The position numbers were made by a program, and so were the translations under genes. This document shows, in pieces, positions 1-64,000 of a DNA stretch of 64,000 bases. Under the pieces are notes generated by a model. It saw nothing but the letters and a program-made list of their open reading frames with translations. It ran no database searches and was not told where the DNA came from. The stretch is from an uncultured Lachnospiraceae bacterium (GTDB lineage: Bacteria > Bacillota > Clostridia > Lachnospirales > Lachnospiraceae), in the NCBI GenBank assembly GCA_947630025.1, contig CANRFZ010000004.1:62001-126000 (forward strand). Direction: 5' to 3'. Positions within the stretch are counted from its first letter, which is position 1, and each line of letters begins with the position of its first letter.

Positions 1-1840
1 CGTACATCCCGCGGAAGCCCTCGTCGTTCTGGATGATATAGCCGCACTCGTTGGGCAGGTTCTCGTAACTGTCCGTCAGAAATACCGTGGTGATATCCTG
101 ATTGGCCCGGTCCGTTATGTATTTGGTGATCAGCTCCCCTTCCAGAATCTCCGGGTCCGACAGAAACAGGACGAACTGCGGCAGTGCAAGCCGTCCTTCC
201 CGGCTCTCCATGGCGCTTCTGTTCTCCGCCCGGCTGCGCAGCACCGTCGTGATCTCGTACAGTACGTCTCTGGCCTCCACGCGGTTTCTGGCGATGTATC
301 TGCTCTTTTTGTCCTCCGACCAGACGTGCGGGAACCACTTCATATATTCCCAATCCGCAGAGTCGTCCCGCCCTTCGTCGTAGAGGAACGCCATTTTGAC
401 GTCCGTGTAGCAGTCCGAGGCGGCAATCTGCGCCACCAGACTGTGCATCACGTCCACCGCGCCTTTTTTCTTGGCGCCGCCCACGATGCCCACCATCCTG
501 TGTTCCTTCAGGTCGATGCAGAGCGGCACGTCATGCAGCTCCCTGTAGCTCTGTTGTATCATGGCGGGTTTCTCCGCCAGCGAGTCGTTGATCAGCGAAA
601 ACCGTTCCTTCGGGATATGGATCTGCGTCTGGAACGGCATATTGCCGATTCCTAAGCGATGGCTCAGGAAATCGCCGTGTCCGGCGTTGCGGTTCCACAG
701 TTCATGGGTTTCGGCGCCGTATCCGGTGCACACTTCCGCCGGCAGATACATGGCGTTCAGGCTGGCGATATTTTTCTCATATTTTTCTTTGATAAGGTTG
801 GAACATTTGATCAGATATTCTCCGTATGCCTCGAATCTGTGCAGTTCTTCCTCGCGGTTTTTCTTTTTGTCCGCTTTCAGGTTGACCAGCGCCCATGTGG
901 TGCCGATCAGCGCCGAGGAGACTGCCGTGACCAGTCCGGTATACATAAAGGCGCTGCCCGTGTTACCGCTCATCCGGGTGCTGTAGATCGACAGAATACA
1001 TCCCAAAAGCATCGGGAGCGCCATCGTCATGGACGGCCCGATCAGCATACCGACGGACTTTTTGTTCAGAATCTTGGGCTGGGGCGGCGCCTCGATCTCT
1101 ATCGTCTCGTCCTCGATCTTATAGAGCTGCCGCGGCGACCTGTGGTACATGATCTTTCTGTCAGATCCGGCATCCGGAGCCTCATACGCCGCGCCGCCCG
1201 CGTCGGTATACCCGGAGAGCTTCTGCGGATTCACCGCCACGTCGCCCACTTGGGCGCTGACGGCCAGCGTGTCGTCCAGATAGATCAGGCTCAGCCCGAA
1301 CAGATTGATGCAGTCGCCGAACTGAAGCTGCCTGGAGCCGACGATTCTCCGGGAATTGACGAATACGCCGTTGGAGCTTCTGTCCTCGATGATGCACTGC
1401 GACTCCCGGTGGTGTATCACGGCGTGCACGCCCGAAATCAGATTTCTGTTATTGTAGACGATATCGCACGCCTCGCCCCTGCCGACGGTGATCTCATCCA
1501 CCTGCCGGATGTCGTACTTTTCATAGACTTTGAACGAATTGGCCACTTCGTCCACCATGACGGAGATGTGCTCGTTATCCGGCAGAATGACCGTCAGCAG
1601 GTCGCCGTCCTTCATCGTTGTGCCTGTATACCGCTCGCGGCTGACCGTGTCCTCCAGTATATAATCAGGAGAAAAAAGAAACTGCCAGCAATTCTCAATA
1701 ATCTGCATTTTCAGTTCCACATCCCGATCCAGCGAAAAAATATCGTTGTCCAGAATGATGGAATGCTCCGAATTATTGATTGCCGGCAGCAAAAACTGCT
1801 GAAACGCTTTGGTACTGTGCACCGAAAGAATGATTCCCAT
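1..1840 (-). CDS. essC: Type VII secretion ATPase EssC, N-terminal part (cut by window edge)
   Basis: Membrane motor of the type VIIb (WXG100/LXG) secretion system. The visible 613 residues hold an N-terminal ubiquitin/FHA-like region (about 1-90). A canonical FHA domain follows at about 110-190, with its GR, SGVHA and SSNG signatures. Two membrane segments lie at about 263-287 and 297-320, and then the start of the cytoplasmic region that leads to the FtsK/SpoIIIE ATPase domains. Those ATPase domains lie beyond the window, so no Walker motifs are seen here. The ATG at 1840 follows a GAGGGGG ribosome site. The next gene upstream is another FHA protein, as is common in T7SSb loci. The family call is from domain order; the exact substrate cannot be told. 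Confidence 0.85.
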   Translation of the reverse strand, partial: MGIILSVHSTKAFQQFLLPAINNSEHSIILDNDIFSLDRDVELKMQIIENCWQFLFSPDYILEDTVSRERYTGTTMKDGDLLTVILPDNEHISVMVDEVANSFKVYEKYDIRQVDEITVGRGEACDIVYNNRNLISGVHAVIHHRESQCIIEDRSSNGVFVNSRRIVGSRQLQFGDCINLFGLSLIYLDDTLAVSAQVGDVAVNPQKLSGYTDAGGAAYEAPDAGSDRKIMYHRSPRQLYKIEDETIEIEAPPQPKILNKKSVGMLIGPSMTMALPMLLGCILSIYSTRMSGNTGSAFMYTGLVTAVSSALIGTTWALVNLKADKKKNREEELHRFEAYGEYLIKCSNLIKEKYEKNIASLNAMYLPAEVCTGYGAETHELWNRNAGHGDFLSHRLGIGNMPFQTQIHIPKERFSLINDSLAEKPAMIQQSYRELHDVPLCIDLKEHRMVGIVGGAKKKGAVDVMHSLVAQIAASDCYTDVKMAFLYDEGRDDSADWEYMKWFPHVWSEDKKSRYIARNRVEARDVLYEITTVLRSRAENRSAMESREGRLALPQFVLFLSDPEILEGELITKYITDRANQDITTVFLTDSYENLPNECGYIIQNDEGFRGMY

Positions 1841-1886
1841 ATGATCCCCCTCACTTATTTCTTTTGTATACCGCTCTATCTGCTCC

Positions 1887-2507
1887 TCAGCCTTTGATCG
1901 TGACCTTGTAGGTGACGCTTCCGAGCACGATGACATCCCCCGACAGGAGCCGCACGCCGTTGTGATCGACGATGGCCTGCTCTTTTTTCCTGCGCAGGAT
2001 CGTCCGATTGCCGCCGCCCAGATCCCGTATGTAAACTTTGCCGCCCGCCACGAAGATCTCGCACTGCTGCGGGGCGATTCCCGCCGCCAGCACCGCGATA
2101 TCGTTGATCTGCGAATCGCTCCCGATGTGGATGCCTTTCACGGGATTCAGCATAAATTTCCGGGTGGAGAGCTCCGTCTTCTCGATCAACTGCAGCATCG
2201 GCGCGTCGTCCCTCCGGCCCGCGCCGTCCCGCTTCTTATTCTTGCGTCCGTCCGCCTCGGAATTGCTGTAGTCCACATCATAGGGCACATAGACTTCTTT
2301 TCTGCCGGCGTCTCCCGCGTAACTGTTCAGGATGACGTTGTTCAGATTTTCGTCCCGCCGCTTGTCCTCGGCGGCGATGGCCAGCTCCCTGTTCCGGCGG
2401 CTGCGCCGTATGACGATCCGCAGGATAAGGATGATGCCTGTCAGCACGGCTGCCGCTATGACGGCGGCGATAATGCGGTTATCTTTGATCCAGTCTATTA
2501 TCATCAC
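1887..2507 (-). CDS. Membrane-anchored FHA-domain protein
   Basis: 206 aa. One N-terminal transmembrane helix (about 11-33), a basic stop-transfer stretch, a charged linker and a C-terminal FHA domain (about 115-200). In the FHA domain the usual GR is replaced by GS, so phosphothreonine binding may be altered. It probably works with the adjacent EssC as a regulatory or scaffolding component of the secretion system (inferred from position). The start is a GTG at 2507 or the following ATG at 2504, downstream of a GAGG. It overlaps the 3' end of the dehydratase gene by about 29 bases, so the two are likely cotranscribed. Confidence 0.75.
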   Translation of the reverse strand: MMIIDWIKDNRIIAAVIAAAVLTGIILILRIVIRRSRRNRELAIAAEDKRRDENLNNVILNSYAGDAGRKEVYVPYDVDYSNSEADGRKNKKRDGAGRRDDAPMLQLIEKTELSTRKFMLNPVKGIHIGSDSQINDIAVLAAGIAPQQCEIFVAGGKVYIRDLGGGNRTILRRKKEQAIVDHNGVRLLSGDVIVLGSVTYKVTIKG

Positions 2508-3579
2508 GGTACATTTCCTCGTAGTATTTCTGATAGTCGCCGCTTGTCACGTTCTTCATCCAGTCCTCGTGTTCAAAATACCATCGAATCGTGCGGCGGA
2601 TGCCGTCCTCGAACATCGTCTCCGGCTCCCAGCCTATCTCCGCCTTGATCTTGTCGGGAGCGATGGCGTACCGCCTGTCGTGCCCCTTGCGGTCCTCCAC
2701 ATAGGTGATCAGATCCTCACCGATATGCGCCCGGCGCGGATCGTCTTCGGGCAGCATCTCCCGCAGCGCCGTGAGAATGATCTTGACGATCTCGATATTC
2801 TGCTTTTCGTTGTGGCCGCCCACGTTGTATGTCTCAAACAGCCGCCCCTGCTCCTGCACCATGTCGATGGCCTTGGCGTGATCCTCCACGTACAGCCAGT
2901 CGCGGACGTTCCTGCCGTCTCCGTACACGGGCAGCTTTCTGCCCTGCAGGGCGTTGTTGATAATCAGCGGAATCAGCTTTTCCGGGAACTGATAAGGCCC
3001 GTAGTTGTTGGAGCAGTTCGTGATGTTGGCCGGAAACCGATAGGTGTCCATATAGGCCTTGACCAGCATATCCGAACCAGCTTTGCTGGCGGAATACGGA
3101 CTGTGGGGCGCGTAGGGCGTCGTCTCGTAGAAATAGCCGCCGTCCTCCTCCAGCGAACCGTATACCTCGTCCGTGGACACGTGCAGGAATTTCTTGTCCG
3201 GGCGGAAGCTGCCGTCCGGCAGTTCCCACGCTGCCTTGGCACAGTTTAACATCACCGCCGTGCCCAGCACATTGGTCTGCACGAAAACCTCCGGGTTGCG
3301 GATGCTTCTGTCCACATGGCTCTCCGCCGCGAAATGAACCACACGGTCGATCTCGTTGTCCGCAAAGACAGCGGCGATGGCCTCCTTATCGCAGATGTCC
3401 GCCCGGATAAACGTATAATTGTCACGGCCCTCGATATCTTTCAGATTCTCCAGATTGCCCGCATAGGTAAGCGCATCCACATTGATGATCCGTATCGCAT
3501 TGTCGTATTTGCGGAACATATAGTGGATGTAATTGGAGCCGATAAATCCCGCGCCGCCCGTCACTAAATAAGTTCTCAT
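2479..3579 (-). CDS. rfbB: dTDP-glucose 4,6-dehydratase
   Basis: 366 aa short-chain dehydrogenase that converts dTDP-glucose to dTDP-4-keto-6-deoxyglucose, the second step of dTDP-rhamnose-type pathways. The Rossmann loop TGGAGFIG is at residues 8-15, followed by the STDEVYG active-site segment and a YSASK catalytic pair. The long insertion and the RDWLYVEDH and GWEP motifs are typical of RmlB. The ATG at 3579 is preferred to one four codons upstream because MRTYLVTGG is the usual family start. No rmlA, rmlC or rmlD is in this window, so partners must lie elsewhere. Its place between a lysozyme gene and T7SS genes is unusual. Confidence 0.9.
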   Translation of the reverse strand: MRTYLVTGGAGFIGSNYIHYMFRKYDNAIRIINVDALTYAGNLENLKDIEGRDNYTFIRADICDKEAIAAVFADNEIDRVVHFAAESHVDRSIRNPEVFVQTNVLGTAVMLNCAKAAWELPDGSFRPDKKFLHVSTDEVYGSLEEDGGYFYETTPYAPHSPYSASKAGSDMLVKAYMDTYRFPANITNCSNNYGPYQFPEKLIPLIINNALQGRKLPVYGDGRNVRDWLYVEDHAKAIDMVQEQGRLFETYNVGGHNEKQNIEIVKIILTALREMLPEDDPRRAHIGEDLITYVEDRKGHDRRYAIAPDKIKAEIGWEPETMFEDGIRRTIRWYFEHEDWMKNVTSGDYQKYYEEMYRDDNRLDQR

Positions 3580-3610
3580 CTTTCCCTCCATATGCCGTCT
3601 GTCCGGCCTT

Positions 3611-6550
3611 TTAATAGCTCAGATAACTGAGATTCATGTCCACGTTGCCGCTGATGCCGCTCACCGTGCCCTTGGACGAATACTGCCACATATCGTATCT
3701 GCTGGCGCTGTACGTGGGAGCGCTGGCATACTGCGCCAGCCAGATCTTGTAACCGGTCAGGCTGGACACGTTCATTTTCTGGGTAAACCACGTCTTGTTG
3801 GCGTACACGCCCGCGGAGTAGCCGGAAGCCTGAACGGTGGCGCAGAACGCCCTGCACGCCGCCGTCCTCGTGTCCGCGCCGATGCCGTCCGCACGGCCTC
3901 CGCTGCTCTCCACGTCGAGAAAGATCGGATAGTCCAGACCGTAGCCGCTGACCAGACTGATAGCCATCGACGCTTCCTCCACCGCTTCCACCTCATTTAC
4001 CGCCTGCGTGAAGAAGTAAACGCCCACTTTCAGGCCGGCTGCCTTCGCGCCCTTGATATTGCTCTTGAACTTAGGGTCCTCCACCAGCGCGCCGGTCGAG
4101 GAACCGCGGTAGCCGCAGCGGATGATGACATAGGACACGCCGGAATTTCTGACGGCCTCCCAGTCGATATTGCCGTTCCACTTGGAGACGTCGATGCCGA
4201 TCGTGCCGTTGCCGGAAGCCATCCTGCCGTCGCTGCCGAAGGTGTACTTCACGCCCTGGATGACCTGTTCCCCGGTCACGTAGTTGCCGTTCTTGTCATA
4301 ATAGTACACGCCGCCGTCGATGGTCTGCCACCCGGTATAGCGGTACGATTCGCTCTTGACATAAAAGACCTCGTTGTTGTAGTAATCGGCATTCTTGGCC
4401 TCTACAAACTGGTCGCCGTTTTTGATATATACCTGATTGCCGTTTTTGTCCTTTAACGGCTTGGCGCCGTCGGCCTGCCCCGACACGGTCACTTTCCACT
4501 CGGCCTTGGCATCGCCGCACACCGCCGTAATCGTAGCCTCGCCTTCCTGAAGCCCTTTCACGGTCACGGAATTGCCCGTGCTGCCCGTGATGCTCAGTAC
4601 CGCGTCCTTGCTGCTGGACCATGAGATCGAACCGCCCTCCGGACTGGTCTTGCCGCTCAATGTCTCCGAGGCGCCCACCTTTACGGTCTTGGCCCCGCTG
4701 ATGGTAATGCCGGTGTACTTGACCGGAGCCGCCTCGACTTTCACGGTCGCTTCCTTAGAGGAATCGCCGCAGGACGCCTTGATCACGGCCTCACCCACGG
4801 CCTTGGCCGTCAGCTTGCCGCTGCCGTCCACCGACACGATACCGTCACTGCTGCTGCTCCATGAGATCGAGCCGCCCTCCGGATCGGTGGCTGCGCTGGC
4901 TTGTCCTGTAGCGCCCACCGTCAGCGTCCCGGGGCAGTCCAGCTTCGTCACTTTGTAAGTGACGGGCGCAGGCTCCTGCTCCTTTCCCTTACAGCCGCTG
5001 ACGTCGCCGCTGCCACACACAGGACAGTCGCTCTTGTAGTTGTCCGACGTACATTTGTTGTCACAGTTGCACTGCGGTTCGGCTCCCTTGCATTGACTGA
5101 GATCGCCGTTCTTACATACCGGGCAGCTTTCGTTGACGCTGCCGTCTCTGCACTTCGTATCGCAGTTGCACTCTGCGTCTTCGTCCGGCTCGCTGGACTT
5201 GGGGCTGCAGTTTTCGTAATTATCCTGACAGACGGCACATCCGGAAGCGTCTCCGGCCTCCTGATCCGCGCATTTTTCGCTGCACGTACACTCCGATGCC
5301 GGCGCCGGCAGCGACGTCGGCATGATGCCGGTGTCCACCGCCTTATAAAATCCGGTGGCGACCTTGGCGCTGTCGGGCGCGGGGATGCTGCCCTTGCCGA
5401 TCTCCCGGAAGCCGGACTCGCCCTCGATGGGCGTTCTCGTGGATTCCACCCACTCCACTGTATCCGGCAGCGTGGCCTCCTGCACCGTATCCTGCACCGC
5501 GGTGTCTTCTTTGGCCGCGTTGATCTCCGACTCCGATTTGATCTCGTCCGCCACATCGACTTTCTTGTAGGCGATGGTGTCCGAGACGCTGACGCTGACC
5601 GCTGCCGTCGGCAGCTCATACTCCTCGTAGCTGCCGTCCGCGAACGGTTTCGCCTTCACCTGATAGCTGCCCGCCGCCACGCCGGTCTGATAGATAATGC
5701 CGTCTTTATCGTCGTCTTTCAGGTCATAACTCTCGGGCCCGGAGACGGACACCTCGAACGGAACGCCGCCGATCAGCTTTCCAGTGGATTTGTTGACAAA
5801 TTTAATCTTCATGTCGGACTGGATCGACGTAACGTTCAGCGTGACTTCCGTCGTTGTCTCCTCCTCCGCGTCGTCCTCCGCCGTTTCCTGTTCCTCCGTC
5901 TCCAGATCTACCATGGCGGCCAGCCTCGCCGATTCGGACACCGCCAGCAGCCCGCTCTCGCCGATGACGGATACGCCGTCGATCTGCTGGCCCACCGCGG
6001 CGAACGCCTCCACCTGTTTGTTCACCGATTTCGCATTGGCAAAGAGAATACCCGAGGCGATGGCCCCCGCGACAACCAGAATGCCGAACACGGCCACCAC
6101 CACATCCAGCGTGCTCATGTCCGCGATGAAATCGGCAAAGCGCGCTATGATGCCGCCCTTTGCGTCGTCATAGGCATCCTCGTCCTCATCCTCATAGTCG
6201 TCGTCCGGCTCCACGGCCTCAAAATCATCGTCGTAGTCGTCGTCTTCGTAGCCGTCGTCTTCCTCGCCGAAAGCGCCGTCTCCGTAGTCGTCATCATCCT
6301 CCGCGGCTTCGTCCTCGTAGTCCTCGTCGTCCGCGTAATCTTCGTCATCTTCGGCGAGGTCGTCATAGTCTACGCCGTCTTCCACATTATCCTTCTGATA
6401 GGATGCGATCGTCTCGTCATCAAGAATCAGAAATTCCAGCGTATCGTCCGTGACGCTGTCCTCGTCTTCCTCATCGAAGTTGTCCTCGTCCAGCAGCTCG
6501 TCCAGACAGAGCCTCTTGTCGTCATCCCGTTCGTTCTTCTTTTTCCTCAT
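3611..6550 (-). CDS. Membrane-anchored modular GH25 lysozyme
   Basis: 979 aa. Order of parts: a very acidic cytoplasmic tail (about 1-140, long Asp/Glu runs); one transmembrane helix (about 146-172); a linker with an SpaA/Cna-like beta domain (about 240-325); three Cys6 modules (about 420-522, pattern CxCxxKC...CPVC...C); two bacterial Ig-like (Big_2) domains (about 535-690) with SWSSS signatures; a cell-wall-binding repeat (about 700-775); and a GH25 muramidase domain (783-979). The catalytic acids expected for GH25 are present: Asp in IDVSKW (about 787) and the Asp/Glu pair of FLDVE (about 879/881). It should cleave peptidoglycan from the outer membrane face. The ATG at 6550 follows GGAGGAA, and a promoter lies at 6608-6636. 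It may help the neighbouring type VII machine cross the wall (inference). Confidence 0.85.
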   Translation of the reverse strand: MRKKKNERDDDKRLCLDELLDEDNFDEEDEDSVTDDTLEFLILDDETIASYQKDNVEDGVDYDDLAEDDEDYADDEDYEDEAAEDDDDYGDGAFGEEDDGYEDDDYDDDFEAVEPDDDYEDEDEDAYDDAKGGIIARFADFIADMSTLDVVVAVFGILVVAGAIASGILFANAKSVNKQVEAFAAVGQQIDGVSVIGESGLLAVSESARLAAMVDLETEEQETAEDDAEEETTTEVTLNVTSIQSDMKIKFVNKSTGKLIGGVPFEVSVSGPESYDLKDDDKDGIIYQTGVAAGSYQVKAKPFADGSYEEYELPTAAVSVSVSDTIAYKKVDVADEIKSESEINAAKEDTAVQDTVQEATLPDTVEWVESTRTPIEGESGFREIGKGSIPAPDSAKVATGFYKAVDTGIMPTSLPAPASECTCSEKCADQEAGDASGCAVCQDNYENCSPKSSEPDEDAECNCDTKCRDGSVNESCPVCKNGDLSQCKGAEPQCNCDNKCTSDNYKSDCPVCGSGDVSGCKGKEQEPAPVTYKVTKLDCPGTLTVGATGQASAATDPEGGSISWSSSSDGIVSVDGSGKLTAKAVGEAVIKASCGDSSKEATVKVEAAPVKYTGITISGAKTVKVGASETLSGKTSPEGGSISWSSSKDAVLSITGSTGNSVTVKGLQEGEATITAVCGDAKAEWKVTVSGQADGAKPLKDKNGNQVYIKNGDQFVEAKNADYYNNEVFYVKSESYRYTGWQTIDGGVYYYDKNGNYVTGEQVIQGVKYTFGSDGRMASGNGTIGIDVSKWNGNIDWEAVRNSGVSYVIIRCGYRGSSTGALVEDPKFKSNIKGAKAAGLKVGVYFFTQAVNEVEAVEEASMAISLVSGYGLDYPIFLDVESSGGRADGIGADTRTAACRAFCATVQASGYSAGVYANKTWFTQKMNVSSLTGYKIWLAQYASAPTYSASRYDMWQYSSKGTVSGISGNVDMNLSYLSY

Positions 6551-6607
6551 GCTTCCTCCACTGTGCCTTGCCTGATATATGCCGCTCCCCGGCATAAAAT
6601 GATATTT

Positions 6608-6636
6608 ATTTTAACATAAAATCAACTTTACTTCAA
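6608..6636 (-). promoter_or_regulatory. Promoter of the lysozyme gene
   Basis: Reading leftward: TTGAAG, a 17-base spacer, then TAAAAT. The start point should fall near 6601, giving a leader of about 50 bases before the ATG at 6550. Confidence 0.6.
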
Positions 6637-6841
6637 GTCTTGCGCGCGCCAGCGGGCGCACTATCCGCTATTCCTGAGACTGTGCTGTAAACGCGCCGTT
6701 TCATCTATCCCTCGGATGTGCCGTCCGCTCTCCTGTGGATGCCCCGGACGGCCTGTTCCGAATTTGGTATGATTTCCCTGATATTTGTGCTTTTGCGCGA
6801 TATTTTACACCGCCAAAACCGCCATTTTACGTTAAAATGCC

Positions 6842-6870
6842 TTGACTTTATTTTCCGAAACTGACACAAT
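6842..6870 (+). promoter_or_regulatory. Promoter of the small zinc-ribbon gene
   Basis: TTGACT, 17-base spacer, CACAAT, followed about 60 bases later by the ATG at 6929. The -10 box matches consensus at four of six positions. Confidence 0.5.
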
Positions 6871-6928
6871 ACAAGTGCAGCCTTACAATGTTTCAGTCGT
6901 TTCGACAAGTAAAAAGGGGATATTTACT

Positions 6929-7261
6929 ATGATGTATATGCACTATTGTAAGCGTTGCCAACGGGTTTATATGTTGAACGGCCATAAGCAGAGCTGCCCT
7001 AAGTGCCATGAGCGCATCAACGAGCTCAAGATCACTTACATGGACTACGTTGCTATGGACGCGGACGAGAGGAAGCAGTTGACAGTCAACTGCGCAGATG
7101 AAACGCAGCTCAAGAAGATGAGCACTACATACCGTATGTATAAATACAGTAAGTGGTACAAAGAGCTGCAGAAACAGTTTCCGCAGACGGCTATCCTCTC
7201 CTATCCGCTGAAAAACAGAAACCCGCAGGAAAACGCCGTGCCTTTTGTCTCGATGCGATAA
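6929..7261 (+). CDS. Small zinc-ribbon protein of unknown function
   Basis: 110 aa. Near the N-terminus two CxxC pairs (CKRC at about 7-10 and CPKC at about 22-25) form a probable zinc ribbon. The remainder is charged and helical with no transmembrane segment or signal peptide, so it should be cytoplasmic. The ATG at 6929 is chosen because AAGGGG lies about 9 bases upstream; an in-frame extension to 6842 would run through the promoter. It stands alone with its own promoter and a strong terminator (7278-7318). Zinc ribbons of this kind bind nucleic acid or protein; I do not recognise the family. Confidence 0.7.
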   Translation: MMYMHYCKRCQRVYMLNGHKQSCPKCHERINELKITYMDYVAMDADERKQLTVNCADETQLKKMSTTYRMYKYSKWYKELQKQFPQTAILSYPLKNRNPQENAVPFVSMR

Positions 7262-7277
7262 AGGCACACACATCAGA

Positions 7278-7318
7278 GGGCGCTTCCGGGATTCCGACAG
7301 TTCCGGATGCGCCCTTTT
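7278..7318 (+). terminator. Rho-independent terminator
   Basis: Arms at 7278-7289 and 7303-7314 pair at 11 of 12 positions (GC-rich), followed by TTTT. It sits 16 bases after the zinc-ribbon stop codon. Confidence 0.85.
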
Positions 7319-7586
7319 CTGCTGCCGTATTTCTGCTGCTTCTGCAACTGTCCTTTCGGGCTCTGCCCTGCCGCACGCCGTATTCGTCTTTGCGGGTTCT
7401 GCCGCCGCCATTCTCCGAAATACGAAAGAATTTATTAAAAAACGGAGAAGGAATGGATTTTTATTTTTTTTCATAGTAAAATAAGGAGTGAATATAGCGA
7501 TGAATAACAATACATAGCCGATGCACATAACGGCAGAGTCAAGAGCGCCCGGACAGACCGGGCCCCGCATTACGGAAGGAGACGGC
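7319..7586. other. Intergenic region upstream of the SGNH-like gene
   Basis: An AT-rich stretch at 7430-7490 contains a TAAAAT (7477-7482) that could be a -10 box; no clear -35 was found. A hairpin at 7547-7563 (GCCCGG/CCGGGC) lies in the leader just before the GGAGA ribosome site of the next gene. Confidence 0.4.
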
Positions 7587-8642
7587 ATGAGCGAAAAAAA
7601 GAGACACGAAATTCCCGATACGGAACTGGCATACGAGGAGGATAACGCGGAAGAAAACGCAGAAAAGACAGGGCGCGGCGGCTTCCGGTTCAGCATACAC
7701 TATCTGTTTCTGCTGGCTTTCGTACTGATCGTCGGCATCATCGTCTTTGCCCTGTACCGTTGGAACAAAGGCGTGCCGTCGGACTATGATCCGAATTACC
7801 ACACGACGGAATTTGACGTGGAAGTGATCGACAATATCATTCCGCTGGCGCCGGATAAGCGGGAAGGCTATGTGGACGACGGCGTGACGACGATCCTCTG
7901 TCTGGGCGACGATCCGTTTTCCTTAAACAGGGGGCCCGGCGGCCTGTCGGAGCAGATCGAGGCCAAGACCGGCGCGGTCGTATATAACGGCGCGTTCACA
8001 GGCACGACCGTCGCCAGACAGAACGCCGACTTCGCCCAGTGGTGCTATCTGGATGCTTTTTCCTTTGTCAATGTGGCGCAGAGTCTTGCATCGGGAGATT
8101 TCGGACTGATGAAAGAAGCGCTGGCATACAGTTATGACGAGGCGTTTCCGGAGACGGTAGAACTGCTCTCCGAGGAAGTGGATATGAATAAAGTGGATAT
8201 TCTGTGCATCATGTACGACGGCTCCGACTACGTGAATAAGCGGGCCGCGTACGATCCCTCCGATCCCTACAATCCCGTCGCCTATACGGGCGCGCTGCGG
8301 ACCGGGATCGAAGCCATCCAGAATGCCTATCCGCACATCCGCATCGCCGTGCTTTCCCATACGTTCTGCCACTGCCTCAACGACGAGGGCGGCTATGAAA
8401 ACGGCGACCGCACGGATCTGGGCAACGGCACGCTGAGCCATTACTGGCAGTTGGAGCTGGATGTGACGATGGACTGCAGCGTTTCCTTCATCGATAATTT
8501 CTACGGTTCCGTCAACGAAGACAATTATCTGGACTATATGACGGACTATATTCACTTCAACGACGCCGGGCGCGAGCTTCTGGCCGAAAGATTCGTGGAG
8601 TGCATCCTGCCTTCGTCTTCCGCCGAGGCGGAGAGCGACTGA
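7587..8642 (+). CDS. Membrane-anchored SGNH-hydrolase-like protein without the usual serine
   Basis: 351 aa. Short cytoplasmic tail, one transmembrane helix at about 37-57, then an extracytoplasmic SGNH/GDSL-like fold. The block I motif reads CLGDDPFS, with Asp where the nucleophilic serine of GDS would be. Blocks III and V are recognisable as DGSDY and DYIHFND (the DxxH pair). Such proteins often accompany MBOAT acyltransferases and act on acyl groups of surface polymers. Without the serine it may be non-catalytic or use another residue. The ATG at 7587 follows GGAGA; upstream in-frame codons lack a ribosome site. Its 3' end overlaps the convergent gene by about 90 bases. Confidence 0.7.
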   Translation: MSEKKRHEIPDTELAYEEDNAEENAEKTGRGGFRFSIHYLFLLAFVLIVGIIVFALYRWNKGVPSDYDPNYHTTEFDVEVIDNIIPLAPDKREGYVDDGVTTILCLGDDPFSLNRGPGGLSEQIEAKTGAVVYNGAFTGTTVARQNADFAQWCYLDAFSFVNVAQSLASGDFGLMKEALAYSYDEAFPETVELLSEEVDMNKVDILCIMYDGSDYVNKRAAYDPSDPYNPVAYTGALRTGIEAIQNAYPHIRIAVLSHTFCHCLNDEGGYENGDRTDLGNGTLSHYWQLELDVTMDCSVSFIDNFYGSVNEDNYLDYMTDYIHFNDAGRELLAERFVECILPSSSAEAESD

Positions 8643-9391
8643 TTCCGATAGATCAGATAACCGCTGACATTGTTCTGCAGAACATAGCCGTACTGTGTCA
8701 GCGGTTCGTCTGTCTTTCTGTCTTCCTTAAGCACAATATAGCTGCAGAAGTATTCCGACGCCTTTTCCGTCAGCGCCGCCGTATGGATCACTTCTGACCG
8801 CTCCATTTCCAGATAGAGCTCCGGCGTGTAGTCCCAGCCGGGAATCAGCACTTCCCGTCCGTAAGGCATCCAGATGTTCGTATCGTACTGCCGCACGAAA
8901 TGAATCAGTTCTTCCGGCATGAGCACCATGACCGCGCCCTCGTCGGTGTCGATGGCATCCGCCACATCTATGGCCTCCTGCGGGAGATGGTAGAGATTTT
9001 CCGCCGGCGTGATGTGCTGGCTGTCGTAGACATAATTCCCGCAGACCGCGATCACTATGCAGGCTGCCGCCGCGCCGATTCGGGGGTGCCGCCTGCACAG
9101 TCTGAGGATGGCATAGGCGCTGACGATACTCATCTGCAGAAGCCACAGAATGCGGTAATATGTTCCGGAATCGTCCAGAATGCCCACAAACGCCTTGCGG
9201 AACAGCGGGCAGAAAAACAACGCCAGCAGCACCGTGGGCACATACACCAGCAGCGCCCGCCTGCACTTATCCTTTTCCGTCATCCACAGATACAGAAGCG
9301 CCAGCAGGAAGATGCCCGCCAGATAGCCGTTCTCATAATACCCCATATAATTTTTAAAAATCGCTACGCTCTCTAAAAAAATACCCCACAT
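8552..9391 (-). CDS. Polytopic membrane protein, unknown function
   Basis: 279 aa. About four hydrophobic helices in the first 130 residues, then a soluble extracytoplasmic C-terminal half. The ATG at 9391 follows GGAG at good spacing; the frame stays open upstream to 9724, but that stretch overlaps the previous gene and reads as low-quality protein. The gene follows another large membrane protein by 134 bases in the same direction. The two could be halves of one ancestral long protein, or a functional pair. I do not recognise a defined activity; glycan export or lipid-linked sugar transfer is a guess from the locus. The C-terminus overlaps the convergent SGNH-like gene. Confidence 0.6.
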   Translation of the reverse strand: MWGIFLESVAIFKNYMGYYENGYLAGIFLLALLYLWMTEKDKCRRALLVYVPTVLLALFFCPLFRKAFVGILDDSGTYYRILWLLQMSIVSAYAILRLCRRHPRIGAAAACIVIAVCGNYVYDSQHITPAENLYHLPQEAIDVADAIDTDEGAVMVLMPEELIHFVRQYDTNIWMPYGREVLIPGWDYTPELYLEMERSEVIHTAALTEKASEYFCSYIVLKEDRKTDEPLTQYGYVLQNNVSGYLIYRNQSLSASAEDEGRMHSTNLSARSSRPASLK

Positions 9392-9525
9392 AATGACTCC
9401 GTTTGCCTTGATGTCTATGCTGCCATTCCTGCGCCGCTTTTCTTTCTGTTCATCGCTTGTACCTGCGCCGCTATTGTCTCTGCATCCCTGCGCGGCTATA
9501 GGATCTTTTTCGCCGCTTTTCTTTT

Positions 9526-10800
9526 TTATTTTCTCAATAATACGTACACCAGCATATAAACCGCATTGGGAATGCAGACGAGCCCCATCTGCAGGATCAC
9601 CCATGGGTTCCGCCTGACAAACGCCACGCAGAGCGCCGCCAGTCCCATCAGCATACAGATCAGGAAGGCGGCCATAGAGCTGCAGACGGCAGCCGTCATG
9701 TTGATGCAGACAAAGAGCAGCCACATCCCCGCATTCCCGCCGCGCCGTCCGTCCGCGGTTCTATGCTTCTTATCTGCGCCGTCACTTTCCCCGCCTGCGG
9801 CGCTGCGTTCTTGATCTGCGGCGTTGTGCTTCCTGTCCGCAGTGTTATGCTTCGGCGACGTCTCGCCGTAGATCCACAGAACCATCCACAACACCGCGGG
9901 GATCACCAGAGAACCGGCCACCGCCTTGCCCTGCCATATCCGCGTCAGAAAGAAAGTCTCGTTCGTATAGATGGACACGTTCCCGAAGATCTGGAACATC
10001 GCCATAAGGATCATAAAAATCGGGAGATTTTCCCGCCGGAAAATCTCCTCTCCGGCGGCATCCTTGCCCTTGGCGGCTCTCCCGGCACGCTGATCCGCCC
10101 TTACATCCTCTCCGGCAGTTTTTCCGGAAGGCAGGCGGAAAAGGAGCCTGCCGATCTCGTAGTAGACCAGATAGCTCAGCGGAATCAAAACAAAAGGCAG
10201 GACAAAATGTGACAGAATTGTCGTATGAATATGGCTCTTGGCCCCCACGAACGCGATCCACATCGGGAACACCGCCAGCGCGTGCCGCGTGTCCAGCGCC
10301 GTACTGCCGCCCGTGTACGGCAGGAAACGGTACATCATCCCGGTGCGCTGCGCCAGCAGGGACTCCACCACATAGTAAGCGTCGTCGCCGTCAAAGGATG
10401 TATAGGCCGCGGCACGATAGAGCTGAAAGGCGAGAAGCGCCAGAAACAGAAGCCATTCTATCCTCTCCGGCCACGGCATCCCGCCTATCGGCAGGCCAAT
10501 GCACAGGCCGTACCGCCCGCGCCTGCGCAGGGCAGACACCGCTCCCACCGCCGCCAGCGCTATCGCCAGAATCATAAAGACCATGGACAGAACCGCAAAA
10601 CCGCCCTGCCGCAGAAAGATCACGCAGGGCAGGGCCACAACCTCGAACGCCGCCCACATGACAAAATAGCCCGCCAGAAGCAGGAAGCCGGGCGTCTTCT
10701 TATCACCGTCCATCCGGCAGCCCGGAAGCAGTCCGATGCAGAACGGAACCACCAGCAGCCAGAACAGAAGTCCCAATACCTGTAGCATACTAATCCTCAT
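9526..10800 (-). CDS. Large polytopic membrane protein (possibly DUF6077-like)
   Basis: 424 aa, mostly hydrophobic, about ten predicted membrane helices. A hydrophilic insert of degenerate seven-residue repeats (pattern around AAD) is encoded at about 9750-9855. It resembles clostridial membrane proteins found near glycan loci, possibly DUF6077, a label I give from memory. The ATG at 10800 (MRISMLQ) is preferred because the upstream in-frame extension consists of a palindromic intergenic repeat. It is followed by a second membrane protein in the same direction. Function unknown. Confidence 0.6.
   Translation of the reverse strand: MRISMLQVLGLLFWLLVVPFCIGLLPGCRMDGDKKTPGFLLLAGYFVMWAAFEVVALPCVIFLRQGGFAVLSMVFMILAIALAAVGAVSALRRRGRYGLCIGLPIGGMPWPERIEWLLFLALLAFQLYRAAAYTSFDGDDAYYVVESLLAQRTGMMYRFLPYTGGSTALDTRHALAVFPMWIAFVGAKSHIHTTILSHFVLPFVLIPLSYLVYYEIGRLLFRLPSGKTAGEDVRADQRAGRAAKGKDAAGEEIFRRENLPIFMILMAMFQIFGNVSIYTNETFFLTRIWQGKAVAGSLVIPAVLWMVLWIYGETSPKHNTADRKHNAADQERSAAGGESDGADKKHRTADGRRGGNAGMWLLFVCINMTAAVCSSMAAFLICMLMGLAALCVAFVRRNPWVILQMGLVCIPNAVYMLVYVLLRK
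9750..9855 (-). repeat. Degenerate 21-base tandem repeat inside a membrane-protein gene
   Basis: Encodes about five copies of a seven-residue, Ala/Asp-rich motif in a loop of the polytopic protein. Copies have diverged, but the period is clear in the translation. Confidence 0.5.
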
Positions 10801-10876
10801 TCCGGAGCGTTCACGCGACGGGGCGACGCGAATCTCAAATTCGCGTCTGCCATCAGGGGAGTTTGTGACGCTCCGG
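10799..10876. repeat. Intergenic palindromic element, full copy
   Basis: Outer arms CCGGAGCGT (10802-10810) and ACGCTCCGG (10868-10876) pair perfectly. An inner hairpin CGCGAAT/ATTCGCG lies between them. About 50 bases of its left part recur at 14851-14900. Confidence 0.65.
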
Positions 10877-10887
10877 CACAAACTCCC

Positions 10888-10924
10888 GTGTGAAAAATCA
10901 GCACATCAGTGTGATTTTTCACAC
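10888..10924. repeat. 13-bp perfect inverted repeat
   Basis: Arms 10888-10900 and 10912-10924 are exact reverse complements (GTGTGAAAAATCA and its complement) around an 11-base loop. The second arm runs into the stop codon of the next gene. No T-run follows on the relevant strand, so it is not a classic terminator; it may be an mRNA 3' stabiliser or a protein site. Confidence 0.55.
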
Positions 10925-11880
10925 TAATCCCTCTTTATTTCAATCTGCTCCTCCATCGCCCGGGCCACGCACTCCATTCCCGCGGGCGTAAAGTGCACGC
11001 CGTCGGACACCATCTCGATCAGATTGTCGAGGGTGATGCCGCAGTCCATCAGATCTACCACCGTAGCGTTTTTGCTGCCCGCGATGACACGGATCTGCTG
11101 GGAATAGTCCTCCGCCGTGAGGCCGAAGCTATTCGTCAGCGTGACGAACGGATTGCCGTCGCTGCCGTCGCCCCACGCGCCCACCGGCGCCAGCGTGCAG
11201 CAGCAGATCTGCGCGTCCGGATAGGATTTCTGCAGCTTGTCCAGAATCAGGCAGTAGGCGTCGCTGAAATTGTCGATCACGCCCTCCTGCACTTCCCGCG
11301 TTCCGTCATTGTCGCCCAGCGGAACGTCGTTCAGCAGATCGTTGGTTCCCATAAAGACGATGATGATGTCCGGCATGGCGCCGTCGGCGGCCTTTAACGC
11401 CGCTATCCTGCTATCGCTGCAGCCGTTCTTCGGATCGTCGGCGTTTCGGGAATCGCCCGCGGCAGTGCAACCGGAACTGGAACCGTTGACACAGAGCGTC
11501 AGATCTTCCGCCTCCATGTACTGCATCCACCATGTCTGCGACACATCCGTGATCATGCCCGACCGCGGGAAAAATACGCTGTACCCTTCCGGAATCCATC
11601 CCTCGAACGTAGAGAGACTGTCTCCCAGAATGGAAAGTCTGACGCTGGTATCTTCCGGCATTTCGGTCTCCTCCGTTGTGTCTTCTCGTCCGTCGTCCTC
11701 ATCTTCGCCGCGGTTGTCCTCGTCCTCGTCTTCGTCGTCTTCCTCGTTCTGCCGTTCCGCTTCCACACTGTCCTCCCATGCAATCTCCCGAAAATACTGC
11801 ACGATACAGTAACCCAGATATCCGATCTCCGCAGCGAGCACCGCGATCAGCGCGATGATCAGCCAATGTTTCTTTTTCAT
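10924..11880 (-). CDS. Membrane-anchored SGNH/GDSL hydrolase
   Basis: 318 aa. One N-terminal transmembrane helix (about 5-27), an acidic linker (about 40-78, Asp/Glu-rich) and an extracytoplasmic SGNH esterase domain. All catalytic blocks are visible: GDSLS (block I serine), an NGSSSG segment, GTND (block III) and DGVHFTPAG (block V Asp/His). It likely acts as an esterase or acyl-transfer partner on surface polysaccharide. The ATG at 11880 follows GGAG; the in-frame extension upstream overlaps the gtrA gene and is rejected. It follows the GtrA-like gene in one transcription unit, with a 31-base gap between start and the upstream stop. Confidence 0.75.
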   Translation of the reverse strand: MKKKHWLIIALIAVLAAEIGYLGYCIVQYFREIAWEDSVEAERQNEEDDEDEDEDNRGEDEDDGREDTTEETEMPEDTSVRLSILGDSLSTFEGWIPEGYSVFFPRSGMITDVSQTWWMQYMEAEDLTLCVNGSSSGCTAAGDSRNADDPKNGCSDSRIAALKAADGAMPDIIIVFMGTNDLLNDVPLGDNDGTREVQEGVIDNFSDAYCLILDKLQKSYPDAQICCCTLAPVGAWGDGSDGNPFVTLTNSFGLTAEDYSQQIRVIAGSKNATVVDLMDCGITLDNLIEMVSDGVHFTPAGMECVARAMEEQIEIKRD

Positions 11881-11911
11881 AAGTATCTCCGCCGGTATGC
11901 GTTGTAAACGC

Positions 11912-12379
11912 TTACGAATTTTCGCCGGCCTTTTCCCCCTTCTTTCCTCTTGTGCGGAAAACAAACAATTTCTGCCCAAAGAAGTTCATAATCACAAAGA
12001 AGCCCATCCCCACTACCATGGCCACATTGTCCACAACCACCGCCGGCTGGGATGACAACAGGCGCTTTACAAGCGGCTGCGCCACGCTGAACGCGACCAG
12101 ATAGCAGACGATGATATTGAGGGCGAACCGCCACGGCAGCCACTTGTCCCGCTTCTCCACCTTGAATGTCAGCTTCGCGTTGGCATGATAGGAAAATACG
12201 CTGCCGATAAAATAGGAAATGGCGCTGGACACCCAGTAATTTAGGTGGATCAGATTATACAGAACCGCCATAATCACCCAGCCCATCACCGTATTGGCCA
12301 CGCCCACGATGCCGAAATGAATGACCTCCATGATAAAGTCTTTGTATCTGTCGTAAAGTTCCCTGATTTTTTTTATCAT
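11912..12379 (-). CDS. GtrA family membrane protein
   Basis: 155 aa with four transmembrane helices. It has the GtrA hallmarks: an FGIVGVANT start segment in helix 1, YHANAKLTF after helix 2, and an NFFGQKLFVF ending. GtrA-type proteins are thought to move undecaprenyl-phosphate-linked sugars across the membrane for later transfer to a surface polymer. Here it sits directly downstream of a large DUF6056/GtrII-like membrane protein, which fits a lipid-linked-sugar flippase plus membrane glycosyltransferase pair (family knowledge plus position). The GT2 at 16834 could supply the lipid-linked sugar. Confidence 0.8.
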   Translation of the reverse strand: MIKKIRELYDRYKDFIMEVIHFGIVGVANTVMGWVIMAVLYNLIHLNYWVSSAISYFIGSVFSYHANAKLTFKVEKRDKWLPWRFALNIIVCYLVAFSVAQPLVKRLLSSQPAVVVDNVAMVVGMGFFVIMNFFGQKLFVFRTRGKKGEKAGENS

Positions 12380-12419
12380 AAACCTGTACCTCTATGAGTT
12401 CCGTTACGCTATTCCGCCG

Positions 12420-14036
12420 CTAGTTCTGTTCCGCGCCGTACCGCTCCATCCACAACGGCCTCTCGATGGCGGTCACACTGTGCTTGCCGTAAAACTGCGT
12501 CACGACAGAGTTGGTAAAAGCGTCCGGGTTGGAAGTCACGGGCATATGCATCAGCGGCCCCTGAAAATCATTGATCCCCGGAAGAACCACATCCTGTACG
12601 CTGTCGTCCTCCAGTAACCGCGTCTGCAGCCGCATCTGTTCCCGGTAATCCCGCGCCTGTCCGGTGACGATATAGTCCAGTGACACATAGGAAGTGCTGG
12701 TTTTGAGATTGCCGCGCGCATACCATACAAAAGCCGCGCACAGGATCAATCCGCCAGTCAACAGGATGCGGTACAGAGTCGTGCTTGCCGTCCGTGTCGC
12801 GTCTGTTGCCTGCATCGCGTCTGCCGCCTGCGTCATATCTGTCACCTGCACTGCGCCTGCCGTCTGCGCCGTATCTGCCGTCTGTGCCGCGCGCTTTCCT
12901 TGCCAACCGCATAGCCACCCGGCTGTCTTCTGGGCCAGAATCAGCAGCAGTCCCGCCGCCGTCAGCAGAAACACCTGATAATTCATATTGGCCACGCCGC
13001 CGGACACCGTGACGTCCGCATACAACGCCGGAGACTGCATGGCGCTATAGAGACAATACAGTGCCGCCGCGAGAAGCCACGGCCTGCGGAACCGGTACAG
13101 ACCGCCGCCGGACAGATAGACGGCGGTAAAAACGAGAAACAGGAAGAACAGGCCCGCAAAGATTAACGGCCTCTCCCTCATGTAAGTCCCGATGTCCCTG
13201 ATGCCGCAGACAAAAGAGTTGCCGATCGTCCAAAGCGCAGTCTGGACGGAGAAGCCGAAATCCTCTCCGGCCCGCCTTCTGTTGCCGGGCGCCATGGCGC
13301 TGACCGCCAGCCCGATCAGCTCCGCCGCCATCGGGATGCAGAGACGGTAAATCTTTTTTTCCTTCCGCGCCAGCCGGACATAGATGACCGCATACGCCGC
13401 CACAATCAGCACGAACAACGCCGCCTGATAGTTGGAGCCGCCAAGCAGCGTCATAAAGACCATGATCCCGGCCCACGTCCGCCATCGGTATTCCCGGCAG
13501 TACCGCAGCAGCCACGCCGCCGTCATCTGGCACATGGCAAAAGGCACCATGTAATGTGCGCAGCCGTTGTACCAGAAGATAGACGATTTGGTGCTGGGTA
13601 TCCATTCAATGCTCACCGCCAGAAAACAAGTGGTGATAAACAGCCAGCTCCAGACGCCGAATCCCAGCTCTCTGCATAAGATCTGCCGGAAAAGATAATA
13701 AGTGCTGGCGCACCATAGAAACAACATGAGAAACGCCACCACAAAGTACGCGCCGTCGTGAAAGGACTCCGGCTGCAGGGAAAACAGGGCGATGCTGAAC
13801 CATGTGCCCTGCCATCCTCCGTAGTACAGTCTGACCGTCGTGCACACGGCCCTAACCACCTCCGCTGCGGAATGCGTGCGAAACCACGCCAGTCTCGTGT
13901 AGAGACCGTAGCCGTAGTCGTCGCCCGTGGCCCGGTTAAAAAAGGACAGATAGAGCACGGGTATCATGGCTGCCGCCAAAACGATCATACTGATGATGCT
14001 GTACCATCTGCACCTTTTTTCCATAACACGCTCCAT
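12420..14036 (-). CDS. Polytopic membrane protein, DUF6056/GtrII-like glycosyltransferase candidate
   Basis: 538 aa with about ten to twelve membrane helices. Near the N-terminus, RATGDDYGYG contains the DD pair typical of membrane glucosyltransferases of the GtrII/DUF6056 type, probably metal or substrate binding. A loop near residue 390 is built of degenerate five-residue repeats (AQTAD-like, encoded at 12783-12893). It probably transfers a sugar from a polyprenyl carrier outside the membrane. Both ATG 14036 and ATG 14024 have ribosome sites (GGAGG and GGAG); the longer is listed. It is divergent from the VOC gene. Confidence 0.6.
   Translation of the reverse strand: MERVMEKRCRWYSIISMIVLAAAMIPVLYLSFFNRATGDDYGYGLYTRLAWFRTHSAAEVVRAVCTTVRLYYGGWQGTWFSIALFSLQPESFHDGAYFVVAFLMLFLWCASTYYLFRQILCRELGFGVWSWLFITTCFLAVSIEWIPSTKSSIFWYNGCAHYMVPFAMCQMTAAWLLRYCREYRWRTWAGIMVFMTLLGGSNYQAALFVLIVAAYAVIYVRLARKEKKIYRLCIPMAAELIGLAVSAMAPGNRRRAGEDFGFSVQTALWTIGNSFVCGIRDIGTYMRERPLIFAGLFFLFLVFTAVYLSGGGLYRFRRPWLLAAALYCLYSAMQSPALYADVTVSGGVANMNYQVFLLTAAGLLLILAQKTAGWLCGWQGKRAAQTADTAQTAGAVQVTDMTQAADAMQATDATRTASTTLYRILLTGGLILCAAFVWYARGNLKTSTSYVSLDYIVTGQARDYREQMRLQTRLLEDDSVQDVVLPGINDFQGPLMHMPVTSNPDAFTNSVVTQFYGKHSVTAIERPLWMERYGAEQN
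12783..12893 (-). repeat. Degenerate 15-base tandem repeat inside a membrane-protein gene
   Basis: About seven imperfect copies of a GTCTGxxGCCTG-type unit, coding for a repeating five-residue Thr/Ala/Asp motif in a loop. Length change in whole units would keep the frame. Confidence 0.6.
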
Positions 14037-14098
14037 CCGTCATCCTCCGCACGGCCTCTCTCCGTCACCGCCATCCGCCGCTTTGCCGCCGTCCGCCC

Positions 14099-14127
14099 TT
14101 GTAAAACGGGCCGCGGTATTATATAAT
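14099..14127 (+). promoter_or_regulatory. Promoter of the VOC gene
   Basis: TTGTAA, 17-base spacer, perfect TATAAT. The ribosome site AAAGGAG and the ATG at 14147 follow closely. Confidence 0.6.
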
Positions 14128-14146
14128 CATGAAAAAGGAGACATTT

Positions 14147-14545
14147 ATGCTGACACTGAAAATCAACCATATCGGTTATCTTGTCAAAAAAATAAACGCC
14201 GCCATTCATAGCTTTGAAACGCTGGGCTACCGCGTCTGTCAGGAGACGGTGACGGACGAGATCCGCAAAGTGGATATCTGCTTTATGGAAAAGGACGGCT
14301 ACCGCATCGAGCTGATTTCTCCCGTGTCCGAGGACTCCGTCGTCTCCGGCCTGCTCAAAAAATACAAAAACTGCCCCTACCACATCTGCTATGAATCCAA
14401 CGATTTTGACAGTGACTTTGCAGCGCTGCGCGCAGACGGTTTTCTCCCTATCGACGACCTGACGCCCGCGCCCGCCCTGTCCGGCAGATCCGTGATCTTC
14501 CTGACGCATCCCGCCATGGGGATGATCGAACTGATCCGGATGTAG
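14147..14545 (+). CDS. VOC-superfamily protein (methylmalonyl-CoA-epimerase-like)
   Basis: 132 aa with two beta-alpha-beta-beta-beta repeats. Likely metal ligands are His in NHIGYLV (about residue 8), His in HICYES and Glu in MIELIRM near the end. This is the glyoxalase/methylmalonyl-CoA epimerase fold. It lies beside an acyl carrier protein and an FkbH homologue, transcribed toward them, so it may process the ACP-bound acyl group or its precursor (inference). The ATG at 14147 is chosen because AAAGGAGA lies 6-8 bases upstream; an ATG six codons earlier lacks a site. Confidence 0.7.
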   Translation: MLTLKINHIGYLVKKINAAIHSFETLGYRVCQETVTDEIRKVDICFMEKDGYRIELISPVSEDSVVSGLLKKYKNCPYHICYESNDFDSDFAALRADGFLPIDDLTPAPALSGRSVIFLTHPAMGMIELIRM

Positions 14546-14561
14546 CGCCGTCCGAGGCGTG

Positions 14562-14807
14562 CTATGCGCCGGTCTGCGCCAAGATGATATCCGCCATCTC
14601 GCCTACATTCTTCATCGTCACGACCTGTCCCATGTTGAATTTGATGCCGAACTCCTGCTCCACCGCAGCGATCAGGTTAATGTGCTCCAGCGAATCCCAG
14701 TCTTCGATATCGTCCGAAGTGGTGGCGTCGTTCACTGTGATGCTCTCGTCGTCAAACACATCCCTGAATACCTCGTTCAGTCTCTCGTAAACCTCGTCTC
14801 TGCTCAT
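14562..14807 (-). CDS. Acyl carrier protein
   Basis: 81 aa, acidic, single four-helix carrier domain. The DSLEHINLI motif contains the serine (Ser39) that carries phosphopantetheine. Immediately upstream in the same direction lies the FkbH-type phosphatase. Such pairs load a three-carbon acyl group (glyceryl from 1,3-bisphosphoglycerate) onto the carrier. With two MBOAT genes nearby, the carrier may supply acyl groups to an envelope polymer, as DltC does for D-alanine (inference). Confidence 0.9.
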   Translation of the reverse strand: MSRDEVYERLNEVFRDVFDDESITVNDATTSDDIEDWDSLEHINLIAAVEQEFGIKFNMGQVVTMKNVGEMADIILAQTGA

Positions 14808-14850
14808 TTTTACCTCTGTTTCTGCGCCGCTCTCTGCGCCCTATCCATCC

Positions 14851-14900
14851 ATTCCGGAGCGTTCCCGCGATGGCGGCGCGAACTCAAATTCGCGTCTACC
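14851..14900. repeat. Intergenic palindromic element, partial copy
   Basis: About 85 percent identical over 50 bases to the left part of the element at 10799-10876. It includes the CCGGAGCG start and an inner CGCGAA/TTCGCG hairpin, but lacks the right outer arm. Confidence 0.6.
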
Positions 14901-14938
14901 ACTACTATAGCCGCTTTCGCCCGATTGCGCAACCCGGA

Positions 14939-16726
14939 TCATGGCGCGACTCGGATCACGGTATTCCTGTTCTCGTAATCCTGCGGAATATCGAACCGCC
15001 ACACCGTGCTTCCGTCTTCCCCCTCCTCCAGTCTGGTGAAGCCCATATCCGCATAAAATTCCCGCACCATGCCGTTCTTGGCGGTGGGATAATAGTACCC
15101 CATGATCGTGCCGATCCCGCAGCCGCGGCACGCCTGCACGATACTGTCCAGCATGGCGTATTCCATATCGCGTTTCAGCACGCGGCAGCTCATCAGCCAC
15201 AACTCCAGATGCAGCGTCCTGCCGTCCGCGTCTTTCCTGCCGATGACCACGGAGACGACGCCGTTATCGCCGAACTTGTCCGTCAGCTTGCCGTACCGTG
15301 TGATATAGCCGTCATCCGCCGCAAATCCCTCGATCTCGCTCTGGGTATAGCGTCTGGTGGTCAGGTTGAACTGATTGCTCTTATTGGTCAACTGGGCGAT
15401 TCTGGCCATATAGACAGGCGCAAAAGGCGCAATCTGCGCCGTCATCTCCAGAGACAACAGATATTCCCTGTAGTCGCCGAACCGCTGCTGCTGCCGCTTT
15501 CGTTCGATATTGGCCCGATACATTTCGCTGCGCTTCTTGTCGTCCTCGGACAACCCGACGACCTCGAAATAGCCTCCGTGATCCAGCACCCGGATGTACT
15601 GCTCCGGCGTGCCGATATCCGGCGCCGTGACGCCGGGCACCTGCGCGCTCACGATTTCCCGCTCCGCCGGATTGTCGTCCACGAACACCAGACTGTCCGG
15701 CAGAATGTTCATCTCCGCCGCGATCTCCTCCGTATTCCGGCTCTTGGGTTCCCAGTTTGCTTTGATCAGGATGAAGTCCTCCGGCCGCAGCACGCCCTCC
15801 GGATGGTTTAACCCGGCGACGGCGTTCTCGTAATCGTTTTTGGAATTGACGTTGAGCATCACGCCGATATCCTTCTGCGCCTTCAGATAACTCTGGAACT
15901 CGGCGTAAACCTGTCCCATCGAAGTCTCCTGCCCGATTTCCAGATTCTCCGGGCCGTCGTCGCCCACGACGCCGCCCCACAGCGTATTATCCAGATCCAG
16001 CACCAGCGCCTTTTTGTTCTTTCCGAAAACGGCTTTGATGATATTGGAAAGATTATAGGCAAACTCAGGGATCGCCTGCATACACATGGCGTATTTATAC
16101 ATATGCCAGTAGAACGGATCGGCCCACCGGTCCAGCCCGTAGGCCGCCGAAATATAGTTGATGTCATGGATATAAAAATTCCCATGCGTCCGGGCATACT
16201 GATAAAATTTCTCATTCAGCCTGTTGATGAAGCCGATGCGCCCCTGCCGGAACACCGCCTCCTGATTGCCCAGAATACGGTAAAAAGGATATTCAAAATT
16301 ATTCTGAATCACGGGGCAGTGATAGGTCTGCTCCAGCTTTTCCCACATCACGCGGAAGTGTTCATACTGCTCGTCCAGCAGCGCATCCACCGCCGCCTCG
16401 CCGTCCGACACCGCCGGATATGCCGTGATGTTGCGGTTGGAAGTGTGAATGTAGATCAGATCCGGTGCAAACCGCTCCAGCGCCGGGTTTTCAAACATCG
16501 CGTCCTGCCAGTACTGCGCATATTCCGATTCGTAGAAAGAGGGGCAGATTCCCTGATGCAGCAGAAATAACTCCAGAATCCTGATGATGTCGTGTGTCGT
16601 GCTGCCGCCGAGAACCGCTATCTTTTTGGGCAGCAGCCGGTCTGCGCCCTCCATAAGCTCCCGCTTCAGTTTTTTGGATTTTTTGAGGATATATTCACTG
16701 TCAAAAGGATATTCCAGTTCCTTCAT
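14939..16726 (-). CDS. HAD-IIIC phosphatase, FkbH family
   Basis: 595 aa. An SGNH-like N-terminal domain (about 35-225) is followed by the HAD-IIIC domain with VLDLDNTLWGG (nucleophile Asp244, Asp246) and VFVDDNPAER. A C-terminal GNAT-like domain ends the protein. FkbH enzymes dephosphorylate 1,3-bisphosphoglycerate while tethering the glyceryl group to an acyl carrier protein; the carrier gene follows 131 bases downstream. A GGAGGGG site precedes the ATG at 16726. The intervening stretch holds a palindromic repeat. It probably provides a glyceryl or derived acyl group for surface polymer modification; the end product is not evident. Confidence 0.85.
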   Translation of the reverse strand: MKELEYPFDSEYILKKSKKLKRELMEGADRLLPKKIAVLGGSTTHDIIRILELFLLHQGICPSFYESEYAQYWQDAMFENPALERFAPDLIYIHTSNRNITAYPAVSDGEAAVDALLDEQYEHFRVMWEKLEQTYHCPVIQNNFEYPFYRILGNQEAVFRQGRIGFINRLNEKFYQYARTHGNFYIHDINYISAAYGLDRWADPFYWHMYKYAMCMQAIPEFAYNLSNIIKAVFGKNKKALVLDLDNTLWGGVVGDDGPENLEIGQETSMGQVYAEFQSYLKAQKDIGVMLNVNSKNDYENAVAGLNHPEGVLRPEDFILIKANWEPKSRNTEEIAAEMNILPDSLVFVDDNPAEREIVSAQVPGVTAPDIGTPEQYIRVLDHGGYFEVVGLSEDDKKRSEMYRANIERKRQQQRFGDYREYLLSLEMTAQIAPFAPVYMARIAQLTNKSNQFNLTTRRYTQSEIEGFAADDGYITRYGKLTDKFGDNGVVSVVIGRKDADGRTLHLELWLMSCRVLKRDMEYAMLDSIVQACRGCGIGTIMGYYYPTAKNGMVREFYADMGFTRLEEGEDGSTVWRFDIPQDYENRNTVIRVAP

Positions 16727-16833
16727 AGCCCCTCCGCTGTATTTTCCTGTGATAGGACGCCCGAAGCCATATGCCGCCGCCCGGCAGCGCGGTGCGCCTG
16801 CCTTACTTCTCCTTGCCGGACTGTGCGCCCGCC

Positions 16834-17769
16834 TTATTCCTCCCGGTTGATCCTGCGCGTCACAAGCGTCAGCCGGTATTCAAAGTCGCGTCTGTTTTTC
16901 AACGCTATATTAGACAGTATCAGGCCGGTAAACAGCGACTGGATCGCCGCCAGTCCGATGAATCCGCAGACAAACAACGTGGGAAAGCGCAGCACAAGCC
17001 CGGTCTGCAGATAGGCGATGAGAATCGGGATGAACAGAAGCACCGCTATCACGGCAAGCGCCGCCGAACACAGTCCGAAGAACTGCATCGGCTTATAATC
17101 CCGGTATAATTTCAGGATCGTGCGGATCACTTTGAAGCCGTCGCTGAACGTATTGAGCTTCGACTGGCTTCCCTCCGGCCTGTCTCTGTATTCCACCACC
17201 ACATTTTCGATCTGCATATGATTGGACACCGCATGAATCGTCATTTCCGTCTCGATCTCGAATCCGGCGGACAGTACCGGAAATGTCTTGGCAAAACCGT
17301 AGCTGAACGCCCGGTAGCCGGTCATGATATCCTTGATCTCGCAGTTGAACAGGCGGTTGATGCCGCTTCTGACGATACTGTTGCCGAAGTTGTGGAAAGG
17401 CCGCTTGTTTTCCGTAAAATAGGTGGAGGATAGCCTGTCTCCCACGACCATGTCCGCATTGTGCGCAAGCACCAGCTCCGCCATCTGCGGCGCATACTCC
17501 ATCGGGTACGTGTCGTCGCCGTCCACCATGATATAGCACCGGGCTTCGATCTCCCGGAACATCCTGCGGATCACGTTGCCCTTGCCCTGCATATATTCGC
17601 GGCGCACGACGGCTCCCGCCTCTTTAGCCAGCGCCGCCGTCCGGTCCGTGGAATTATTGTCGTACACATACACCACCGCGTCGGGCAGCGCCGCCCTTGC
17701 GTCGGCCACCACTTTGGCGATCGTCTTTTCTTCATTATAGCATGGGATCAAAACCGCGATCTTATCCAT
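16834..17769 (-). CDS. Family 2 glycosyltransferase with C-terminal membrane anchor
   Basis: 311 aa. GT-A fold with the PCYNEE start, DNNSTD and the DGDDTYP metal-binding motif. Two C-terminal transmembrane helices follow at about 230-300. This architecture matches polyprenyl-phosphate glycosyltransferases that make lipid-linked hexose for membrane transferases such as GtrII/DUF6056. The ATG at 17769 follows GGAG; a GTG two codons earlier is less likely. It lies 45 bases after an MBOAT gene and upstream of the FkbH gene. Substrate sugar unknown. Confidence 0.85.
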   Translation of the reverse strand: MDKIAVLIPCYNEEKTIAKVVADARAALPDAVVYVYDNNSTDRTAALAKEAGAVVRREYMQGKGNVIRRMFREIEARCYIMVDGDDTYPMEYAPQMAELVLAHNADMVVGDRLSSTYFTENKRPFHNFGNSIVRSGINRLFNCEIKDIMTGYRAFSYGFAKTFPVLSAGFEIETEMTIHAVSNHMQIENVVVEYRDRPEGSQSKLNTFSDGFKVIRTILKLYRDYKPMQFFGLCSAALAVIAVLLFIPILIAYLQTGLVLRFPTLFVCGFIGLAAIQSLFTGLILSNIALKNRRDFEYRLTLVTRRINREE

Positions 17770-17814
17770 TTGCACTCCGCCTTTCCTCTGACACCGCAGC
17801 CGCCGGGCCGGACG

Positions 17815-19353
17815 TCAGAATCCCTGATAGATAAATTCCCCTGCGCTGTAACCCGGCCCATAGCAGCCGAAAAGAATTACTGCAAAAATAAGCGCGTACC
17901 AGACCGCCCACCGTATCGGCAGCGCTCTGGCGGCGATCAGCTCCCGCACGGAGCCTTTCCTGTCCTGCATCAGCGATATGCCGCACAACAAAAGCAGCGC
18001 CCCCGCCGCAATCACCAGCTCGCCGGCGTCCAATCCCAGCCCCAGAAGACTGCCGTCCCACAGGATATGGGGATTCCAGACCGTCACCGCGCCTTTGAGC
18101 ATCGCGAAGGCGTCTCCCACCGAGGCCGCCCGGAAAAACAGGTCGCCGATGCACACCAGAAAGAACGTCCGCACAATGCGGACAACGCCCACCGGCCTGC
18201 CGCCGGCATTGATATGCCATCTCTCCATCAGGCGGGCGCAGGGCGGCGCCAGAAGCTCCTCCATCACGATGTAGAACCAGTGGAGCAGGCCGGAGCCGAT
18301 CACGAATTTCCAATCTCCCCCGTGCCAGATGCCCACCGTCAGCCACAGGAGAAACATCGCCGCAAAAGTGGCGTACTGCTTGCCCCGCTTCCTGCCGAAC
18401 CGCTCTTTCCACCGGCGGTTCAGATCGGTAAAAAACCGCGTGCGCAGCACCGGATAAAACACGTATTCTTTCATCCAGACGCCCAGCGTGATATGCCATC
18501 TGCGCCAATATTCCGCGACGCTGCGTGACAGAAACGGCGTCCTGAAATTTTCCGGCAGGAGAATGCCGAAACTCTCCGAGATGCCCAGCACGATATCCAT
18601 GCACCCCGAGAAATCCGTATAGAGCTGGAAAGCGTAACATACCGTGGCGAACCAGATAAACGCGCCGGGATAGTCCGCGTAGCCGCCGTACACCGTATCC
18701 ACCATCGTGCCGAGGCGCTCCGCGATCACCAGCTTCTTAAAAAATCCCCACAACATCCGCTGCAGTCCTCTGGTAACGCGGACATAATCAAACGGATGCG
18801 GCTCAAAAAACTGTTCGCCGTGCTCCCTGTACTTGAGGATCGGCCCGGAGATGACCGCCGGAAAATACAGGCCGTAAAGCATCAGTTTCAGATAGTTTTG
18901 CTGGGGCGCGGCGATGCCGTAATATACGTCGATCACGTACCCCAGCAGGGAGAACGTATAGAACGAAACGCCCAACGGCACCAAAAAATCCACGCTCTCG
19001 ATCAGGGGCCGCCTGCTGCCGAACAGGGCCGCGATGCCGTCAATCGTATAGATGCCGAAATTCACATATTTTAATACGACAAGTATGCCGATATTGACCA
19101 GTACCGTTCCCACGAGAACCGCCCTGCGCCTGCGAACCAGCTCGGGCGGCGCCGCCTCCAGCAGCCGTATGCCGATATAACAGGCCGTCACCGACACAAT
19201 GGGATAGAGAATGAGCAGGCCGCTGCCGCTGACCAGATAATACGCCGCGCTGCACAAAAGAAGCAGCCCCCACTGGCATTTTCGTGGTATAATATAATAC
19301 AAAAGCAGAATAATACTAAAAAAGCATAAAAAATAAAATGATGTAATACCCAT
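17815..19353 (-). CDS. MBOAT family O-acyltransferase
   Basis: 512 aa, about eleven membrane helices. It carries the MBOAT signature region with the conserved active-site His in GIWHGGDWKF and the second His in GLLHW. The GFFKKLVIAERLG and YTDFSGCMDI segments are typical of the DltB/AlgI/PatA branch. It should move an acyl group across the membrane onto a surface polysaccharide. It is first in a leftward unit with GT2, FkbH and ACP genes. The ribosome site is weak. A second MBOAT is encoded divergently, 264 bases away. Confidence 0.88.
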   Translation of the reverse strand: MGITSFYFLCFFSIILLLYYIIPRKCQWGLLLLCSAAYYLVSGSGLLILYPIVSVTACYIGIRLLEAAPPELVRRRRAVLVGTVLVNIGILVVLKYVNFGIYTIDGIAALFGSRRPLIESVDFLVPLGVSFYTFSLLGYVIDVYYGIAAPQQNYLKLMLYGLYFPAVISGPILKYREHGEQFFEPHPFDYVRVTRGLQRMLWGFFKKLVIAERLGTMVDTVYGGYADYPGAFIWFATVCYAFQLYTDFSGCMDIVLGISESFGILLPENFRTPFLSRSVAEYWRRWHITLGVWMKEYVFYPVLRTRFFTDLNRRWKERFGRKRGKQYATFAAMFLLWLTVGIWHGGDWKFVIGSGLLHWFYIVMEELLAPPCARLMERWHINAGGRPVGVVRIVRTFFLVCIGDLFFRAASVGDAFAMLKGAVTVWNPHILWDGSLLGLGLDAGELVIAAGALLLLCGISLMQDRKGSVRELIAARALPIRWAVWYALIFAVILFGCYGPGYSAGEFIYQGF

Positions 19354-19421
19354 GGGCTATCCGTTCCGTCCATAAATAACATTGTACTATCTCTAATGCC
19401 AGCAGCGTAAATCATTCCGGA

Positions 19422-19463
19422 AGAATTGCGAAGCAATTCTTGAGAGGCAGACTGCGGAGTCTG
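19422..19463. other. Two adjacent hairpins between the divergent MBOAT genes
   Basis: AGAATTGC/GCAATTCT (19422-19440) and CAGACT/AGTCTG (19448-19463), followed on the + strand by a T-rich stretch. They would fit a terminator, but there is no gene ending here, so they may be the relic of one or an attenuator. Confidence 0.5.
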
Positions 19464-19535
19464 TCTTTATTTTATCATAAAATCATTCCAAAAAAAACCA
19501 CTTTTGCAGGAATTTTCCCGAAAGCGCCGCGGCAT

Positions 19536-19564
19536 TTGCATAAAGTACGCAGATGAGGTAAAAT
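19536..19564 (+). promoter_or_regulatory. Promoter of the rightward MBOAT/SGNH pair
   Basis: TTGCAT, 17-base spacer, TAAAAT, with an AGGAGG ribosome site 10 bases before the ATG at 19618. Confidence 0.65.
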
Positions 19565-19617
19565 GAGCAGAGAGTCACGAGGAGCGCACGGCTTATATAA
19601 AATCACAGGAGGCAGAT

Positions 19618-21063
19618 ATGTTATTTAATTCGCTGACATTCGCGGCATTTCTTATCGTTGTTTTTTTGTTGTATTATATCATACCCCACAAATACCGCTG
19701 GATATTCCTGCTGGCGGCGAGTTACGTGTTCTATATGAATCTGCACGTCGCCTACGGCCTTCTGCTGCTGGCCACAACGGTTCTGACCTATGTGCTGGGG
19801 CTGCGCACGGAAGCCGCTCCCACCGCGCGGGCCAAAAAGCGGTGCCTGCTTCTGGGTATCGTGCCGCTGGTACTTGTGCTGCTCTTTTTTAAGACGGCTG
19901 CCCCCGTCATCGACAGGCTCAACGCGCTGATCGACGCGGGACGGCTCTCCCTGCAGCCATTGACAATCCGCATCCTGCTGCCGGCAGGCGTTTCGTTTTA
20001 TTTCTTTCAGTCCATCGGGTATCTGATCGACGTATACCGCGGCAAAGTCAAGGCGGAGCGGCACTTCGGCTATTACGCCCTGTTTGTCTCCTTCTTTCCC
20101 CAGCTTCTGGCCGGGCCCATCGGACGGGCGGACAGCCTGCTGCCGCAGTACAAAAAAGAACATCCCTTTGACTACGACAAGGCATCCTACGGCATCCGGC
20201 TGATGGCATGGGGCTATTTCAAGAAGCTGGTGATCGCCGATGTGCTGGCCGGGGTGGTAAATACGGTCTACGACAACGCGACCTCCTATGTGGGACTGGT
20301 CTTTATCGTGGTGACGATTCTGTTTGCCATCGAGATATACTGCGACTTTTCCGGTTATTCGGATATCGCCGTGGGGTGCGCCAAACTGTTCGGCATCGAT
20401 CTGATGACCAACTTTCGGACGCCGTACTTCTCGTTCTCGATTCGGGAATTTTGGAGCCGATGGCACATTTCACTGTCCACATGGCTGCGGGATTACGTGT
20501 ATATTCCGCTGGGCGGAAGCCGCGTTCCCAAATGGCGGCACTGCCTGAATCTGCTGATCACGTTTCTCGTAAGCGGCTTCTGGCACGGGAGCCGTCTCAC
20601 CTATCTGGCATGGGGCGGACTGCACGGTCTGCTGCAGGTCATCGAGACGCTGCTCTACCCTAAGACCAGAAAGGGCGTGGAAGTCAAGCGGAAGAAGCAC
20701 TGGTGGCAGCTCCCAATTACCTTCCTGCTGCTATGTTTTACATGGATTTTCTTCCGCGCCAACAGTATAACGGATGCGGTCTGGATCATCAAGAAGCTCT
20801 TTTGGGATATCGGGCGTCCGATGGTCTATCTGCAGACCTGCGTCATCTGTCTGGGACTCACCAAGGCGGCGGCGATCGGCATCCTGACGTCCATAGCGGT
20901 ACTGACGATTTACGATCTGCTTTCCCTGAAAGGCGACGTGATTGCCGCTTTTTCCAGACAGAAATTTTTTATCCGATGGCCCGTGTACGTTCTGTTTCTG
21001 ATCGCCATCGCCCTGTTCTCCTCTAAGAACGTGGCGACGGAATTTATTTACTTCCAGTTCTGA
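19618..21063 (+). CDS. MBOAT family O-acyltransferase
   Basis: 481 aa, about eleven membrane helices. MBOAT hallmarks: the conserved His in SGFWHGSRLTY, a second His in GLHGLLQ, and the GYFKKLVIADVLAG and YCDFSGYSDIA segments. It is closest in kind to AlgI/DltB-like enzymes. The next gene downstream encodes an SGNH-like partner, the usual pairing in which MBOAT passes the acyl group to the extracytoplasmic hydrolase-like protein or polymer. A good promoter (19536-19564) and an AGGAGG site precede the ATG. Confidence 0.9.
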   Translation: MLFNSLTFAAFLIVVFLLYYIIPHKYRWIFLLAASYVFYMNLHVAYGLLLLATTVLTYVLGLRTEAAPTARAKKRCLLLGIVPLVLVLLFFKTAAPVIDRLNALIDAGRLSLQPLTIRILLPAGVSFYFFQSIGYLIDVYRGKVKAERHFGYYALFVSFFPQLLAGPIGRADSLLPQYKKEHPFDYDKASYGIRLMAWGYFKKLVIADVLAGVVNTVYDNATSYVGLVFIVVTILFAIEIYCDFSGYSDIAVGCAKLFGIDLMTNFRTPYFSFSIREFWSRWHISLSTWLRDYVYIPLGGSRVPKWRHCLNLLITFLVSGFWHGSRLTYLAWGGLHGLLQVIETLLYPKTRKGVEVKRKKHWWQLPITFLLLCFTWIFFRANSITDAVWIIKKLFWDIGRPMVYLQTCVICLGLTKAAAIGILTSIAVLTIYDLLSLKGDVIAAFSRQKFFIRWPVYVLFLIAIALFSSKNVATEFIYFQF

Positions 21064-21212
21064 CGCAGACTTCAGAGCATGACTGAAAATCTTATTCTGA
21101 CGCAAACGTCCGAGCGCGACTGAATATCTTGTTCCGGCGCAGCCGCCGGAACTTGGCCGAGTACCTTATTAATCATGTAAAAAGCGCACTGATGTGCCGA
21201 TTGGAGATTGCC

Positions 21213-22172
21213 ATGAAAGAAAAAAAAGCGATGCTTCGCTTCCTCCTGAAATGTATCCTGATCCCCGCCGCGGCGGTTCTGATCATCTACGCCATCAACA
21301 GGCCCTATGCCAAAATCAACGACCTGAATTATCAGGACGACATCAAATACGAATTTCTGGGCGACCTCTATACGGATATCGCCATCGGCAATCTGGGAAG
21401 CTCCCACGGCGCCTACGGCTTCCGTTACAATGATCTGGAGGAAAAGGGAATCGTATGCTTTAATTTCGGTAATGTCAGCCAAAGTTACAACTATGACTAC
21501 GCCATCCTAAAGGAGTTCTCGGACGATATGGCGGACGGCAGCGTTATGTTTATCCCTGTCTCCTACTTTTCCTTTAACAACGAGGTAGTCAACGCCAGAG
21601 AAGCGGAGGCGATGAGCATCCACTATTACCGGCTGCTCTCCCCGCGCAACATACCGGATTACGATCCTTATATCGATCTGGTCACGCATATTTTCCCCGT
21701 TCTGTCTGCCGGCGAGGATCTGCTGCAGCTCTTTCCAAAGCTGAACACGGTGCTCACCGCCCGGGCGGACTATGAGGGAATCAATGTGGACGAATTTATC
21801 CAAAATGCACAGACCAGATATGACCGGCATTTCGGCGGCAAAGAGGAGTATTTCCTGCCGGAGCGGATCGAGGAGCTGCGCGAGATCATAATCTATTGTC
21901 AGGAGCATAACATTACGCCTGTGCTGATCACCACGCCTTTTTCCAAATATTACAGCGAGCTGGTGTCCGACGAATTTCTGCAGGAATTTTATGACACGAT
22001 CCACACCATAGCGGACGATACGCAGGTGAATTATTATGATTACTCCCGCGATCCGCGCTTCTATGAAAATCTGGAACTGTTTTCGGACCCCGACCATCTG
22101 ACGGAGGACGGCGCGCTCTACTTTACCGATCTTTTGTGGGATGAAATAGAGGAGCTGCAGCGTTTTCACTAG
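21213..22172 (+). CDS. SGNH-like partner of MBOAT (DltD/AlgJ-type role)
   Basis: 319 aa. One N-terminal membrane helix (about 10-27), then an extracytoplasmic domain with GNLGSSHGAYG near residue 60 in place of GDS. A C-terminal DPDHLTEDGA matches the DxxH block. Membrane-anchored SGNH-like proteins downstream of MBOAT genes complete O-acylation of surface polymers. The ATG at 21213 follows GGAG; the 150-base gap to the MBOAT gene has a small GC hairpin (CGGCGC region, about 21134-21152). It converges with the deacetylase gene only 6 bases away. Confidence 0.75.
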   Translation: MKEKKAMLRFLLKCILIPAAAVLIIYAINRPYAKINDLNYQDDIKYEFLGDLYTDIAIGNLGSSHGAYGFRYNDLEEKGIVCFNFGNVSQSYNYDYAILKEFSDDMADGSVMFIPVSYFSFNNEVVNAREAEAMSIHYYRLLSPRNIPDYDPYIDLVTHIFPVLSAGEDLLQLFPKLNTVLTARADYEGINVDEFIQNAQTRYDRHFGGKEEYFLPERIEELREIIIYCQEHNITPVLITTPFSKYYSELVSDEFLQEFYDTIHTIADDTQVNYYDYSRDPRFYENLELFSDPDHLTEDGALYFTDLLWDEIEELQRFH

Positions 22173-22178
22173 CTGCAG

Positions 22179-23117
22179 CTACCGTATCAGTTCTCCCATA
22201 TGCTCCACGGCATTCTTTTCCGTCCTGCGGTTCCCGCTCAGATAGAACGCATCGGCAGCCACCCGGTCGATCTCATCGGTGGTTTCCTCCGCCAGCATCA
22301 GCCCCGGATGGAAAACCAGTTCCAGATCCCGCCTGCCCCGCTCCGCGCGGGCCTTCATACCGGCGTACAGACGCGAGATCCTCTCATAGTCCATGTGCCC
22401 GCTCATGACAAGCCCCCACATATACACGGACGGCAGGCCGTGCTTTTTGGCGTAACGGTCCACTTTGCCGGAGTAGAGCCATAGCAGAACATTCTTGACG
22501 ATATTCACGGGACGGTAGCTTCTCCACAGTCCGAAGGTTTTCAAAAATACGCCCAGCGGCTCTTTCGCGTTGCGGATATACTCCACTTCATACCGCTCCT
22601 CGGCGATCACTTCCGTCAGCGCCTCCCACACCACGGGGATCATATGAGTATGCTGGTGGGAATCGATGCGCATTTTCGTCTGTCTGCAGGGAACGCCGCT
22701 CGCAGCCGCCGTCTCCATGGCAGATCCGATCACGCGCTGCGCCGCCTCGATCTGCGCCTTGATCTCGATTTTGAGCTGCCGCCTGAGCTGCCGACGCTTC
22801 CACGGAAGATAGGACGCCAGAAACAGACCGGCCCAAGACAGTTTCATCAGGCCGCCGGCGGGCTCTGCCAGCATAGGCACGGACGCCGCTCCCGCTAAGC
22901 TCCGGCCCTCCACGAAGTCCAGATGCACGGACATCGCCGGCAGAAAAGGAAGCTCCGGCACGGCCCGGTACAACATCTCGGCGCACACATCCGTACAGGA
23001 CATATTCGGCGTGACGCTGATACTGCCCAGACACCCTTTCTTCATACAGTCGATGATATCCTCGGACGTGTGAACCGTCAGCGCGTAATCATCGGAATGA
23101 ACATCTATCGCAGACAT
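22179..23117 (-). CDS. ChbG/HpnK (YdjC-like) carbohydrate deacetylase
   Basis: 312 aa TIM-barrel-like deacetylase. Metal-site motifs are visible: HSDDYAL at the N-terminus (the DD pair), HLDFVEG around residue 67, and DSHQHTH around residue 150. Members remove N-acetyl groups from chito-oligosaccharides or lipid-linked sugars. The start codon directly follows the stop of the upstream GT2 (TAAATG), so translation is coupled. It probably deacetylates the sugar made or transferred by that GT2 (inference). Confidence 0.82.
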   Translation of the reverse strand: MSAIDVHSDDYALTVHTSEDIIDCMKKGCLGSISVTPNMSCTDVCAEMLYRAVPELPFLPAMSVHLDFVEGRSLAGAASVPMLAEPAGGLMKLSWAGLFLASYLPWKRRQLRRQLKIEIKAQIEAAQRVIGSAMETAAASGVPCRQTKMRIDSHQHTHMIPVVWEALTEVIAEERYEVEYIRNAKEPLGVFLKTFGLWRSYRPVNIVKNVLLWLYSGKVDRYAKKHGLPSVYMWGLVMSGHMDYERISRLYAGMKARAERGRRDLELVFHPGLMLAEETTDEIDRVAADAFYLSGNRRTEKNAVEHMGELIR

Positions 23118-24107
23118 TTACTGCTCCTCTTTTTGATCGTCTTTTTTCCATACCACCGTGTCGATAATGTACCGCGGCCTCTGCTTCGTCTCCATATAGA
23201 TCTTGCCGATATACTCGCCCATGATTCCCAGAGACAGTAGCGTGATCCCGCCGATCAGAAGCGACACGATCATCGTCGTCGTGTAGCCGGGCACGTTGTT
23301 GCCCCGCACCCAGTCCACCAGACTGATCACGCCCATCACGCAGCTGAACAGAAAGACGATAAATCCCAGCACGCTGATCATCCGCAGCGGCCTGACGCTC
23401 ATGGACGTAATGCCGTCCAGCGCCAGCGTCATCATCTTGCCCAGCGTATATTTGGAATGGCCGGCCTCCCGCGCCTTTACGTCAAAATATACCACGTCGG
23501 ACGGAAATCCCATCGTCGGAATCAGCCCGCGCAGAAACAGGTTGGTCTCCCGGTATTCCGCCAGTGCGTCCAGCGCCTTGCGGGACATCAGGCGGTAATC
23601 TGCGTGATTGGTGATCACACGGCTCCCCAGCAGATGCATCAGTTTATAGTACAACGTAGCGGTGCCTTTCTTAAACGCGCCGTCCGAATGCCGGTCGTTG
23701 CGCACGCCGTAGACCACCTCGCTGCCCGCCATATAACACTCCAGAAACCGATCCAGCGCTTCGATATCCTGCTGCAGATCAGCGTCAATCGTCACCACCA
23801 CATCCGCCGCCGTCCTCGCCGTCATCATGCCCGCGAGGATCGCGCTCTGGTGGCCGAAATTGCCTGCCAGACTGACCACGGCGTAGAGCGGGTTCCCTGC
23901 TGCAATCTGATGGAGCAGTCTGAGCGTCTGATCCTTGCTGCCGTCGTTGACAAACATCACTTTGCTTCCCGCGGCTATCTTATGGGCACCCATCAGGCGG
24001 TGCAGCTTGTCCCCCAGCACCCGGGCGGATTTCTCCACCACTTCCTCCTCGTTATAACAGGGTACTACCAGATACAAAACCGGTATGCTTCTTTGTTCTT
24101 CGCTCAT
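23118..24107 (-). CDS. Family 2 glycosyltransferase, ArnC/GtrB-like
   Basis: 329 aa. GT-A domain with VVPCYNEEEVV, VNDGSKDQT and the DADLQQD metal motif, then QSAILAGM and two C-terminal transmembrane helices (about 240-310). This is the layout of undecaprenyl-phosphate sugar transferases such as GtrB and ArnC. The product would be a polyprenyl-phosphate-linked sugar for export. The ATG at 24107 is preferred because an upstream in-frame extension overlaps poorly and has no ribosome site. It lies between the epimerase and deacetylase genes. Confidence 0.88.
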   Translation of the reverse strand: MSEEQRSIPVLYLVVPCYNEEEVVEKSARVLGDKLHRLMGAHKIAAGSKVMFVNDGSKDQTLRLLHQIAAGNPLYAVVSLAGNFGHQSAILAGMMTARTAADVVVTIDADLQQDIEALDRFLECYMAGSEVVYGVRNDRHSDGAFKKGTATLYYKLMHLLGSRVITNHADYRLMSRKALDALAEYRETNLFLRGLIPTMGFPSDVVYFDVKAREAGHSKYTLGKMMTLALDGITSMSVRPLRMISVLGFIVFLFSCVMGVISLVDWVRGNNVPGYTTTMIVSLLIGGITLLSLGIMGEYIGKIYMETKQRPRYIIDTVVWKKDDQKEEQ

Positions 24108-24206
24108 ATCCACCGCGCCTTTCTGTGCTGTCTTTTCTCTCCGCAGGCCGGGGCCCGCTGCGTCTCCGGAGCATCTGCGCCCCGCCGTCTTTCTAAACAC
24201 GCCCTG

Positions 24207-25202
24207 CTATACGCCGTAATAGGATCGGTACCACTCCACGAACCGCCGCAGGCCCACCTCGATGGGCGTGTCCGGCTTGAAACCGTAATCCCGCATCAGA
24301 TCCGATACGTCCGCGCAGGTTCGGTATACGTCTCCGGGCTGCATCGGCAGATACTCCTTCACCGCTTCCCTGCCGATACATTTCTCCAGCGTCCGTATAT
24401 AGTCCATCAGTTTCTCCGGCCTGTTGTTGCCGATATTGTAGAGTCTGTACCGCACGCCCTTGGCATTGGCGTCGGGCGGGCTGCACAGAATATTTTCCAT
24501 GCCGCTTACGATATCGTCCACATAGGTAAAATCCCGGTACATATCGCCATTATTATAGATCTGGATCGGCTCCCCGGCAAAAATCTTACGGGTAAACTTA
24601 AAGTACGCCATGTCCGGTCTTCCGTATGGGCCGTATACGGTAAAAAACCGCAGCCCCGTCACCGGGATGTGGTACAGTTTGCTATAGGCGTGCGCCATCA
24701 GCTCATTGGACTTCTTGGTGGCCGCATACAGACTGACCGGCTCGTCCGCCTTGTCTTCCGTGGAAAAAGGAATCTTGTCGTTGCCGCCGTAGACGGAACT
24801 GGACGAGGCGTAGACCAGATGCTCCACCGGAAAGAAGCGGCATCCTTCCAGAATGTGAAAGAAACCCATCATGTTGGACCGCATATAGGCGTCCGGATTT
24901 TCGATACTGTACCGCACGCCCGCCTGCGCGCCCAGATTCACCACGATGTCCGGCTTATATTCCCGAAAAAGCCGAAGCACTTCCTCCTTATCGCCCAGAT
25001 CGCCCCTGATAAAGGTATAGCCGTCATACTTGGACAGAATGGCCAGCCTGTCCTCCTTCAGGCGGACGTCATAATAGTCGTTCAGATTGTCAAAGCCGAC
25101 CACGTCAGCGCCGCGCTCCAGAAGGCTTCGGGACAGATGAAAGCCGATAAATCCCGCGCCGCCCGTCACCAGATATACTTTCCCCGCATCCAGCGAACCC
25201 AT
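24207..25202 (-). CDS. UDP-glucuronate 4-epimerase
   Basis: 331 aa extended short-chain dehydrogenase. TGGAGFIG loop at 13-20, an SSSSVYGG segment, and YAATKKSNELMAHAYS with the catalytic Tyr/Lys; the NLNDYYDVRLK stretch is characteristic of CapI-type UDP-GlcA 4-epimerases. It converts UDP-glucuronate to UDP-galacturonate. The gene immediately follows ugd (4 bases between them), which supplies UDP-glucuronate, so the pair gives a complete route to UDP-GalA for the glycan. Confidence 0.87.
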   Translation of the reverse strand: MGSLDAGKVYLVTGGAGFIGFHLSRSLLERGADVVGFDNLNDYYDVRLKEDRLAILSKYDGYTFIRGDLGDKEEVLRLFREYKPDIVVNLGAQAGVRYSIENPDAYMRSNMMGFFHILEGCRFFPVEHLVYASSSSVYGGNDKIPFSTEDKADEPVSLYAATKKSNELMAHAYSKLYHIPVTGLRFFTVYGPYGRPDMAYFKFTRKIFAGEPIQIYNNGDMYRDFTYVDDIVSGMENILCSPPDANAKGVRYRLYNIGNNRPEKLMDYIRTLEKCIGREAVKEYLPMQPGDVYRTCADVSDLMRDYGFKPDTPIEVGLRRFVEWYRSYYGV

Positions 25203-25206
25203 ATTT

Positions 25207-26517
25207 CTACCGTCCTATACTGTAATATTCAATACCGGCTTCCTTCATCGCCGCCACATTGTAGAGATTCCTGCCGTCATAGACGAGAGGGATCTGCATC
25301 TTTTCCCGAAAGACCGAAGGCGGCAGATTTCTGATCTCGTCCCACTCCGTAAAGATAAAACAGATGTCGGCCCCCTCCAGCGCTTCCTGCGGCGACGCCG
25401 CGTAGCGGATGCTGCCCTTCTGTGCGGGGCCCTCCGGAAATCTTTGTCTAAAATGCTCCGACGCCGCGGGATCGTAGGCGCAGACTTCCGCACCGCCTTC
25501 CAGCAGAAGCTGCACATTGTCCAACGACGGCGCTTCCCGCAGATCGTCCGTTCCCGCCTTGAACGCCAGCCCCAGTACGGCCACTTTCAGATTTTGGAAC
25601 GTGATCATCCGGTTGCTGGCCTTTTGGAACAACTTCGTCTTCTGCTCCGCGTTGACGTCCACCGCCGCCTCCACCGTGCGCAGCGTGTAGCCGTGTTGTC
25701 TGGCCAGATATTTTAACGCCTTGGTATCCTTGGGGAAACAGCTTCCGCCGTAACCCACGCCGGCATTCAGAAACCGTGCGCCGATGCGGGCATCGTAGCT
25801 CATGCCCTCCGCCACGGCGTCTATGTCCGCGCCCACCAGCTCGCACAGGTTGGCGATGTCGTTCATATAGGAAATCTTCAGCGCCAGAAAATCGTTGCAG
25901 GCATATTTGATCATCTCGGCGGAACGCCGGTTGACGGATACGATCGGCAGGCCGAAAGGCTCATAAATCTTCCGCAGCTTCTCCTCCGCTTCCCTGCTCT
26001 CCGTGCCGATGATGATTCTGGCCGCGTGCAGCGTATCGTGCACGGCGGAACCCTGCGCCAGAAACTCCGGGTTGGACGCCACCTCGATCTTGACGTCACG
26101 CTTCAGAAAATCCCGGATAAACTGCTCCACCTTATCGTTGGTTCCCACGGGAACGGTGGATTTCACTACCACAAGACAGTCGTTTTCCACGGACTCGGCG
26201 ATCTGCCGCGACACCGTCGCGATATAACTCAAATTGGCGGAACCGTCCGGCTGCTCGGGCGTACCGACGCCGATAAAGATCGCCTCCGCATTCCTGTATG
26301 CACTCTGGTAGTCCGTCGTGTAGTGGAGCCTGCCGGTGGCGTTGTTTTTGCGCATCAGCTCCTCCAGCCCTTCCTCAAAAATCGGCGACACACCGGATTC
26401 CATCAGCTTAATTTTATTTTCATCCACATCGACACAGGTGACGTCGTGCCCTTTTTCCGCAAAACAGACACCCGCGACCAGTCCCACATATCCCGTTCCC
26501 GCAACTGCTATTTTCAT
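25207..26517 (-). CDS. ugd: UDP-glucose 6-dehydrogenase
   Basis: 436 aa. It has the full family layout: NAD loop AVAGTGYVGLV at 4-14, the central NPEFLAQG segment, catalytic Cys260 in GVGYGGSCFPKD, and a C-terminal UDP-binding domain with FKAGTDDLREAPS. It oxidises UDP-glucose to UDP-glucuronate. The start overlaps the stop of the upstream GT2 gene (ATGA), so the genes are translationally coupled. Confidence 0.95.
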   Translation of the reverse strand: MKIAVAGTGYVGLVAGVCFAEKGHDVTCVDVDENKIKLMESGVSPIFEEGLEELMRKNNATGRLHYTTDYQSAYRNAEAIFIGVGTPEQPDGSANLSYIATVSRQIAESVENDCLVVVKSTVPVGTNDKVEQFIRDFLKRDVKIEVASNPEFLAQGSAVHDTLHAARIIIGTESREAEEKLRKIYEPFGLPIVSVNRRSAEMIKYACNDFLALKISYMNDIANLCELVGADIDAVAEGMSYDARIGARFLNAGVGYGGSCFPKDTKALKYLARQHGYTLRTVEAAVDVNAEQKTKLFQKASNRMITFQNLKVAVLGLAFKAGTDDLREAPSLDNVQLLLEGGAEVCAYDPAASEHFRQRFPEGPAQKGSIRYAASPQEALEGADICFIFTEWDEIRNLPPSVFREKMQIPLVYDGRNLYNVAAMKEAGIEYYSIGR

Positions 26518-27317
26518 CTCTGTTCTCCCCTTTCAAACTGTCTCAATACGCGCAGCGTCCGCCTGACCGTGATCAGGAACGGATGCGCCACCTGATTTTT
26601 TCTGAGCGCCCGGTAGCCCTCCCGGAACGATACGAGATAATTGGAAAGTCCCGCATTACTCGTTCCGCCGTAAAACATGGCGATCAGCACCTCCGGCACG
26701 TAAGCCAGCCGGTTGCGGCTGTCCTTCAGGAAACGCACCATAAATTCATAATCGGCGGCACATCGGTAGTCCGTGTCGTAGCAGCCGTATTTTTCATAAA
26801 TTTCACGCTTTAAAAACAACGCGGGATGGCCCGGCATCCAGCCGTCTGAGATGCTGCCTTCTCCCATGCGCCATGTCCTGACGACGCGCTCCCCTTCCAC
26901 ATAGACCAAGTCCGCGTGCGCGCCGACGCAGCCTTCGCCGCCCTGCTCTATCGCCCGCACCAGTCTGGACACGGCATCGGCCCTGCACAGTCTGTCGTTG
27001 CAGACCGCCACGATATCGCCGGTGCACATTTTCCATGCCTTATTCATGGCGTCGTACAGTCCGTTGTCCGGCTCGGAAATCCAGCGGACGGTTCTGGCCG
27101 CCCGGGGCCGCCCTTCTTCCCTGCCGGGCGCAGACGTCTCTGCCCGCTCCTGTCTGGCCGCATATTCCCGTATCACATCCACCGTTCCGTCGGTGGAACC
27201 GCCGTCCACGATCACCACTTCCAGATCGCCGTAATCCTGCCCGTCTATGCCGCGCAGGGTGATCCCGAGCTGCTCTTTTACATTATAGGTTGTCACCAGC
27301 AGAGATACTTTCCACAT
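26514..27317 (-). CDS. Family 2 glycosyltransferase
   Basis: 267 aa soluble GT-A enzyme. LLVTTYNVKEQL at the N-terminus, VDGGSTDGT, then EPDNGLYDAMNKA, the WsaD/colanic-acid-type motif. An insertion of about 20 charged residues (around 58-78) separates the first two motifs. In place of a classic DxD, CNDRL sits at the metal position. First gene of the leftward unit GT2-ugd-epimerase-GT2-ChbG. The promoter at 27325-27353 would start transcription within a base or two of the ATG, so the message may be leaderless. Confidence 0.82.
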   Translation of the reverse strand: MWKVSLLVTTYNVKEQLGITLRGIDGQDYGDLEVVIVDGGSTDGTVDVIREYAARQERAETSAPGREEGRPRAARTVRWISEPDNGLYDAMNKAWKMCTGDIVAVCNDRLCRADAVSRLVRAIEQGGEGCVGAHADLVYVEGERVVRTWRMGEGSISDGWMPGHPALFLKREIYEKYGCYDTDYRCAADYEFMVRFLKDSRNRLAYVPEVLIAMFYGGTSNAGLSNYLVSFREGYRALRKNQVAHPFLITVRRTLRVLRQFERGEQR

Positions 27318-27324
27318 ATAACAG

Positions 27325-27353
27325 ATTTTACCTTATTTTGGGTGAATATGCAA
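27325..27353 (-). promoter_or_regulatory. Promoter of the GT2-ugd-epimerase-GT2-deacetylase unit
   Basis: Reading leftward: TTGCAT, 17-base spacer, TAAAAT, the same hexamers and spacing as at 19536-19564. The predicted start at about 27318 leaves almost no leader before the ATG at 27317. Confidence 0.55.
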
Positions 27354-27411
27354 TCTCAAACCTTTTCCAAAAAACAAAGTTGCGCCAAAGAAGCAAAGTT
27401 CGGCATCCGGC

Positions 27412-27440
27412 TTGCGAATCAGCCGCAATTATGCTATATT
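27412..27440 (+). promoter_or_regulatory. Promoter of the LTA-synthase-like gene
   Basis: TTGCGA, 17-base spacer, TATATT preceded by TGC (extended -10). About 75 bases upstream of the ATG at 27516. Confidence 0.55.
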
Positions 27441-27515
27441 CGATTGTGTTATATTTATTATGCGTGATGTGATTGTGTCATTATTGCATTGGGGAATTGC
27501 GGTTGGAGGTTATTC

Positions 27516-29684
27516 ATGCTGCCATTTATCATCATCTGGATTCTGCCAAGTATCTTGTCCTATTTGCTCTCTTTGCGGCTGGTAAAGCGAGAGTCCGCGC
27601 ATAGCGCCGGATATCTGTTCCTGTTATATTATGCCGCTCTGTTTTACGGCATCCTCGCGGTTGTCGAGACGCTGCGCGGCCATGGTTCTTCGACTCTTTT
27701 TGCCGTCCTTGGCTCCGTGTCCGGTAAGTATATGGCGGCCTATCTCGTTCCGCTTGCAGCGGCGGCTGTCGTTTTTCCTTTTCTGTCTCATGTTGTGTTT
27801 CGCAAAGCGTCTGAAAGCAGGTTTGTATCCCTCTTTACCTCATGCCTGTGCTTTCTGCTGCTCTTAGGCTATATCCGCGTCAATACGATTTCCAACCTCT
27901 ACTATTCCTTTTCGTTTGTGTTAAGCATGATGGCCTCCCTGTTCGGTACTTTTCTCTGCAAAAAAGGAGAACTGGAAGGTTGTAATAAAGCAAATATCAA
28001 ACAAAGACTTCGTTTTGCCGTTCCGCCCACTGCATTCTATATTGCCACGGTGGTCATCTCCTTTCCCGGAACGCTCGTTCTCAACAACCTGACAGAGACC
28101 AATATTCCCTTCCGCGTTCTGCTGGGAGCGTGGCTGGCCGGATGCCTGCTGAATCTCGTAATCGTCGCAGGCGCCGGGGTTCTGATGATGGCCCGGGGAT
28201 TTTTCGAACTTTTTTACACGTTATTATTTTCCTTTGTTCTAACGGGCTATCTGCAGGCTCTGTTCCTGAATGGCCGGATGCTGCAGATGGACGGAAGTAT
28301 CCAGAGATGGCCGATGTCGCAGGTCTGCATCAACGCCCTGATCTGGTTTGCAATAGCAGCGCTGATTCTGTTGTTTCGAGCGGTAAAACCCAAAATCACC
28401 GCCAAACTTTACCCCGCATTGTGCATTTATTTAAGCCTGATACAAATCGTCTCCGCGGGTTATCTTTTTATCAGGACATCGACAGATCCGTCCAAGCAGT
28501 CGGCTCACTATATGCTATCCACCGATGGGGAATTTGAACTTCATCCCGAAAACAACGTTATCGTCTTTGTACTGGACTGGTACGACCAACAGATTCTTGC
28601 CAAGATTCTGCAGGATGATCCCGCATTCCTTTCTGGGCTGGACGGCTTTACCGCCTACACTAATGCGTCCAGTCTGTACGCCTTTACGGATACGTCCGTT
28701 CCCTATCTGCTGACCGCAACGGAATGGCAGTATAATATGGGAACCGACCAGTATATCCAATATGCCCATGACAACGGCACTGTGCTGGACGACATTTCCG
28801 ACGCCGATTACGACATGAGCGTCTATACCTCGTCCTACTACGTGACGCCGCAGGTTCATGCCAAACTGCGCAACAGCATCCTGTATGAACCCCGCTACAA
28901 TATCAAAGAAACATTGGATCTCCTGCTAAAATGCGGGAAATATCAGACGGCTCCCTTCTTTTCCAAAGAATTATACTGGTATACCAGCGCTTACTTCTAT
29001 GAACTGGCTCATACAGATGGCCGCGCCTATAGCTGCAGCAACGATGTACCGTTCTGGAACGCTCTGGAGGCTTCCGGGCTGAGCATCGATGAAAGTACGG
29101 ATTCCAACGGATTCTTTAAATTTTATCACCTGTATGGAGCGCATCCGCCGTTTCGGATGTCGGAGGATATGACGCCCATCGTAACCCCCCCCCAGACAGA
29201 CAACGCCGCTCTGCTCGCTCAGGCAAAGGGAAGTTTCCGAATCGTACTGGCCTATATCGACCAGTTGAAAAAACTGGATTTGTATGACAGGGCAACCATC
29301 GTTATCACTGCGGATCATGGGGAGAACTACCTTTACGATCCGCTCCGAAAGGATTTTCTGGCCGATCTGGAACTGCAGGAGACGTCCAATCCCATTCTGT
29401 TATTCAAAAATGCGAGCGACTCTTGGGCGGGCGTCCGCACCAGCCGTGCCCCTGTTTCCCACACGGAAATGATTGCCAGCATCGTACAGGCAGCCAACCC
29501 CTCCGAGCAGGCGATGGCACATTACGGACAGACTTTGGCGGATATCGATGAGACAACGGACCGCACGCGCACGTTCATCTTTACACGTGTTGACCTTCCG
29601 TATGTCAAAGCAGAAATCACCGGAGACATTCTGGATATGTCAAACTGGTCGGTCATAGAACGGATCGAGGCCGAAGACCGGTAA
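27516..29684 (+). CDS. Membrane sulfatase-fold protein, LTA-synthase-like phosphotransferase
   Basis: 722 aa. About ten membrane helices in the first 330 residues, then an extracytoplasmic alkaline-phosphatase/sulfatase-fold domain. The metal-site motif VFVLDWYD is at about 350, the nucleophile region FTDTSVPYLLT around 400, and TADHGENY around 600. Such enzymes transfer phosphoglycerol or phosphoethanolamine to surface glycans. The ATG at 27516 follows GGAGG; an upstream TTG is rejected. A nine-C tract (29185-29193) inside the catalytic domain encodes Thr-Pro-Pro at about residue 557 and is in frame as written. It ends 31 bases from the convergent DUF4956 gene. Confidence 0.8.
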   Translation: MLPFIIIWILPSILSYLLSLRLVKRESAHSAGYLFLLYYAALFYGILAVVETLRGHGSSTLFAVLGSVSGKYMAAYLVPLAAAAVVFPFLSHVVFRKASESRFVSLFTSCLCFLLLLGYIRVNTISNLYYSFSFVLSMMASLFGTFLCKKGELEGCNKANIKQRLRFAVPPTAFYIATVVISFPGTLVLNNLTETNIPFRVLLGAWLAGCLLNLVIVAGAGVLMMARGFFELFYTLLFSFVLTGYLQALFLNGRMLQMDGSIQRWPMSQVCINALIWFAIAALILLFRAVKPKITAKLYPALCIYLSLIQIVSAGYLFIRTSTDPSKQSAHYMLSTDGEFELHPENNVIVFVLDWYDQQILAKILQDDPAFLSGLDGFTAYTNASSLYAFTDTSVPYLLTATEWQYNMGTDQYIQYAHDNGTVLDDISDADYDMSVYTSSYYVTPQVHAKLRNSILYEPRYNIKETLDLLLKCGKYQTAPFFSKELYWYTSAYFYELAHTDGRAYSCSNDVPFWNALEASGLSIDESTDSNGFFKFYHLYGAHPPFRMSEDMTPIVTPPQTDNAALLAQAKGSFRIVLAYIDQLKKLDLYDRATIVITADHGENYLYDPLRKDFLADLELQETSNPILLFKNASDSWAGVRTSRAPVSHTEMIASIVQAANPSEQAMAHYGQTLADIDETTDRTRTFIFTRVDLPYVKAEITGDILDMSNWSVIERIEAEDR
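29185..29193 (+). repeat. C9 tract inside the LTA-synthase-like gene (in frame)
   Basis: Nine consecutive C. The reading frame is intact through the tract to the stop codon at 29684. A one-base change would truncate the catalytic domain. Confidence 0.9.
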
Positions 29685-29715
29685 ACATACTCCGGACGAA
29701 CGAATCAAGGGAACA

Positions 29716-30399
29716 TCAAACCCTCGTCTCGCCGTCGTGGGAAATACAGTTGACTGACGTAAACTGCTTTCCGACGGTCAACGCTTTTAACAGTTCTTCT
29801 TTCTGCGAAGTGCGGATCTCGATGATAAGCTCCGCCTCGCCGTTTCTGATCGTTCTGGATTTTTCCTTATGATATCTGCTGAGAGACTGCAGCGTCGCCT
29901 CCAGACCGTCATAATCGACCGTTTCCTCCCTGCCCTGCAGCACCAGCAGATCCGGCGCTTTTGCACCCGGCGCCTTTTCCAGAAGCAGCAGAAGCACTGT
30001 CATGACGACGCACAGGACAAACGCCAGTATCCACAAACCCACACCCGTGATAATGCCGGCGCTGATGGCCCAGAACAGATAGAGCAGATCCAGCGGATTC
30101 TTCACCGCGCTTCGGAATCTCACGATAGACAACGCGCCCACCATACCCAGCGATACGAGCAGATTGGACTGCATCGCTATCATGATCGCCGCCACGATCA
30201 GCGGCATACCGCCTATCGTCACATTCAAATCTTTGGAATAAAACGCCGACTTGCCGTTCAGTCTGTATACCGTGTAAATATAGATACCGATCAGGCACGC
30301 CGCCGCCAGAATCAGCGCAATACTGCCCGCCGTCAGGGTTCCGCCGCCGCCCAGACTCTCATAGACTCCTCTTTTAATCACATCTTTTACCGACATCAT
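29716..30399 (-). CDS. DUF4956 membrane protein
   Basis: 227 aa with four membrane helices (about 20-145) and a soluble C-terminal ACT-like domain. The GMVGALSIVRFRSAVKNPLDL motif region is the hallmark of DUF4956, often found next to VTC-domain polyphosphate polymerases, as here. It may be a channel or regulator for the polyphosphate enzyme (family association, not shown). Start at 30399 or the next ATG, 30396. Last gene of the CDP-sugar operon. Confidence 0.85.
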   Translation of the reverse strand: MMSVKDVIKRGVYESLGGGGTLTAGSIALILAAACLIGIYIYTVYRLNGKSAFYSKDLNVTIGGMPLIVAAIMIAMQSNLLVSLGMVGALSIVRFRSAVKNPLDLLYLFWAISAGIITGVGLWILAFVLCVVMTVLLLLLEKAPGAKAPDLLVLQGREETVDYDGLEATLQSLSRYHKEKSRTIRNGEAELIIEIRTSQKEELLKALTVGKQFTSVNCISHDGETRV

Positions 30400-30425
30400 A
30401 TCTTTGTTTTCCTCTCGTCGTACCG

Positions 30426-31112
30426 TCAGTTAATTCGATCTGTGTATAGCTCCCTGCATAACTGGTATTTGGAAAAAGACGACTGCTGCAGATTGCCGGT
30501 CTCCAACAACTGCAGCAGAAAATCCGGGATAAACTCATCATATTTGATTTCCAGAACGCTGTCCTGTTCCCGCAGACGGTCGTACACAATATCCGGCCTG
30601 CCGAAATATTCCGTCCGCCCGCAGGCGCGGATGTTCCTGTCAAATGTAATCCGCGTGTTGCCCGGTGCGAAGACATACGCCTTGCGCTCATATGCCACGA
30701 TCACCTTAGGCCGCAGCCCGCCCATCCGGATCGCCAGATTAAACAACGTCGCCGGATCGTCCGCCGCGCCCGTATCTTCTATGCAGTGCCCGCTCATCAG
30801 CAGATTCATCTGCTCCCTGCTGATGCTTTTGGACTTCTTGCAGATTCTGGAATCCTTTTTCTGCTTGACCTCCAGACGGATCACATCCAGAGAATTGTTG
30901 TAAATACGGATGCGGTATTTATTTCTGTTCTCATGACCGTTCAAAGTATCATAATAGCACGCATCCGTCAAATCGTCAAAATAAAGGCTGATGATACTGT
31001 AACCGTCGTCCCCGCACTCGTTGACGTCCGGCTTCAGCACGGCGCCTATTCTGTTCTGCAGCACGTACATTTCCTGCATATCACAGTTGTATTTATCCTC
31101 AACCCGATACAT
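30426..31112 (-). CDS. VTC-domain polyphosphate polymerase
   Basis: 228 aa. It begins MYRVEDKY and has the tunnel-fold features of VTC domains: paired basic residues (YRIRIYN, LEVKQKK), an ISREQ segment, VAYERKAY, RITFDRNI, and a late Glu in VLEIKYDE. VTC domains polymerise phosphate from nucleotide triphosphates. Its partner DUF4956 gene follows 26 bases downstream. The AAGGAG site supports the ATG at 31112. Why it sits in a glycan operon is unclear; a phosphate-polymer role at the envelope is possible. Confidence 0.85.
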   Translation of the reverse strand: MYRVEDKYNCDMQEMYVLQNRIGAVLKPDVNECGDDGYSIISLYFDDLTDACYYDTLNGHENRNKYRIRIYNNSLDVIRLEVKQKKDSRICKKSKSISREQMNLLMSGHCIEDTGAADDPATLFNLAIRMGGLRPKVIVAYERKAYVFAPGNTRITFDRNIRACGRTEYFGRPDIVYDRLREQDSVLEIKYDEFIPDFLLQLLETGNLQQSSFSKYQLCRELYTDRIN

Positions 31113-31155
31113 TTCCGCTCCTTACTCAACGCGGCCGTCTCCCGGCAGTACCGCT

Positions 31156-32244
31156 CTATTTTCGATATAACCAATATTTATAGTACACGCATTTCAGCGT
31201 ATAGACAAAAAAATTACCGATTCTTGCCGCCGCAGCGCGTATGTTCTCTCCCAGTGTAAAGCGATATCCCCGCCTGTTGACGTACCGCCGCAGCGCAGGC
31301 GTCACACCTGTATAAAAAGGCCCTGCATCATGGTTCAAGGGGAAGCCGCGATAGGGTTCATAAAAAATATCAATATAGTCCGGCCTGATACCCATCATGT
31401 CATTATACATGATCTGCCGCGTGTTAAGATAATTCTGCTTGCGCAGGATAATCTGTTTGGTTCCGTCCTGTGCAAACAGAATGTTGTGAGACGCAGTTCC
31501 TTCCATAGATACCATTTCCTTACAATGGCTGAAAAGATAAATCTGTTCCTCGATGGGCAGTCTCTCCGGTGCGATAACCGTATAGCCCATTCTGCAAAAT
31601 ATCGCCTCTATCTCTTTTTCACCCAGCTCTTTGCAGCTCGCCATCTGCCGTCTGGTCAGATAAATCTTGTCATAAACCGGCATTCCGCTCATTCTGCCGA
31701 CATTTTCCGCCGCTCTCCGGTACACCGCGGTGAAGCCGTCCGCACACAGAGTCCCCGGAAATACCGATAATTCGGGAATAATCACCTCTCGGAAACGAAC
31801 CGGTCTGACAATTTCGATCAGGCGTTCCGGCGCGATCCCCAAAAGTTCCATAAACCTGCCGTAAGAAGTACCCGGATCGCTCAGTGCGTTCTCCTGCATC
31901 TGCACACCGCAGTATGCCAGCCTGTACGGATGTTCTTCCTGCAGCACATACCACATTCTCGCCATGCAGTCAAACAAAAAATTACCCCAATGGCCACGCA
32001 TCTGTCCGATAAAAACGACCGTCTCGTCCACTCGCTCCGGCTCCTGCTCCGGAACGTAGTCCCCCCCCCACAAACTGACGCCGTCATACGCATACAGGGA
32101 CTCCGCAGCGAAATGCCCTTCCCTGTCCACAACACCGCCCCTGCCGTCTCTGTCCGGCAGGATTGTGGCGTCGGCGATCGTCTTAATCTGCAGCGCGTCC
32201 GTCTTTCGGGTATATCCTTTTTCCTGCCCGTTACGCTCCGGCAT
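31156..32244 (-). CDS. Family 61-type glycosyltransferase, tract-bearing
   Basis: 362 aa. It resembles the DUF563/GT61 capsular glycosyltransferases: GHWGNFLFDCMARMW early, YLTRRQMASCKELGEKEI and MEGTASHNILFA later, in the usual order. Cytoplasmic; acceptor and donor unknown. Codons 59-61 (Trp-Gly-Gly) are encoded by a nine-G tract (32061-32069 as C on the + strand), in frame as written. The gene sits between the CDP-glucose dehydratase and the polyphosphate polymerase. Confidence 0.8.
   Translation of the reverse strand: MPERNGQEKGYTRKTDALQIKTIADATILPDRDGRGGVVDREGHFAAESLYAYDGVSLWGGDYVPEQEPERVDETVVFIGQMRGHWGNFLFDCMARMWYVLQEEHPYRLAYCGVQMQENALSDPGTSYGRFMELLGIAPERLIEIVRPVRFREVIIPELSVFPGTLCADGFTAVYRRAAENVGRMSGMPVYDKIYLTRRQMASCKELGEKEIEAIFCRMGYTVIAPERLPIEEQIYLFSHCKEMVSMEGTASHNILFAQDGTKQIILRKQNYLNTRQIMYNDMMGIRPDYIDIFYEPYRGFPLNHDAGPFYTGVTPALRRYVNRRGYRFTLGENIRAAAARIGNFFVYTLKCVYYKYWLYRK
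32061..32069 (-). repeat. G9 tract near the start of the GT61 gene (in frame)
   Basis: Nine G on the coding strand at codons 59-61. A one-base slip would stop translation early and silence the enzyme. Confidence 0.9.
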
Positions 32245-32265
32245 AACCCTTCCCTCGTTGCTGCC

Positions 32266-33390
32266 TCATCCCAGAAACTTCCGAATCTGCTCGGTCATCA
32301 CCCGGCAGATATCCTGTCCGTCCCTGTATGCCAGCGTCCACTCCACGATCATCTCTATCGCCTGCTCTACAGTCCATACCGGCTTCCAGCCGAATGTCTT
32401 TTTCAGCTTAGAGCAGTCCAGCTTCAGAAAAGAAGCCTCATGGGGGCCGCCGTCATAGCCGTCCTTCCACGCCGCCCGCTCACCTGTAGCCAGGTTCCAG
32501 CTATCGCAGAACAGTGTGACCAGTTCGCCCGTCGTATAACAGTCCGTTTCGTCCGGCCCCACATTATAATTCCCCGCGGTCTCAGGCGCACGATACTGCG
32601 CGGCAGCCAGCATCAGGTACACCGCCACCGGTTCCAGCACGTGCTGATACGGTCTGGTGGAATACGGATTCCTGACCAGAATCTCTCGCCCGGACAACAC
32701 CGCGCGCACACAGTCCGGCACGATTCTGTCCACGGCGAAATCCCCGCCGCCGATTACGTTGCCCGCCCGGGCCGTGGATATGGCCGCCGCGGGAGCAGCC
32801 GTTTCAGCAGAATCCTCCCCTTTTGTCGAACGGGCATCTTGCCGTACAGAAAAAAACGAATTTTTATAACATTCCGTCACCAGTTCGGAGCAGGACTTGG
32901 AATTGGAATACGGATCGTATCCGTTTAACTCCTCGTTCTCCCGGTATCCCCATTCCCACTCCCGGTTTCGATAGACTTTGTCGGTGGTGACATTGACAAA
33001 AGAACGCACGCTGGAACACGTCCGCACGCATTCCAGCACGTTCACCGTACCCATCACGTTCACCTCGTACGTGTAAACAGGATTCTTGTAAGATTCCCGG
33101 ACGATAGGCTGCGCCGCCATATGGATCACAACCTCCGGCTGCGTCTCGTCAAACACCCGCCGCAGATGCGCCAGATCCCGCACATCACCCACGACAGAAC
33201 GGATCTTGTCCGCGATCCCGCTCAGCGCAAACACGCTGGGCTCCGTGGGCGGCTCCAGCGCATAGCCCGTAACCTGCGCACCCAGCATATACAGAAGGAC
33301 GCACATCCACGTGCCTTTAAACCCCGTGTGCCCGGTGATCAGCACCTTCCTGCCACGATAAAAATCCAGCCCGAAATCAAAATGTTCCAC
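32266..33390 (-). CDS. rfbG: CDP-glucose 4,6-dehydratase
   Basis: 374 aa short-chain dehydrogenase. TGHTGFKGTW at about 19-28 is the distinctive RfbG NAD loop, followed by VTTDKVY and the YDPYSNSKSCSE catalytic pair. It makes CDP-4-keto-6-deoxyglucose, second step of CDP-3,6-dideoxyhexose synthesis. The start is a GTG at 33390, preceded by AGGAGA. It follows RfbH by 93 bases and RfbF further upstream. Confidence 0.93.
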   Translation of the reverse strand: MEHFDFGLDFYRGRKVLITGHTGFKGTWMCVLLYMLGAQVTGYALEPPTEPSVFALSGIADKIRSVVGDVRDLAHLRRVFDETQPEVVIHMAAQPIVRESYKNPVYTYEVNVMGTVNVLECVRTCSSVRSFVNVTTDKVYRNREWEWGYRENEELNGYDPYSNSKSCSELVTECYKNSFFSVRQDARSTKGEDSAETAAPAAAISTARAGNVIGGGDFAVDRIVPDCVRAVLSGREILVRNPYSTRPYQHVLEPVAVYLMLAAAQYRAPETAGNYNVGPDETDCYTTGELVTLFCDSWNLATGERAAWKDGYDGGPHEASFLKLDCSKLKKTFGWKPVWTVEQAIEMIVEWTLAYRDGQDICRVMTEQIRKFLG

Positions 33391-33483
33391 TGTTTTTCTC
33401 CTACTGTAACCGTTACTGCGGCCTTCCGCCGCTTACAAAAAGCAGCGCCGCCGCCGGAACCCCGCCGTCTGAAACGCCTCGGC

Positions 33484-34836
33484 TCACTGTACCGCCTGCA
33501 CGAGCGTTTCCGCCATATAATCAATCATCTCATCCGTCATGCCGGGATATACCCCGATCCAGAACGTATTTTCCATAATGTAATCCGTGTTGGCCAGCTC
33601 TCCCACAACCCGGTAGCCTTCCCCGGCGGCGCGCATCTCATCAAAGCAGGGATGTTTGATCAGATTGCCGGCAAAAAGCATCCTCGTCTGTACGCCGTGT
33701 TCCTCCAGATACCGCACGGCCCTGCTGCGGGAAACCCCTTCCCGGCAGGTGACCATAAACCCGAACCAGCACGGCCTCGAATTGGCGCACGCCTGCGGCA
33801 GAATCAGCTTTTCCCCGATGTGCCTGTCCGCATCGGCGCTCAGAAGGGCATCTTTCAGCCTGTCAAAATTATGCCGGCGCCTTTCCGCAAAAGAAGGGAA
33901 CTTGTCAAGCTGCGCACATCCGACCGCCGCCTGCATATCCGTCGCTTTCAGATTATACCCGAAATGCGAGTACACATATTTATGGTCATATCCGCGCGGC
34001 AGCTCCCCGAACTGCCCGTCAAACCGATGGCCGCACATATTGTCCCTGCCGGACGGACAGACGCAGTCCCGCCCCCAGTCCCGGAATGAACGAATACACT
34101 TGTGCAGCAGCGCGTTGTCGGTATAGACCGCTCCGCCCTCCCCCATCGTCATATGGTGCGGCGGATAGAAGCTGGATGTTCCGATATCGCCGAACGTTCC
34201 CGTAAAACCCGACTTTCCGTTCATCGTATACTCCGAACCCAGCGCGTCGCAGTTATCCTCCACCAGCCACAAGTTGTGTCTTTTGCAAAAATCGCTTACC
34301 GTCTGCAAGTCAAACGGATTGCCCAGCGTGTGCGCCAGCATAACCGCCTTGGTTCTGGGCGACAGAGCCTGCTCCAGCATCGTCACATCGATATTATACT
34401 GCGGGATCGTCACGTCCACAAAGACAGGCACCGCGCCGTACTGAATCATCGGCGCCACCGTCGTCGGAAATCCCGCCGCCACGGTGATCACCTCGTCGCC
34501 CCGCTCGATCCGCCTATCGCCCAGAAGCGGCGACGTCAGCGCCATAAACGCGACCAGATTGGCGGAAGAACCGGAATTTACCAGCGAACAGTACCGGACA
34601 CCCAGATATTCCGCCAGCTTCCGCTCGAACTGATCTGTATACCGCCCCGCGGTCAGCCAAAATTCCAGCGCGCTGTCCACCAGATTGACCATCTCCGCGC
34701 TGTCATAAACGCGGGAAGCATACGGAATACGGTCTCCCCGCTCGTACGCTTTTCTCTTGTGGTACTTCCCGCAGTAATCCGCCACCTGCTTCAAAATACT
34801 CTCTCTTGCCTGCTGCTCATCCATTCCTTCAAACAT
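33484..34836 (-). CDS. rfbH: CDP-6-deoxy-4-hexulose 3-dehydrase (E1)
   Basis: 450 aa aminotransferase-fold, iron-sulfur enzyme. The usual PLP lysine is replaced by His in SFYPPHHMTMGEGG, the defining feature of RfbH/AscC. The C-terminal cysteines (CVCPSGRDNMC) match the cluster-binding region. It removes the C3 hydroxyl to give CDP-4-keto-3,6-dideoxyglucose. No RfbI-type reductase is seen, so another ferredoxin reductase must serve. The ATG at 34836 shares one base with the stop of RfbF (TAATG). Confidence 0.93.
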   Translation of the reverse strand: MFEGMDEQQARESILKQVADYCGKYHKRKAYERGDRIPYASRVYDSAEMVNLVDSALEFWLTAGRYTDQFERKLAEYLGVRYCSLVNSGSSANLVAFMALTSPLLGDRRIERGDEVITVAAGFPTTVAPMIQYGAVPVFVDVTIPQYNIDVTMLEQALSPRTKAVMLAHTLGNPFDLQTVSDFCKRHNLWLVEDNCDALGSEYTMNGKSGFTGTFGDIGTSSFYPPHHMTMGEGGAVYTDNALLHKCIRSFRDWGRDCVCPSGRDNMCGHRFDGQFGELPRGYDHKYVYSHFGYNLKATDMQAAVGCAQLDKFPSFAERRRHNFDRLKDALLSADADRHIGEKLILPQACANSRPCWFGFMVTCREGVSRSRAVRYLEEHGVQTRMLFAGNLIKHPCFDEMRAAGEGYRVVGELANTDYIMENTFWIGVYPGMTDEMIDYMAETLVQAVQ

Positions 34837-35609
34837 TACCACACTCTCCACGGCGCCTTGCCGCTCTCCCATAATTCTTCCAGATATATCTTGTCCCTGA
34901 GCGTATCCATCGGCGACCAGAACCCGTCATGCTTATAGGCCGCCATCTCTCCGTCGCCCGCTATCTTCTCGAATGGGCCCGCCTCCAGCATCTCGCTGCC
35001 GTCTCCCAGATAATCAAAGACACGCCTGTTCATCACCATGAACCCCGCGTTAACCCATGCGGAGTCCGCCCGCGCCTTTTCCTTAAAGCCCATGACGCGC
35101 TCCCTGTCGTCGATCTTCAGCGCGCCGAATCTCCCCACCGGCTGCGTCGTCGTGATCGTAACCGTCCTGCCCTGTTCCCGATGGAACTGCAGAAGCGCCG
35201 GAATATCCACATCCGATACGCCGTCCCCATACGTCAGAAAGAACTCCTCGTCCTCTCCGATATAATCACGGATCTTCAGAATACGGCCAGCCGTCAGCGT
35301 TTTCAGTCCGGTATTGGCCAACGTCACTTTCCAAGGCTCCGCAAAATTCTCATGAATCACCGTCTGCTTATCCCGCAGGGCAAACGTGCAGTCCGACTGA
35401 TTGACATAGTAGTGAATAAAATATTCCTTGATCATATGCCCTTTATAACCGCAGCAGATGACAAATTCATGATAACCGTAATAAGAATACAACTTCATGA
35501 TGTGCCACAGGATAGGCTTCCCGCCGATTTCGATCATGGGCTTGGGCCGAAGCTGCGTTTCTTCACTGATGCGGGTTCCCATGCCGCCCGCAAGAATTAC
35601 GACTTTCAC
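34836..35609 (-). CDS. rfbF: Glucose-1-phosphate cytidylyltransferase
   Basis: 257 aa nucleotidyltransferase. Intact nucleotide loop LAGGMGTRISEET, then RPKPMIEIGGKPILWH, TYGDGVSDVD and MDTLRDK. It makes CDP-glucose from glucose 1-phosphate and CTP, the first step of the CDP-3,6-dideoxyhexose path completed by the two following genes. The start is GTG at 35609 with a GGAGG site and overlaps the upstream paralogue's stop by four bases. Confidence 0.93.
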   Translation of the reverse strand: MKVVILAGGMGTRISEETQLRPKPMIEIGGKPILWHIMKLYSYYGYHEFVICCGYKGHMIKEYFIHYYVNQSDCTFALRDKQTVIHENFAEPWKVTLANTGLKTLTAGRILKIRDYIGEDEEFFLTYGDGVSDVDIPALLQFHREQGRTVTITTTQPVGRFGALKIDDRERVMGFKEKARADSAWVNAGFMVMNRRVFDYLGDGSEMLEAGPFEKIAGDGEMAAYKHDGFWSPMDTLRDKIYLEELWESGKAPWRVW

Positions 35610-36397
35610 AATGCAGCCTCCTCATCTCTGCTCCGCATCCACGGCGCCATATCCGCATTCCACAGATTTTCCGCTTCCGCCAGATCCCGGCGCGTCTCCA
35701 CCGCCTGCCAGTACCCGGTATGCCGGTAGGCCGCGATCTGATTCAGCTCAGACAACTTGACAAATAACTGCTTCTCCAGATCATAATTTCCGGTCAGGAA
35801 ATGAAATACCTTCGGGGAAAAAACGAAACAGTCGCCGTTCGTCCATGCGAGATCATTGTCCGGCGTTTCCGCCTGCTCGTAGCGGAGTTTGCCATCGGCG
35901 TCAAGCGGAAGAAGCTGCTCCCTGCCGGACGGCTTCGCCATCGCCACCGTCGCAATTTTCTGTTCCGCCCGGTGCAGGGCGATCATCCGCTCCACATCAA
36001 TATCCGAAAGGCAGTCTCCGTAAGTGACTATAAAGTCCTCTCCCGCCACGTATTTCTCCACCATGCCGACACGTCTGCCCGTAGCGGAATACAGACCTGT
36101 ATCCACGACGGTCACCTTCCAATCCTCCGTCTTCTTCTTATGGATCTGCACGGTGTTTTCCTTGAGATCGACGGTAATATCGGATTCATAAATATAAAAA
36201 TCCATGAAGTATTCCTTGATCATGTCTACTTTATAACCGCCGCAGACAATAAACTCTGTCAGCCCATACTGGGAAAAATGCTTCATGATATGCCAGAGCA
36301 GCGGCTTCCCGCCGATCTCGATCATCGGTTTGGGAATCCCCTCCGCGTCGTTATTGATGGAACTCTGTAAACCGCCTGCAAGAATGATTACCTTCAT
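35606..36397 (-). CDS. Degenerate RfbF paralogue
   Basis: 263 aa, clearly homologous along its length to the adjacent RfbF (IPKPMIEIGGKPLLWHIMK, TYGDCLSDID). The nucleotide-binding signature GMGTR has become GLQSS, and the late MDTLRDK has become VETRRDL. The GTR loop contacts the triphosphate, so this copy may be inactive, regulatory, or changed in substrate. It is the first gene of the operon, starts at ATG 36397 behind GGAG and couples to rfbF by a GTGA overlap. The reading frame is intact, so it is kept by selection or recent. Confidence 0.75.
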   Translation of the reverse strand: MKVIILAGGLQSSINNDAEGIPKPMIEIGGKPLLWHIMKHFSQYGLTEFIVCGGYKVDMIKEYFMDFYIYESDITVDLKENTVQIHKKKTEDWKVTVVDTGLYSATGRRVGMVEKYVAGEDFIVTYGDCLSDIDVERMIALHRAEQKIATVAMAKPSGREQLLPLDADGKLRYEQAETPDNDLAWTNGDCFVFSPKVFHFLTGNYDLEKQLFVKLSELNQIAAYRHTGYWQAVETRRDLAEAENLWNADMAPWMRSRDEEAAL

Positions 36398-36530
36398 CGC
36401 CATCTCCATTCCAAATCGTTCACACAATGCCCAATAGGGGCAGCGCCGCCCTCACAAATACATTGATTTTCCGTCTGCCGGCAGGACTGTCCGGGTGTTT
36501 CAGGACAGACAGTTGGGTGAGGTTTTTTTA

Positions 36531-36559
36531 AGTATACCATACCCTTTTATAAATTGCCA
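36531..36559 (-). promoter_or_regulatory. Promoter of the CDP-sugar operon
   Basis: Reading leftward: TGGCAA, 17-base spacer ending TGG, then TATACT, i.e. an extended -10 promoter with a weak -35. The leader that follows contains strong inverted repeats. Confidence 0.55.
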
Positions 36560-36735
36560 GTACAACAGGGCTGGCGAATTTTCGCAGAAAAATATACCCT
36601 TGTGAATTTTATTTCCTGCAGATTATGAAAGATACCTCTCGCAAATACCGCACTCTTGTCTAATGTTAATCGGTCTTCCATTTTACTATGCGCGTAAGAA
36701 AACGAAATACCGTTTAAAATCTTTTTAAAAATCTA

Positions 36736-36764
36736 TTGCAATCCGGACGGGATTGTGTTATCAT
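36736..36764 (+). promoter_or_regulatory. Promoter of the Rpn-type nuclease gene
   Basis: TTGCAA, 17-base spacer, TATCAT, about 175 bases before the ATG at 36940. Confidence 0.55.
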
Positions 36765-36939
36765 CATTTCATCAACATAAATTTGGAACCGATGGAAAAC
36801 GCATATCAAGCTAGGCGATCGATAAGGTTCCGCATTGACACATATCTGGGACATCTGGCAGTTCTGACCGCATATCCTTACATTTCTGTTCTGAGAGAAT
36901 CCCTTATATGTCAAAACAGTTTTATAAGGGAGGAAAAGA

Positions 36940-37866
36940 ATGGGAAAAAAAGGTAACAAGACGGCACATACCGTACAGGGCAGAGTGTCGCGCAGTGTAA
37001 AAGATGGGATGTTCCGCACATTGTTTAAAGAGGACAGAGAAGCGCTTCTGCAGCTATATAATGCGCTGAATGATACAGATTATACGGATGCCTCTGCGCT
37101 GGAAATCGTCACGATTGAAAATGCGGTGTATATCGTAATGAAAAATGATCTGGCCTTTGTGCTGACGGACACGCTGAACCTATATGAACACCAGAGCAGT
37201 GTGAACGCCAACCTGCCGGTACGGTTCTTATTATATTTGGCAGAAGAATACCAGCGTCTGATCGAAGGGATGGAACAGAGCATCTACGGCAGAAAACAGA
37301 TCAAGCTGCCGGCACCGAGATGTGTAGTCTTCTACAATGGCGAGGAAAAACGGCCTGACAGATGGGAGCTGCGGTTGTCGGATGCATTCGCAGCCGAAAC
37401 CGGAGCCGGGAAAGCTGCTTGGAAGGATTATGGCATTTCAAATAAGCAGGGCGAACCGACCGCGGAACTGCGAGTGCAGATATATAACATCAACCACGGA
37501 CACAATGCAGCACTGATGGAAAAGTGCCCGCTGCTTGCGTCCTACGCAGAATTTACGGCAGTATGCCGCCATTATCTTGCGCAAAAACTTGAAAAGCGCG
37601 ATGCTTATGCCAAGGCGATAGACTACTGTATAAAACATGATATCCTGAAAGAGTTTCTGAGAAAACACAGAGCGGAGGTGATCGGGATGCTATTGACAGA
37701 TTTTGACGCGGAGAAATACGAGAGGACAATCAGGCAGGAAGGACTGGAAGAAGGCTGCATAGATGCGGCACGACGTATGCTTCAGGATGGAGAACTGCCG
37801 CTTGAAAAGATAGCGTTGTATTCCGGTCTGCCGTTAGAAGAAGTACAGAAGCTGGCGATGGCGTAA
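36940..37866 (+). CDS. Rpn-family PD-(D/E)XK nuclease (recombination-promoting)
   Basis: 308 aa. The N-terminal half has the Rpn/YhgA core: NDLAFVLTDTLNLYEHQSS contains the Asp and the E-x-Q of the PD-(D/E)XK active site, and RFLLYLAEEY follows. The C-terminal half is helical with an RQEGLEEG stretch typical of the family. Rpn proteins cut DNA and promote RecA-independent recombination, and are often duplicated and mobile. It has its own promoter, a GGGAGG ribosome site and a terminator-like hairpin. It is the only rightward gene between two long leftward operons. Confidence 0.82.
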   Translation: MGKKGNKTAHTVQGRVSRSVKDGMFRTLFKEDREALLQLYNALNDTDYTDASALEIVTIENAVYIVMKNDLAFVLTDTLNLYEHQSSVNANLPVRFLLYLAEEYQRLIEGMEQSIYGRKQIKLPAPRCVVFYNGEEKRPDRWELRLSDAFAAETGAGKAAWKDYGISNKQGEPTAELRVQIYNINHGHNAALMEKCPLLASYAEFTAVCRHYLAQKLEKRDAYAKAIDYCIKHDILKEFLRKHRAEVIGMLLTDFDAEKYERTIRQEGLEEGCIDAARRMLQDGELPLEKIALYSGLPLEEVQKLAMA

Positions 37867-37913
37867 AACCATTGTCGTCTTAGTAATAAACGGCGCAAAC
37901 GGAATATGTGCTG

Positions 37914-37941
37914 CATAAGCCTGCCTGCTGGCAGGCTTATG
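37914..37941. terminator. Hairpin between convergent units
   Basis: Perfect 11-bp stem (37915-37925 with 37930-37940, extendable by one pair) with a TGCT loop. There is no clear T-run, so termination strength is uncertain. It lies between the Rpn gene and the end of the 21-gene operon. Confidence 0.5.
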
Positions 37942-38000
37942 GCGTAACAACCATCTCACACGACGGATTCTATGTCTACCGTAAGGAATGTCGCATTTCT

Positions 38001-39470
38001 TTACTTGCAAAAAGCTCCCATTTCTCGTAACACACCACTCCCGGTGGTCTCACAAATTTTATAATACCGTGAAAAAGATGAATGCTCTATTATAAATTTT
38101 TTCTCTCGCTCCGGTTCGCCTCCTGACTCCCATAACAACCATTTTTTTGTCATATTGTCTACCGCATATAGCAATTCCAATCCCAAAGGTGTATCGAGAT
38201 GCCAATACAACACTGTCAGCATTACTGTTATATCAAACTCGTTGTCCCGTTTCACATCCTGAGCCCCGCCGCATATAGTCTCAATCTCCTCACAATGCAT
38301 TAATTTGTTTAATCGCATACCCATTCCATACGTATCCTTATTGAATTCAACACCTGTAACGATTCCACCCAATCTGGCAAAAAAACGTGATAAGAATCCA
38401 TAATAAGACCCTATATCCATAACCTTTTTTCCTGCAATATCAATATGGTTTTCTTTTAAGAATCTGCATATATGCACCATTCTTGCATTACCGCCAACAT
38501 CTCTTCCTATTGGAAAATTAAAGAAATTCGGATGTTCCAGCATCGTATACGAATAAATTACGTCTCGTTTTCTAGCATAATCCACTACTTCATTGAATGC
38601 ACTCATATTTTTCCAATATGCATAGTCCTTTTCTGACATCACTGCTGGGATGCGCTGCAGTCCTTTTGACAATAAAAAGCATATCTTAAATATATCTTTG
38701 TGCTGTACATAGAATTTTCCATTCTCTGCATATACCTCCACTGGATTTTCTATGAACCAATTCATGCCATAGTTAAGCTGCAAGTTCAATTCATTCAGCC
38801 GTAGCTGCGTATAAGAAACTCTCTCTGTCGGAGATAATTCATAGTCTTCTCCATTCAACTTTTCTACCGAACCGTGCAAACTATAGCGTCGTATCGTGTC
38901 AATAATACCCATCGCATTTCCATCGAACGCTTTAAGATATGCTAACAATTCTGCATATTTTACATAGATATGTTCTTCCGTTTTCTCCTTTTCGAACATT
39001 AAATCTGTCGGCACAAACGCTCTGACCATGTCGTTATCATGCCCAATCCATGCACCATCTACAAATCTTTCGTCCATTTCTTCATTATAATATGGAATAC
39101 CGTCAATAAGCCCCTGTCCTTCCACCAATCCATTATACACCTTGGCCATCTGTCTCACAACATCCGAACTTGTATGTGTTGTAAAAGATTTATAAATGAT
39201 TTTTCGATACCCCAAGCCCCATAGATAATTTGCAACAGACAATGGATTAGACGTAGAGATAATCACAATAATCTCCTCTGCATTACACTGGAACTCATCC
39301 GGCATATATACTCTCCGCCCTTCTGCCTCCTGTATAACATCTGCGCGCTTGTCCAAAAAGGCATCCACCTGATACCCAAGTGCTGCCATTTTTCGACATA
39401 TGTCTTTTCCGACATATGCCGCACCGTAAATAACAATCCTGTCGCTTTTCTTCACGTCGTAAGTTCTCAT
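38001..39470 (-). CDS. Two-domain protein: Rossmann-like sensor domain plus SAM methyltransferase
   Basis: 489 aa. Residues 1-95 form a small Rossmann-like domain (VIYGAAYVGKDI, FLDKRADV, IIVIIST). A middle helical region follows, and then a C-terminal class I methyltransferase (VMDIGSYYGFLSRFFARLGG, GVEFN, FDITVMLTVLYW). It probably methylates a sugar or lipid-linked glycan. The same N-terminal type occurs in the three genes upstream. The ATG at 39470 follows GGAGG. Last gene of the 21-gene leftward operon; base composition here is noticeably more AT-rich than in the left half of the window. Confidence 0.65.
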   Translation of the reverse strand: MRTYDVKKSDRIVIYGAAYVGKDICRKMAALGYQVDAFLDKRADVIQEAEGRRVYMPDEFQCNAEEIIVIISTSNPLSVANYLWGLGYRKIIYKSFTTHTSSDVVRQMAKVYNGLVEGQGLIDGIPYYNEEMDERFVDGAWIGHDNDMVRAFVPTDLMFEKEKTEEHIYVKYAELLAYLKAFDGNAMGIIDTIRRYSLHGSVEKLNGEDYELSPTERVSYTQLRLNELNLQLNYGMNWFIENPVEVYAENGKFYVQHKDIFKICFLLSKGLQRIPAVMSEKDYAYWKNMSAFNEVVDYARKRDVIYSYTMLEHPNFFNFPIGRDVGGNARMVHICRFLKENHIDIAGKKVMDIGSYYGFLSRFFARLGGIVTGVEFNKDTYGMGMRLNKLMHCEEIETICGGAQDVKRDNEFDITVMLTVLYWHLDTPLGLELLYAVDNMTKKWLLWESGGEPEREKKFIIEHSSFSRYYKICETTGSGVLREMGAFCK

Positions 39471-39568
39471 TTTCTTCCTCCTCATGAAATATGCTTATTT
39501 TTTCCGTTCACTTGATAATGACTTCTCATACAGTACTCTCAAGATTACATTGTCCGCTATCTACCTCC

Positions 39569-40924
39569 TTATTCTCCTTTTGTCCCGAACCAATATATAT
39601 TCAGCATCTCTGTTTCCCAGAATACCTTGGATATCCAAACCGCCTTTTTCCTGATTTCTGCATCCAGCATGGCATATTCCTGTTCCGTCATACCCACCAG
39701 CGCTTCTGTAGGAAGCCCCTGCCGCCATAGCTGCCATAACATCTCCTTCGCCTCTGCAATTCGTACGCTGCTGCCGATCAGAAGCACCATACCCGCCTCT
39801 CGCAGTTCTTCCAGATGAAGCCGTTCGTCATATTCCCATCCGGCATCTGACACACTCCCTGCAGCATCCGCATCAACAATAATCACTTTCCCTCCTCCCA
39901 GACGATACATATGCCTGCCATAGAATCCCTGCATATCGTCCATACTCAGCACGGTACGACCTCTATAACATTTATTCGGCAGATTCTTTTGCATCCATAA
40001 CATAGAATCAATTAGCGATATTTTTACCTGCTCCTTATAGCTGTCTTTCCACTTTTCATAATCCTCTCTCTTTAACCGAACAGGCACATACCGCAGCCCT
40101 TTCGTCACCAGAAACAGTGTTCTGTGCTGCCCCTCGCACAGATTAAAATATCCCCGCTCGTTCCATTGTGCCAACGGTGCAGACGCTCGAAAAAATTCCC
40201 TGCCCGCCTGAAAATGCTCATTCCATAGCTCGTACAGTTCGGCCCGCTGCCGCAGAATATCCTGATCCGTATAGGTATTCGTATAGTTGCAGCTTTTTAC
40301 GCCGTATCGCTCCAAATATTCTTTCGGTACAGACGCCAGATTCTCATTGGCGCCCAGATATGCAAATAGAGTCGTATAGGGTGCAAAGCGCACCAACGGT
40401 ACATCAGCGTAAGGCGCCGGTTCGACCTGAGATGTGAATATCAGATCCGCCTCCACGTCTGCCGTCAGATAATCGCCGCTTTGTTCCTCCTCCCGCTCCT
40501 GTCGTATATGCTTCAAATATTGATAATATGGAATCTTCCCGATCGCTTGGTAATTGCCAATCAGAATGGCATTGTAGATTTCTATCAGCTCATACGCATA
40601 TTTCGCATGAGCGCCGAAACGCATGGGTATATAGATAATTTTCTCTATCCCTCTCTCTGATAGCTTTTCAGCAATTTCATCGTGCTGCATCGCGTTTTGC
40701 AGCATGATGAGAACGCATCTGTTCTGATCTTTCATCCTGAGATAAGGATCGTCCATTTCATACACAGGAATATCCTGCACATTTTTTAACTCATCAGCAC
40801 GTCTGTCAATAAATGCTATGATAGCAAATCCATCTCGGCGCAATATTCCAGCCAAACGCACCGCATATTCATTCACACCATACAGAATAATCTTCAGTTC
40901 ACGGCTCCATTCGTAATACTTCAT
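39569..40924 (-). CDS. Unknown protein with Rossmann-like N-terminal domain
   Basis: 451 aa. N-terminal domain (about 10-100: IILYGVNEYAVRLAG, FIDRRADEL) like that of the following methyltransferase. A middle region has the CEGQHRTLFLVTKGLRYVPV segment, also paralleled in the neighbour (KGLQRIPAV). The C-terminal part has a second Rossmann-like fold (GGGKVIIVDADAAG) but no clear SAM motif. It may be a divergent or inactive methyltransferase relative. The ATG at 40924 follows GGAGG and overlaps the upstream gene by 26 bases. No function assigned. Confidence 0.55.
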   Translation of the reverse strand: MKYYEWSRELKIILYGVNEYAVRLAGILRRDGFAIIAFIDRRADELKNVQDIPVYEMDDPYLRMKDQNRCVLIMLQNAMQHDEIAEKLSERGIEKIIYIPMRFGAHAKYAYELIEIYNAILIGNYQAIGKIPYYQYLKHIRQEREEEQSGDYLTADVEADLIFTSQVEPAPYADVPLVRFAPYTTLFAYLGANENLASVPKEYLERYGVKSCNYTNTYTDQDILRQRAELYELWNEHFQAGREFFRASAPLAQWNERGYFNLCEGQHRTLFLVTKGLRYVPVRLKREDYEKWKDSYKEQVKISLIDSMLWMQKNLPNKCYRGRTVLSMDDMQGFYGRHMYRLGGGKVIIVDADAAGSVSDAGWEYDERLHLEELREAGMVLLIGSSVRIAEAKEMLWQLWRQGLPTEALVGMTEQEYAMLDAEIRKKAVWISKVFWETEMLNIYWFGTKGE

Positions 40925-42213
40925 CCATGCCTCCGGAAGGCGGATCACACGCCTCCGGAATATCTTTGGATATAAAATAGCACCACTCTTCATTCTGCCG
41001 TTTGTGCATAGATTCCAAAATAGCTACCGCCTCAAATCTTCCCGGGTGAGAAGTCAGCAGCGCATACTCAAATTCCAAATCAGCGACGGTAGTCGGCTTG
41101 ATGATATCACAACCAAAGAGCTTCCCTGTGGCATAGTTGTCTGCCACCGCTATCAGTTTCGCCCGCGGGAACAATTCGCTCATCATAGCGTAAGCTATTT
41201 TTCCATGAACGCCTGCTCCCCATATGACATAACGAAACACATCTTCTCTGCCAAACCGCGCCTCCAAATACCGCAGCCTATGGCGCAGCGCCCGGTTATA
41301 AGCCGCTCGTTGCCTGTCCTCCCAAAATGTGCTCAAGTCATAGATATCACGATTCGCTTCATACAGTCTTCTGATTCTTCGCGTGACCGCACTTATTATG
41401 TTTTCTTTCAGATGTTCTATCTCTACCGGCTTCGGATTCCAGTCGATTCGATCATATTGCTCTTGATCGTAGAGAGGAATCAACTTATCCAGCCAACTGA
41501 ATCTGGAATCAATATTATCGATTGCCAGTATCACGGGGATACCCAGAGCCAGACACGGCGCAGCCGCGTGCAGTCTGGATGTGACAACCAAACGCGCTTC
41601 CTGCGCGTATTTCGTCAGAATCTCCCTAGCATAATCATCTATTTCCAGTCTTTCTTCTTCACCCAGCGGACGCTTTTTGATATATCCTTCCTGATGGATA
41701 TATTCGCAATTCTCCTTCAGGAAATCCGGTATATAACGTTCCAGTCTGCTGGAAATATCAACAAAAAACACTTTGCCGTCTTTCGGCTCTGTCGTCCGCT
41801 TAGGTAGAGTAATTGTCAAACAACCGCTCACATAAGCCTCTACACCCTTAGAACGCAGCAAAAGCATCGTCGCCTCATCACGGCAGCCAATAGGTTCATG
41901 CTCTCGCAAAAACGATACAATATCGTCGCAATCTGCATCCGACATTTCAAAACCTACAAACAACGGTATAATATACGGTGATGTTGGCAGCTGGCGAAAT
42001 CTCTTATAGTGCGAAGCATAACCCGCCATAGGCAGGAGAACATACCCCCCCCCTATAATCTGCGGCGCTGCACATATCAATATCCACAATATCCTCCTGA
42101 GAAACTCCCATTAACCGATAGATATGATCCACCGCATAAGTCTGGAAATTGTCACCGATATTATATATTTCCGAGTTTGATGGATAATTGTAAATTGCTC
42201 TTCCGAATTTCAT
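40899..42213 (-). CDS. Polysaccharide pyruvyltransferase family protein, phase-OFF (frameshifted at G9)
   Basis: From the ATG at 42213 (AAAGGA site) the frame reads MKFGRAIY...NIGDNFQTYAVDHIY, then meets a nine-G tract (42045-42053) and stops at 42004 after 69 codons. Deleting one G joins this to the downstream frame and gives 437 aa. The joined protein has a pyruvyltransferase-like domain (PIGCRDEATMLLLRSKG, SGCLTITL, TSRLHAAAPCLALGIPV) and a C-terminal Rossmann-like domain (YVIWGAGVHGKIAY). The family adds pyruvate ketals or acts as a glycosyltransferase-like enzyme on surface glycans. As written the full protein is not made. Confidence 0.75.
42045..42053 (-). repeat. G9 tract in the pyruvyltransferase-family gene (out of frame; G8 restores)
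   Basis: Nine G on the coding strand at codon 54 onward. With eight G the reading continues as RGGYVLLPMAGY into the long downstream frame. Confidence 0.9.
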
Positions 42214-42232
42214 AATCGTTCCTTTCTTCATC

Positions 42233-43352
42233 CTATATTGCATAGAGAACTGTTTCCGTCATATTGCAATTATGATGCCTAAGATAAAATTTATACCCCA
42301 ATTTCAGGCCCTGCAAATATTTTGTAATTTCCAACAGATCCGAATCCTTATGGTATACACATATGGCCAATTTCGGCTTATATGCCGTGATCGTCTTTCT
42401 CGCCCCAATCAAAGTGTCCATTTCAGCCCCTTCTATATCCATCTTAATATAAGTGATCTCATCTTTAATCACATCATCAATTGCCACCACTTCTATTTGG
42501 GCGCTGCCGCTTGCGTCTACTTTGGACAAGCCTGAACTTACTTCTTCATTGACAAAAGAAAGCATCGCCTTCTCTCTGTATGTACCCTTATCGAAGTAGG
42601 TAATCCGCTCCTCTGCATCCATCTCACATATTACTTTCTTCAATATATCTTTACACTCCGCATTTGGTTCAAAACAATAAATGTGACGGTATTGATTCTT
42701 TAATTGACAGACCAACTCACGCAGCGTTTCTCCGTTAGAGGAGCCACATTCAATCACGCTCTCTGTCTTTGTAAACTTGATGATATCCTCCGGCCAATAC
42801 TGATCCCGTGTCCATATATCTGACACAACATCCAAATCACCTGTCAATCTTCCTTCAATCACTCTTAACATGACCTCTCGGGAGCGATTATCTTCTAATA
42901 AATCGTAAATCTCAGCCAGTTCTTTTCGCTTTTGTATCAAAAATTCCTTATATACTTCATAACTTGTTCCGATACATTCATAAATCTCTGCTTCAAAACT
43001 GTATATATTTTCCTGCGGGATATGATAAGCCAGCAGCTCCTGTGTCAATTCTTTTCGCAAAGAAGGCGCGGAAATTGCGAAAAGAAGCTGCTTTGTATCT
43101 GTATTTTTTATAATATCTTCTAGCGTCATGCAGGGAATACCTTCTATCGGACTCTTCTGCTTTCTATCCGAAATTGCGAGTATCGGGACGCCTCTTTTAG
43201 CTAGGTAACGAACATAGTATATACCGGCGTGTCCCCCCCCCTACACAGATCACCATTCTTTTCTCTTGTCTGACACGTGCCACAAAGTCTTCCGGCTCGT
43301 TTCGTCTCTGCAAAATATCATTCATTCGTACCTCAAATACTGATTTTTCCAT
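42233..43352 (-). CDS. FkbM-family methyltransferase, phase-OFF (frameshifted at G9)
   Basis: From the ATG at 43352 (GGAGG nine bases upstream) translation reads 37 codons, enters a nine-G tract and stops at 43197 (51 aa). With one G fewer the frame runs on for 372 aa. The joined protein has a Rossmann-like N-terminal domain whose glycine loop VGGGHAG is coded by the tract itself, then an FkbM methyltransferase domain (ESVIECGSSNGETLRELV, YIKMDIEGAEMDTLIG). It would methylate a sugar hydroxyl. An internal ATG at 43129 could yield a shortened protein. The upstream radical SAM gene ends at its start (TGA within the ATG region), so the genes are coupled. Confidence 0.8.
43233..43241 (-). repeat. 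G9 tract in the FkbM gene (out of frame; G8 restores)
   Basis: Nine G encoding the glycine-rich loop of the Rossmann-like domain. G10 also leads to an early stop; only G8 (or a change of three) opens the full frame. Confidence 0.9.
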
Positions 43353-43353
43353 C

Positions 43354-44358
43354 TCATTCATCCTCCAATTTTTTCAGCAAGTCCTCTGCGAACTCATCGA
43401 TATTATCATTACAGTCATACATCGGCAATACGCATTTACTGCACATTTCATATTGATTTTTATTGCCTCTGCACAAATCCCGCCAAAAATCCCGCAAAGC
43501 CTTTCCATGCCATATCTCTGTCATGGACTGTTTCGTCAAATCTCCCACTACCAGTTTGCGTTTCCAGTCTGCGCAGCAAACCGTCACCTCACCGTCAGGA
43601 TTGATCAAAAGCGAATAGAAAGGATAAGGACAAACCATGACATTCTGGATTTTCTGTCCGTGAAGCCCTTCTGCATTCCGCGTTAGCTTTTTGGCCTCTT
43701 CAAAATCTGACCACAACGGAATCACATTGTCAATAAATATCCTGTCACAGATATCTCCAAACAACTCAAAGAAACGATCTTTTTCCGCCTGCGTGGGAAC
43801 CGCCTCATCCACGATTTTACAATAGATTTCGCACTTTTCTCCGCTTCTGTCGTGCAGATCTTTGATATTGGCGAGAAACTCTGTAAAGTCTATATTTATC
43901 CCGCTGACACGTTTATATCCTGTTGTATCTATACCTTCGATAGATATCCTGATTCTGTCGATCCCCGAATCAATCAATCTCTGATTTAAATCAGGATGCA
44001 ATCGGCTTCCATTGGTTATCATTTCTATGAAGTCGGCTATTTTCGCATCCTTCGCATATTGAATCATATCGCATAAGTCCGGATTCAATAGCGGCTCACC
44101 GTTTCCGGTGATCCTCAATACCTTTAATTTCTCCGGAAATTGCTTTAAATCATCAATAATCTTCTGGAACAGGCGCATATCCATAAACTGCTTTTTAAAA
44201 TACACCTTCTCCTTTTTGTACTGTATCGCACAAAAATTGCACTTAAAATTGCACAAGTTACAGGGATCAATAGAAATAGTATATGGAGTTTTTAAAGGTA
44301 TCACCTCTTGCAGCTGATGTCTCTCCCGACATACTATATTATCATTTACCGCTTTCAT
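43354..44358 (-). CDS. Radical SAM/SPASM enzyme
   Basis: 334 aa. The CNFKCNFC cluster motif (CxxxCxxC) is near residue 35, a GEP motif (TGNGEPLLNP) follows, and the C-terminal SPASM-type region has more cysteines (VCPYPF, VTVCCADW, MCSKCVLP). It binds a SAM-cleaving 4Fe-4S cluster and auxiliary clusters. Two more enzymes of this type are in the operon. Likely substrates are nucleotide or lipid-linked sugars (inference). The ATG at 44358 lies eight bases after GGAGG; it overlaps the preceding nucleotidyltransferase gene by 17 bases. Confidence 0.82.
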   Translation of the reverse strand: MKAVNDNIVCRERHQLQEVIPLKTPYTISIDPCNLCNFKCNFCAIQYKKEKVYFKKQFMDMRLFQKIIDDLKQFPEKLKVLRITGNGEPLLNPDLCDMIQYAKDAKIADFIEMITNGSRLHPDLNQRLIDSGIDRIRISIEGIDTTGYKRVSGINIDFTEFLANIKDLHDRSGEKCEIYCKIVDEAVPTQAEKDRFFELFGDICDRIFIDNVIPLWSDFEEAKKLTRNAEGLHGQKIQNVMVCPYPFYSLLINPDGEVTVCCADWKRKLVVGDLTKQSMTEIWHGKALRDFWRDLCRGNKNQYEMCSKCVLPMYDCNDNIDEFAEDLLKKLEDE

Positions 44359-45232
44359 ATTCACACCCTCCCAGAGTCAGATAATGATTACTTAAATAGT
44401 CATAATTCTGCTTCATTTCTTCCAACAACTCCACCAACATTTCTCCAATCCAATCATTCAAGTCTGGCTTCGCATCAGTATACATATTTTCTTTTGCCAA
44501 TGCTCCTGTTTTATTCCGCTGCCATAACTCTCGGCACATCTCCCTGATCCGTGCACCGCCATACTCATAATAGGTGCAATCAAATATATGAGTAAAGTTC
44601 ATGTTTGGTCTGATTTTCATAGTCAGCTGTTTACATATGGAAATCTCGCTGATTGTATATAAATACTTTCTAATTGCTATTCTTTCATCTTCCTTTATTT
44701 TTTCATGATAGTTCCCATATATTCTGTTATAATGCGCATCCCAGATATCTATCAGCTTTAACCCATTGTGCAGCTTTTCATAACTTTCTGCCACAGATCC
44801 CTGATAAAATTCTAATAATGCATCTGGCATGAATATGCGCATTGTCATTTCTCTTTTAAAGTCCGGGCGTTCATGGAAATGCTTTACTAATTTGATTTTT
44901 TCGGTTTCTTCTTTCGTTCGACTGAGTATCGTAGGATAGTTATGCTTTTTTGCAGCATAACTGTCACACACTTGCATTAATTCATCAATAGAAATACTCC
45001 AAACATCCAGCTTTACCCCTTCACTTTTTTTGATGACATTCCATAGTTTTTCCGGATTCTCTTTCGTAACCAAAAACATATCCATATCACTGGTTGCGTC
45101 ATTCGCCAGATGAAGCGATATGCTTCCCGTGGCAGCTCCGAACAATGGTGTCACGCCTATCACATTTGCTATGTCAGCAATATTCTGTTTTATGAAATGA
45201 TTTGTTCGATCCAACGATTCATTGTCCAACAT
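44342..45232 (-). CDS. Pol-beta-type nucleotidyltransferase domain protein
   Basis: 296 aa. Near residue 35, GAATGSISLHLANDATSDMDMF matches the GS...SDxDxF signature of minimal nucleotidyltransferases of the RlaP/YcgL kind, with a later Asp in VKLDVWSI as third carboxylate. The C-terminal two thirds is helical. Such proteins transfer a nucleotide to a protein or small molecule. It lies between two radical SAM genes with no gap, suggesting it acts with one of them. Substrate unknown. Confidence 0.65.
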   Translation of the reverse strand: MLDNESLDRTNHFIKQNIADIANVIGVTPLFGAATGSISLHLANDATSDMDMFLVTKENPEKLWNVIKKSEGVKLDVWSISIDELMQVCDSYAAKKHNYPTILSRTKEETEKIKLVKHFHERPDFKREMTMRIFMPDALLEFYQGSVAESYEKLHNGLKLIDIWDAHYNRIYGNYHEKIKEDERIAIRKYLYTISEISICKQLTMKIRPNMNFTHIFDCTYYEYGGARIREMCRELWQRNKTGALAKENMYTDAKPDLNDWIGEMLVELLEEMKQNYDYLSNHYLTLGGCEYESGK

Positions 45233-46246
45233 TCATCGATACCTCTTTTTAATTTCCTCCGTATACTCATCCAGATTATCCGTCGTATTGGCCGACAGGC
45301 TCTCACACTCTTTACAGATTTCAATGCAATTTTTTTGCTTCGTCAGATGCAGCATCTGATACTGTCGAAGCCGTTCACCGCTCCAGATATCTGCGATGCT
45401 CTCCTTTTTCAAATCCCCCAGAATATGCTCTATCTTCCAATCCACGCAGCACAGATGAGCAATTCCCTGATCTGTAATGACCAGATTTGTAAAGATAAAC
45501 GGACACACTTCCTTATGTATCAGTTCCTGTCCGTAGGTACCGCAGTGCGCATTAACGACTTTTTCCGCGATATCCGTATCCTGCCAAAGAGTAGCGGAAA
45601 TCGTTTCTACAAAAATTTCATCACAGATATTCTCAAACAACCGATAAAAACTGTCCTTTTCTTCCTGCGAATAACCTATATCTCCATATTTAATAAATAT
45701 TTCACACTGTTTTTTATGCTGATAGAGATAAGCAATATTTTCTCTGAACTTTTCAAAATCAAGCTCTCTTTCGCAGACGTTTCTGTACTGCTCCTCATTG
45801 ATGCCGTTTACCGATATATTCATAATATCCAGTCCGGCTTCGACCAGACCTTCACTCAACTTCGGATTCAGAAGCGTCCCGTTGGTCGTAATTTCTATCA
45901 GTTCAGCCACGCCCGCCTCTTTTGCATAACGCACCATCTCGCATATCTGCGGATGCAGCAGCGGCTCTCCGATCTGAAATAAGCGAAGTTTCTTAACTTT
46001 CTCCAGCCCCCCCCAGTGGACTTTCATATCATCTATGATATGCGTAAACAGTGCAAAAGGCATAAGCCCCCACTGAACGCCTGCTTTTTTTACGGCATCG
46101 TGATCCGAGTGTACGCAGAAACCACAGTTCAGATTGCACGCGCTGCTAACGTCGAGCTGAATGGAAAAAGGCACCGGAAGCGGAACCACTTCCCCTAAGT
46201 TCACTCTCTTTCTTGCATATATTTTTCCTCTTTTAATAGCTGTCAT
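45233..46246 (-). CDS. Radical SAM/SPASM enzyme, tract-bearing
   Basis: 337 aa. CNLNCGFC motif near residue 37, FQIGEPLLHPQ as the GEP equivalent, and a C-terminal SPASM-like region with VCPFIF, AHLCCVDW and CIEICKECE. It is a paralogue of the enzyme at 43354 (similar motif spacing and C-terminal NLDEY/NIDEF ending). An eight-G tract (46007-46014) encodes His-Trp-Gly-Gly at about residue 78 and is in frame as written. An AGAGG site precedes the ATG. Confidence 0.82.
   Translation of the reverse strand: MTAIKRGKIYARKRVNLGEVVPLPVPFSIQLDVSSACNLNCGFCVHSDHDAVKKAGVQWGLMPFALFTHIIDDMKVHWGGLEKVKKLRLFQIGEPLLHPQICEMVRYAKEAGVAELIEITTNGTLLNPKLSEGLVEAGLDIMNISVNGINEEQYRNVCERELDFEKFRENIAYLYQHKKQCEIFIKYGDIGYSQEEKDSFYRLFENICDEIFVETISATLWQDTDIAEKVVNAHCGTYGQELIHKEVCPFIFTNLVITDQGIAHLCCVDWKIEHILGDLKKESIADIWSGERLRQYQMLHLTKQKNCIEICKECESLSANTTDNLDEYTEEIKKRYR
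46007..46014 (-). repeat. G8 tract in a radical SAM gene (in frame)
   Basis: Eight G on the coding strand at about codon 78, between the cluster motif and the GEP motif. A one-base slip would inactivate the enzyme. Confidence 0.85.
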
Positions 46247-46258
46247 TTTGCACCTCTT

Positions 46259-47428
46259 TTATTTTTTATGATTGTTCTGTATCATCTCGGTACAGACCTG
46301 CCGTACCGACTTCACAGTCTGTTGTAATTCCTCTGTGGTAATTCCCGTCGAACATGGCAGTGTCAGGATGCGGTTCCATATGCTTTCCGTAACCTGTAAT
46401 GTCGATTTTTCCACATTTTGATAAGGCAGCTGCAGATGCACCGGTTTCCAAAATGGGCGGCTTTCAATTCCTTCCGCTTTTAATTTTTCACATACTTCTT
46501 TTATTTTTATATTGCAGTCCCTGTCAAAAACGATTCCCGAAAACCAACAAGTACTCTCTCCCCACTCAGGTTCCGGGAAAAAGCAAATGCCTTTTATATC
46601 GCTTAAACTATTACGATAATACTGTCTGATGCGCCGCTTATGGCTTATCAATTCATGCAGCCGCTCCATCTGCGCGCAGCCGACTGCGGCTTGAATATTG
46701 GTCATGCGATAGTTATAACCCACCATATCAAAATCATAATCAGCTCCCACTCTGGCCGTGGTAGACAAATGCTTCGCTCTATCTATCAGTTCTTTATCGT
46801 TACTTACGATCGCCCCGCCGCCGCCGCAGGTAACGGTTTTGTTTCCGTTAAAAGAATAGACGGTAATATCTGCATATTTTCCTGCTTTATCGTGCTTATA
46901 TTCCGCGCCGACTGCAGCCGCAGCATCTGCCACAACAGGTAAGCCGTATCTTGACGCTATTTCTTTAATACGATCTATATCTGCAGGATTTCCCAATGTA
47001 TACACAGGCACGACCGCAGCGATCCGCCTACGTAAAGCACTATGATAAGGCTTACCGTCTATCATCACGACTTTGCGCTCCAATTCATCTTCCAAGATGT
47101 CTGCAGACATTGTCCATGAAGCCTCGTCAATATCTATACACCACGGAATCGCTCCACAGTGCGACACTGCATTGGCTGTCGCGATAAACGTATAGGAAGG
47201 TATGATAACCATATCGTCCCTTTGTACCCCCGCGCTCAATAGCGCGGTATGGAGCGCGGTAGTTCCCGCAGATGTCGCAACTGCATACGCGGTTCCAGAC
47301 ACCGCAGATACCATTTCTTCCAACCTGACAACAAACTGCCCCACCGAAGAAACAAATGTGGAATCAATACACTCATTTAAATATTTGCGCTCATTTCCGT
47401 TTAAATCCGGCACCGCTAACGGTATCAT
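46259..47428 (-). CDS. legC: PLP sugar aminotransferase, LegC-like
   Basis: 389 aa DegT/DnrJ/EryC1 fold. The N-terminal IPLAVPDLNGNERKYLNECI and VSSVG stretch is characteristic of LegC-type enzymes; the PLP lysine is Lys197 in SFNGNKTVTCGGGG. It would aminate the 4-keto group of a UDP-4-keto-6-deoxy-GlcNAc on the way to legionaminic acid. The start at 47428 follows AGGAG; a longer open frame upstream overlaps the next gene. A LegB-type dehydratase is not in the window. Symbol given on motif similarity. Confidence 0.75.
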   Translation of the reverse strand: MIPLAVPDLNGNERKYLNECIDSTFVSSVGQFVVRLEEMVSAVSGTAYAVATSAGTTALHTALLSAGVQRDDMVIIPSYTFIATANAVSHCGAIPWCIDIDEASWTMSADILEDELERKVVMIDGKPYHSALRRRIAAVVPVYTLGNPADIDRIKEIASRYGLPVVADAAAAVGAEYKHDKAGKYADITVYSFNGNKTVTCGGGGAIVSNDKELIDRAKHLSTTARVGADYDFDMVGYNYRMTNIQAAVGCAQMERLHELISHKRRIRQYYRNSLSDIKGICFFPEPEWGESTCWFSGIVFDRDCNIKIKEVCEKLKAEGIESRPFWKPVHLQLPYQNVEKSTLQVTESIWNRILTLPCSTGITTEELQQTVKSVRQVCTEMIQNNHKK

Positions 47429-47447
47429 GATTCTTCTCCTGTATAGC

Positions 47448-48518
47448 CTATATAAATGGATCAAAATATCTCGGCAAAGCCGCATTAACTTGGTTGATAA
47501 TGTTATTGTAAGCAATTGCGCGGCAATTTTTACACTGCCCGCTCACCCATTTCTGATTTGACAGTTCCTTAACCGCCTTGTGTTGTTCTGAATTCCACAT
47601 ATCCTGCAGATCAGTCTCGTAGAGATTTCCAATACAAAACTCTGCTTTATCAATCTCCACAATATTAGGGTAAACACGGCCATCGGTGCTGACATTGGCA
47701 ATCATACCGAATTGATTAACCCAGCACTTATGCACAAATTCCGGCTGCTTTCTGTAATTGAAGATGGAGCGAAGATTGGTAAATTTTTCATCAATCCCCT
47801 GATGTTCTTCTATGACTCTCCGCAGATACTGCTCTTCCTCCTCATTCAATCCCTGCCCATTGTCTTCATAATCGCGCACTATCTTAAATAAAGCATAATC
47901 AAATTGCCGCTCCCTGATGGTTTGTAAAAAATCATCTACACATTTATAATTTTTGTTAGTCAAAACCACTCTCGATCCGATAATGGGACTGCGAGCACCA
48001 TGATATTCCTTTATTTTCCGGGGCAGCGATAACATTTTAAAGAGATTATCCGTACCGGTAATCGTCCGAAACGTCTCCTGATCCACTGCAGGAACGGAAA
48101 TGGCAATATAGTTTAGCTTATCAGCGATCGGAATCAATCCCATCTCCTCAAAGCAGGACGCATTGGTAATCATGGAGCATTCTATCCCGTTCGCAGACAA
48201 CCGTTCAATATAGTCTGCCAAATGAGGATATAGAGTTGGCTCGCCCCCGCCCGAAAAGTATACTGCCCGAATCCCCATCGCGATGACAGAATCAATCAGG
48301 CGGTTCATTACCTCTGTAGACAGACTGGCCCTGTTTTCATTTCTTTCCTTATAAGAACAATGTATGCACCTGTGATTGCAGGCTGCAGTGGGATGGATTT
48401 CTATCGCAACCGGCGCGAAATCTTCTTTTCCCTTGCTGATATCCTCCAACATCTTTCCATAATGAAACAAAATCTTTGATGAATTTAACAAATCCTGTGA
48501 TAAAGCGATATCTTTCAT
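47448..48518 (-). CDS. Radical SAM/SPASM enzyme
   Basis: 356 aa. CNHRCIHC cluster motif near residue 47, SGGGEPTLYP as GEP motif, ITNAS, and a C-terminal auxiliary cluster region (CWVNQF, GQCKNCRA). It is more distant from the other two radical SAM proteins of the operon. The AGGAG site supports ATG 48518. Function in the glycan pathway unknown; radical deoxygenation or epimerisation of a sugar is possible. Confidence 0.82.
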   Translation of the reverse strand: MKDIALSQDLLNSSKILFHYGKMLEDISKGKEDFAPVAIEIHPTAACNHRCIHCSYKERNENRASLSTEVMNRLIDSVIAMGIRAVYFSGGGEPTLYPHLADYIERLSANGIECSMITNASCFEEMGLIPIADKLNYIAISVPAVDQETFRTITGTDNLFKMLSLPRKIKEYHGARSPIIGSRVVLTNKNYKCVDDFLQTIRERQFDYALFKIVRDYEDNGQGLNEEEEQYLRRVIEEHQGIDEKFTNLRSIFNYRKQPEFVHKCWVNQFGMIANVSTDGRVYPNIVEIDKAEFCIGNLYETDLQDMWNSEQHKAVKELSNQKWVSGQCKNCRAIAYNNIINQVNAALPRYFDPFI

Positions 48519-48548
48519 ATTCTCTCCTGCCTCTGTATGACATTTTGG

Positions 48549-49244
48549 TTAAATTTCCGCCCTGAAACACCGCATCGCTCTGCATTTCTCTTTTATCCGG
48601 TCTCTTATCACGGTTTCTCCGGAATCGTTCAGTACTACTACCTGATCGTCTTCTATTGCCTGATGGTATACGATTGCATTGACACCGATCGATACTCTGT
48701 CACCGATAGGTTCTGCTCCTATAATCTTAGCGCCTGTTGAGATCCAACACCCCTTGCCTATTCTAAGCGTCTTCCCCCATAATGATTTTTCATTGTTGGA
48801 AGTATTAATCGTAATATTTTGATTAATAACTAAAAAATCGCTATATTCAGCATTCCCTATTACACTTCCTACCGCATGGTTAAATAGGAATATATTGGGC
48901 AATCCGGCCTTATAGGAAACAAAAAAACCATGAAGAATCCTATTCAAATACATGAGTTTGTCACATACCATCCTATTGTGTGAACGTGTCCATAACGTGT
49001 TGGCAAAATAATATAAAAACTGCGCGTATTGATCACTGTGTAGATGGGAGAAAAAAGTCTGCCCCGCATCGTTGCAATAACTTGTGTCTGCCACAAAAGA
49101 AAAACTATATTCCAACCGTTCAAGCGCTATGGCAAACGCCTCGTCTATTCCCCCCCCCGATAGCTCTGCATTGTCCGGAAAATACAGGGCACACTGGCGA
49201 AGCACATATTGTTTTAATTCCTGTTTGGACATTGACATATTCAT
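48549..49244 (-). CDS. Left-handed beta-helix acetyltransferase (CysE-like), tract-bearing
   Basis: 231 aa. Helical N-terminal half, then hexapeptide repeats (LWGKTLRIGKGCWISTGAKIIG, GDRVSIGVNAIVYH) as in serine acetyltransferase-type enzymes. It probably O- or N-acetylates a sugar; in this context it could play the LegH-type step, although LegH is usually PglD-like. Codons 29-31 (Gly-Gly-Gly) are a nine-G tract (49150-49158), in frame as written. ATG 49244 has GGAG ten bases upstream. Confidence 0.7.
   Translation of the reverse strand: MNMSMSKQELKQYVLRQCALYFPDNAELSGGGIDEAFAIALERLEYSFSFVADTSYCNDAGQTFFSHLHSDQYAQFLYYFANTLWTRSHNRMVCDKLMYLNRILHGFFVSYKAGLPNIFLFNHAVGSVIGNAEYSDFLVINQNITINTSNNEKSLWGKTLRIGKGCWISTGAKIIGAEPIGDRVSIGVNAIVYHQAIEDDQVVVLNDSGETVIRDRIKEKCRAMRCFRAEI
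49150..49158 (-). repeat. G9 tract near the start of the acetyltransferase gene (in frame)
   Basis: Nine G on the coding strand at codons 29-31; a one-base slip would leave only a short peptide. Confidence 0.9.
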
Positions 49245-49291
49245 GACGCATTCTCCCCGCCGCTTATCAACAATGGCTTGCCCTTCCTCTC

Positions 49292-49951
49292 CTAACCGTC
49301 TATCATCTTCACCACCCGGAAGCTTTCCGCGTAGCGCACGCCTGCCTCACTTCCCCGCAGTGTCGCGAGCGCTCTGATGGCCTCCTGATTTCTGGGAAAC
49401 GGGTGTGCCCCCATCTCCGTGTCATAGATTGACGCCGCCTGTAATTTTCCCTCCAGCGTATGTGATATATCAAAATAGAAATTCGGCGAAAAAGGATTCT
49501 CCGGTCTTCCGTAATTGGTCTCAGACAGGATTTCCATCGTCATCACCATCCTGACGCTCGGATGCCGGAACACCTTGGTGCACGCCAGACACCAGTCGAA
49601 TACCCGCCTGTGATCCGAGTGAATGTCATTGTAGTCCGGCAGGAAGATCCAGTTTGCCCCTATCTCGCTGATATACTGTCCTATCATGCCGATAGCCTCA
49701 TCATCCGCCACCTCCCTCAATTTGGTGGTAGGCAAACGCAGATTTCTGACGCTATCGAAACCATAGAACTCGCTGATTTTCCCGATCTGCTCTCTCCGCC
49801 GCTCTATCTGTTCCGTCGTATATCCCAGCTTTTCGTGCAGATCCGTGATATTGAGCCAGTAGAGCCGGTGCTTTTCACGCAGCTTTAACAACGTGCCGCC
49901 CGCGCCCAGCGTCTCGTCGTCCGGATGTGGAGATACCACCAATACATTCAT
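49292..49951 (-). CDS. PIG-L family N-deacetylase
   Basis: 219 aa. Zinc-site motifs SPHPDDETLGAGG at the N-terminus and NDIHSDHR around residue 112 are both intact. PIG-L enzymes remove acetyl groups from GlcNAc-type sugars. It overlaps the upstream formyltransferase by ATGA. Together they would replace an N-acetyl by an N-formyl group on a pathway sugar (inference). Confidence 0.88.
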   Translation of the reverse strand: MNVLVVSPHPDDETLGAGGTLLKLREKHRLYWLNITDLHEKLGYTTEQIERRREQIGKISEFYGFDSVRNLRLPTTKLREVADDEAIGMIGQYISEIGANWIFLPDYNDIHSDHRRVFDWCLACTKVFRHPSVRMVMTMEILSETNYGRPENPFSPNFYFDISHTLEGKLQAASIYDTEMGAHPFPRNQEAIRALATLRGSEAGVRYAESFRVVKMIDG

Positions 49952-50835
49952 AGCAGATATCCCCCTTCCTGCAGGCTGATATTGTCACAGTCCAGAATGT
50001 GCACCGCACCTTCCCCTGTCTTGACGACAAAATCCCGATCGGAACTGACCTTGATAATTCTGCCCGGCTCCCAATACACGGCAACGGGCTCACGCCAGAC
50101 CTCTGCACGCCAGACTTTGTATTCTTCTCCCTGATGGCAAAAATGTGCGCCCACATACGGATGGGTCAGTGCGCGTATCAAATTGTAAATGCTTTCGGCG
50201 CTCATCCGCCAGTCAATCCGACCGTCCTCTTTGCCGCGCTTACGCCAGCTATTACCGCCCGCATTCGCACGGACATAAGGGAAACGTCCCGTCTTCTCCG
50301 CATATTCTGTAAATTCTATCATCTGCCGTGCGGCGCTCTCTGCCACCTTCTGATAGAGCGATCCTGCATCGTCTTCAGGCGAAATCGTGATCGGCACCTG
50401 ACTAATGATATCCCCTGCATCCGCCTCCGGCGTCATCTTGAAAAAAGTGGAAGCGGTCTCCGGCAGTCCCAGCGCCAGTGCCCAGATCAGCGGATGTCTG
50501 CCGCGATTATTCGGCAGCGCGGCAGGATGAAAACCGATCCCGCCCATAGGAGGAATCTGCAGGATTTCTTCCGACAATAGCTTAGACCAGCCAAAACAGT
50601 AGATGACATCCGGTGCAGTATCACGTATGAATGCCTCAATAGCTCCCTTATCGGCTTCTTCCTCGCATATAAAAGGGATTTTCTGCTGCCGGCACAACGG
50701 AGCGAGCGACTGAAAATCAGCGTTGAACGCGCTGCTCCCTCTCGTGACCACCCCTGCAATCTGCTTTCCATGCTCCAACAATGTCTGAAACAGTACAACA
50801 GACGACTGCACACAACCGATAAAACAAATCTTCAT
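49948..50835 (-). CDS. Formyltransferase-family protein (sugar N-formyltransferase)
   Basis: 295 aa. Formyltransferase catalytic core with FHPAALPNNRGRHPLIWAL (the H and N/R of the family) and DAGDIISQVPI. A small C-terminal beta domain resembles Fmt-C. It would pass a formyl group from N10-formyl-THF to a sugar amine. ATGA overlaps join it to NeuC upstream and the PIG-L deacetylase downstream. It is the first of three such genes within 7.2 kb. Confidence 0.8.
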   Translation of the reverse strand: MKICFIGCVQSSVVLFQTLLEHGKQIAGVVTRGSSAFNADFQSLAPLCRQQKIPFICEEEADKGAIEAFIRDTAPDVIYCFGWSKLLSEEILQIPPMGGIGFHPAALPNNRGRHPLIWALALGLPETASTFFKMTPEADAGDIISQVPITISPEDDAGSLYQKVAESAARQMIEFTEYAEKTGRFPYVRANAGGNSWRKRGKEDGRIDWRMSAESIYNLIRALTHPYVGAHFCHQGEEYKVWRAEVWREPVAVYWEPGRIIKVSSDRDFVVKTGEGAVHILDCDNISLQEGGYLL

Positions 50836-52010
50836 TCCGCCACCTCCCCGACAGGAAGGTCATAGAATGCCTTCTTGATATTCACTTCACCGTTGGCAAA
50901 ACGCTCCTCTAGGATACCCATAATTGCATCAGAAGTGTTCCCCGTTCCGTAAGGATTGGGAACATGGCGGACACGTTCACGGAACTCCGGCTCCGCAGCC
51001 TGCGCCATACCTTTCAGGATGTCCGCGCATTCCGGACGGCAGTTGATAATGCTTGCCGCCTGCACACGCCCTTTCTGTCGGTCGCCGATATTGACCGTAG
51101 GGATACCAAAGGCCGGAACTTCTACAATGCCGCTGGAGGAGTTGCCGATCACCATCTCACTGTGCTTCACGGCACTCAGGTATCTTCTCATCCCCAATGA
51201 CTCATAGAGACGGATATTGTTCCGGTCGGCGGCATATTCTTCCCACATACGGTTAATCACCCTGCCGCCCGCGTCCGCGTTGGCCTTGGTACACAGATAG
51301 AGGTATTCCGGGTGCCCGTCCATCGCGCACATCAATTCCCGCATCTGTTCCTGTGCGGTATTGTCTTCCAGCGTAACAGGATGAAATGTGACCACTGCAT
51401 AGGGTTTCTGCAGATCGCAGTCGATTTCCCGTGATAACTCCTCTTTTGACAAGAGCTTTTCCTGCAGCACATTTTCCACGCCAAGGGCGCCCACATTAAA
51501 TACCCGGTCAGGCTGCTCGCCCATCTGAATAACGCGCCGGCGATATACTTCCGTACTGGTAAAATGGAAATAACTCATCTTTGTGACGGAATGCCGGATT
51601 GCCTCGTCGATCAGTCCTTCCGTGGCTTCTCCGCCGTGAATATGGAAAATCGGAATCCTTGCATTCATGGCCGCGCAGCACACCGCCATAATCTCATAGC
51701 GGTCCCCCAGAACCAGAACCGCATCCGGAGCGCTTTTTTCAAAATATTCCGAAAAGCTGATCATCGCCAAGCCCATCGACTTGGACATCGCCGTCGGCGT
51801 GTCGGAGCTGAGCAGTATTTCTATTTTGTTATCAATGTGCAGTCCGTCCTGCTCTATCTCATGATAGGTAGAGCCGAACTCCGGCGACAGGTGCATCCCT
51901 GTTACCGCCAGTTCCAATGTAAAATGCAAAGAGCGGTTCAGTTTCATGATAAGCGGTCTTAACAGTCCGTATTCCGCTCTGGTTGCCGTCACAACAACAA
52001 TTTTTTTCAT
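50832..52010 (-). CDS. neuC: UDP-GlcNAc-type hydrolysing 2-epimerase (NeuC/LegG)
   Basis: 392 aa GT-B-like epimerase. VTATRAEYGLLRPL at the N-terminus, VLGDRYEIMA, HIHGGEATEG, VIGNSSSGIVEVP, and the C-terminal PNPYGTGNTSDAI and KKAFYDLP. It hydrolyses a UDP-sugar and inverts C2, giving the ManNAc-type precursor for NeuB. A second, phase-variable homologue lies directly upstream. The ribosome site is weak, so translation may depend on the preceding gene. Confidence 0.9.
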   Translation of the reverse strand: MKKIVVVTATRAEYGLLRPLIMKLNRSLHFTLELAVTGMHLSPEFGSTYHEIEQDGLHIDNKIEILLSSDTPTAMSKSMGLAMISFSEYFEKSAPDAVLVLGDRYEIMAVCCAAMNARIPIFHIHGGEATEGLIDEAIRHSVTKMSYFHFTSTEVYRRRVIQMGEQPDRVFNVGALGVENVLQEKLLSKEELSREIDCDLQKPYAVVTFHPVTLEDNTAQEQMRELMCAMDGHPEYLYLCTKANADAGGRVINRMWEEYAADRNNIRLYESLGMRRYLSAVKHSEMVIGNSSSGIVEVPAFGIPTVNIGDRQKGRVQAASIINCRPECADILKGMAQAAEPEFRERVRHVPNPYGTGNTSDAIMGILEERFANGEVNIKKAFYDLPVGEVAE

Positions 52011-52044
52011 AATGTGCTTTGCCGCAGCACAGGATGATAATCCG

Positions 52045-53215
52045 TTATGTCCTCTGAGAAGGGAGGTCGTAAAAGCGCTTCATCAGATCGATACGATTCT
52101 GAAACAAGAACTCCTTACAGACGGACAGGATTTTCATACTTGTGCTATCCGCTGCATACGGATTATGCGCTGCCCCCCCCCCGATATTTCCATTCTCTGG
52201 CTCTGTCCATCGCCTTTCCGATCTCCTCTCTGTTTGTCCCACAATGAATGACCGACTCTGCTGCCAGCCTTCCTCTCTGCCTGTCTCCGATATCCACCGT
52301 CGGCACACCCAAGGCTGGGGCCTCCACAATGCCGCTGGAAGAATTGCCAATCACCATCTCACTGTACTTCACCGCACTCAGATACCGCTTCATGCCCAGT
52401 GAAGCCACCGCGCACACATTGGGGCGTGACGACGAATAATCATCTATCATTTCATTGATGGTACGCCCATGCGTATCTGCATTGGCCTTGGTAATCAGAT
52501 ACCGCATATCACAGGCATCCAGCGCCGCAAAGAGTTCTTCCACCTGTGCCCTGACATCTCCCTGTTCCAGCGTAACCGGATGAAAAGTCACAACCGCGTA
52601 CGGAGCTTCCAGTGAAAATTGAAGCGCCGCCGACAGTTCCTCTCTGGACAACAGTACCGTATTCCTGATATTCTCCACGCCGAGGGCGCCGACCGTAAAT
52701 ACCCGATCCGGAGATTCTCCTAATTGGACAATGCGCCGGGCATATGCCTCCGTTGTCGGGAAATGCAGATAGCTGAGCTTGGTGATGGCGTGGCGGATCG
52801 CGTCGTCTGCCGCCCCTTCCGTAATCTCTCCGCCGTGGATATGCGCAATCGGAATGCAGGCATTCATGGCCGCCAGACACACCGCGAGAGCCTCGTAGCG
52901 ATCTCCCAGCACAATCAGCATATCCGGCCTGTTCTCTGCAAAATATACGCCGAATCCCTCCAATGCCCGCGCCATCGCCCGGCTGGTATCGGCGCCCGAA
53001 TCGCCCTCTCCCAAAATTGGAATGCGGACTGCTATCGGAAATCCGTCATCCAAAATCTCCTGAAAGGTATTGCCGAACGCCTGTGACAGATGCGTTCCCG
53101 TAACCAATAGCTGCAGTTCCAGTTCGTCGTCTTCCGCTATGCGCCGTATCAGCGGTTTTAAGAGCCCATATTCGGCTCTGGTGGCCGTCAGCACCGCGAT
53201 CTTCCCATGATTCAC
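52045..53215 (-). CDS. Second NeuC/LegG homologue, phase-OFF (frameshifted at G10)
   Basis: From the GTG at 53215 (GAGG site) the frame matches NeuC throughout (TATRAEYGLLKPL, VLGDRYEALA, HIHGGEITEG, VIGNSSSGIVEAP). It then enters a ten-G tract near codon 345 and stops at 52163 after an unrelated short tail. With nine G the frame continues to 52045 and ends AAHNPYAADSTSMKI...KRFYDLP, matching the conserved NeuC C-terminus; total 389 aa, close to its neighbour's 392. As written it lacks about 40 C-terminal residues and is probably inactive. It overlaps NeuB by four bases (GTGA). Confidence 0.85.
52173..52182 (-). repeat. G10 tract in the second neuC (out of frame; G9 restores)
   Basis: Ten G on the coding strand. 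Nine G gives RGGAAHNPYA and the family C-terminus. Confidence 0.9.
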
Positions 53216-54219
53216 AACTGCACCTCAATCAAATCATCCGCCTCATAATCCCGGTCCGCCGTCCGCCCCAATATCTCGTTCCATCTCATAGGCGAGATAC
53301 CGCTGCCGGGCCGCTTGACGGCCAGATTGTCCTCCGTGAAGACTTCCCCCTTACGGATCGACACGCCGGCCACAATGCTCTTGCGCACGATCACGAGATT
53401 TTCTCTCTCGGATGCCGTAACCCTCTTATGTCCGTCTCCCATGGCCGCCTCTATATTACGGATAGAAGCCACCATCTGTTTCAGCTCGTCCGGCTCCAGA
53501 CTCGCCCGATGATCCGGCCCTTCCATGTCTCTGTCCAAAGTAAAGTGCTTCTCTATGATGGCGGCGCCCAGCGCTGCCGCCGCAATCGGCACTTCGATGC
53601 CCAGCGTATGGTCGGAGTAACCTACCGGCACCCGGAACATTTCCCGCATCTGTTCCATAGCCCGCAGATTCACATCCTGCATGGGCGTGGGATACTGCGT
53701 GTTGCAGTGCAGCAGGGAGATATCCGCCGTGCCGGACTGCCGCAGCACCTCCAGCGCCCGACCGATCTCCTCCGGTTCGCTCATACCCGTGGACAGGATC
53801 ACCCTGCCGCCGAACGCTCCTATTGTCTTGAGCAGAGGATAGTTCGTGATCTCCCCGGAAGGGATCTTATAGGCAGCCACGCCGATCTCATGCAGGAATC
53901 TCGCACTGTCCAGATCGAAAGCCGTAGACAGGAAAAGAATTTTCTTCTCCTCGCAGTACGCCTTCAGCTCACGAAACTCGTCAAATGTCAGTTCCAGCTT
54001 CCGGATCATGTCGAGCTGGCTTCCCGCCTCGCCGACAGTCTCCTTCTGATAACTCGCTTTCTCCGCTCCGGCTGAGACGCAGTTCGTCCCGATAAAAGTC
54101 TGGAACTTTACGGCGTCCGCTTTTGCCTCCGCCGCCGCATCCACCAGCTTCTTGGCGAGCCCGATGTCTCCGTTATGATTCACTCCCGCTTCCGCGATGA
54201 TAAATATGTGCTCCTGCAT
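53212..54219 (-). CDS. neuB: Nonulosonic acid synthase (NeuB/LegI)
   Basis: 335 aa. TIM barrel with AEAGVNHNGD, DAVKFQT, IPSGEITNYPLL, LLHCNTQYPTPM and KHFTLDRDMEGPDHRAS. A C-terminal SAF/antifreeze-like domain (about 275-335, RKSIVAGVSIRKGE) follows. It condenses PEP with the C6 amino sugar made by NeuC to give a nine-carbon acid. The ATG at 54219 shares a base with the upstream stop (TAATG). Both NeuC genes follow it. No CMP-sugar synthetase was found in the window. Confidence 0.92.
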   Translation of the reverse strand: MQEHIFIIAEAGVNHNGDIGLAKKLVDAAAEAKADAVKFQTFIGTNCVSAGAEKASYQKETVGEAGSQLDMIRKLELTFDEFRELKAYCEEKKILFLSTAFDLDSARFLHEIGVAAYKIPSGEITNYPLLKTIGAFGGRVILSTGMSEPEEIGRALEVLRQSGTADISLLHCNTQYPTPMQDVNLRAMEQMREMFRVPVGYSDHTLGIEVPIAAAALGAAIIEKHFTLDRDMEGPDHRASLEPDELKQMVASIRNIEAAMGDGHKRVTASERENLVIVRKSIVAGVSIRKGEVFTEDNLAVKRPGSGISPMRWNEILGRTADRDYEADDLIEVQL

Positions 54220-55154
54220 TACTGTATCCTTTCTGCCGCCTGTGGCAAACTGCTCTCCACCGTCCGACAACTTCTTAGCCTGTCTCCGATCCGTACCTTG
54301 CCGTCATAGGTATATTCCAGAACTTCCAGCATAGTGTCGCCGGTCTTGACCAAAAAGCCGTCGCCCGTTCTGCCTACGACCTGTCCGACAGTGTTCTTAT
54401 AGACATGACTCCCGGGAACCATCCGTGCACGGTTGATATAGATCGGCCTGCCGTCGATCCACGATACGGCCTGCGGCCCCGGCGTGCATAACGCCCTGAT
54501 AAAATTGAAAATTTCGCGGCTGGTATGATTCCAGTCAATGATCTCGTCGCCCTCCTGCCGCGCGCCGCAGTAGATGCCGACAGGATCGATATCCTGCTGC
54601 CGGATGCGCTCCGCCTGACCGGTCTGAATCAACTTGATAGCCCGATACAAAACATCTGCGCAGCCTGCATAGGCCCGCTCCAGCAACGTGGCGTAATTAT
54701 CCTCATCCGTGATCGGATAGGTCTCCTGCAGGATAATATCTCCGGTGTCGATCCCCTCATCCACATAATGAACGGTGATGCCGAACTCCTTCTCGTCATT
54801 GATAAGCGCCCAGTTCAGGATGTTCCTGCCCCGATAGAACGGCAGCTTGCCCGCATGACAGTTAATCGTCTTGTATACAGGCAGTTCTATCATCTCTCTC
54901 TTAAAAATCTGATTGAACGACATGGAGACAAATAACTCCGCGTGATACCGCTCTATCCGTTCCCTAAATTCCTGTGAATTGATATTAGCGCTCAATTCCA
55001 CGGGAATCCCATGTTCTTCGGCTTTTTGCAGGAGATAGGTGTCGCGCTTATCGTACCTGACTGTCATGAACACAATCTCAATCGAATCATCCGATATGAT
55101 CTTCTCGAACGCCTGATGCGCCCACGGGCCGTCCGCAAAATATCCTATCCTCAT
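54219..55154 (-). CDS. Formyltransferase-family protein (sugar N-formyltransferase)
   Basis: 311 aa. Core motifs INCHAGKLPFYRGRN and ITVHYVDEGIDTGDI with the catalytic N-H and D of the family, then a C-terminal beta domain. Start ATG 55154 overlaps the upstream stop (ATGA), and its own stop overlaps neuB. Part of the tightly coupled NeuB-centred gene set. Substrate probably an amino sugar intermediate of the nonulosonate. Confidence 0.82.
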   Translation of the reverse strand: MRIGYFADGPWAHQAFEKIISDDSIEIVFMTVRYDKRDTYLLQKAEEHGIPVELSANINSQEFRERIERYHAELFVSMSFNQIFKREMIELPVYKTINCHAGKLPFYRGRNILNWALINDEKEFGITVHYVDEGIDTGDIILQETYPITDEDNYATLLERAYAGCADVLYRAIKLIQTGQAERIRQQDIDPVGIYCGARQEGDEIIDWNHTSREIFNFIRALCTPGPQAVSWIDGRPIYINRARMVPGSHVYKNTVGQVVGRTGDGFLVKTGDTMLEVLEYTYDGKVRIGDRLRSCRTVESSLPQAAERIQ

Positions 55155-56299
55155 GCGGCAAGCCCTCCGCGCCTATTTACAGGGAAGGGATTACGCCCCC
55201 CCCTGATCGAATCTGTTACACAAGTCTGCATATCAGCGTTTTCCTCCATGGCCCTGTATGTAATCATAAACGGCACATCAGCACAAAAGGAACTGTCATG
55301 TTTCTTTCTCAACCCTACCAGTTCATCAAATGCTGACTGGTCAAAAATCGTCCTCCCAATATAAAAATCTGCAGCGCCCTGCGGACAAAAATTCCGTTTA
55401 AATCTATATAACGTATCTTCCGCTTCCGTACCGCCGCCCAGATGAAGCGCACGCATACCGTTTTGATTGGCCCAGCGAGCCGCTGATCGTAATAGTAAAT
55501 TGAAAGGCGCATATTTCCGGCCCTCGATTGTCGTGCCGCCGAGGTGATAGTGCATATACCTATCGCTATACAAAAAAACAGCCGCGCTGATAATCTCCCC
55601 ATCCTTTCGTGCATAAAAGAAAATAAGATGATCATTCATATTTTTAATCAAATATGTGAAATACTCTTTTTTAAAATAATAGTACGCATCCGCCTGATGG
55701 TGCTGCATTGTCATATAGTATATCCGCAGAAATTCATCCAGTTTCTCACCTCTGTCATGCAGCACCTCCACGGCATTCTTTTCAGCTTTCCGCACCCGAT
55801 TCCTGCATTCCGACGTCATGTTTTGATCAATAGCTTCATAGTCCGATGTATCTATCGCTACAGTTTTCTTGAGAGATTTCATTTCACATATATCCGTAAA
55901 CAATCTGTGATTATGCAGCAGCGGATGAAATCTGAAAAATTGCGATACAATATGATGCCCGGCACAATAAGAAAATAATTCCGCTCTGAATCGCTCCAAT
56001 ACGTCATGGGTTATCTGCCCTTCCGTCAACGGCCCGCCATATCCATAGGGTGATGTCCAGTCATAATAACGACCGGTCTCCAATAGATGCCGAAATGCCC
56101 GGCTTTCCGCAATATCGTTTTGAAACATCACATACGCGATTCTGGCACCCTGCTCCTCATAATAGATAAGCAGCGGCTGCCCATCTCCGTGCAGCATCAG
56201 CGCCGCATTATATTCGTATGTAAAATAAATATCCCATTGTTCAAAACTCTGTATCAGACAATTCCACCGTTCCCGGTTTGCCGTGTCGATTATTTCCAT
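55151..56299 (-). CDS. FemAB/GNAT_6-like acyltransferase, tract at its 3' end
   Basis: 382 aa with two GNAT-like halves: IYFTYEYNAALMLH near the N-terminus and a YMHYHLGGTTIEGRKYAPFNLLLRSAARWA segment with LHLGGG in the second half, typical of FemAB/BioF2-type transferases. It may attach an acyl or aminoacyl group to the glycan. An eight-G tract (55196-55203) starts at codon 366. At this length the stop overlaps the next start as ATGA; seven or nine G ends translation earlier, so coupling to the formyltransferase would be lost. ATG 56299 follows GAGG. Confidence 0.72.
   Translation of the reverse strand: MEIIDTANRERWNCLIQSFEQWDIYFTYEYNAALMLHGDGQPLLIYYEEQGARIAYVMFQNDIAESRAFRHLLETGRYYDWTSPYGYGGPLTEGQITHDVLERFRAELFSYCAGHHIVSQFFRFHPLLHNHRLFTDICEMKSLKKTVAIDTSDYEAIDQNMTSECRNRVRKAEKNAVEVLHDRGEKLDEFLRIYYMTMQHHQADAYYYFKKEYFTYLIKNMNDHLIFFYARKDGEIISAAVFLYSDRYMHYHLGGTTIEGRKYAPFNLLLRSAARWANQNGMRALHLGGGTEAEDTLYRFKRNFCPQGAADFYIGRTIFDQSAFDELVGLRKKHDSSFCADVPFMITYRAMEENADMQTCVTDSIRGGRNPFPVNRRGGLAA
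55196..55203 (-). repeat. G8 tract at the 3' end of the FemAB-like gene
   Basis: Eight G on the coding strand. Only this length (of 7-9) gives the 17-residue tail that reaches the ATGA junction with the next gene. Confidence 0.85.
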
Positions 56300-57090
56300 A
56301 CATATTCCTCACAGATCAATACATATCTTTTGCCGTTTTTCTTCAACTCGATTGGTACGGATTTCCCTTTTTCGCTCTCTGCCTCATCTTCTGTTACGAT
56401 TTCCCTGACTCTGTATTTCATCTGATCCAACAGAATAACCGCACCGCCAAAATCTTTTACTGCCCTGATTTTCCGTTTTATCACATCATACGTGTCATTT
56501 TCGATGTCTATCGTATAATCGGCCTCCTGCACCTTAGGCCTGTACGTTCCCCGCTCCTTTCGCACTGTTTCTGCTATGCAGCCTTCTTGTATAAAATCTA
56601 CATATCTATCCAGCACTTTCTCCAAATGTGCATCCAGCTTATGATCCAGCTCTATATAATCGCTGCTTCCTACCTCTATCTCCTCCTCACAGATGACATT
56701 TCCCTCGTCAATCCCAGTGATCTGATACAATGTCAGCCATGTCTTCTCATCGCCAAGCAGAATCGTCCATCGGAGCGGGTGCGCGCCTCGATTGTTTTCT
56801 ATACTGCCTGGATGAATATTATAGAAATCGTGTCTGGCAATAATATCTCGCGGTATGATATATCCGAACTTGTAAATCAGAACTTTGTCCGTTCGAATAT
56901 GATCTTCTATTCGACAAATATCCGCCTTCTCATTCATTTCATACAAATCAATTTTTTGATCGGCAATCATCATCTTCGTTTCAGGAGAGATAACGCCCGG
57001 CTTTGTGATAATGCCGACCAGTGTCAGCCGTTCATCCGCAAGCAGGCATTGTATCATTTTCTCGGAATAACCTATATAAGTCAGGCGCAT
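56290..57090 (-). CDS. Formyltransferase-family protein (sugar N-formyltransferase)
   Basis: 266 aa, the third of this fold in the operon. FYNIHPGSIENNRGAHPLRW carries the N-H...RG motif, and GIDEGNVICEEEI the later Asp region. The C-terminal part (YTIDIENDTYDVIKRKIRA) is a short extension. It lies 3 bases downstream of the TPP enzyme and overlaps the FemAB-like gene by 10 bases. Three paralogues suggest several formylated positions or alternative sugars. Confidence 0.78.
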   Translation of the reverse strand: MRLTYIGYSEKMIQCLLADERLTLVGIITKPGVISPETKMMIADQKIDLYEMNEKADICRIEDHIRTDKVLIYKFGYIIPRDIIARHDFYNIHPGSIENNRGAHPLRWTILLGDEKTWLTLYQITGIDEGNVICEEEIEVGSSDYIELDHKLDAHLEKVLDRYVDFIQEGCIAETVRKERGTYRPKVQEADYTIDIENDTYDVIKRKIRAVKDFGGAVILLDQMKYRVREIVTEDEAESEKGKSVPIELKKNGKRYVLICEEYVWK

Positions 57091-57093
57091 GAT

Positions 57094-58881
57094 TCATCTA
57101 TCCTTAATCATCAATTCTTTGTATTCGTCTTCCGGCAGGAACGGATACATATCCTGCAGCGCAGGCGTGAGCATTTTGCCGTTCTCGTCCAGTCGGGACA
57201 TCACGCGCGGCATAACAGGATCGTCAAAGCGCTGTTCTATCTCCAGCAGCACCCGTTCTTTACTTCCGGTCAGCCATTTCACGCTTTCCTCCACTTCCGC
57301 ATTGGAAGCGCATTTCCTGTACGCAAAGCCGAAAGTATCCGCAACTTTGGCAAAATCCGGAAAGCTGACGCCCGTATCCGGCGTGCAGCCGATGTAAGCG
57401 CCTGCGAAGAAATTCTTGCTCGTCTGCCGGATGGCTCCGTAGCCCTCGTTGGAAAAGATCACGAGGCTGACCGGCAGGTCGTTCTGCACGATCGTCTGCA
57501 GCTCCTGCAGATTCATCATCACACTGCCGTCACCGGTGATACAGTACACTTTCCGGCCGGAAGCCACCGCCGCCCCGATTGCCGCCGGCAGATCATATCC
57601 CATGGAGCCGCAGGTATAGTTGGTCAGTGTCCGCTGCCCCGCATACTGCACGCCGACCTGCAGCTTCGCCGTGTTCGCGGTATTGTTGCCCAGCGCCAGT
57701 ATGCTGTCATGTTCCTCGTACTGCTGAAATATTTTCCAGAAATAATAGGAACATACCCGCTCGTCCATCGCGATCTGCTCTGCCGCCTCAAACGGCGTAA
57801 ACCTGTTTTTCAGCATATTACAGTAGTCCAGCCAAACTTGCGGAGCTTCCACCGCGCAGTCCATGTGCAGCAATACATTCATCACTTCCCGCACATCGCC
57901 GTGCAGGAATCTGCTGATTCGCAGCCCCGGTTTTCTGCTCTCGGCCTCGTCCGCATCTACCATAATGATCTTGGCATCCGGCGCGAACGCCTCCTGATTG
58001 AATCCTGTCTGGCGGAATCCCAGACTGTTTCCCAATGTCAGAATCACATCCGCATTCTGCAGGATAAAATTGCCTGTACGCGGCCCAACATTACCGGAAG
58101 TTCCATAATATAACGGATGCTCGGTATACAGATTGTCCGCAACCCATGAACCGCCTATCACAGGAACGCCCATGCGCTCTGCCAGCTCTGCAAACAGGCT
58201 CCGGCTCCCGCTGCTGATAATGCCCGATCCGCCCAGAATACACGGCCTGTCCGCCTGCCGCAGCAGATCGATGATACCCTGCGCATCCGCCATACTGACT
58301 GCCGGCACGCTGCTGGGCGTCTCCTCCGCCGCATACAGTTCCCCTGCCTCTACTCTGGCGTTCTGGATGTCCTGCGGCACATCGATCCATACCGGCCCTC
58401 TCCGGCCATCCAGCGCTATCCGGATAGCCTTAATCAGTTCTCTCCTGACCGCCAGAGGATCGGTCAGCATCACGGCATATTTGGTCATATTTTTTACCGC
58501 AGGAATGATCTCAAATTCCTGAATGCCCCTGTACCTGAGCGGCAGACCGGATTTGGGAACGGAGATTTCATACCGCACCTGCCCCGACAATACGATCATC
58601 GGCAGACTGTCCTGCCATGCGCCCATCACACCGGTCAGGGTATTCGTAGCGCCCGGGCCGCTGGTGACGCAGACCGCCGCCATTCTGCCGCTATATCTGG
58701 CGTAGGCTTCCGCTGCCATGGCACACGCCTGTTCGTGGTGGTTGAAATACTTGTGTATTCCGTCACAGACCAGCAGTGCGTTGTCTAGGTGCATCGCGCC
58801 GCCGCCCACCACGGCGAAACAGTCGGTAATCCCATATTCCACCAGTGTATCCATGATGATGTCTGCTACTCTCTTACCCAT
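57094..58881 (-). CDS. Thiamine-pyrophosphate enzyme, acetolactate-synthase-like
   Basis: 595 aa with the three-domain TPP layout. The catalytic Glu is in HHEQACAMAAEAYAR near residue 50, with SGPGATNT, and the TPP/Mg motif runs GDGSVMMN...SNEGYGAI near 450-480. Homologues in sugar operons add a two-carbon unit from pyruvate to a keto sugar (as YerE does to a CDP-4-keto-3,6-dideoxyhexose) or oxidise/decarboxylate a small acid. The CDP-keto-sugar genes at 32-36 kb could supply such a substrate, but this gene is coupled to the NeuB set. A second homologue begins at 63662. Confidence 0.8.
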   Translation of the reverse strand: MGKRVADIIMDTLVEYGITDCFAVVGGGAMHLDNALLVCDGIHKYFNHHEQACAMAAEAYARYSGRMAAVCVTSGPGATNTLTGVMGAWQDSLPMIVLSGQVRYEISVPKSGLPLRYRGIQEFEIIPAVKNMTKYAVMLTDPLAVRRELIKAIRIALDGRRGPVWIDVPQDIQNARVEAGELYAAEETPSSVPAVSMADAQGIIDLLRQADRPCILGGSGIISSGSRSLFAELAERMGVPVIGGSWVADNLYTEHPLYYGTSGNVGPRTGNFILQNADVILTLGNSLGFRQTGFNQEAFAPDAKIIMVDADEAESRKPGLRISRFLHGDVREVMNVLLHMDCAVEAPQVWLDYCNMLKNRFTPFEAAEQIAMDERVCSYYFWKIFQQYEEHDSILALGNNTANTAKLQVGVQYAGQRTLTNYTCGSMGYDLPAAIGAAVASGRKVYCITGDGSVMMNLQELQTIVQNDLPVSLVIFSNEGYGAIRQTSKNFFAGAYIGCTPDTGVSFPDFAKVADTFGFAYRKCASNAEVEESVKWLTGSKERVLLEIEQRFDDPVMPRVMSRLDENGKMLTPALQDMYPFLPEDEYKELMIKDR

Positions 58882-58890
58882 TGTTCCGCC

Positions 58891-59931
58891 CTATACGTTT
58901 AATTTCTTTCTCATAGACTCCAGTTCTTCCAGCTGGCCCATATCCATATAGGCGTCTTCCTCTACCACGTACACGCCTATTTTGGCTCCCCGCCGTCTGG
59001 AATCGTCAACCAGCTCCGGAAAAGATATATTTTCCCCATGCGGCATCCGCCGCAGAAGGTCATGATCGACGACATACATACCGGTATTGATCAGATAGTC
59101 CATCTCCGGCTTTTCCCGCATGGCTTCATACTGGCCGCCGCCGTCGCACACCACCACGCCGTAAGGCACTTTCTGGCGATATTTAGCGGCTACCATTGTG
59201 ATATAGTTTTTTTCTCTCTGATGATAGTTGTATATTTCAGCGTAGTCGGCATCTATGATAATGTCGCAGTTGATCAGAAAAAAATCCTGCTTTATTCTGT
59301 CTTCCAGCAGATACAGGCCGCCGCCTGTCCCTAACGGCTGCGCTTCTTCGATATAGGTGATCTGATAATTCTTGTGCACACTGTTGTAGTACGCCTGAAT
59401 CATATCCTTTTTATGATTCACGATAAAATAAAACTGTCCGCAGCCAAACTCCACAAAATTATTGACGATACGCTCCGAGATCGGGATATCGCCGACCGGA
59501 ATGAGCGCTTTCGGCAGAATCTTCGTATACGGATATAACCTTGTTCCTCTGCCTCCGGCCATCATCACCACAGGGCAAGCCAGCGTACACGCCCGGCGCA
59601 CACGGCGGCCGTTTCTAAACACCACCTCGACGACCTCCTGATTGTAATTGACGATCGGCAGGGAATAAATCTCTGTGCGTTCAAACACCGCGTCGATTTT
59701 CTCTTTCTCATAGCGGGTTAGGTATTGAGGGGTACTGCTGGCAATTTTTCGCACCGGCAGGCTCATGTCTCCCTCCTGCAGAACGAAACGCCGCACGTCG
59801 CCATCCGAAACCGACGCGGTCAGCTTGCCGTTATTGACGACATAGATCACCTTGCATCTGACACGCTCCAACTGTGCCACGGCGCTTCTGATATTACTGT
59901 TCTCATCAATCAGAATATCTTCCAACTGCAT
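58891..59931 (-). CDS. ptmE: CBS-domain nucleotidyltransferase, PtmE-like
   Basis: 346 aa. Two CBS motifs (about 1-120: EDILIDENSNIRSAVAQL and VRKIAS) precede a nucleotidyltransferase domain starting VMMAGGRGTRLYPYT near residue 125 with LPKALIPVGDIPI. This is the PtmE layout; PtmE makes GDP-glucosamine for GDP-legionaminate precursor synthesis in Campylobacter. The nucleotide used here may be GTP or another. ATG 59931 is preferred (GGTGAG upstream); an ATG at 59943 overlaps the previous gene and lacks a site. Confidence 0.82.
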   Translation of the reverse strand: MQLEDILIDENSNIRSAVAQLERVRCKVIYVVNNGKLTASVSDGDVRRFVLQEGDMSLPVRKIASSTPQYLTRYEKEKIDAVFERTEIYSLPIVNYNQEVVEVVFRNGRRVRRACTLACPVVMMAGGRGTRLYPYTKILPKALIPVGDIPISERIVNNFVEFGCGQFYFIVNHKKDMIQAYYNSVHKNYQITYIEEAQPLGTGGGLYLLEDRIKQDFFLINCDIIIDADYAEIYNYHQREKNYITMVAAKYRQKVPYGVVVCDGGGQYEAMREKPEMDYLINTGMYVVDHDLLRRMPHGENISFPELVDDSRRRGAKIGVYVVEEDAYMDMGQLEELESMRKKLNV

Positions 59932-59935
59932 AGAC

Positions 59936-60832
59936 TCACCCATAAATCAACGACATCACATCTATCTCATCTTCATGCCGCCTGTACCAGTCGTACAACG
60001 CTCCCACCGAATCCCTGATATCCGTAAAACGCATCTGCGGAAGCTCCTTCAGAATCCTGTCATTATTGGCCGTATACTCGTTGGCATAACCTTCCTGACA
60101 CACGAGGATCGGCTGCGGTGTTCCAGCCGCTTCATTGACGAGTTCCGCCAGTGTGTATAAATCAATCCTCTCGCCGCGCACGGCATTGTAAGTATGGTGC
60201 TGCGGCTTGTCCAACTGCAGGAACAACTCCAGCATACGGCAGAAATCATCTATCCACAGATAGTCGAAATAACAGTTCCGGCGCATGGATAGCGGCAAAC
60301 CCTTAATCGATTTGCAGCACAGATTGGAAATATACTTGCTTGGCCAGTGCTCATATTTGCCGAAGATGCCGAACAGACGCAGATTATATATGTTCTCGCT
60401 GCACTCTATCATCTGATTCACGGTGTATTTCATCAGTCCGTACGGATCGACCGGAACCGTGTGCCGCACGATATCGTCCTCCGTCACGGATGCGATCGGA
60501 AAACGCTTGTCATACTCCGCGCCCGAACCCGTATAAATCATTCTGCCGTACAGGTCGGAATGCACTCGAAAATTGTGAAAAATCCGCAAATTATATTCTA
60601 ACGACTTCGTACCGTCCTTGTTCTTGTCGATGGCATCGCCGTATACCGCGAAGTGCAGGACGACATCATAGCATCCCTGCCGCAGACAGGCGGCTACGCT
60701 GCGCTCGTCGATGCAGTCCAGTTCTCTGCTCGCAGGCGCATACACATCATATCCCCGATTCACAAGATATTCTTTTACATTCCGCCCCACGAAGCCGGAG
60801 CCGCCCGTAATCAGTATCTTCACACTTTTCAA
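59936..60832 (-). CDS. NAD-dependent sugar epimerase/reductase; first gene of the 21-gene operon
   Basis: 298 aa extended short-chain dehydrogenase. ILITGGSGFVGRNV at the N-terminus, a TGSGAEYDK segment, and DPYGLMKYTVNQ with the catalytic Tyr/Lys. Probably a nucleotide-sugar 4-keto reductase or epimerase; the exact reaction is unclear. The start is a TTG at 60832 or a GTG at 60823, both with weak ribosome sites. Its start lies only 36-45 bases from the left recombination site, so its promoter must be in or beyond the invertible segment. Confidence 0.75.
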   Translation of the reverse strand: MKSVKILITGGSGFVGRNVKEYLVNRGYDVYAPASRELDCIDERSVAACLRQGCYDVVLHFAVYGDAIDKNKDGTKSLEYNLRIFHNFRVHSDLYGRMIYTGSGAEYDKRFPIASVTEDDIVRHTVPVDPYGLMKYTVNQMIECSENIYNLRLFGIFGKYEHWPSKYISNLCCKSIKGLPLSMRRNCYFDYLWIDDFCRMLELFLQLDKPQHHTYNAVRGERIDLYTLAELVNEAAGTPQPILVCQEGYANEYTANNDRILKELPQMRFTDIRDSVGALYDWYRRHEDEIDVMSLIYG

Positions 60833-60867
60833 ATCAGCTTTCTGTCAACGAAATTGTCGGTTTGATG

Positions 60868-60895
60868 AGAAAACATTCTGTGCAAAATGTTTTCT
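60868..60895. repeat. Left recombination site of the inverton
   Basis: AGAAAACATT arm, CTGTGCAA spacer, AATGTTTTCT arm: perfect 10-bp inverted arms around 8 bases, the form of a tyrosine-recombinase core site. The region 60879-60899 is an exact 21-base inverted copy of 61669-61689. Confidence 0.85.
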
Positions 60896-60912
60896 TCGCG
60901 CGCAAAAGGGCG

Positions 60913-60941
60913 GATAATGGCAGTACGACTGTAACTTACAA
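60913..60941. promoter_or_regulatory. Weak promoter signals at the left end of the inverton
   Basis: Leftward: TTGTAA (60936-60941), 16-base spacer, CATTAT (60914-60919). Rightward: GATAAT (60913-60918), whose -35 position would overlap the left recombination site, a possible recombinase-gene promoter under autocontrol. Confidence 0.4.
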
Positions 60942-60953
60942 AGGAGGAAGCAT

Positions 60954-61535
60954 ATGAGTACAACACAGCCACTGAAAAACATTGACGAGATTGAAGAACT
61001 GAAACGGTATTTCCTGCGGAGGGGAGAGATAAGGAATTATGTGCTGGTTACGCTGGGGATCAACACGGCGCTGCGGATCAGCGACCTGCTGCAGGTGGTC
61101 TGGAAGGATGTGTATGATTTCAGGTTTGAACGTGTCAGGCAGCACATGACTATTGTCGAACACAAAACCGGCAAAACGGCAAATGTTTATCTTAATCACC
61201 ACTGCGCGGAAGCATTGGAGATGCTGAAAACGCATCTGAAACGAGAGATCCAAGACTGTGAATATGTATTTCGGAGCCGCGTCGGTGCAAACAAGCCCAT
61301 CAGCAGAAACCGCGCCTATGTGATTATCAAGAATGCCTGCCTTGAACTGGGGTACGAAGGAACGCTGAGCTGCCATTCCCTGCGCAAAACGTTTGGCTAT
61401 CACGCATGGAAACAAGGGACATCCCCGGCGGTTCTCATGTCAATCTATAACCACTCCTCCATGAAAATCACCATGCGCTACCTCTCCATTGAGCAGGACG
61501 ACAAGGATGATGTCTACAAGACTGTCATGTTGTGA
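60954..61535 (+). CDS. Small tyrosine recombinase (FimB/FimE-size), candidate DNA invertase
   Basis: 193 aa, the catalytic domain only, without the usual N-terminal arm-binding domain; this is the size of FimB/FimE. All catalytic residues are seen: Arg41 (TALRISDLL), Lys71 (KTGK), His141 and Arg144 (HSLRKTFG), His167 and Tyr176 (MRYLSIE). A strong AAGGAGG site precedes the ATG. The gene is flanked by inverted copies of a recombinase-type site (60868-60895 and 61673-61700). No phage genes or tRNA are nearby. It most likely inverts its own segment, and with it the outward promoter at 61631-61659 (inference). Confidence 0.85.
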   Translation: MSTTQPLKNIDEIEELKRYFLRRGEIRNYVLVTLGINTALRISDLLQVVWKDVYDFRFERVRQHMTIVEHKTGKTANVYLNHHCAEALEMLKTHLKREIQDCEYVFRSRVGANKPISRNRAYVIIKNACLELGYEGTLSCHSLRKTFGYHAWKQGTSPAVLMSIYNHSSMKITMRYLSIEQDDKDDVYKTVML

Positions 61536-61593
61536 CGCGCAGCACCGGCGAGAGCTGCAGAATTTCCGTTGCGGAAAGGCTGATCGAGGCAGG

Positions 61594-61623
61594 CTGATCC
61601 GGGCAGTGATCAGGGCAGTTTTT
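61594..61623 (+). terminator. Probable terminator after the recombinase
   Basis: CTGATC/GATCAG stem (61594-61599 with 61608-61613), a GGCAG spacer and five T. Weak, but placed between the recombinase stop and the outward promoter, insulating the promoter from recombinase transcription. Confidence 0.45.
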
Positions 61624-61630
61624 AAAATTC

Positions 61631-61659
61631 TTGCAATACCCCTGACTTTGTACTATAAT
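61631..61659 (+). promoter_or_regulatory. Outward promoter inside the invertible segment
   Basis: TTGCAA, 17-base spacer, perfect TATAAT. The start point would be near 61666, a few bases before the right recombination site. As written it drives the rightward operon; after inversion it would drive the 21-gene leftward operon. Confidence 0.75.
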
Positions 61660-61672
61660 AAAATAGCTGCGA

Positions 61673-61700
61673 AGAAAACATTTTGCACAAAAAGTTATCT
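61673..61700. repeat. Right recombination site of the inverton
   Basis: AGAAAACATT inner arm, TTGCACAA spacer, AAAGTTATCT outer arm (imperfect). Inverted relative to the left site; inner arm and 7 of 8 spacer bases match. Confidence 0.85.
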
Positions 61701-61754
61701 TCACGCGGCGGCACAGGCCGGCGGGGACGCGCGCCGGACGGAGGGAAAGGGACC

Positions 61755-62579
61755 ATGCACACATTCATCACTGCCGAGATCGGCATCAACCACAACGGGG
61801 ACTTGGGACTGGCCAAAAAACTGATCGACGCGGCAGCCGTGGCGGGCTGCGACGCGGTGAAGTTCCAGAAGCGCACCGTTGACACCGTATATACGAAGGA
61901 ATACCTTGACAGCCCGCGGAAAAGCCCGTGGGGAGAGACCCAGCGCGCCCAGAAGGAAGGGCTGGAGTTCGGGAAAGAGGAGTATGACGAGATCGACCGC
62001 TACTGCCGGGAAAAGGGGATCGAGTGGTATGCGTCGGCATGGGACGCCGGCTCCCAGAAATTCCTGCGGCAGTATGGCTGCAAATATAATAAGGTGGCCT
62101 CGGCCATGCTGACCAACGAGGAGCTGCTGGAAGAAATCGCCGGGGAGGGGAAGTACACGTTCATCGCCACGGGGATGAGCACCTTCGGGGAGATCGACCG
62201 CGCGGTGGAGGTCTTTAAAAAGCACGGCTGCCCTTTCGAGCTGATGCACTGCAACAGCACCTATCCCATGCCCATGGAGGAGGCGAACCTGAAGCTGATC
62301 GGCGTGCTGGCACAGAGGCACGGCTGCAGGGCGGGCTACAGCGGGCATGAGGCCGGGACGCTGGTGAGCACCTGCGCGGTGGCGGCGGGGGCTTCCTCCA
62401 TAGAGCGCCACATCACGCTGGACAGGACGATGTACGGCTCGGACCAGAAGGCCTCCATAGAGCCCTATGAACTGTGCGCGCTGGTAAAGGCCATACGGGA
62501 CGTGGAAAAAGTGATGGGCACGGGGGAGAAAGCCTTAAGCGCGGCGGAGGAAGAAGTCAGGAAAAAACTGAGGGGATAG
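61755..62579 (+). CDS. NeuB-family synthase lacking the SAF domain
   Basis: 274 aa. TIM barrel with TAEIGINHNGD, DAVKFQKRT, MHCNSTYPMPM, AGYSGHEAGT and ERHITLDRTMYGSDQKAS. It ends soon after the barrel, so the C-terminal SAF domain (about 60 residues) of typical NeuB is missing. It would condense PEP with an aldose to a 3-deoxy-ulosonic acid; the missing domain suggests a different substrate. The ATG at 61755 follows AAAGGGA. First gene of the rightward operon, about 90 bases from the inverton promoter. The codon usage is strikingly GC-rich (many AGG, GGG, CTG). Confidence 0.82.
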   Translation: MHTFITAEIGINHNGDLGLAKKLIDAAAVAGCDAVKFQKRTVDTVYTKEYLDSPRKSPWGETQRAQKEGLEFGKEEYDEIDRYCREKGIEWYASAWDAGSQKFLRQYGCKYNKVASAMLTNEELLEEIAGEGKYTFIATGMSTFGEIDRAVEVFKKHGCPFELMHCNSTYPMPMEEANLKLIGVLAQRHGCRAGYSGHEAGTLVSTCAVAAGASSIERHITLDRTMYGSDQKASIEPYELCALVKAIRDVEKVMGTGEKALSAAEEEVRKKLRG

Positions 62580-62598
62580 GAAGGGATAAGCCTGGACG

Positions 62599-63669
62599 AT
62601 GATAGAACTGATCGTATTGGACATAGACGGCGTGGTCACGGACGGCTCCGTCATCATCGACTCTGACGGGAAGGAACAGAAGCAGGTCAACTTAAAGGAC
62701 ATCGACGCCATATTTGAGCTGCACCGCAGGGGATACAAGCTGGCGGCGGTCACCGGGGAGGAGACGGAGATCGTCGGCTACTTCGAGAAGCGCTTCCCGT
62801 GGGAATATTTCTACCGGGGGAGCAGGACGAAGAAGGAGACCATGAGGCAGATCGAGGAAGGCAGCGGCATAAGCCGGGAGCACATCTGCTATGTGGGGGA
62901 CGGCAAGTACGACGTGGAGCCCCTGTCCTATGCAGGGCTCGGGGTGTGCCCCGCCAATGCCATAGACAGGGCGAAGGCCGCCGCGGACATCATCCTGCAG
63001 AACGACGGCGGGAAGGGGTGCCTCTGGGAGCTGGTCTCGTTATTGGAGAAGTACAATGACCCGGCCTGCGCCCACAGCTACTTTTTGGGGAGGCTGGAGG
63101 AGCACACAGGCATCTTTAAGAAGCTGGCGTCCGACCGGGAGCTGGCGGACACGGTCATGGCGGCTGCGGAGAGGCTGGCAGGCATCCTGGAGGCCGGAGG
63201 GCGGTTGTACCTGTTCGGCAACGGCGGGAGCGCCGCGGATGCGCAGCACATCGCGACGGAGTTCATCAGCCGTTTCTATAAGGAGAGGCCGGGGCTCAAC
63301 GCGGAGGCGCTGACGGTGAACACGTCCACGCTGACGGCGGTGGGGAATGACTACGGCTACGAGAGGGTGTTTGCGAGGCAGCTGGAGGCGAAGGCCGAGG
63401 CCGGGGACATGGCCGTGGGGATCAGCACCAGCGGGCGGTCCGTGAACGTGCTGGAGGGGCTGCGGTATGCGCGCCGCAACGGGCTGGTTACGGTCCTCCT
63501 GACGGGAGGCTATGAGAACCCGGAGACTGCGGACACAGCGGAGTATGTGGTCAGGGTGCCGTCGTTAATCACGCCGAGGATACAGGAGGCGCATATCTTC
63601 ATCGGCCATGTGATGGCGGAGTATGTGGAGCACAGGTTGTTTGGAGATAAAAGCAGGAAAGATGATTAA
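62599..63669 (+). CDS. Fused KdsC-type phosphatase and GmhA-type sugar-phosphate isomerase
   Basis: 356 aa. Residues 1-160 are a small HAD phosphatase of the KdsC/CMP-sugar type (VLDIDGVVTDGS with Asp8/Asp10, VGDGKYDVEPL). Residues about 165-350 are a SIS-domain sedoheptulose-7-phosphate-type isomerase (LFGNGGSAADAQHIATEF, VNTSTLTAVGNDYGYERV, GISTSGRS). It could isomerise a ketose phosphate to an aldose phosphate and dephosphorylate the product or substrate for NeuB. The fusion links two usually separate steps. It overlaps the next gene by eight bases. Confidence 0.85.
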   Translation: MIELIVLDIDGVVTDGSVIIDSDGKEQKQVNLKDIDAIFELHRRGYKLAAVTGEETEIVGYFEKRFPWEYFYRGSRTKKETMRQIEEGSGISREHICYVGDGKYDVEPLSYAGLGVCPANAIDRAKAAADIILQNDGGKGCLWELVSLLEKYNDPACAHSYFLGRLEEHTGIFKKLASDRELADTVMAAAERLAGILEAGGRLYLFGNGGSAADAQHIATEFISRFYKERPGLNAEALTVNTSTLTAVGNDYGYERVFARQLEAKAEAGDMAVGISTSGRSVNVLEGLRYARRNGLVTVLLTGGYENPETADTAEYVVRVPSLITPRIQEAHIFIGHVMAEYVEHRLFGDKSRKDD

Positions 63670-64000
63670 ACTATCGGATTATGTATTTGCATTCTTAAAG
63701 GCCAAAGGAATCCGGCACGCATTCATGCTGCCGGGCGGCGGCGCCATGCACCTTGACGACTCCCTGGGGCGTTCCGGGATCGAATATACCTGCTTCCTGC
63801 ATGAGCAGGCCGCGGCGATAGCTGCCGAGGCATATGCCCAGCACACCAACACGCCGGGGCTGGTGCTCGTGACTTCCGGGCCGGGAGCGACCAATGCCAT
63901 TACGGGCGTGGCGGCAGGCTGGATCGATTCCACGCCCATGATCATCATTTCCGGGCAGTCGAAGCGGAGCGATCTCGTGGGGGACAAGGGCGTGCGCCAG
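63662..64000 (+). CDS. Thiamine-pyrophosphate enzyme, N-terminal part (cut by window edge)
   Basis: 113 codons visible. It starts MIKLSDYVFAFLKAKGI with LPGGGAMHLDDSLG, the catalytic Glu in LHEQAAAIAAEAYAQ, SGPGATNAITG and ISGQ. It is homologous to the TPP enzyme at 57094 and occupies the same kind of position, near a NeuB. The start overlaps the previous stop (ATGATTAA). The rest of the operon lies beyond the window. Confidence 0.85.
   Translation, partial: MIKLSDYVFAFLKAKGIRHAFMLPGGGAMHLDDSLGRSGIEYTCFLHEQAAAIAAEAYAQHTNTPGLVLVTSGPGATNAITGVAAGWIDSTPMIIISGQSKRSDLVGDKGVRQ

Follow-up and report, generated by a model that had tools for sequence, protein, structure and literature searches.

The window analysed here is a stretch of 64,000 nucleotides from the genome of an uncultured Lachnospiraceae bacterium. 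Towards its right-hand end lies an 833-bp segment, at positions 60868-61700, that has an inverted arm at each end and is a candidate invertible cassette. The features of the segment and of the gene runs on either side are as follows.

38001..60832, minus strand: left run of 21 same-strand genes of nonulosonate/sugar type, facing off the cassette (open reading frames and Pfam)
53212..54270, minus strand: NeuB with a SAF domain, in the left run (Pfam)
59936..60823, minus strand: opening gene of the left run, an NAD-dependent epimerase/dehydratase (proposed GTG start; a TTG start at 60832 is possible)
60868..60899, plus strand: left inverted repeat, putative recombination site, with a perfect 10-8-10 palindrome at 60868-60895
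60954..61535, plus strand: tyrosine recombinase of 193 aa, within the segment (open reading frame and Pfam Phage_integrase)
61594..61613, plus strand: weak hairpin resembling a terminator, between recombinase and promoter (1 such hairpin in the region, where chance alone would give 1.5)
61631..61659, plus strand: outward sigma-A-type promoter, TTGCAA-N17-TATAAT
61669..61700, minus strand: right inverted repeat, putative recombination site (from repeat pairing)
61755..62579, plus strand: NeuB-family gene that opens the right run, with no SAF match (Pfam)
62599..63669, plus strand: protein with HAD-like and SIS domains, second in the right run (Pfam; the run goes past the window end)

The two arms, 60868-60899 and 61669-61700, match at 29 of 32 positions, with 21 contiguous identical bases, and their 8-nt cores are identical. 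Both the coordinates of the segment and the 21 identical bases had been given in an original prediction made for this DNA, and the repeat comparison confirms them. That prediction also assigned 10-bp arms and an 8-bp spacer to each site, which fits the left site perfectly but the right site only in part, its palindrome (as read from the sequence) matching at 8 of 10 positions in the 10-8-10 register. The inverted-repeat score of 26 is the best in the region 60500-62200, where 300 dinucleotide shuffles reached 18 at most, and short motifs from the repeat sites have no further occurrence in the rest of the window. The self-contained anatomy of the cassette between its inverted repeats is confirmed as real.

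A score of 26 is also reached by one other of 74 sliding windows (start 18701). This second repeat was rejected as a recombination site. Both best repeats of that sliding window lie, in the same register, within two paralogous genes, 17815-19353 on the minus strand and 19618-21063 on the plus strand (MBOAT), whose proteins are 32% identical; the region 17815-21063 is an instance of inverted homology between divergent MBOAT-type paralogues that mimics a recombination repeat.

The recombinase has a Pfam Phage_integrase domain (PF00589) scoring 85.4 bits against a cut-off of 27.1 (E = 5e-24). It was compared within a set of 89 non-identical recombinases, made up of the best 80 of 143 relatives from a scan of GTDB genomes, those of loci L149-L153 and the two copies carried by the window's genome; the loci covered are L036-L116, L118 and L139-L153, without the short ones L012-L035, and one of the relatives searches kept at most three scored candidates per genome, so that copies may be missed. 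Residues R41, K71, K74, H141, R144, H167 and Y176 are invariant in all 89, and six of them (R41, K71, H141, R144, H167 and Y176) presumably fill the R-K-H-R-H-Y roles, in agreement with the full set predicted for this 193-aa enzyme. The earlier label 'FimB-like' is apt only loosely; the enzyme's scores against two curated NCBIfam models of tyrosine-type DNA invertases, which we take to be FimE and FimB, are 46.3 bits against a cut-off of 222 and 28.4 bits against 221, and its gene lies between the repeats, whereas the FimB/FimE type is defined by a gene outside the element. The archaeal XerA model is likewise below its cut-off, at 70 bits compared with 220.

The promoter that had been predicted close to the right site, facing outward, is present. 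Its score is unremarkable, since seven sites including that at 61631 reach 10/12 within 42000-61900, and the general scan of the region (44 promoter-like sites compared with 32 expected, 8 terminator-like compared with 15) is too noisy to judge operon unity. Conservation is more informative. The window recombinase and those of loci L036-L040 form one clade (SH-aLRT 99 in a quick tree), and the pattern TTGYAA-N17-TATAMT, with identical spacing, stands before the right repeat in all six members of this sigma-A clade and in none of the other 83 relatives. Matches to the promoter pattern number 17 per 2.0 million background strand-bases, with the six clade copies included. The promoter is kept though the clade recombinases are only 65-68% identical, and the spacer around it is poorly conserved by eye. 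The hairpin at 61594..61613 could keep the recombinase and promoter transcripts apart; the leader hairpins are modest, with z of -2.36 and -1.19.

Genes begin close to both repeats, the first gene of the left run 35-44 bases away and the right NeuB 54 bases away at 61755, which leaves hardly any space for separate promoters, and the promoter scan found no promoter-like site between the left run and the repeat on the left-run strand. By Pfam, the left run encodes an epimerase, a nucleotidyltransferase, a TPP enzyme, three formyltransferases (one of them weak), a GNAT/FemAB-like protein, the SAF-containing NeuB, two UDP-GlcNAc 2-epimerases, a PIG-L deacetylase, three radical SAM/SPASM proteins, a DegT aminotransferase, an FkbM methyltransferase and a pyruvyltransferase, with four genes giving no match. 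The right same-strand run ends roughly 14 kb away from the repeat, beyond the window, and opposite-strand genes follow. Judged from these protein families, nonulosonate-type sugar synthesis is likely encoded on both flanks. A 21-gene leftward run immediately beside the site, and NeuB genes on both sides, were both part of the original prediction and are borne out by the gene calls and Pfam matches.

These features suggest how the locus may operate. The tyrosine recombinase would act on both repeats and invert the segment in which it is itself encoded, and the single internal sigma-A-type promoter, located just before the right repeat, would fire outward. In the assembled orientation the right NeuB and HAD/SIS genes would be transcribed; in the inverted orientation it would be the left 21-gene run, and each cell would be set to one of two nonulosonate-type sugar programmes. 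We consider it probable that 60868-61700 is a self-contained invertible promoter cassette of this kind, making an either/or choice between the two. The invertible-promoter model draws on the conserved promoter, the co-evolution of the arms, the conserved active-site residues, the opposite placement of a NeuB operon in a relative, and the divergent neighbouring genes. We infer that the segment inverts in cells, that both operons depend on the promoter at 61631, and that surface or flagellar sugars are what the operons make.

Comparisons within the sigma-A clade bear directly on this model. The nearest genes diverge from the cassette on both sides in five of the six members, giving the either/or geometry of operons facing off both sides, and the presence of gene runs on both sides in this clade would make the outcome a choice between two sugar programmes. 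Nine of the ten flanking genes searched in the five relatives belong to surface-sugar or related Pfam types (NeuB three times, and a TPP enzyme, nucleotidyltransferase, GT2, pyruvyltransferase, CDP-glycerol glycerophosphotransferase and radical SAM protein once each); the tenth, the left gene of L039, has no Pfam match. In the window and in L039 the promoter is directed toward the NeuB operon; in L038 a homologous NeuB operon (67% identity over 278 aa) is on the opposite side, and what lies ahead of the promoter is a nucleotidyltransferase gene. The left epimerase operon of the window recurs in L036, oriented as in the window, and a different NeuB-containing run lies to the right of the L036 cassette. 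The original prediction had proposed a search of related genomes for the opposite orientation, and L038 supports inversion in this sense, although the comparison is one across species in which the flanks otherwise differ. Its central proposal, an invertible promoter, gains support from the conservation of the promoter, the arms and the placement in L038, with inversion and either/or expression being the parts that we predict from these.

A rival arrangement would be an on/off switch for the right NeuB operon only, the left operon being self-regulated and its placement incidental. L039, which has the same clade membership and the same right operon as the window, has left neighbours that point toward the cassette, so either/or choice is not universal within the clade, and many of the flagellin cassettes described below also seem one-sided, the nearest right-hand ORF pointing back in 28 of 44 members of the genus set by rough ORF calls. 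The divergent neighbours in the other five clade members, together with the short distance from the repeat to the left operon and the lack of a promoter-like site between them on its strand, argue against it, and we regard a one-sided switch as unlikely, if worth keeping in mind. A point against the either/or cassette model itself is that homologues of genes from these operons are found in ten stretches from the genus (L139-L148), all without a family recombinase, so such genes can run cassette-free.

Sequence comparison places the window cassette in a family of self-contained cassettes that is widespread in Lachnospiraceae. The definition of this family, a recombinase within inverted repeats and an outward promoter before the distal repeat, describes the window cassette as well. 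Inverted repeats surround the gene in 68 of the 89 relatives, a count that includes L057, where the repeat is flagellin homology and not a site. Recombinase matches at E 0.001 occur in 245 of 299 family genomes (a sample of nearly one per genus), most of them weak and probably to ordinary integrases, and the window's genus has 53 matches at E 1e-40 in 39 of 77 genomes.

In most of the family the promoter is of a different type. Distal interiors contain a strict sigma-28-like promoter (consensus TAAAG-N-CCGATA) in 40 cassettes and the sigma-A type in six. All 40 strict matches are outward, with 0 inward in 7,215 bases, and the strict pattern has 81 occurrences over 2.0 million strand-bases in all; a looser pattern is found in 50 of 68 distal interiors compared with 8 of 68 proximal ones. 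An outward-pointing flagellin gene lies within 900 bp at 61 of the 89 loci (50 left, 10 right, 1 both). In this family set the sigma-28 promoter points away from the flagellin in 35 cases and toward it in five. In a genus set of 48 (L190-L236 and L118), which overlaps the family set of 89 in genomes, 46 members have CsrA-like and/or flagellin matches on the left, one has them on the right and one has none; the looser promoter is directed away from these matches in 44 members and at them in one, and the remaining three are without motif or repeats. Among strict distal sigma-28 members, the flagellin side changes four times on the tree. The cassettes can evidently lie either way, with what these assembled genomes suggest is a strong bias to a presumed off state, and the occurrence of both orientations relative to flagellin is counted in favour of the invertible-cassette model. 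The 44:1 bias could mean enzyme bias, selection, rare inversion or locked switches.

The strict sigma-28 motif occurs between repeat and flagellin on none of 62 flank sides, and the looser pattern on 3 of 60. As a weak control, the strict motif lies within 400 bp of 3 of 16 flagellins that have no cassette beside them and of 0 of 94 that do. Nearest genes are divergent in 26 of 66 cassettes family-wide (plus/plus in 10, minus/minus in 21 and plus/minus in 9, with a greedy ORF caller).

Several individual loci show further variation. Two inverted flagellin genes, alike at 436 of 487 bases, flank one cassette at L057:5330-7330; a flagellin either/or switch is possible there, and no strict sigma-28 motif was found inside that cassette. 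At L048, two family recombinases (1563-2156, plus strand, and ~6022-6597, minus strand) lie face-to-face about 4 kb apart with a flagellin match near each. A strict sigma-28 promoter at the other cassette end, ahead of the recombinase gene and directed away from it, is seen in L048, L053, L054, L061 and L099. In the genus set, 25 of 46 proximal repeat sites contain a TATA-like -10, and the recombinase promoter might there lie partly in the flank and partly in the site, so that it would differ between the two orientations; no such -10 was seen in the window's own proximal site.

The window's genome itself carries a second, 48%-identical cassette (L118:6729-7310, G000:C16:36728-37306), in which a sigma-28-like promoter faces away from a CsrA-like ORF, recognised by eye, and a flagellin gene. 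We would give an even chance to a broader reading in which one portable Lachnospiraceae module, an invertase and a promoter flipped together, serves as a general surface switch, its sigma-28 form gating csrA-flagellin genes and mostly off, and its sigma-A lineage acting as a two-way nonulosonate selector; with both forms in one genome, sister enzymes could switch filament protein and surface sugar.

The two arms of a cassette appear to co-evolve. Of 94 cassettes, 81 have one and the same 8-nt core sequence in their two arms, a count in which repeat detection, by favouring similar arms, inflates identity. Core pairs taken between cassettes are identical in 1.4%, with a maximum of 9 over 2000 permutations. 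The 94 cassettes derive from 68 + 46 after removal of identical recombinases and of sites without a TGTT anchor. Such identity within a cassette would follow if matching cores are a requirement for strand exchange. The outer arms are less even: among 52 cassettes, 36 have the less palindromic site on the flagellin side, 2 have the more palindromic one there and 14 show no difference (rows not independent); a weaker leader hairpin may perhaps be favoured on the transcribed side.

Such unevenness matters for a reading in which the window cassette was formerly invertible and is now locked or decayed in a single fixed orientation. The outer arm of its right site has drifted from the palindrome, and the orientation bias across the family is strong, both points in its favour. 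An intact reading frame, conserved active-site residues and identical cores in the window arms speak against decay, however, and many other cassettes of the family have uneven outer arms too; we consider a locked switch improbable. That the segment is a small mobile element, an integrase with its ends and no regulatory role, is very improbable: the protein is a Phage_integrase-family enzyme and homologous operon genes are cassette-free in other genus members, but the inverted ends share their core, the outward promoter is conserved, placement recurs at surface-glycan or flagellin genes, and a search of viral contigs by peptide patterns found no recombinase relatives.

The putative invertible cassette shares features with several known systems. 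In Salmonella Hin/fljBA the outward promoter is also inside the segment, Hin is a serine recombinase, and one operon is turned on or off, with the second flagellin handled via a repressor. The window segment is similar in holding both invertase gene and outward promoter, and differs in having a tyrosine recombinase and operons on both sides; for the mechanism, the simplest reading is that a Xer/Fim-type enzyme serves a layout like that of Hin. The recombinases of the fim switch, FimB and FimE, are encoded outside the element. That switch shares with the window a short tyrosine recombinase and a promoter between inverted repeats, unlike it in that the window recombinase is inside the segment and far under the curated invertase cut-offs. 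In Campylobacter fetus sap, one promoter is flipped between divergent S-layer genes to give either/or expression, in a larger segment with another inversion system and with S-layer proteins as the products. The likeness lies in one promoter, divergent surface genes and an either/or outcome; the window switch would instead serve two sugar operons.

In the portions of PMC5903667 drawn on here, the Hin gene is within its own invertible segment, fimS is short and contains only the promoter, and an 844-bp fimbrial segment of Providencia stuartii with 14-bp imperfect repeats encloses a recombinase ORF. The Providencia segment resembles the window cassette in size, in its enclosed recombinase and in adjoining surface genes; it differs in serving fimbriae in a proteobacterium, and a sugar-operon either/or is absent from its description in those portions (PMC5903667). 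In PMC11892184, as far as the main text goes, inverton group 139, linked with tyrosine invertase group 35, comprises 33 invertons detected in reads, 32 of them from Clostridia, and nearly all group 139 invertons have a nearby tyrosine recombinase; 'flagell' and 'sigma' each have 0 occurrences in that text. Group 139 may be the same family as the cassettes with TGCAACATT-type repeats.

The claim that the arrangement is unique was too strong, given a widespread Lachnospiraceae family, mostly beside flagellin genes and with a sigma-28-like promoter, and the precedents of Hin and Providencia for a recombinase inside its segment. Among the matches listed in a literature search with most subscription journals outside its coverage, titles and abstract openings included no invertible promoter choosing between two nonulosonate operons and no sigma-28 csrA-flagellin cassettes in Lachnospiraceae. 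The parts have precedents; for the putative either/or glycan switch and the sigma-28 flagellin cassettes no description was found, which is no proof of novelty.

If the proposed switch is correct, a gut commensal could alternate its surface glycans without a repressor, by means of a self-contained either/or promoter switch set between two large sugar operons. The wider family predicts phase-variable flagellin genes of gut Lachnospiraceae, together with their state, from assembled genomes alone, and flagellin phase variation bears on the escape of commensal flagellins from immunity and phages. With one gene, two sites and a promoter, the cassette is also a compact candidate tool.
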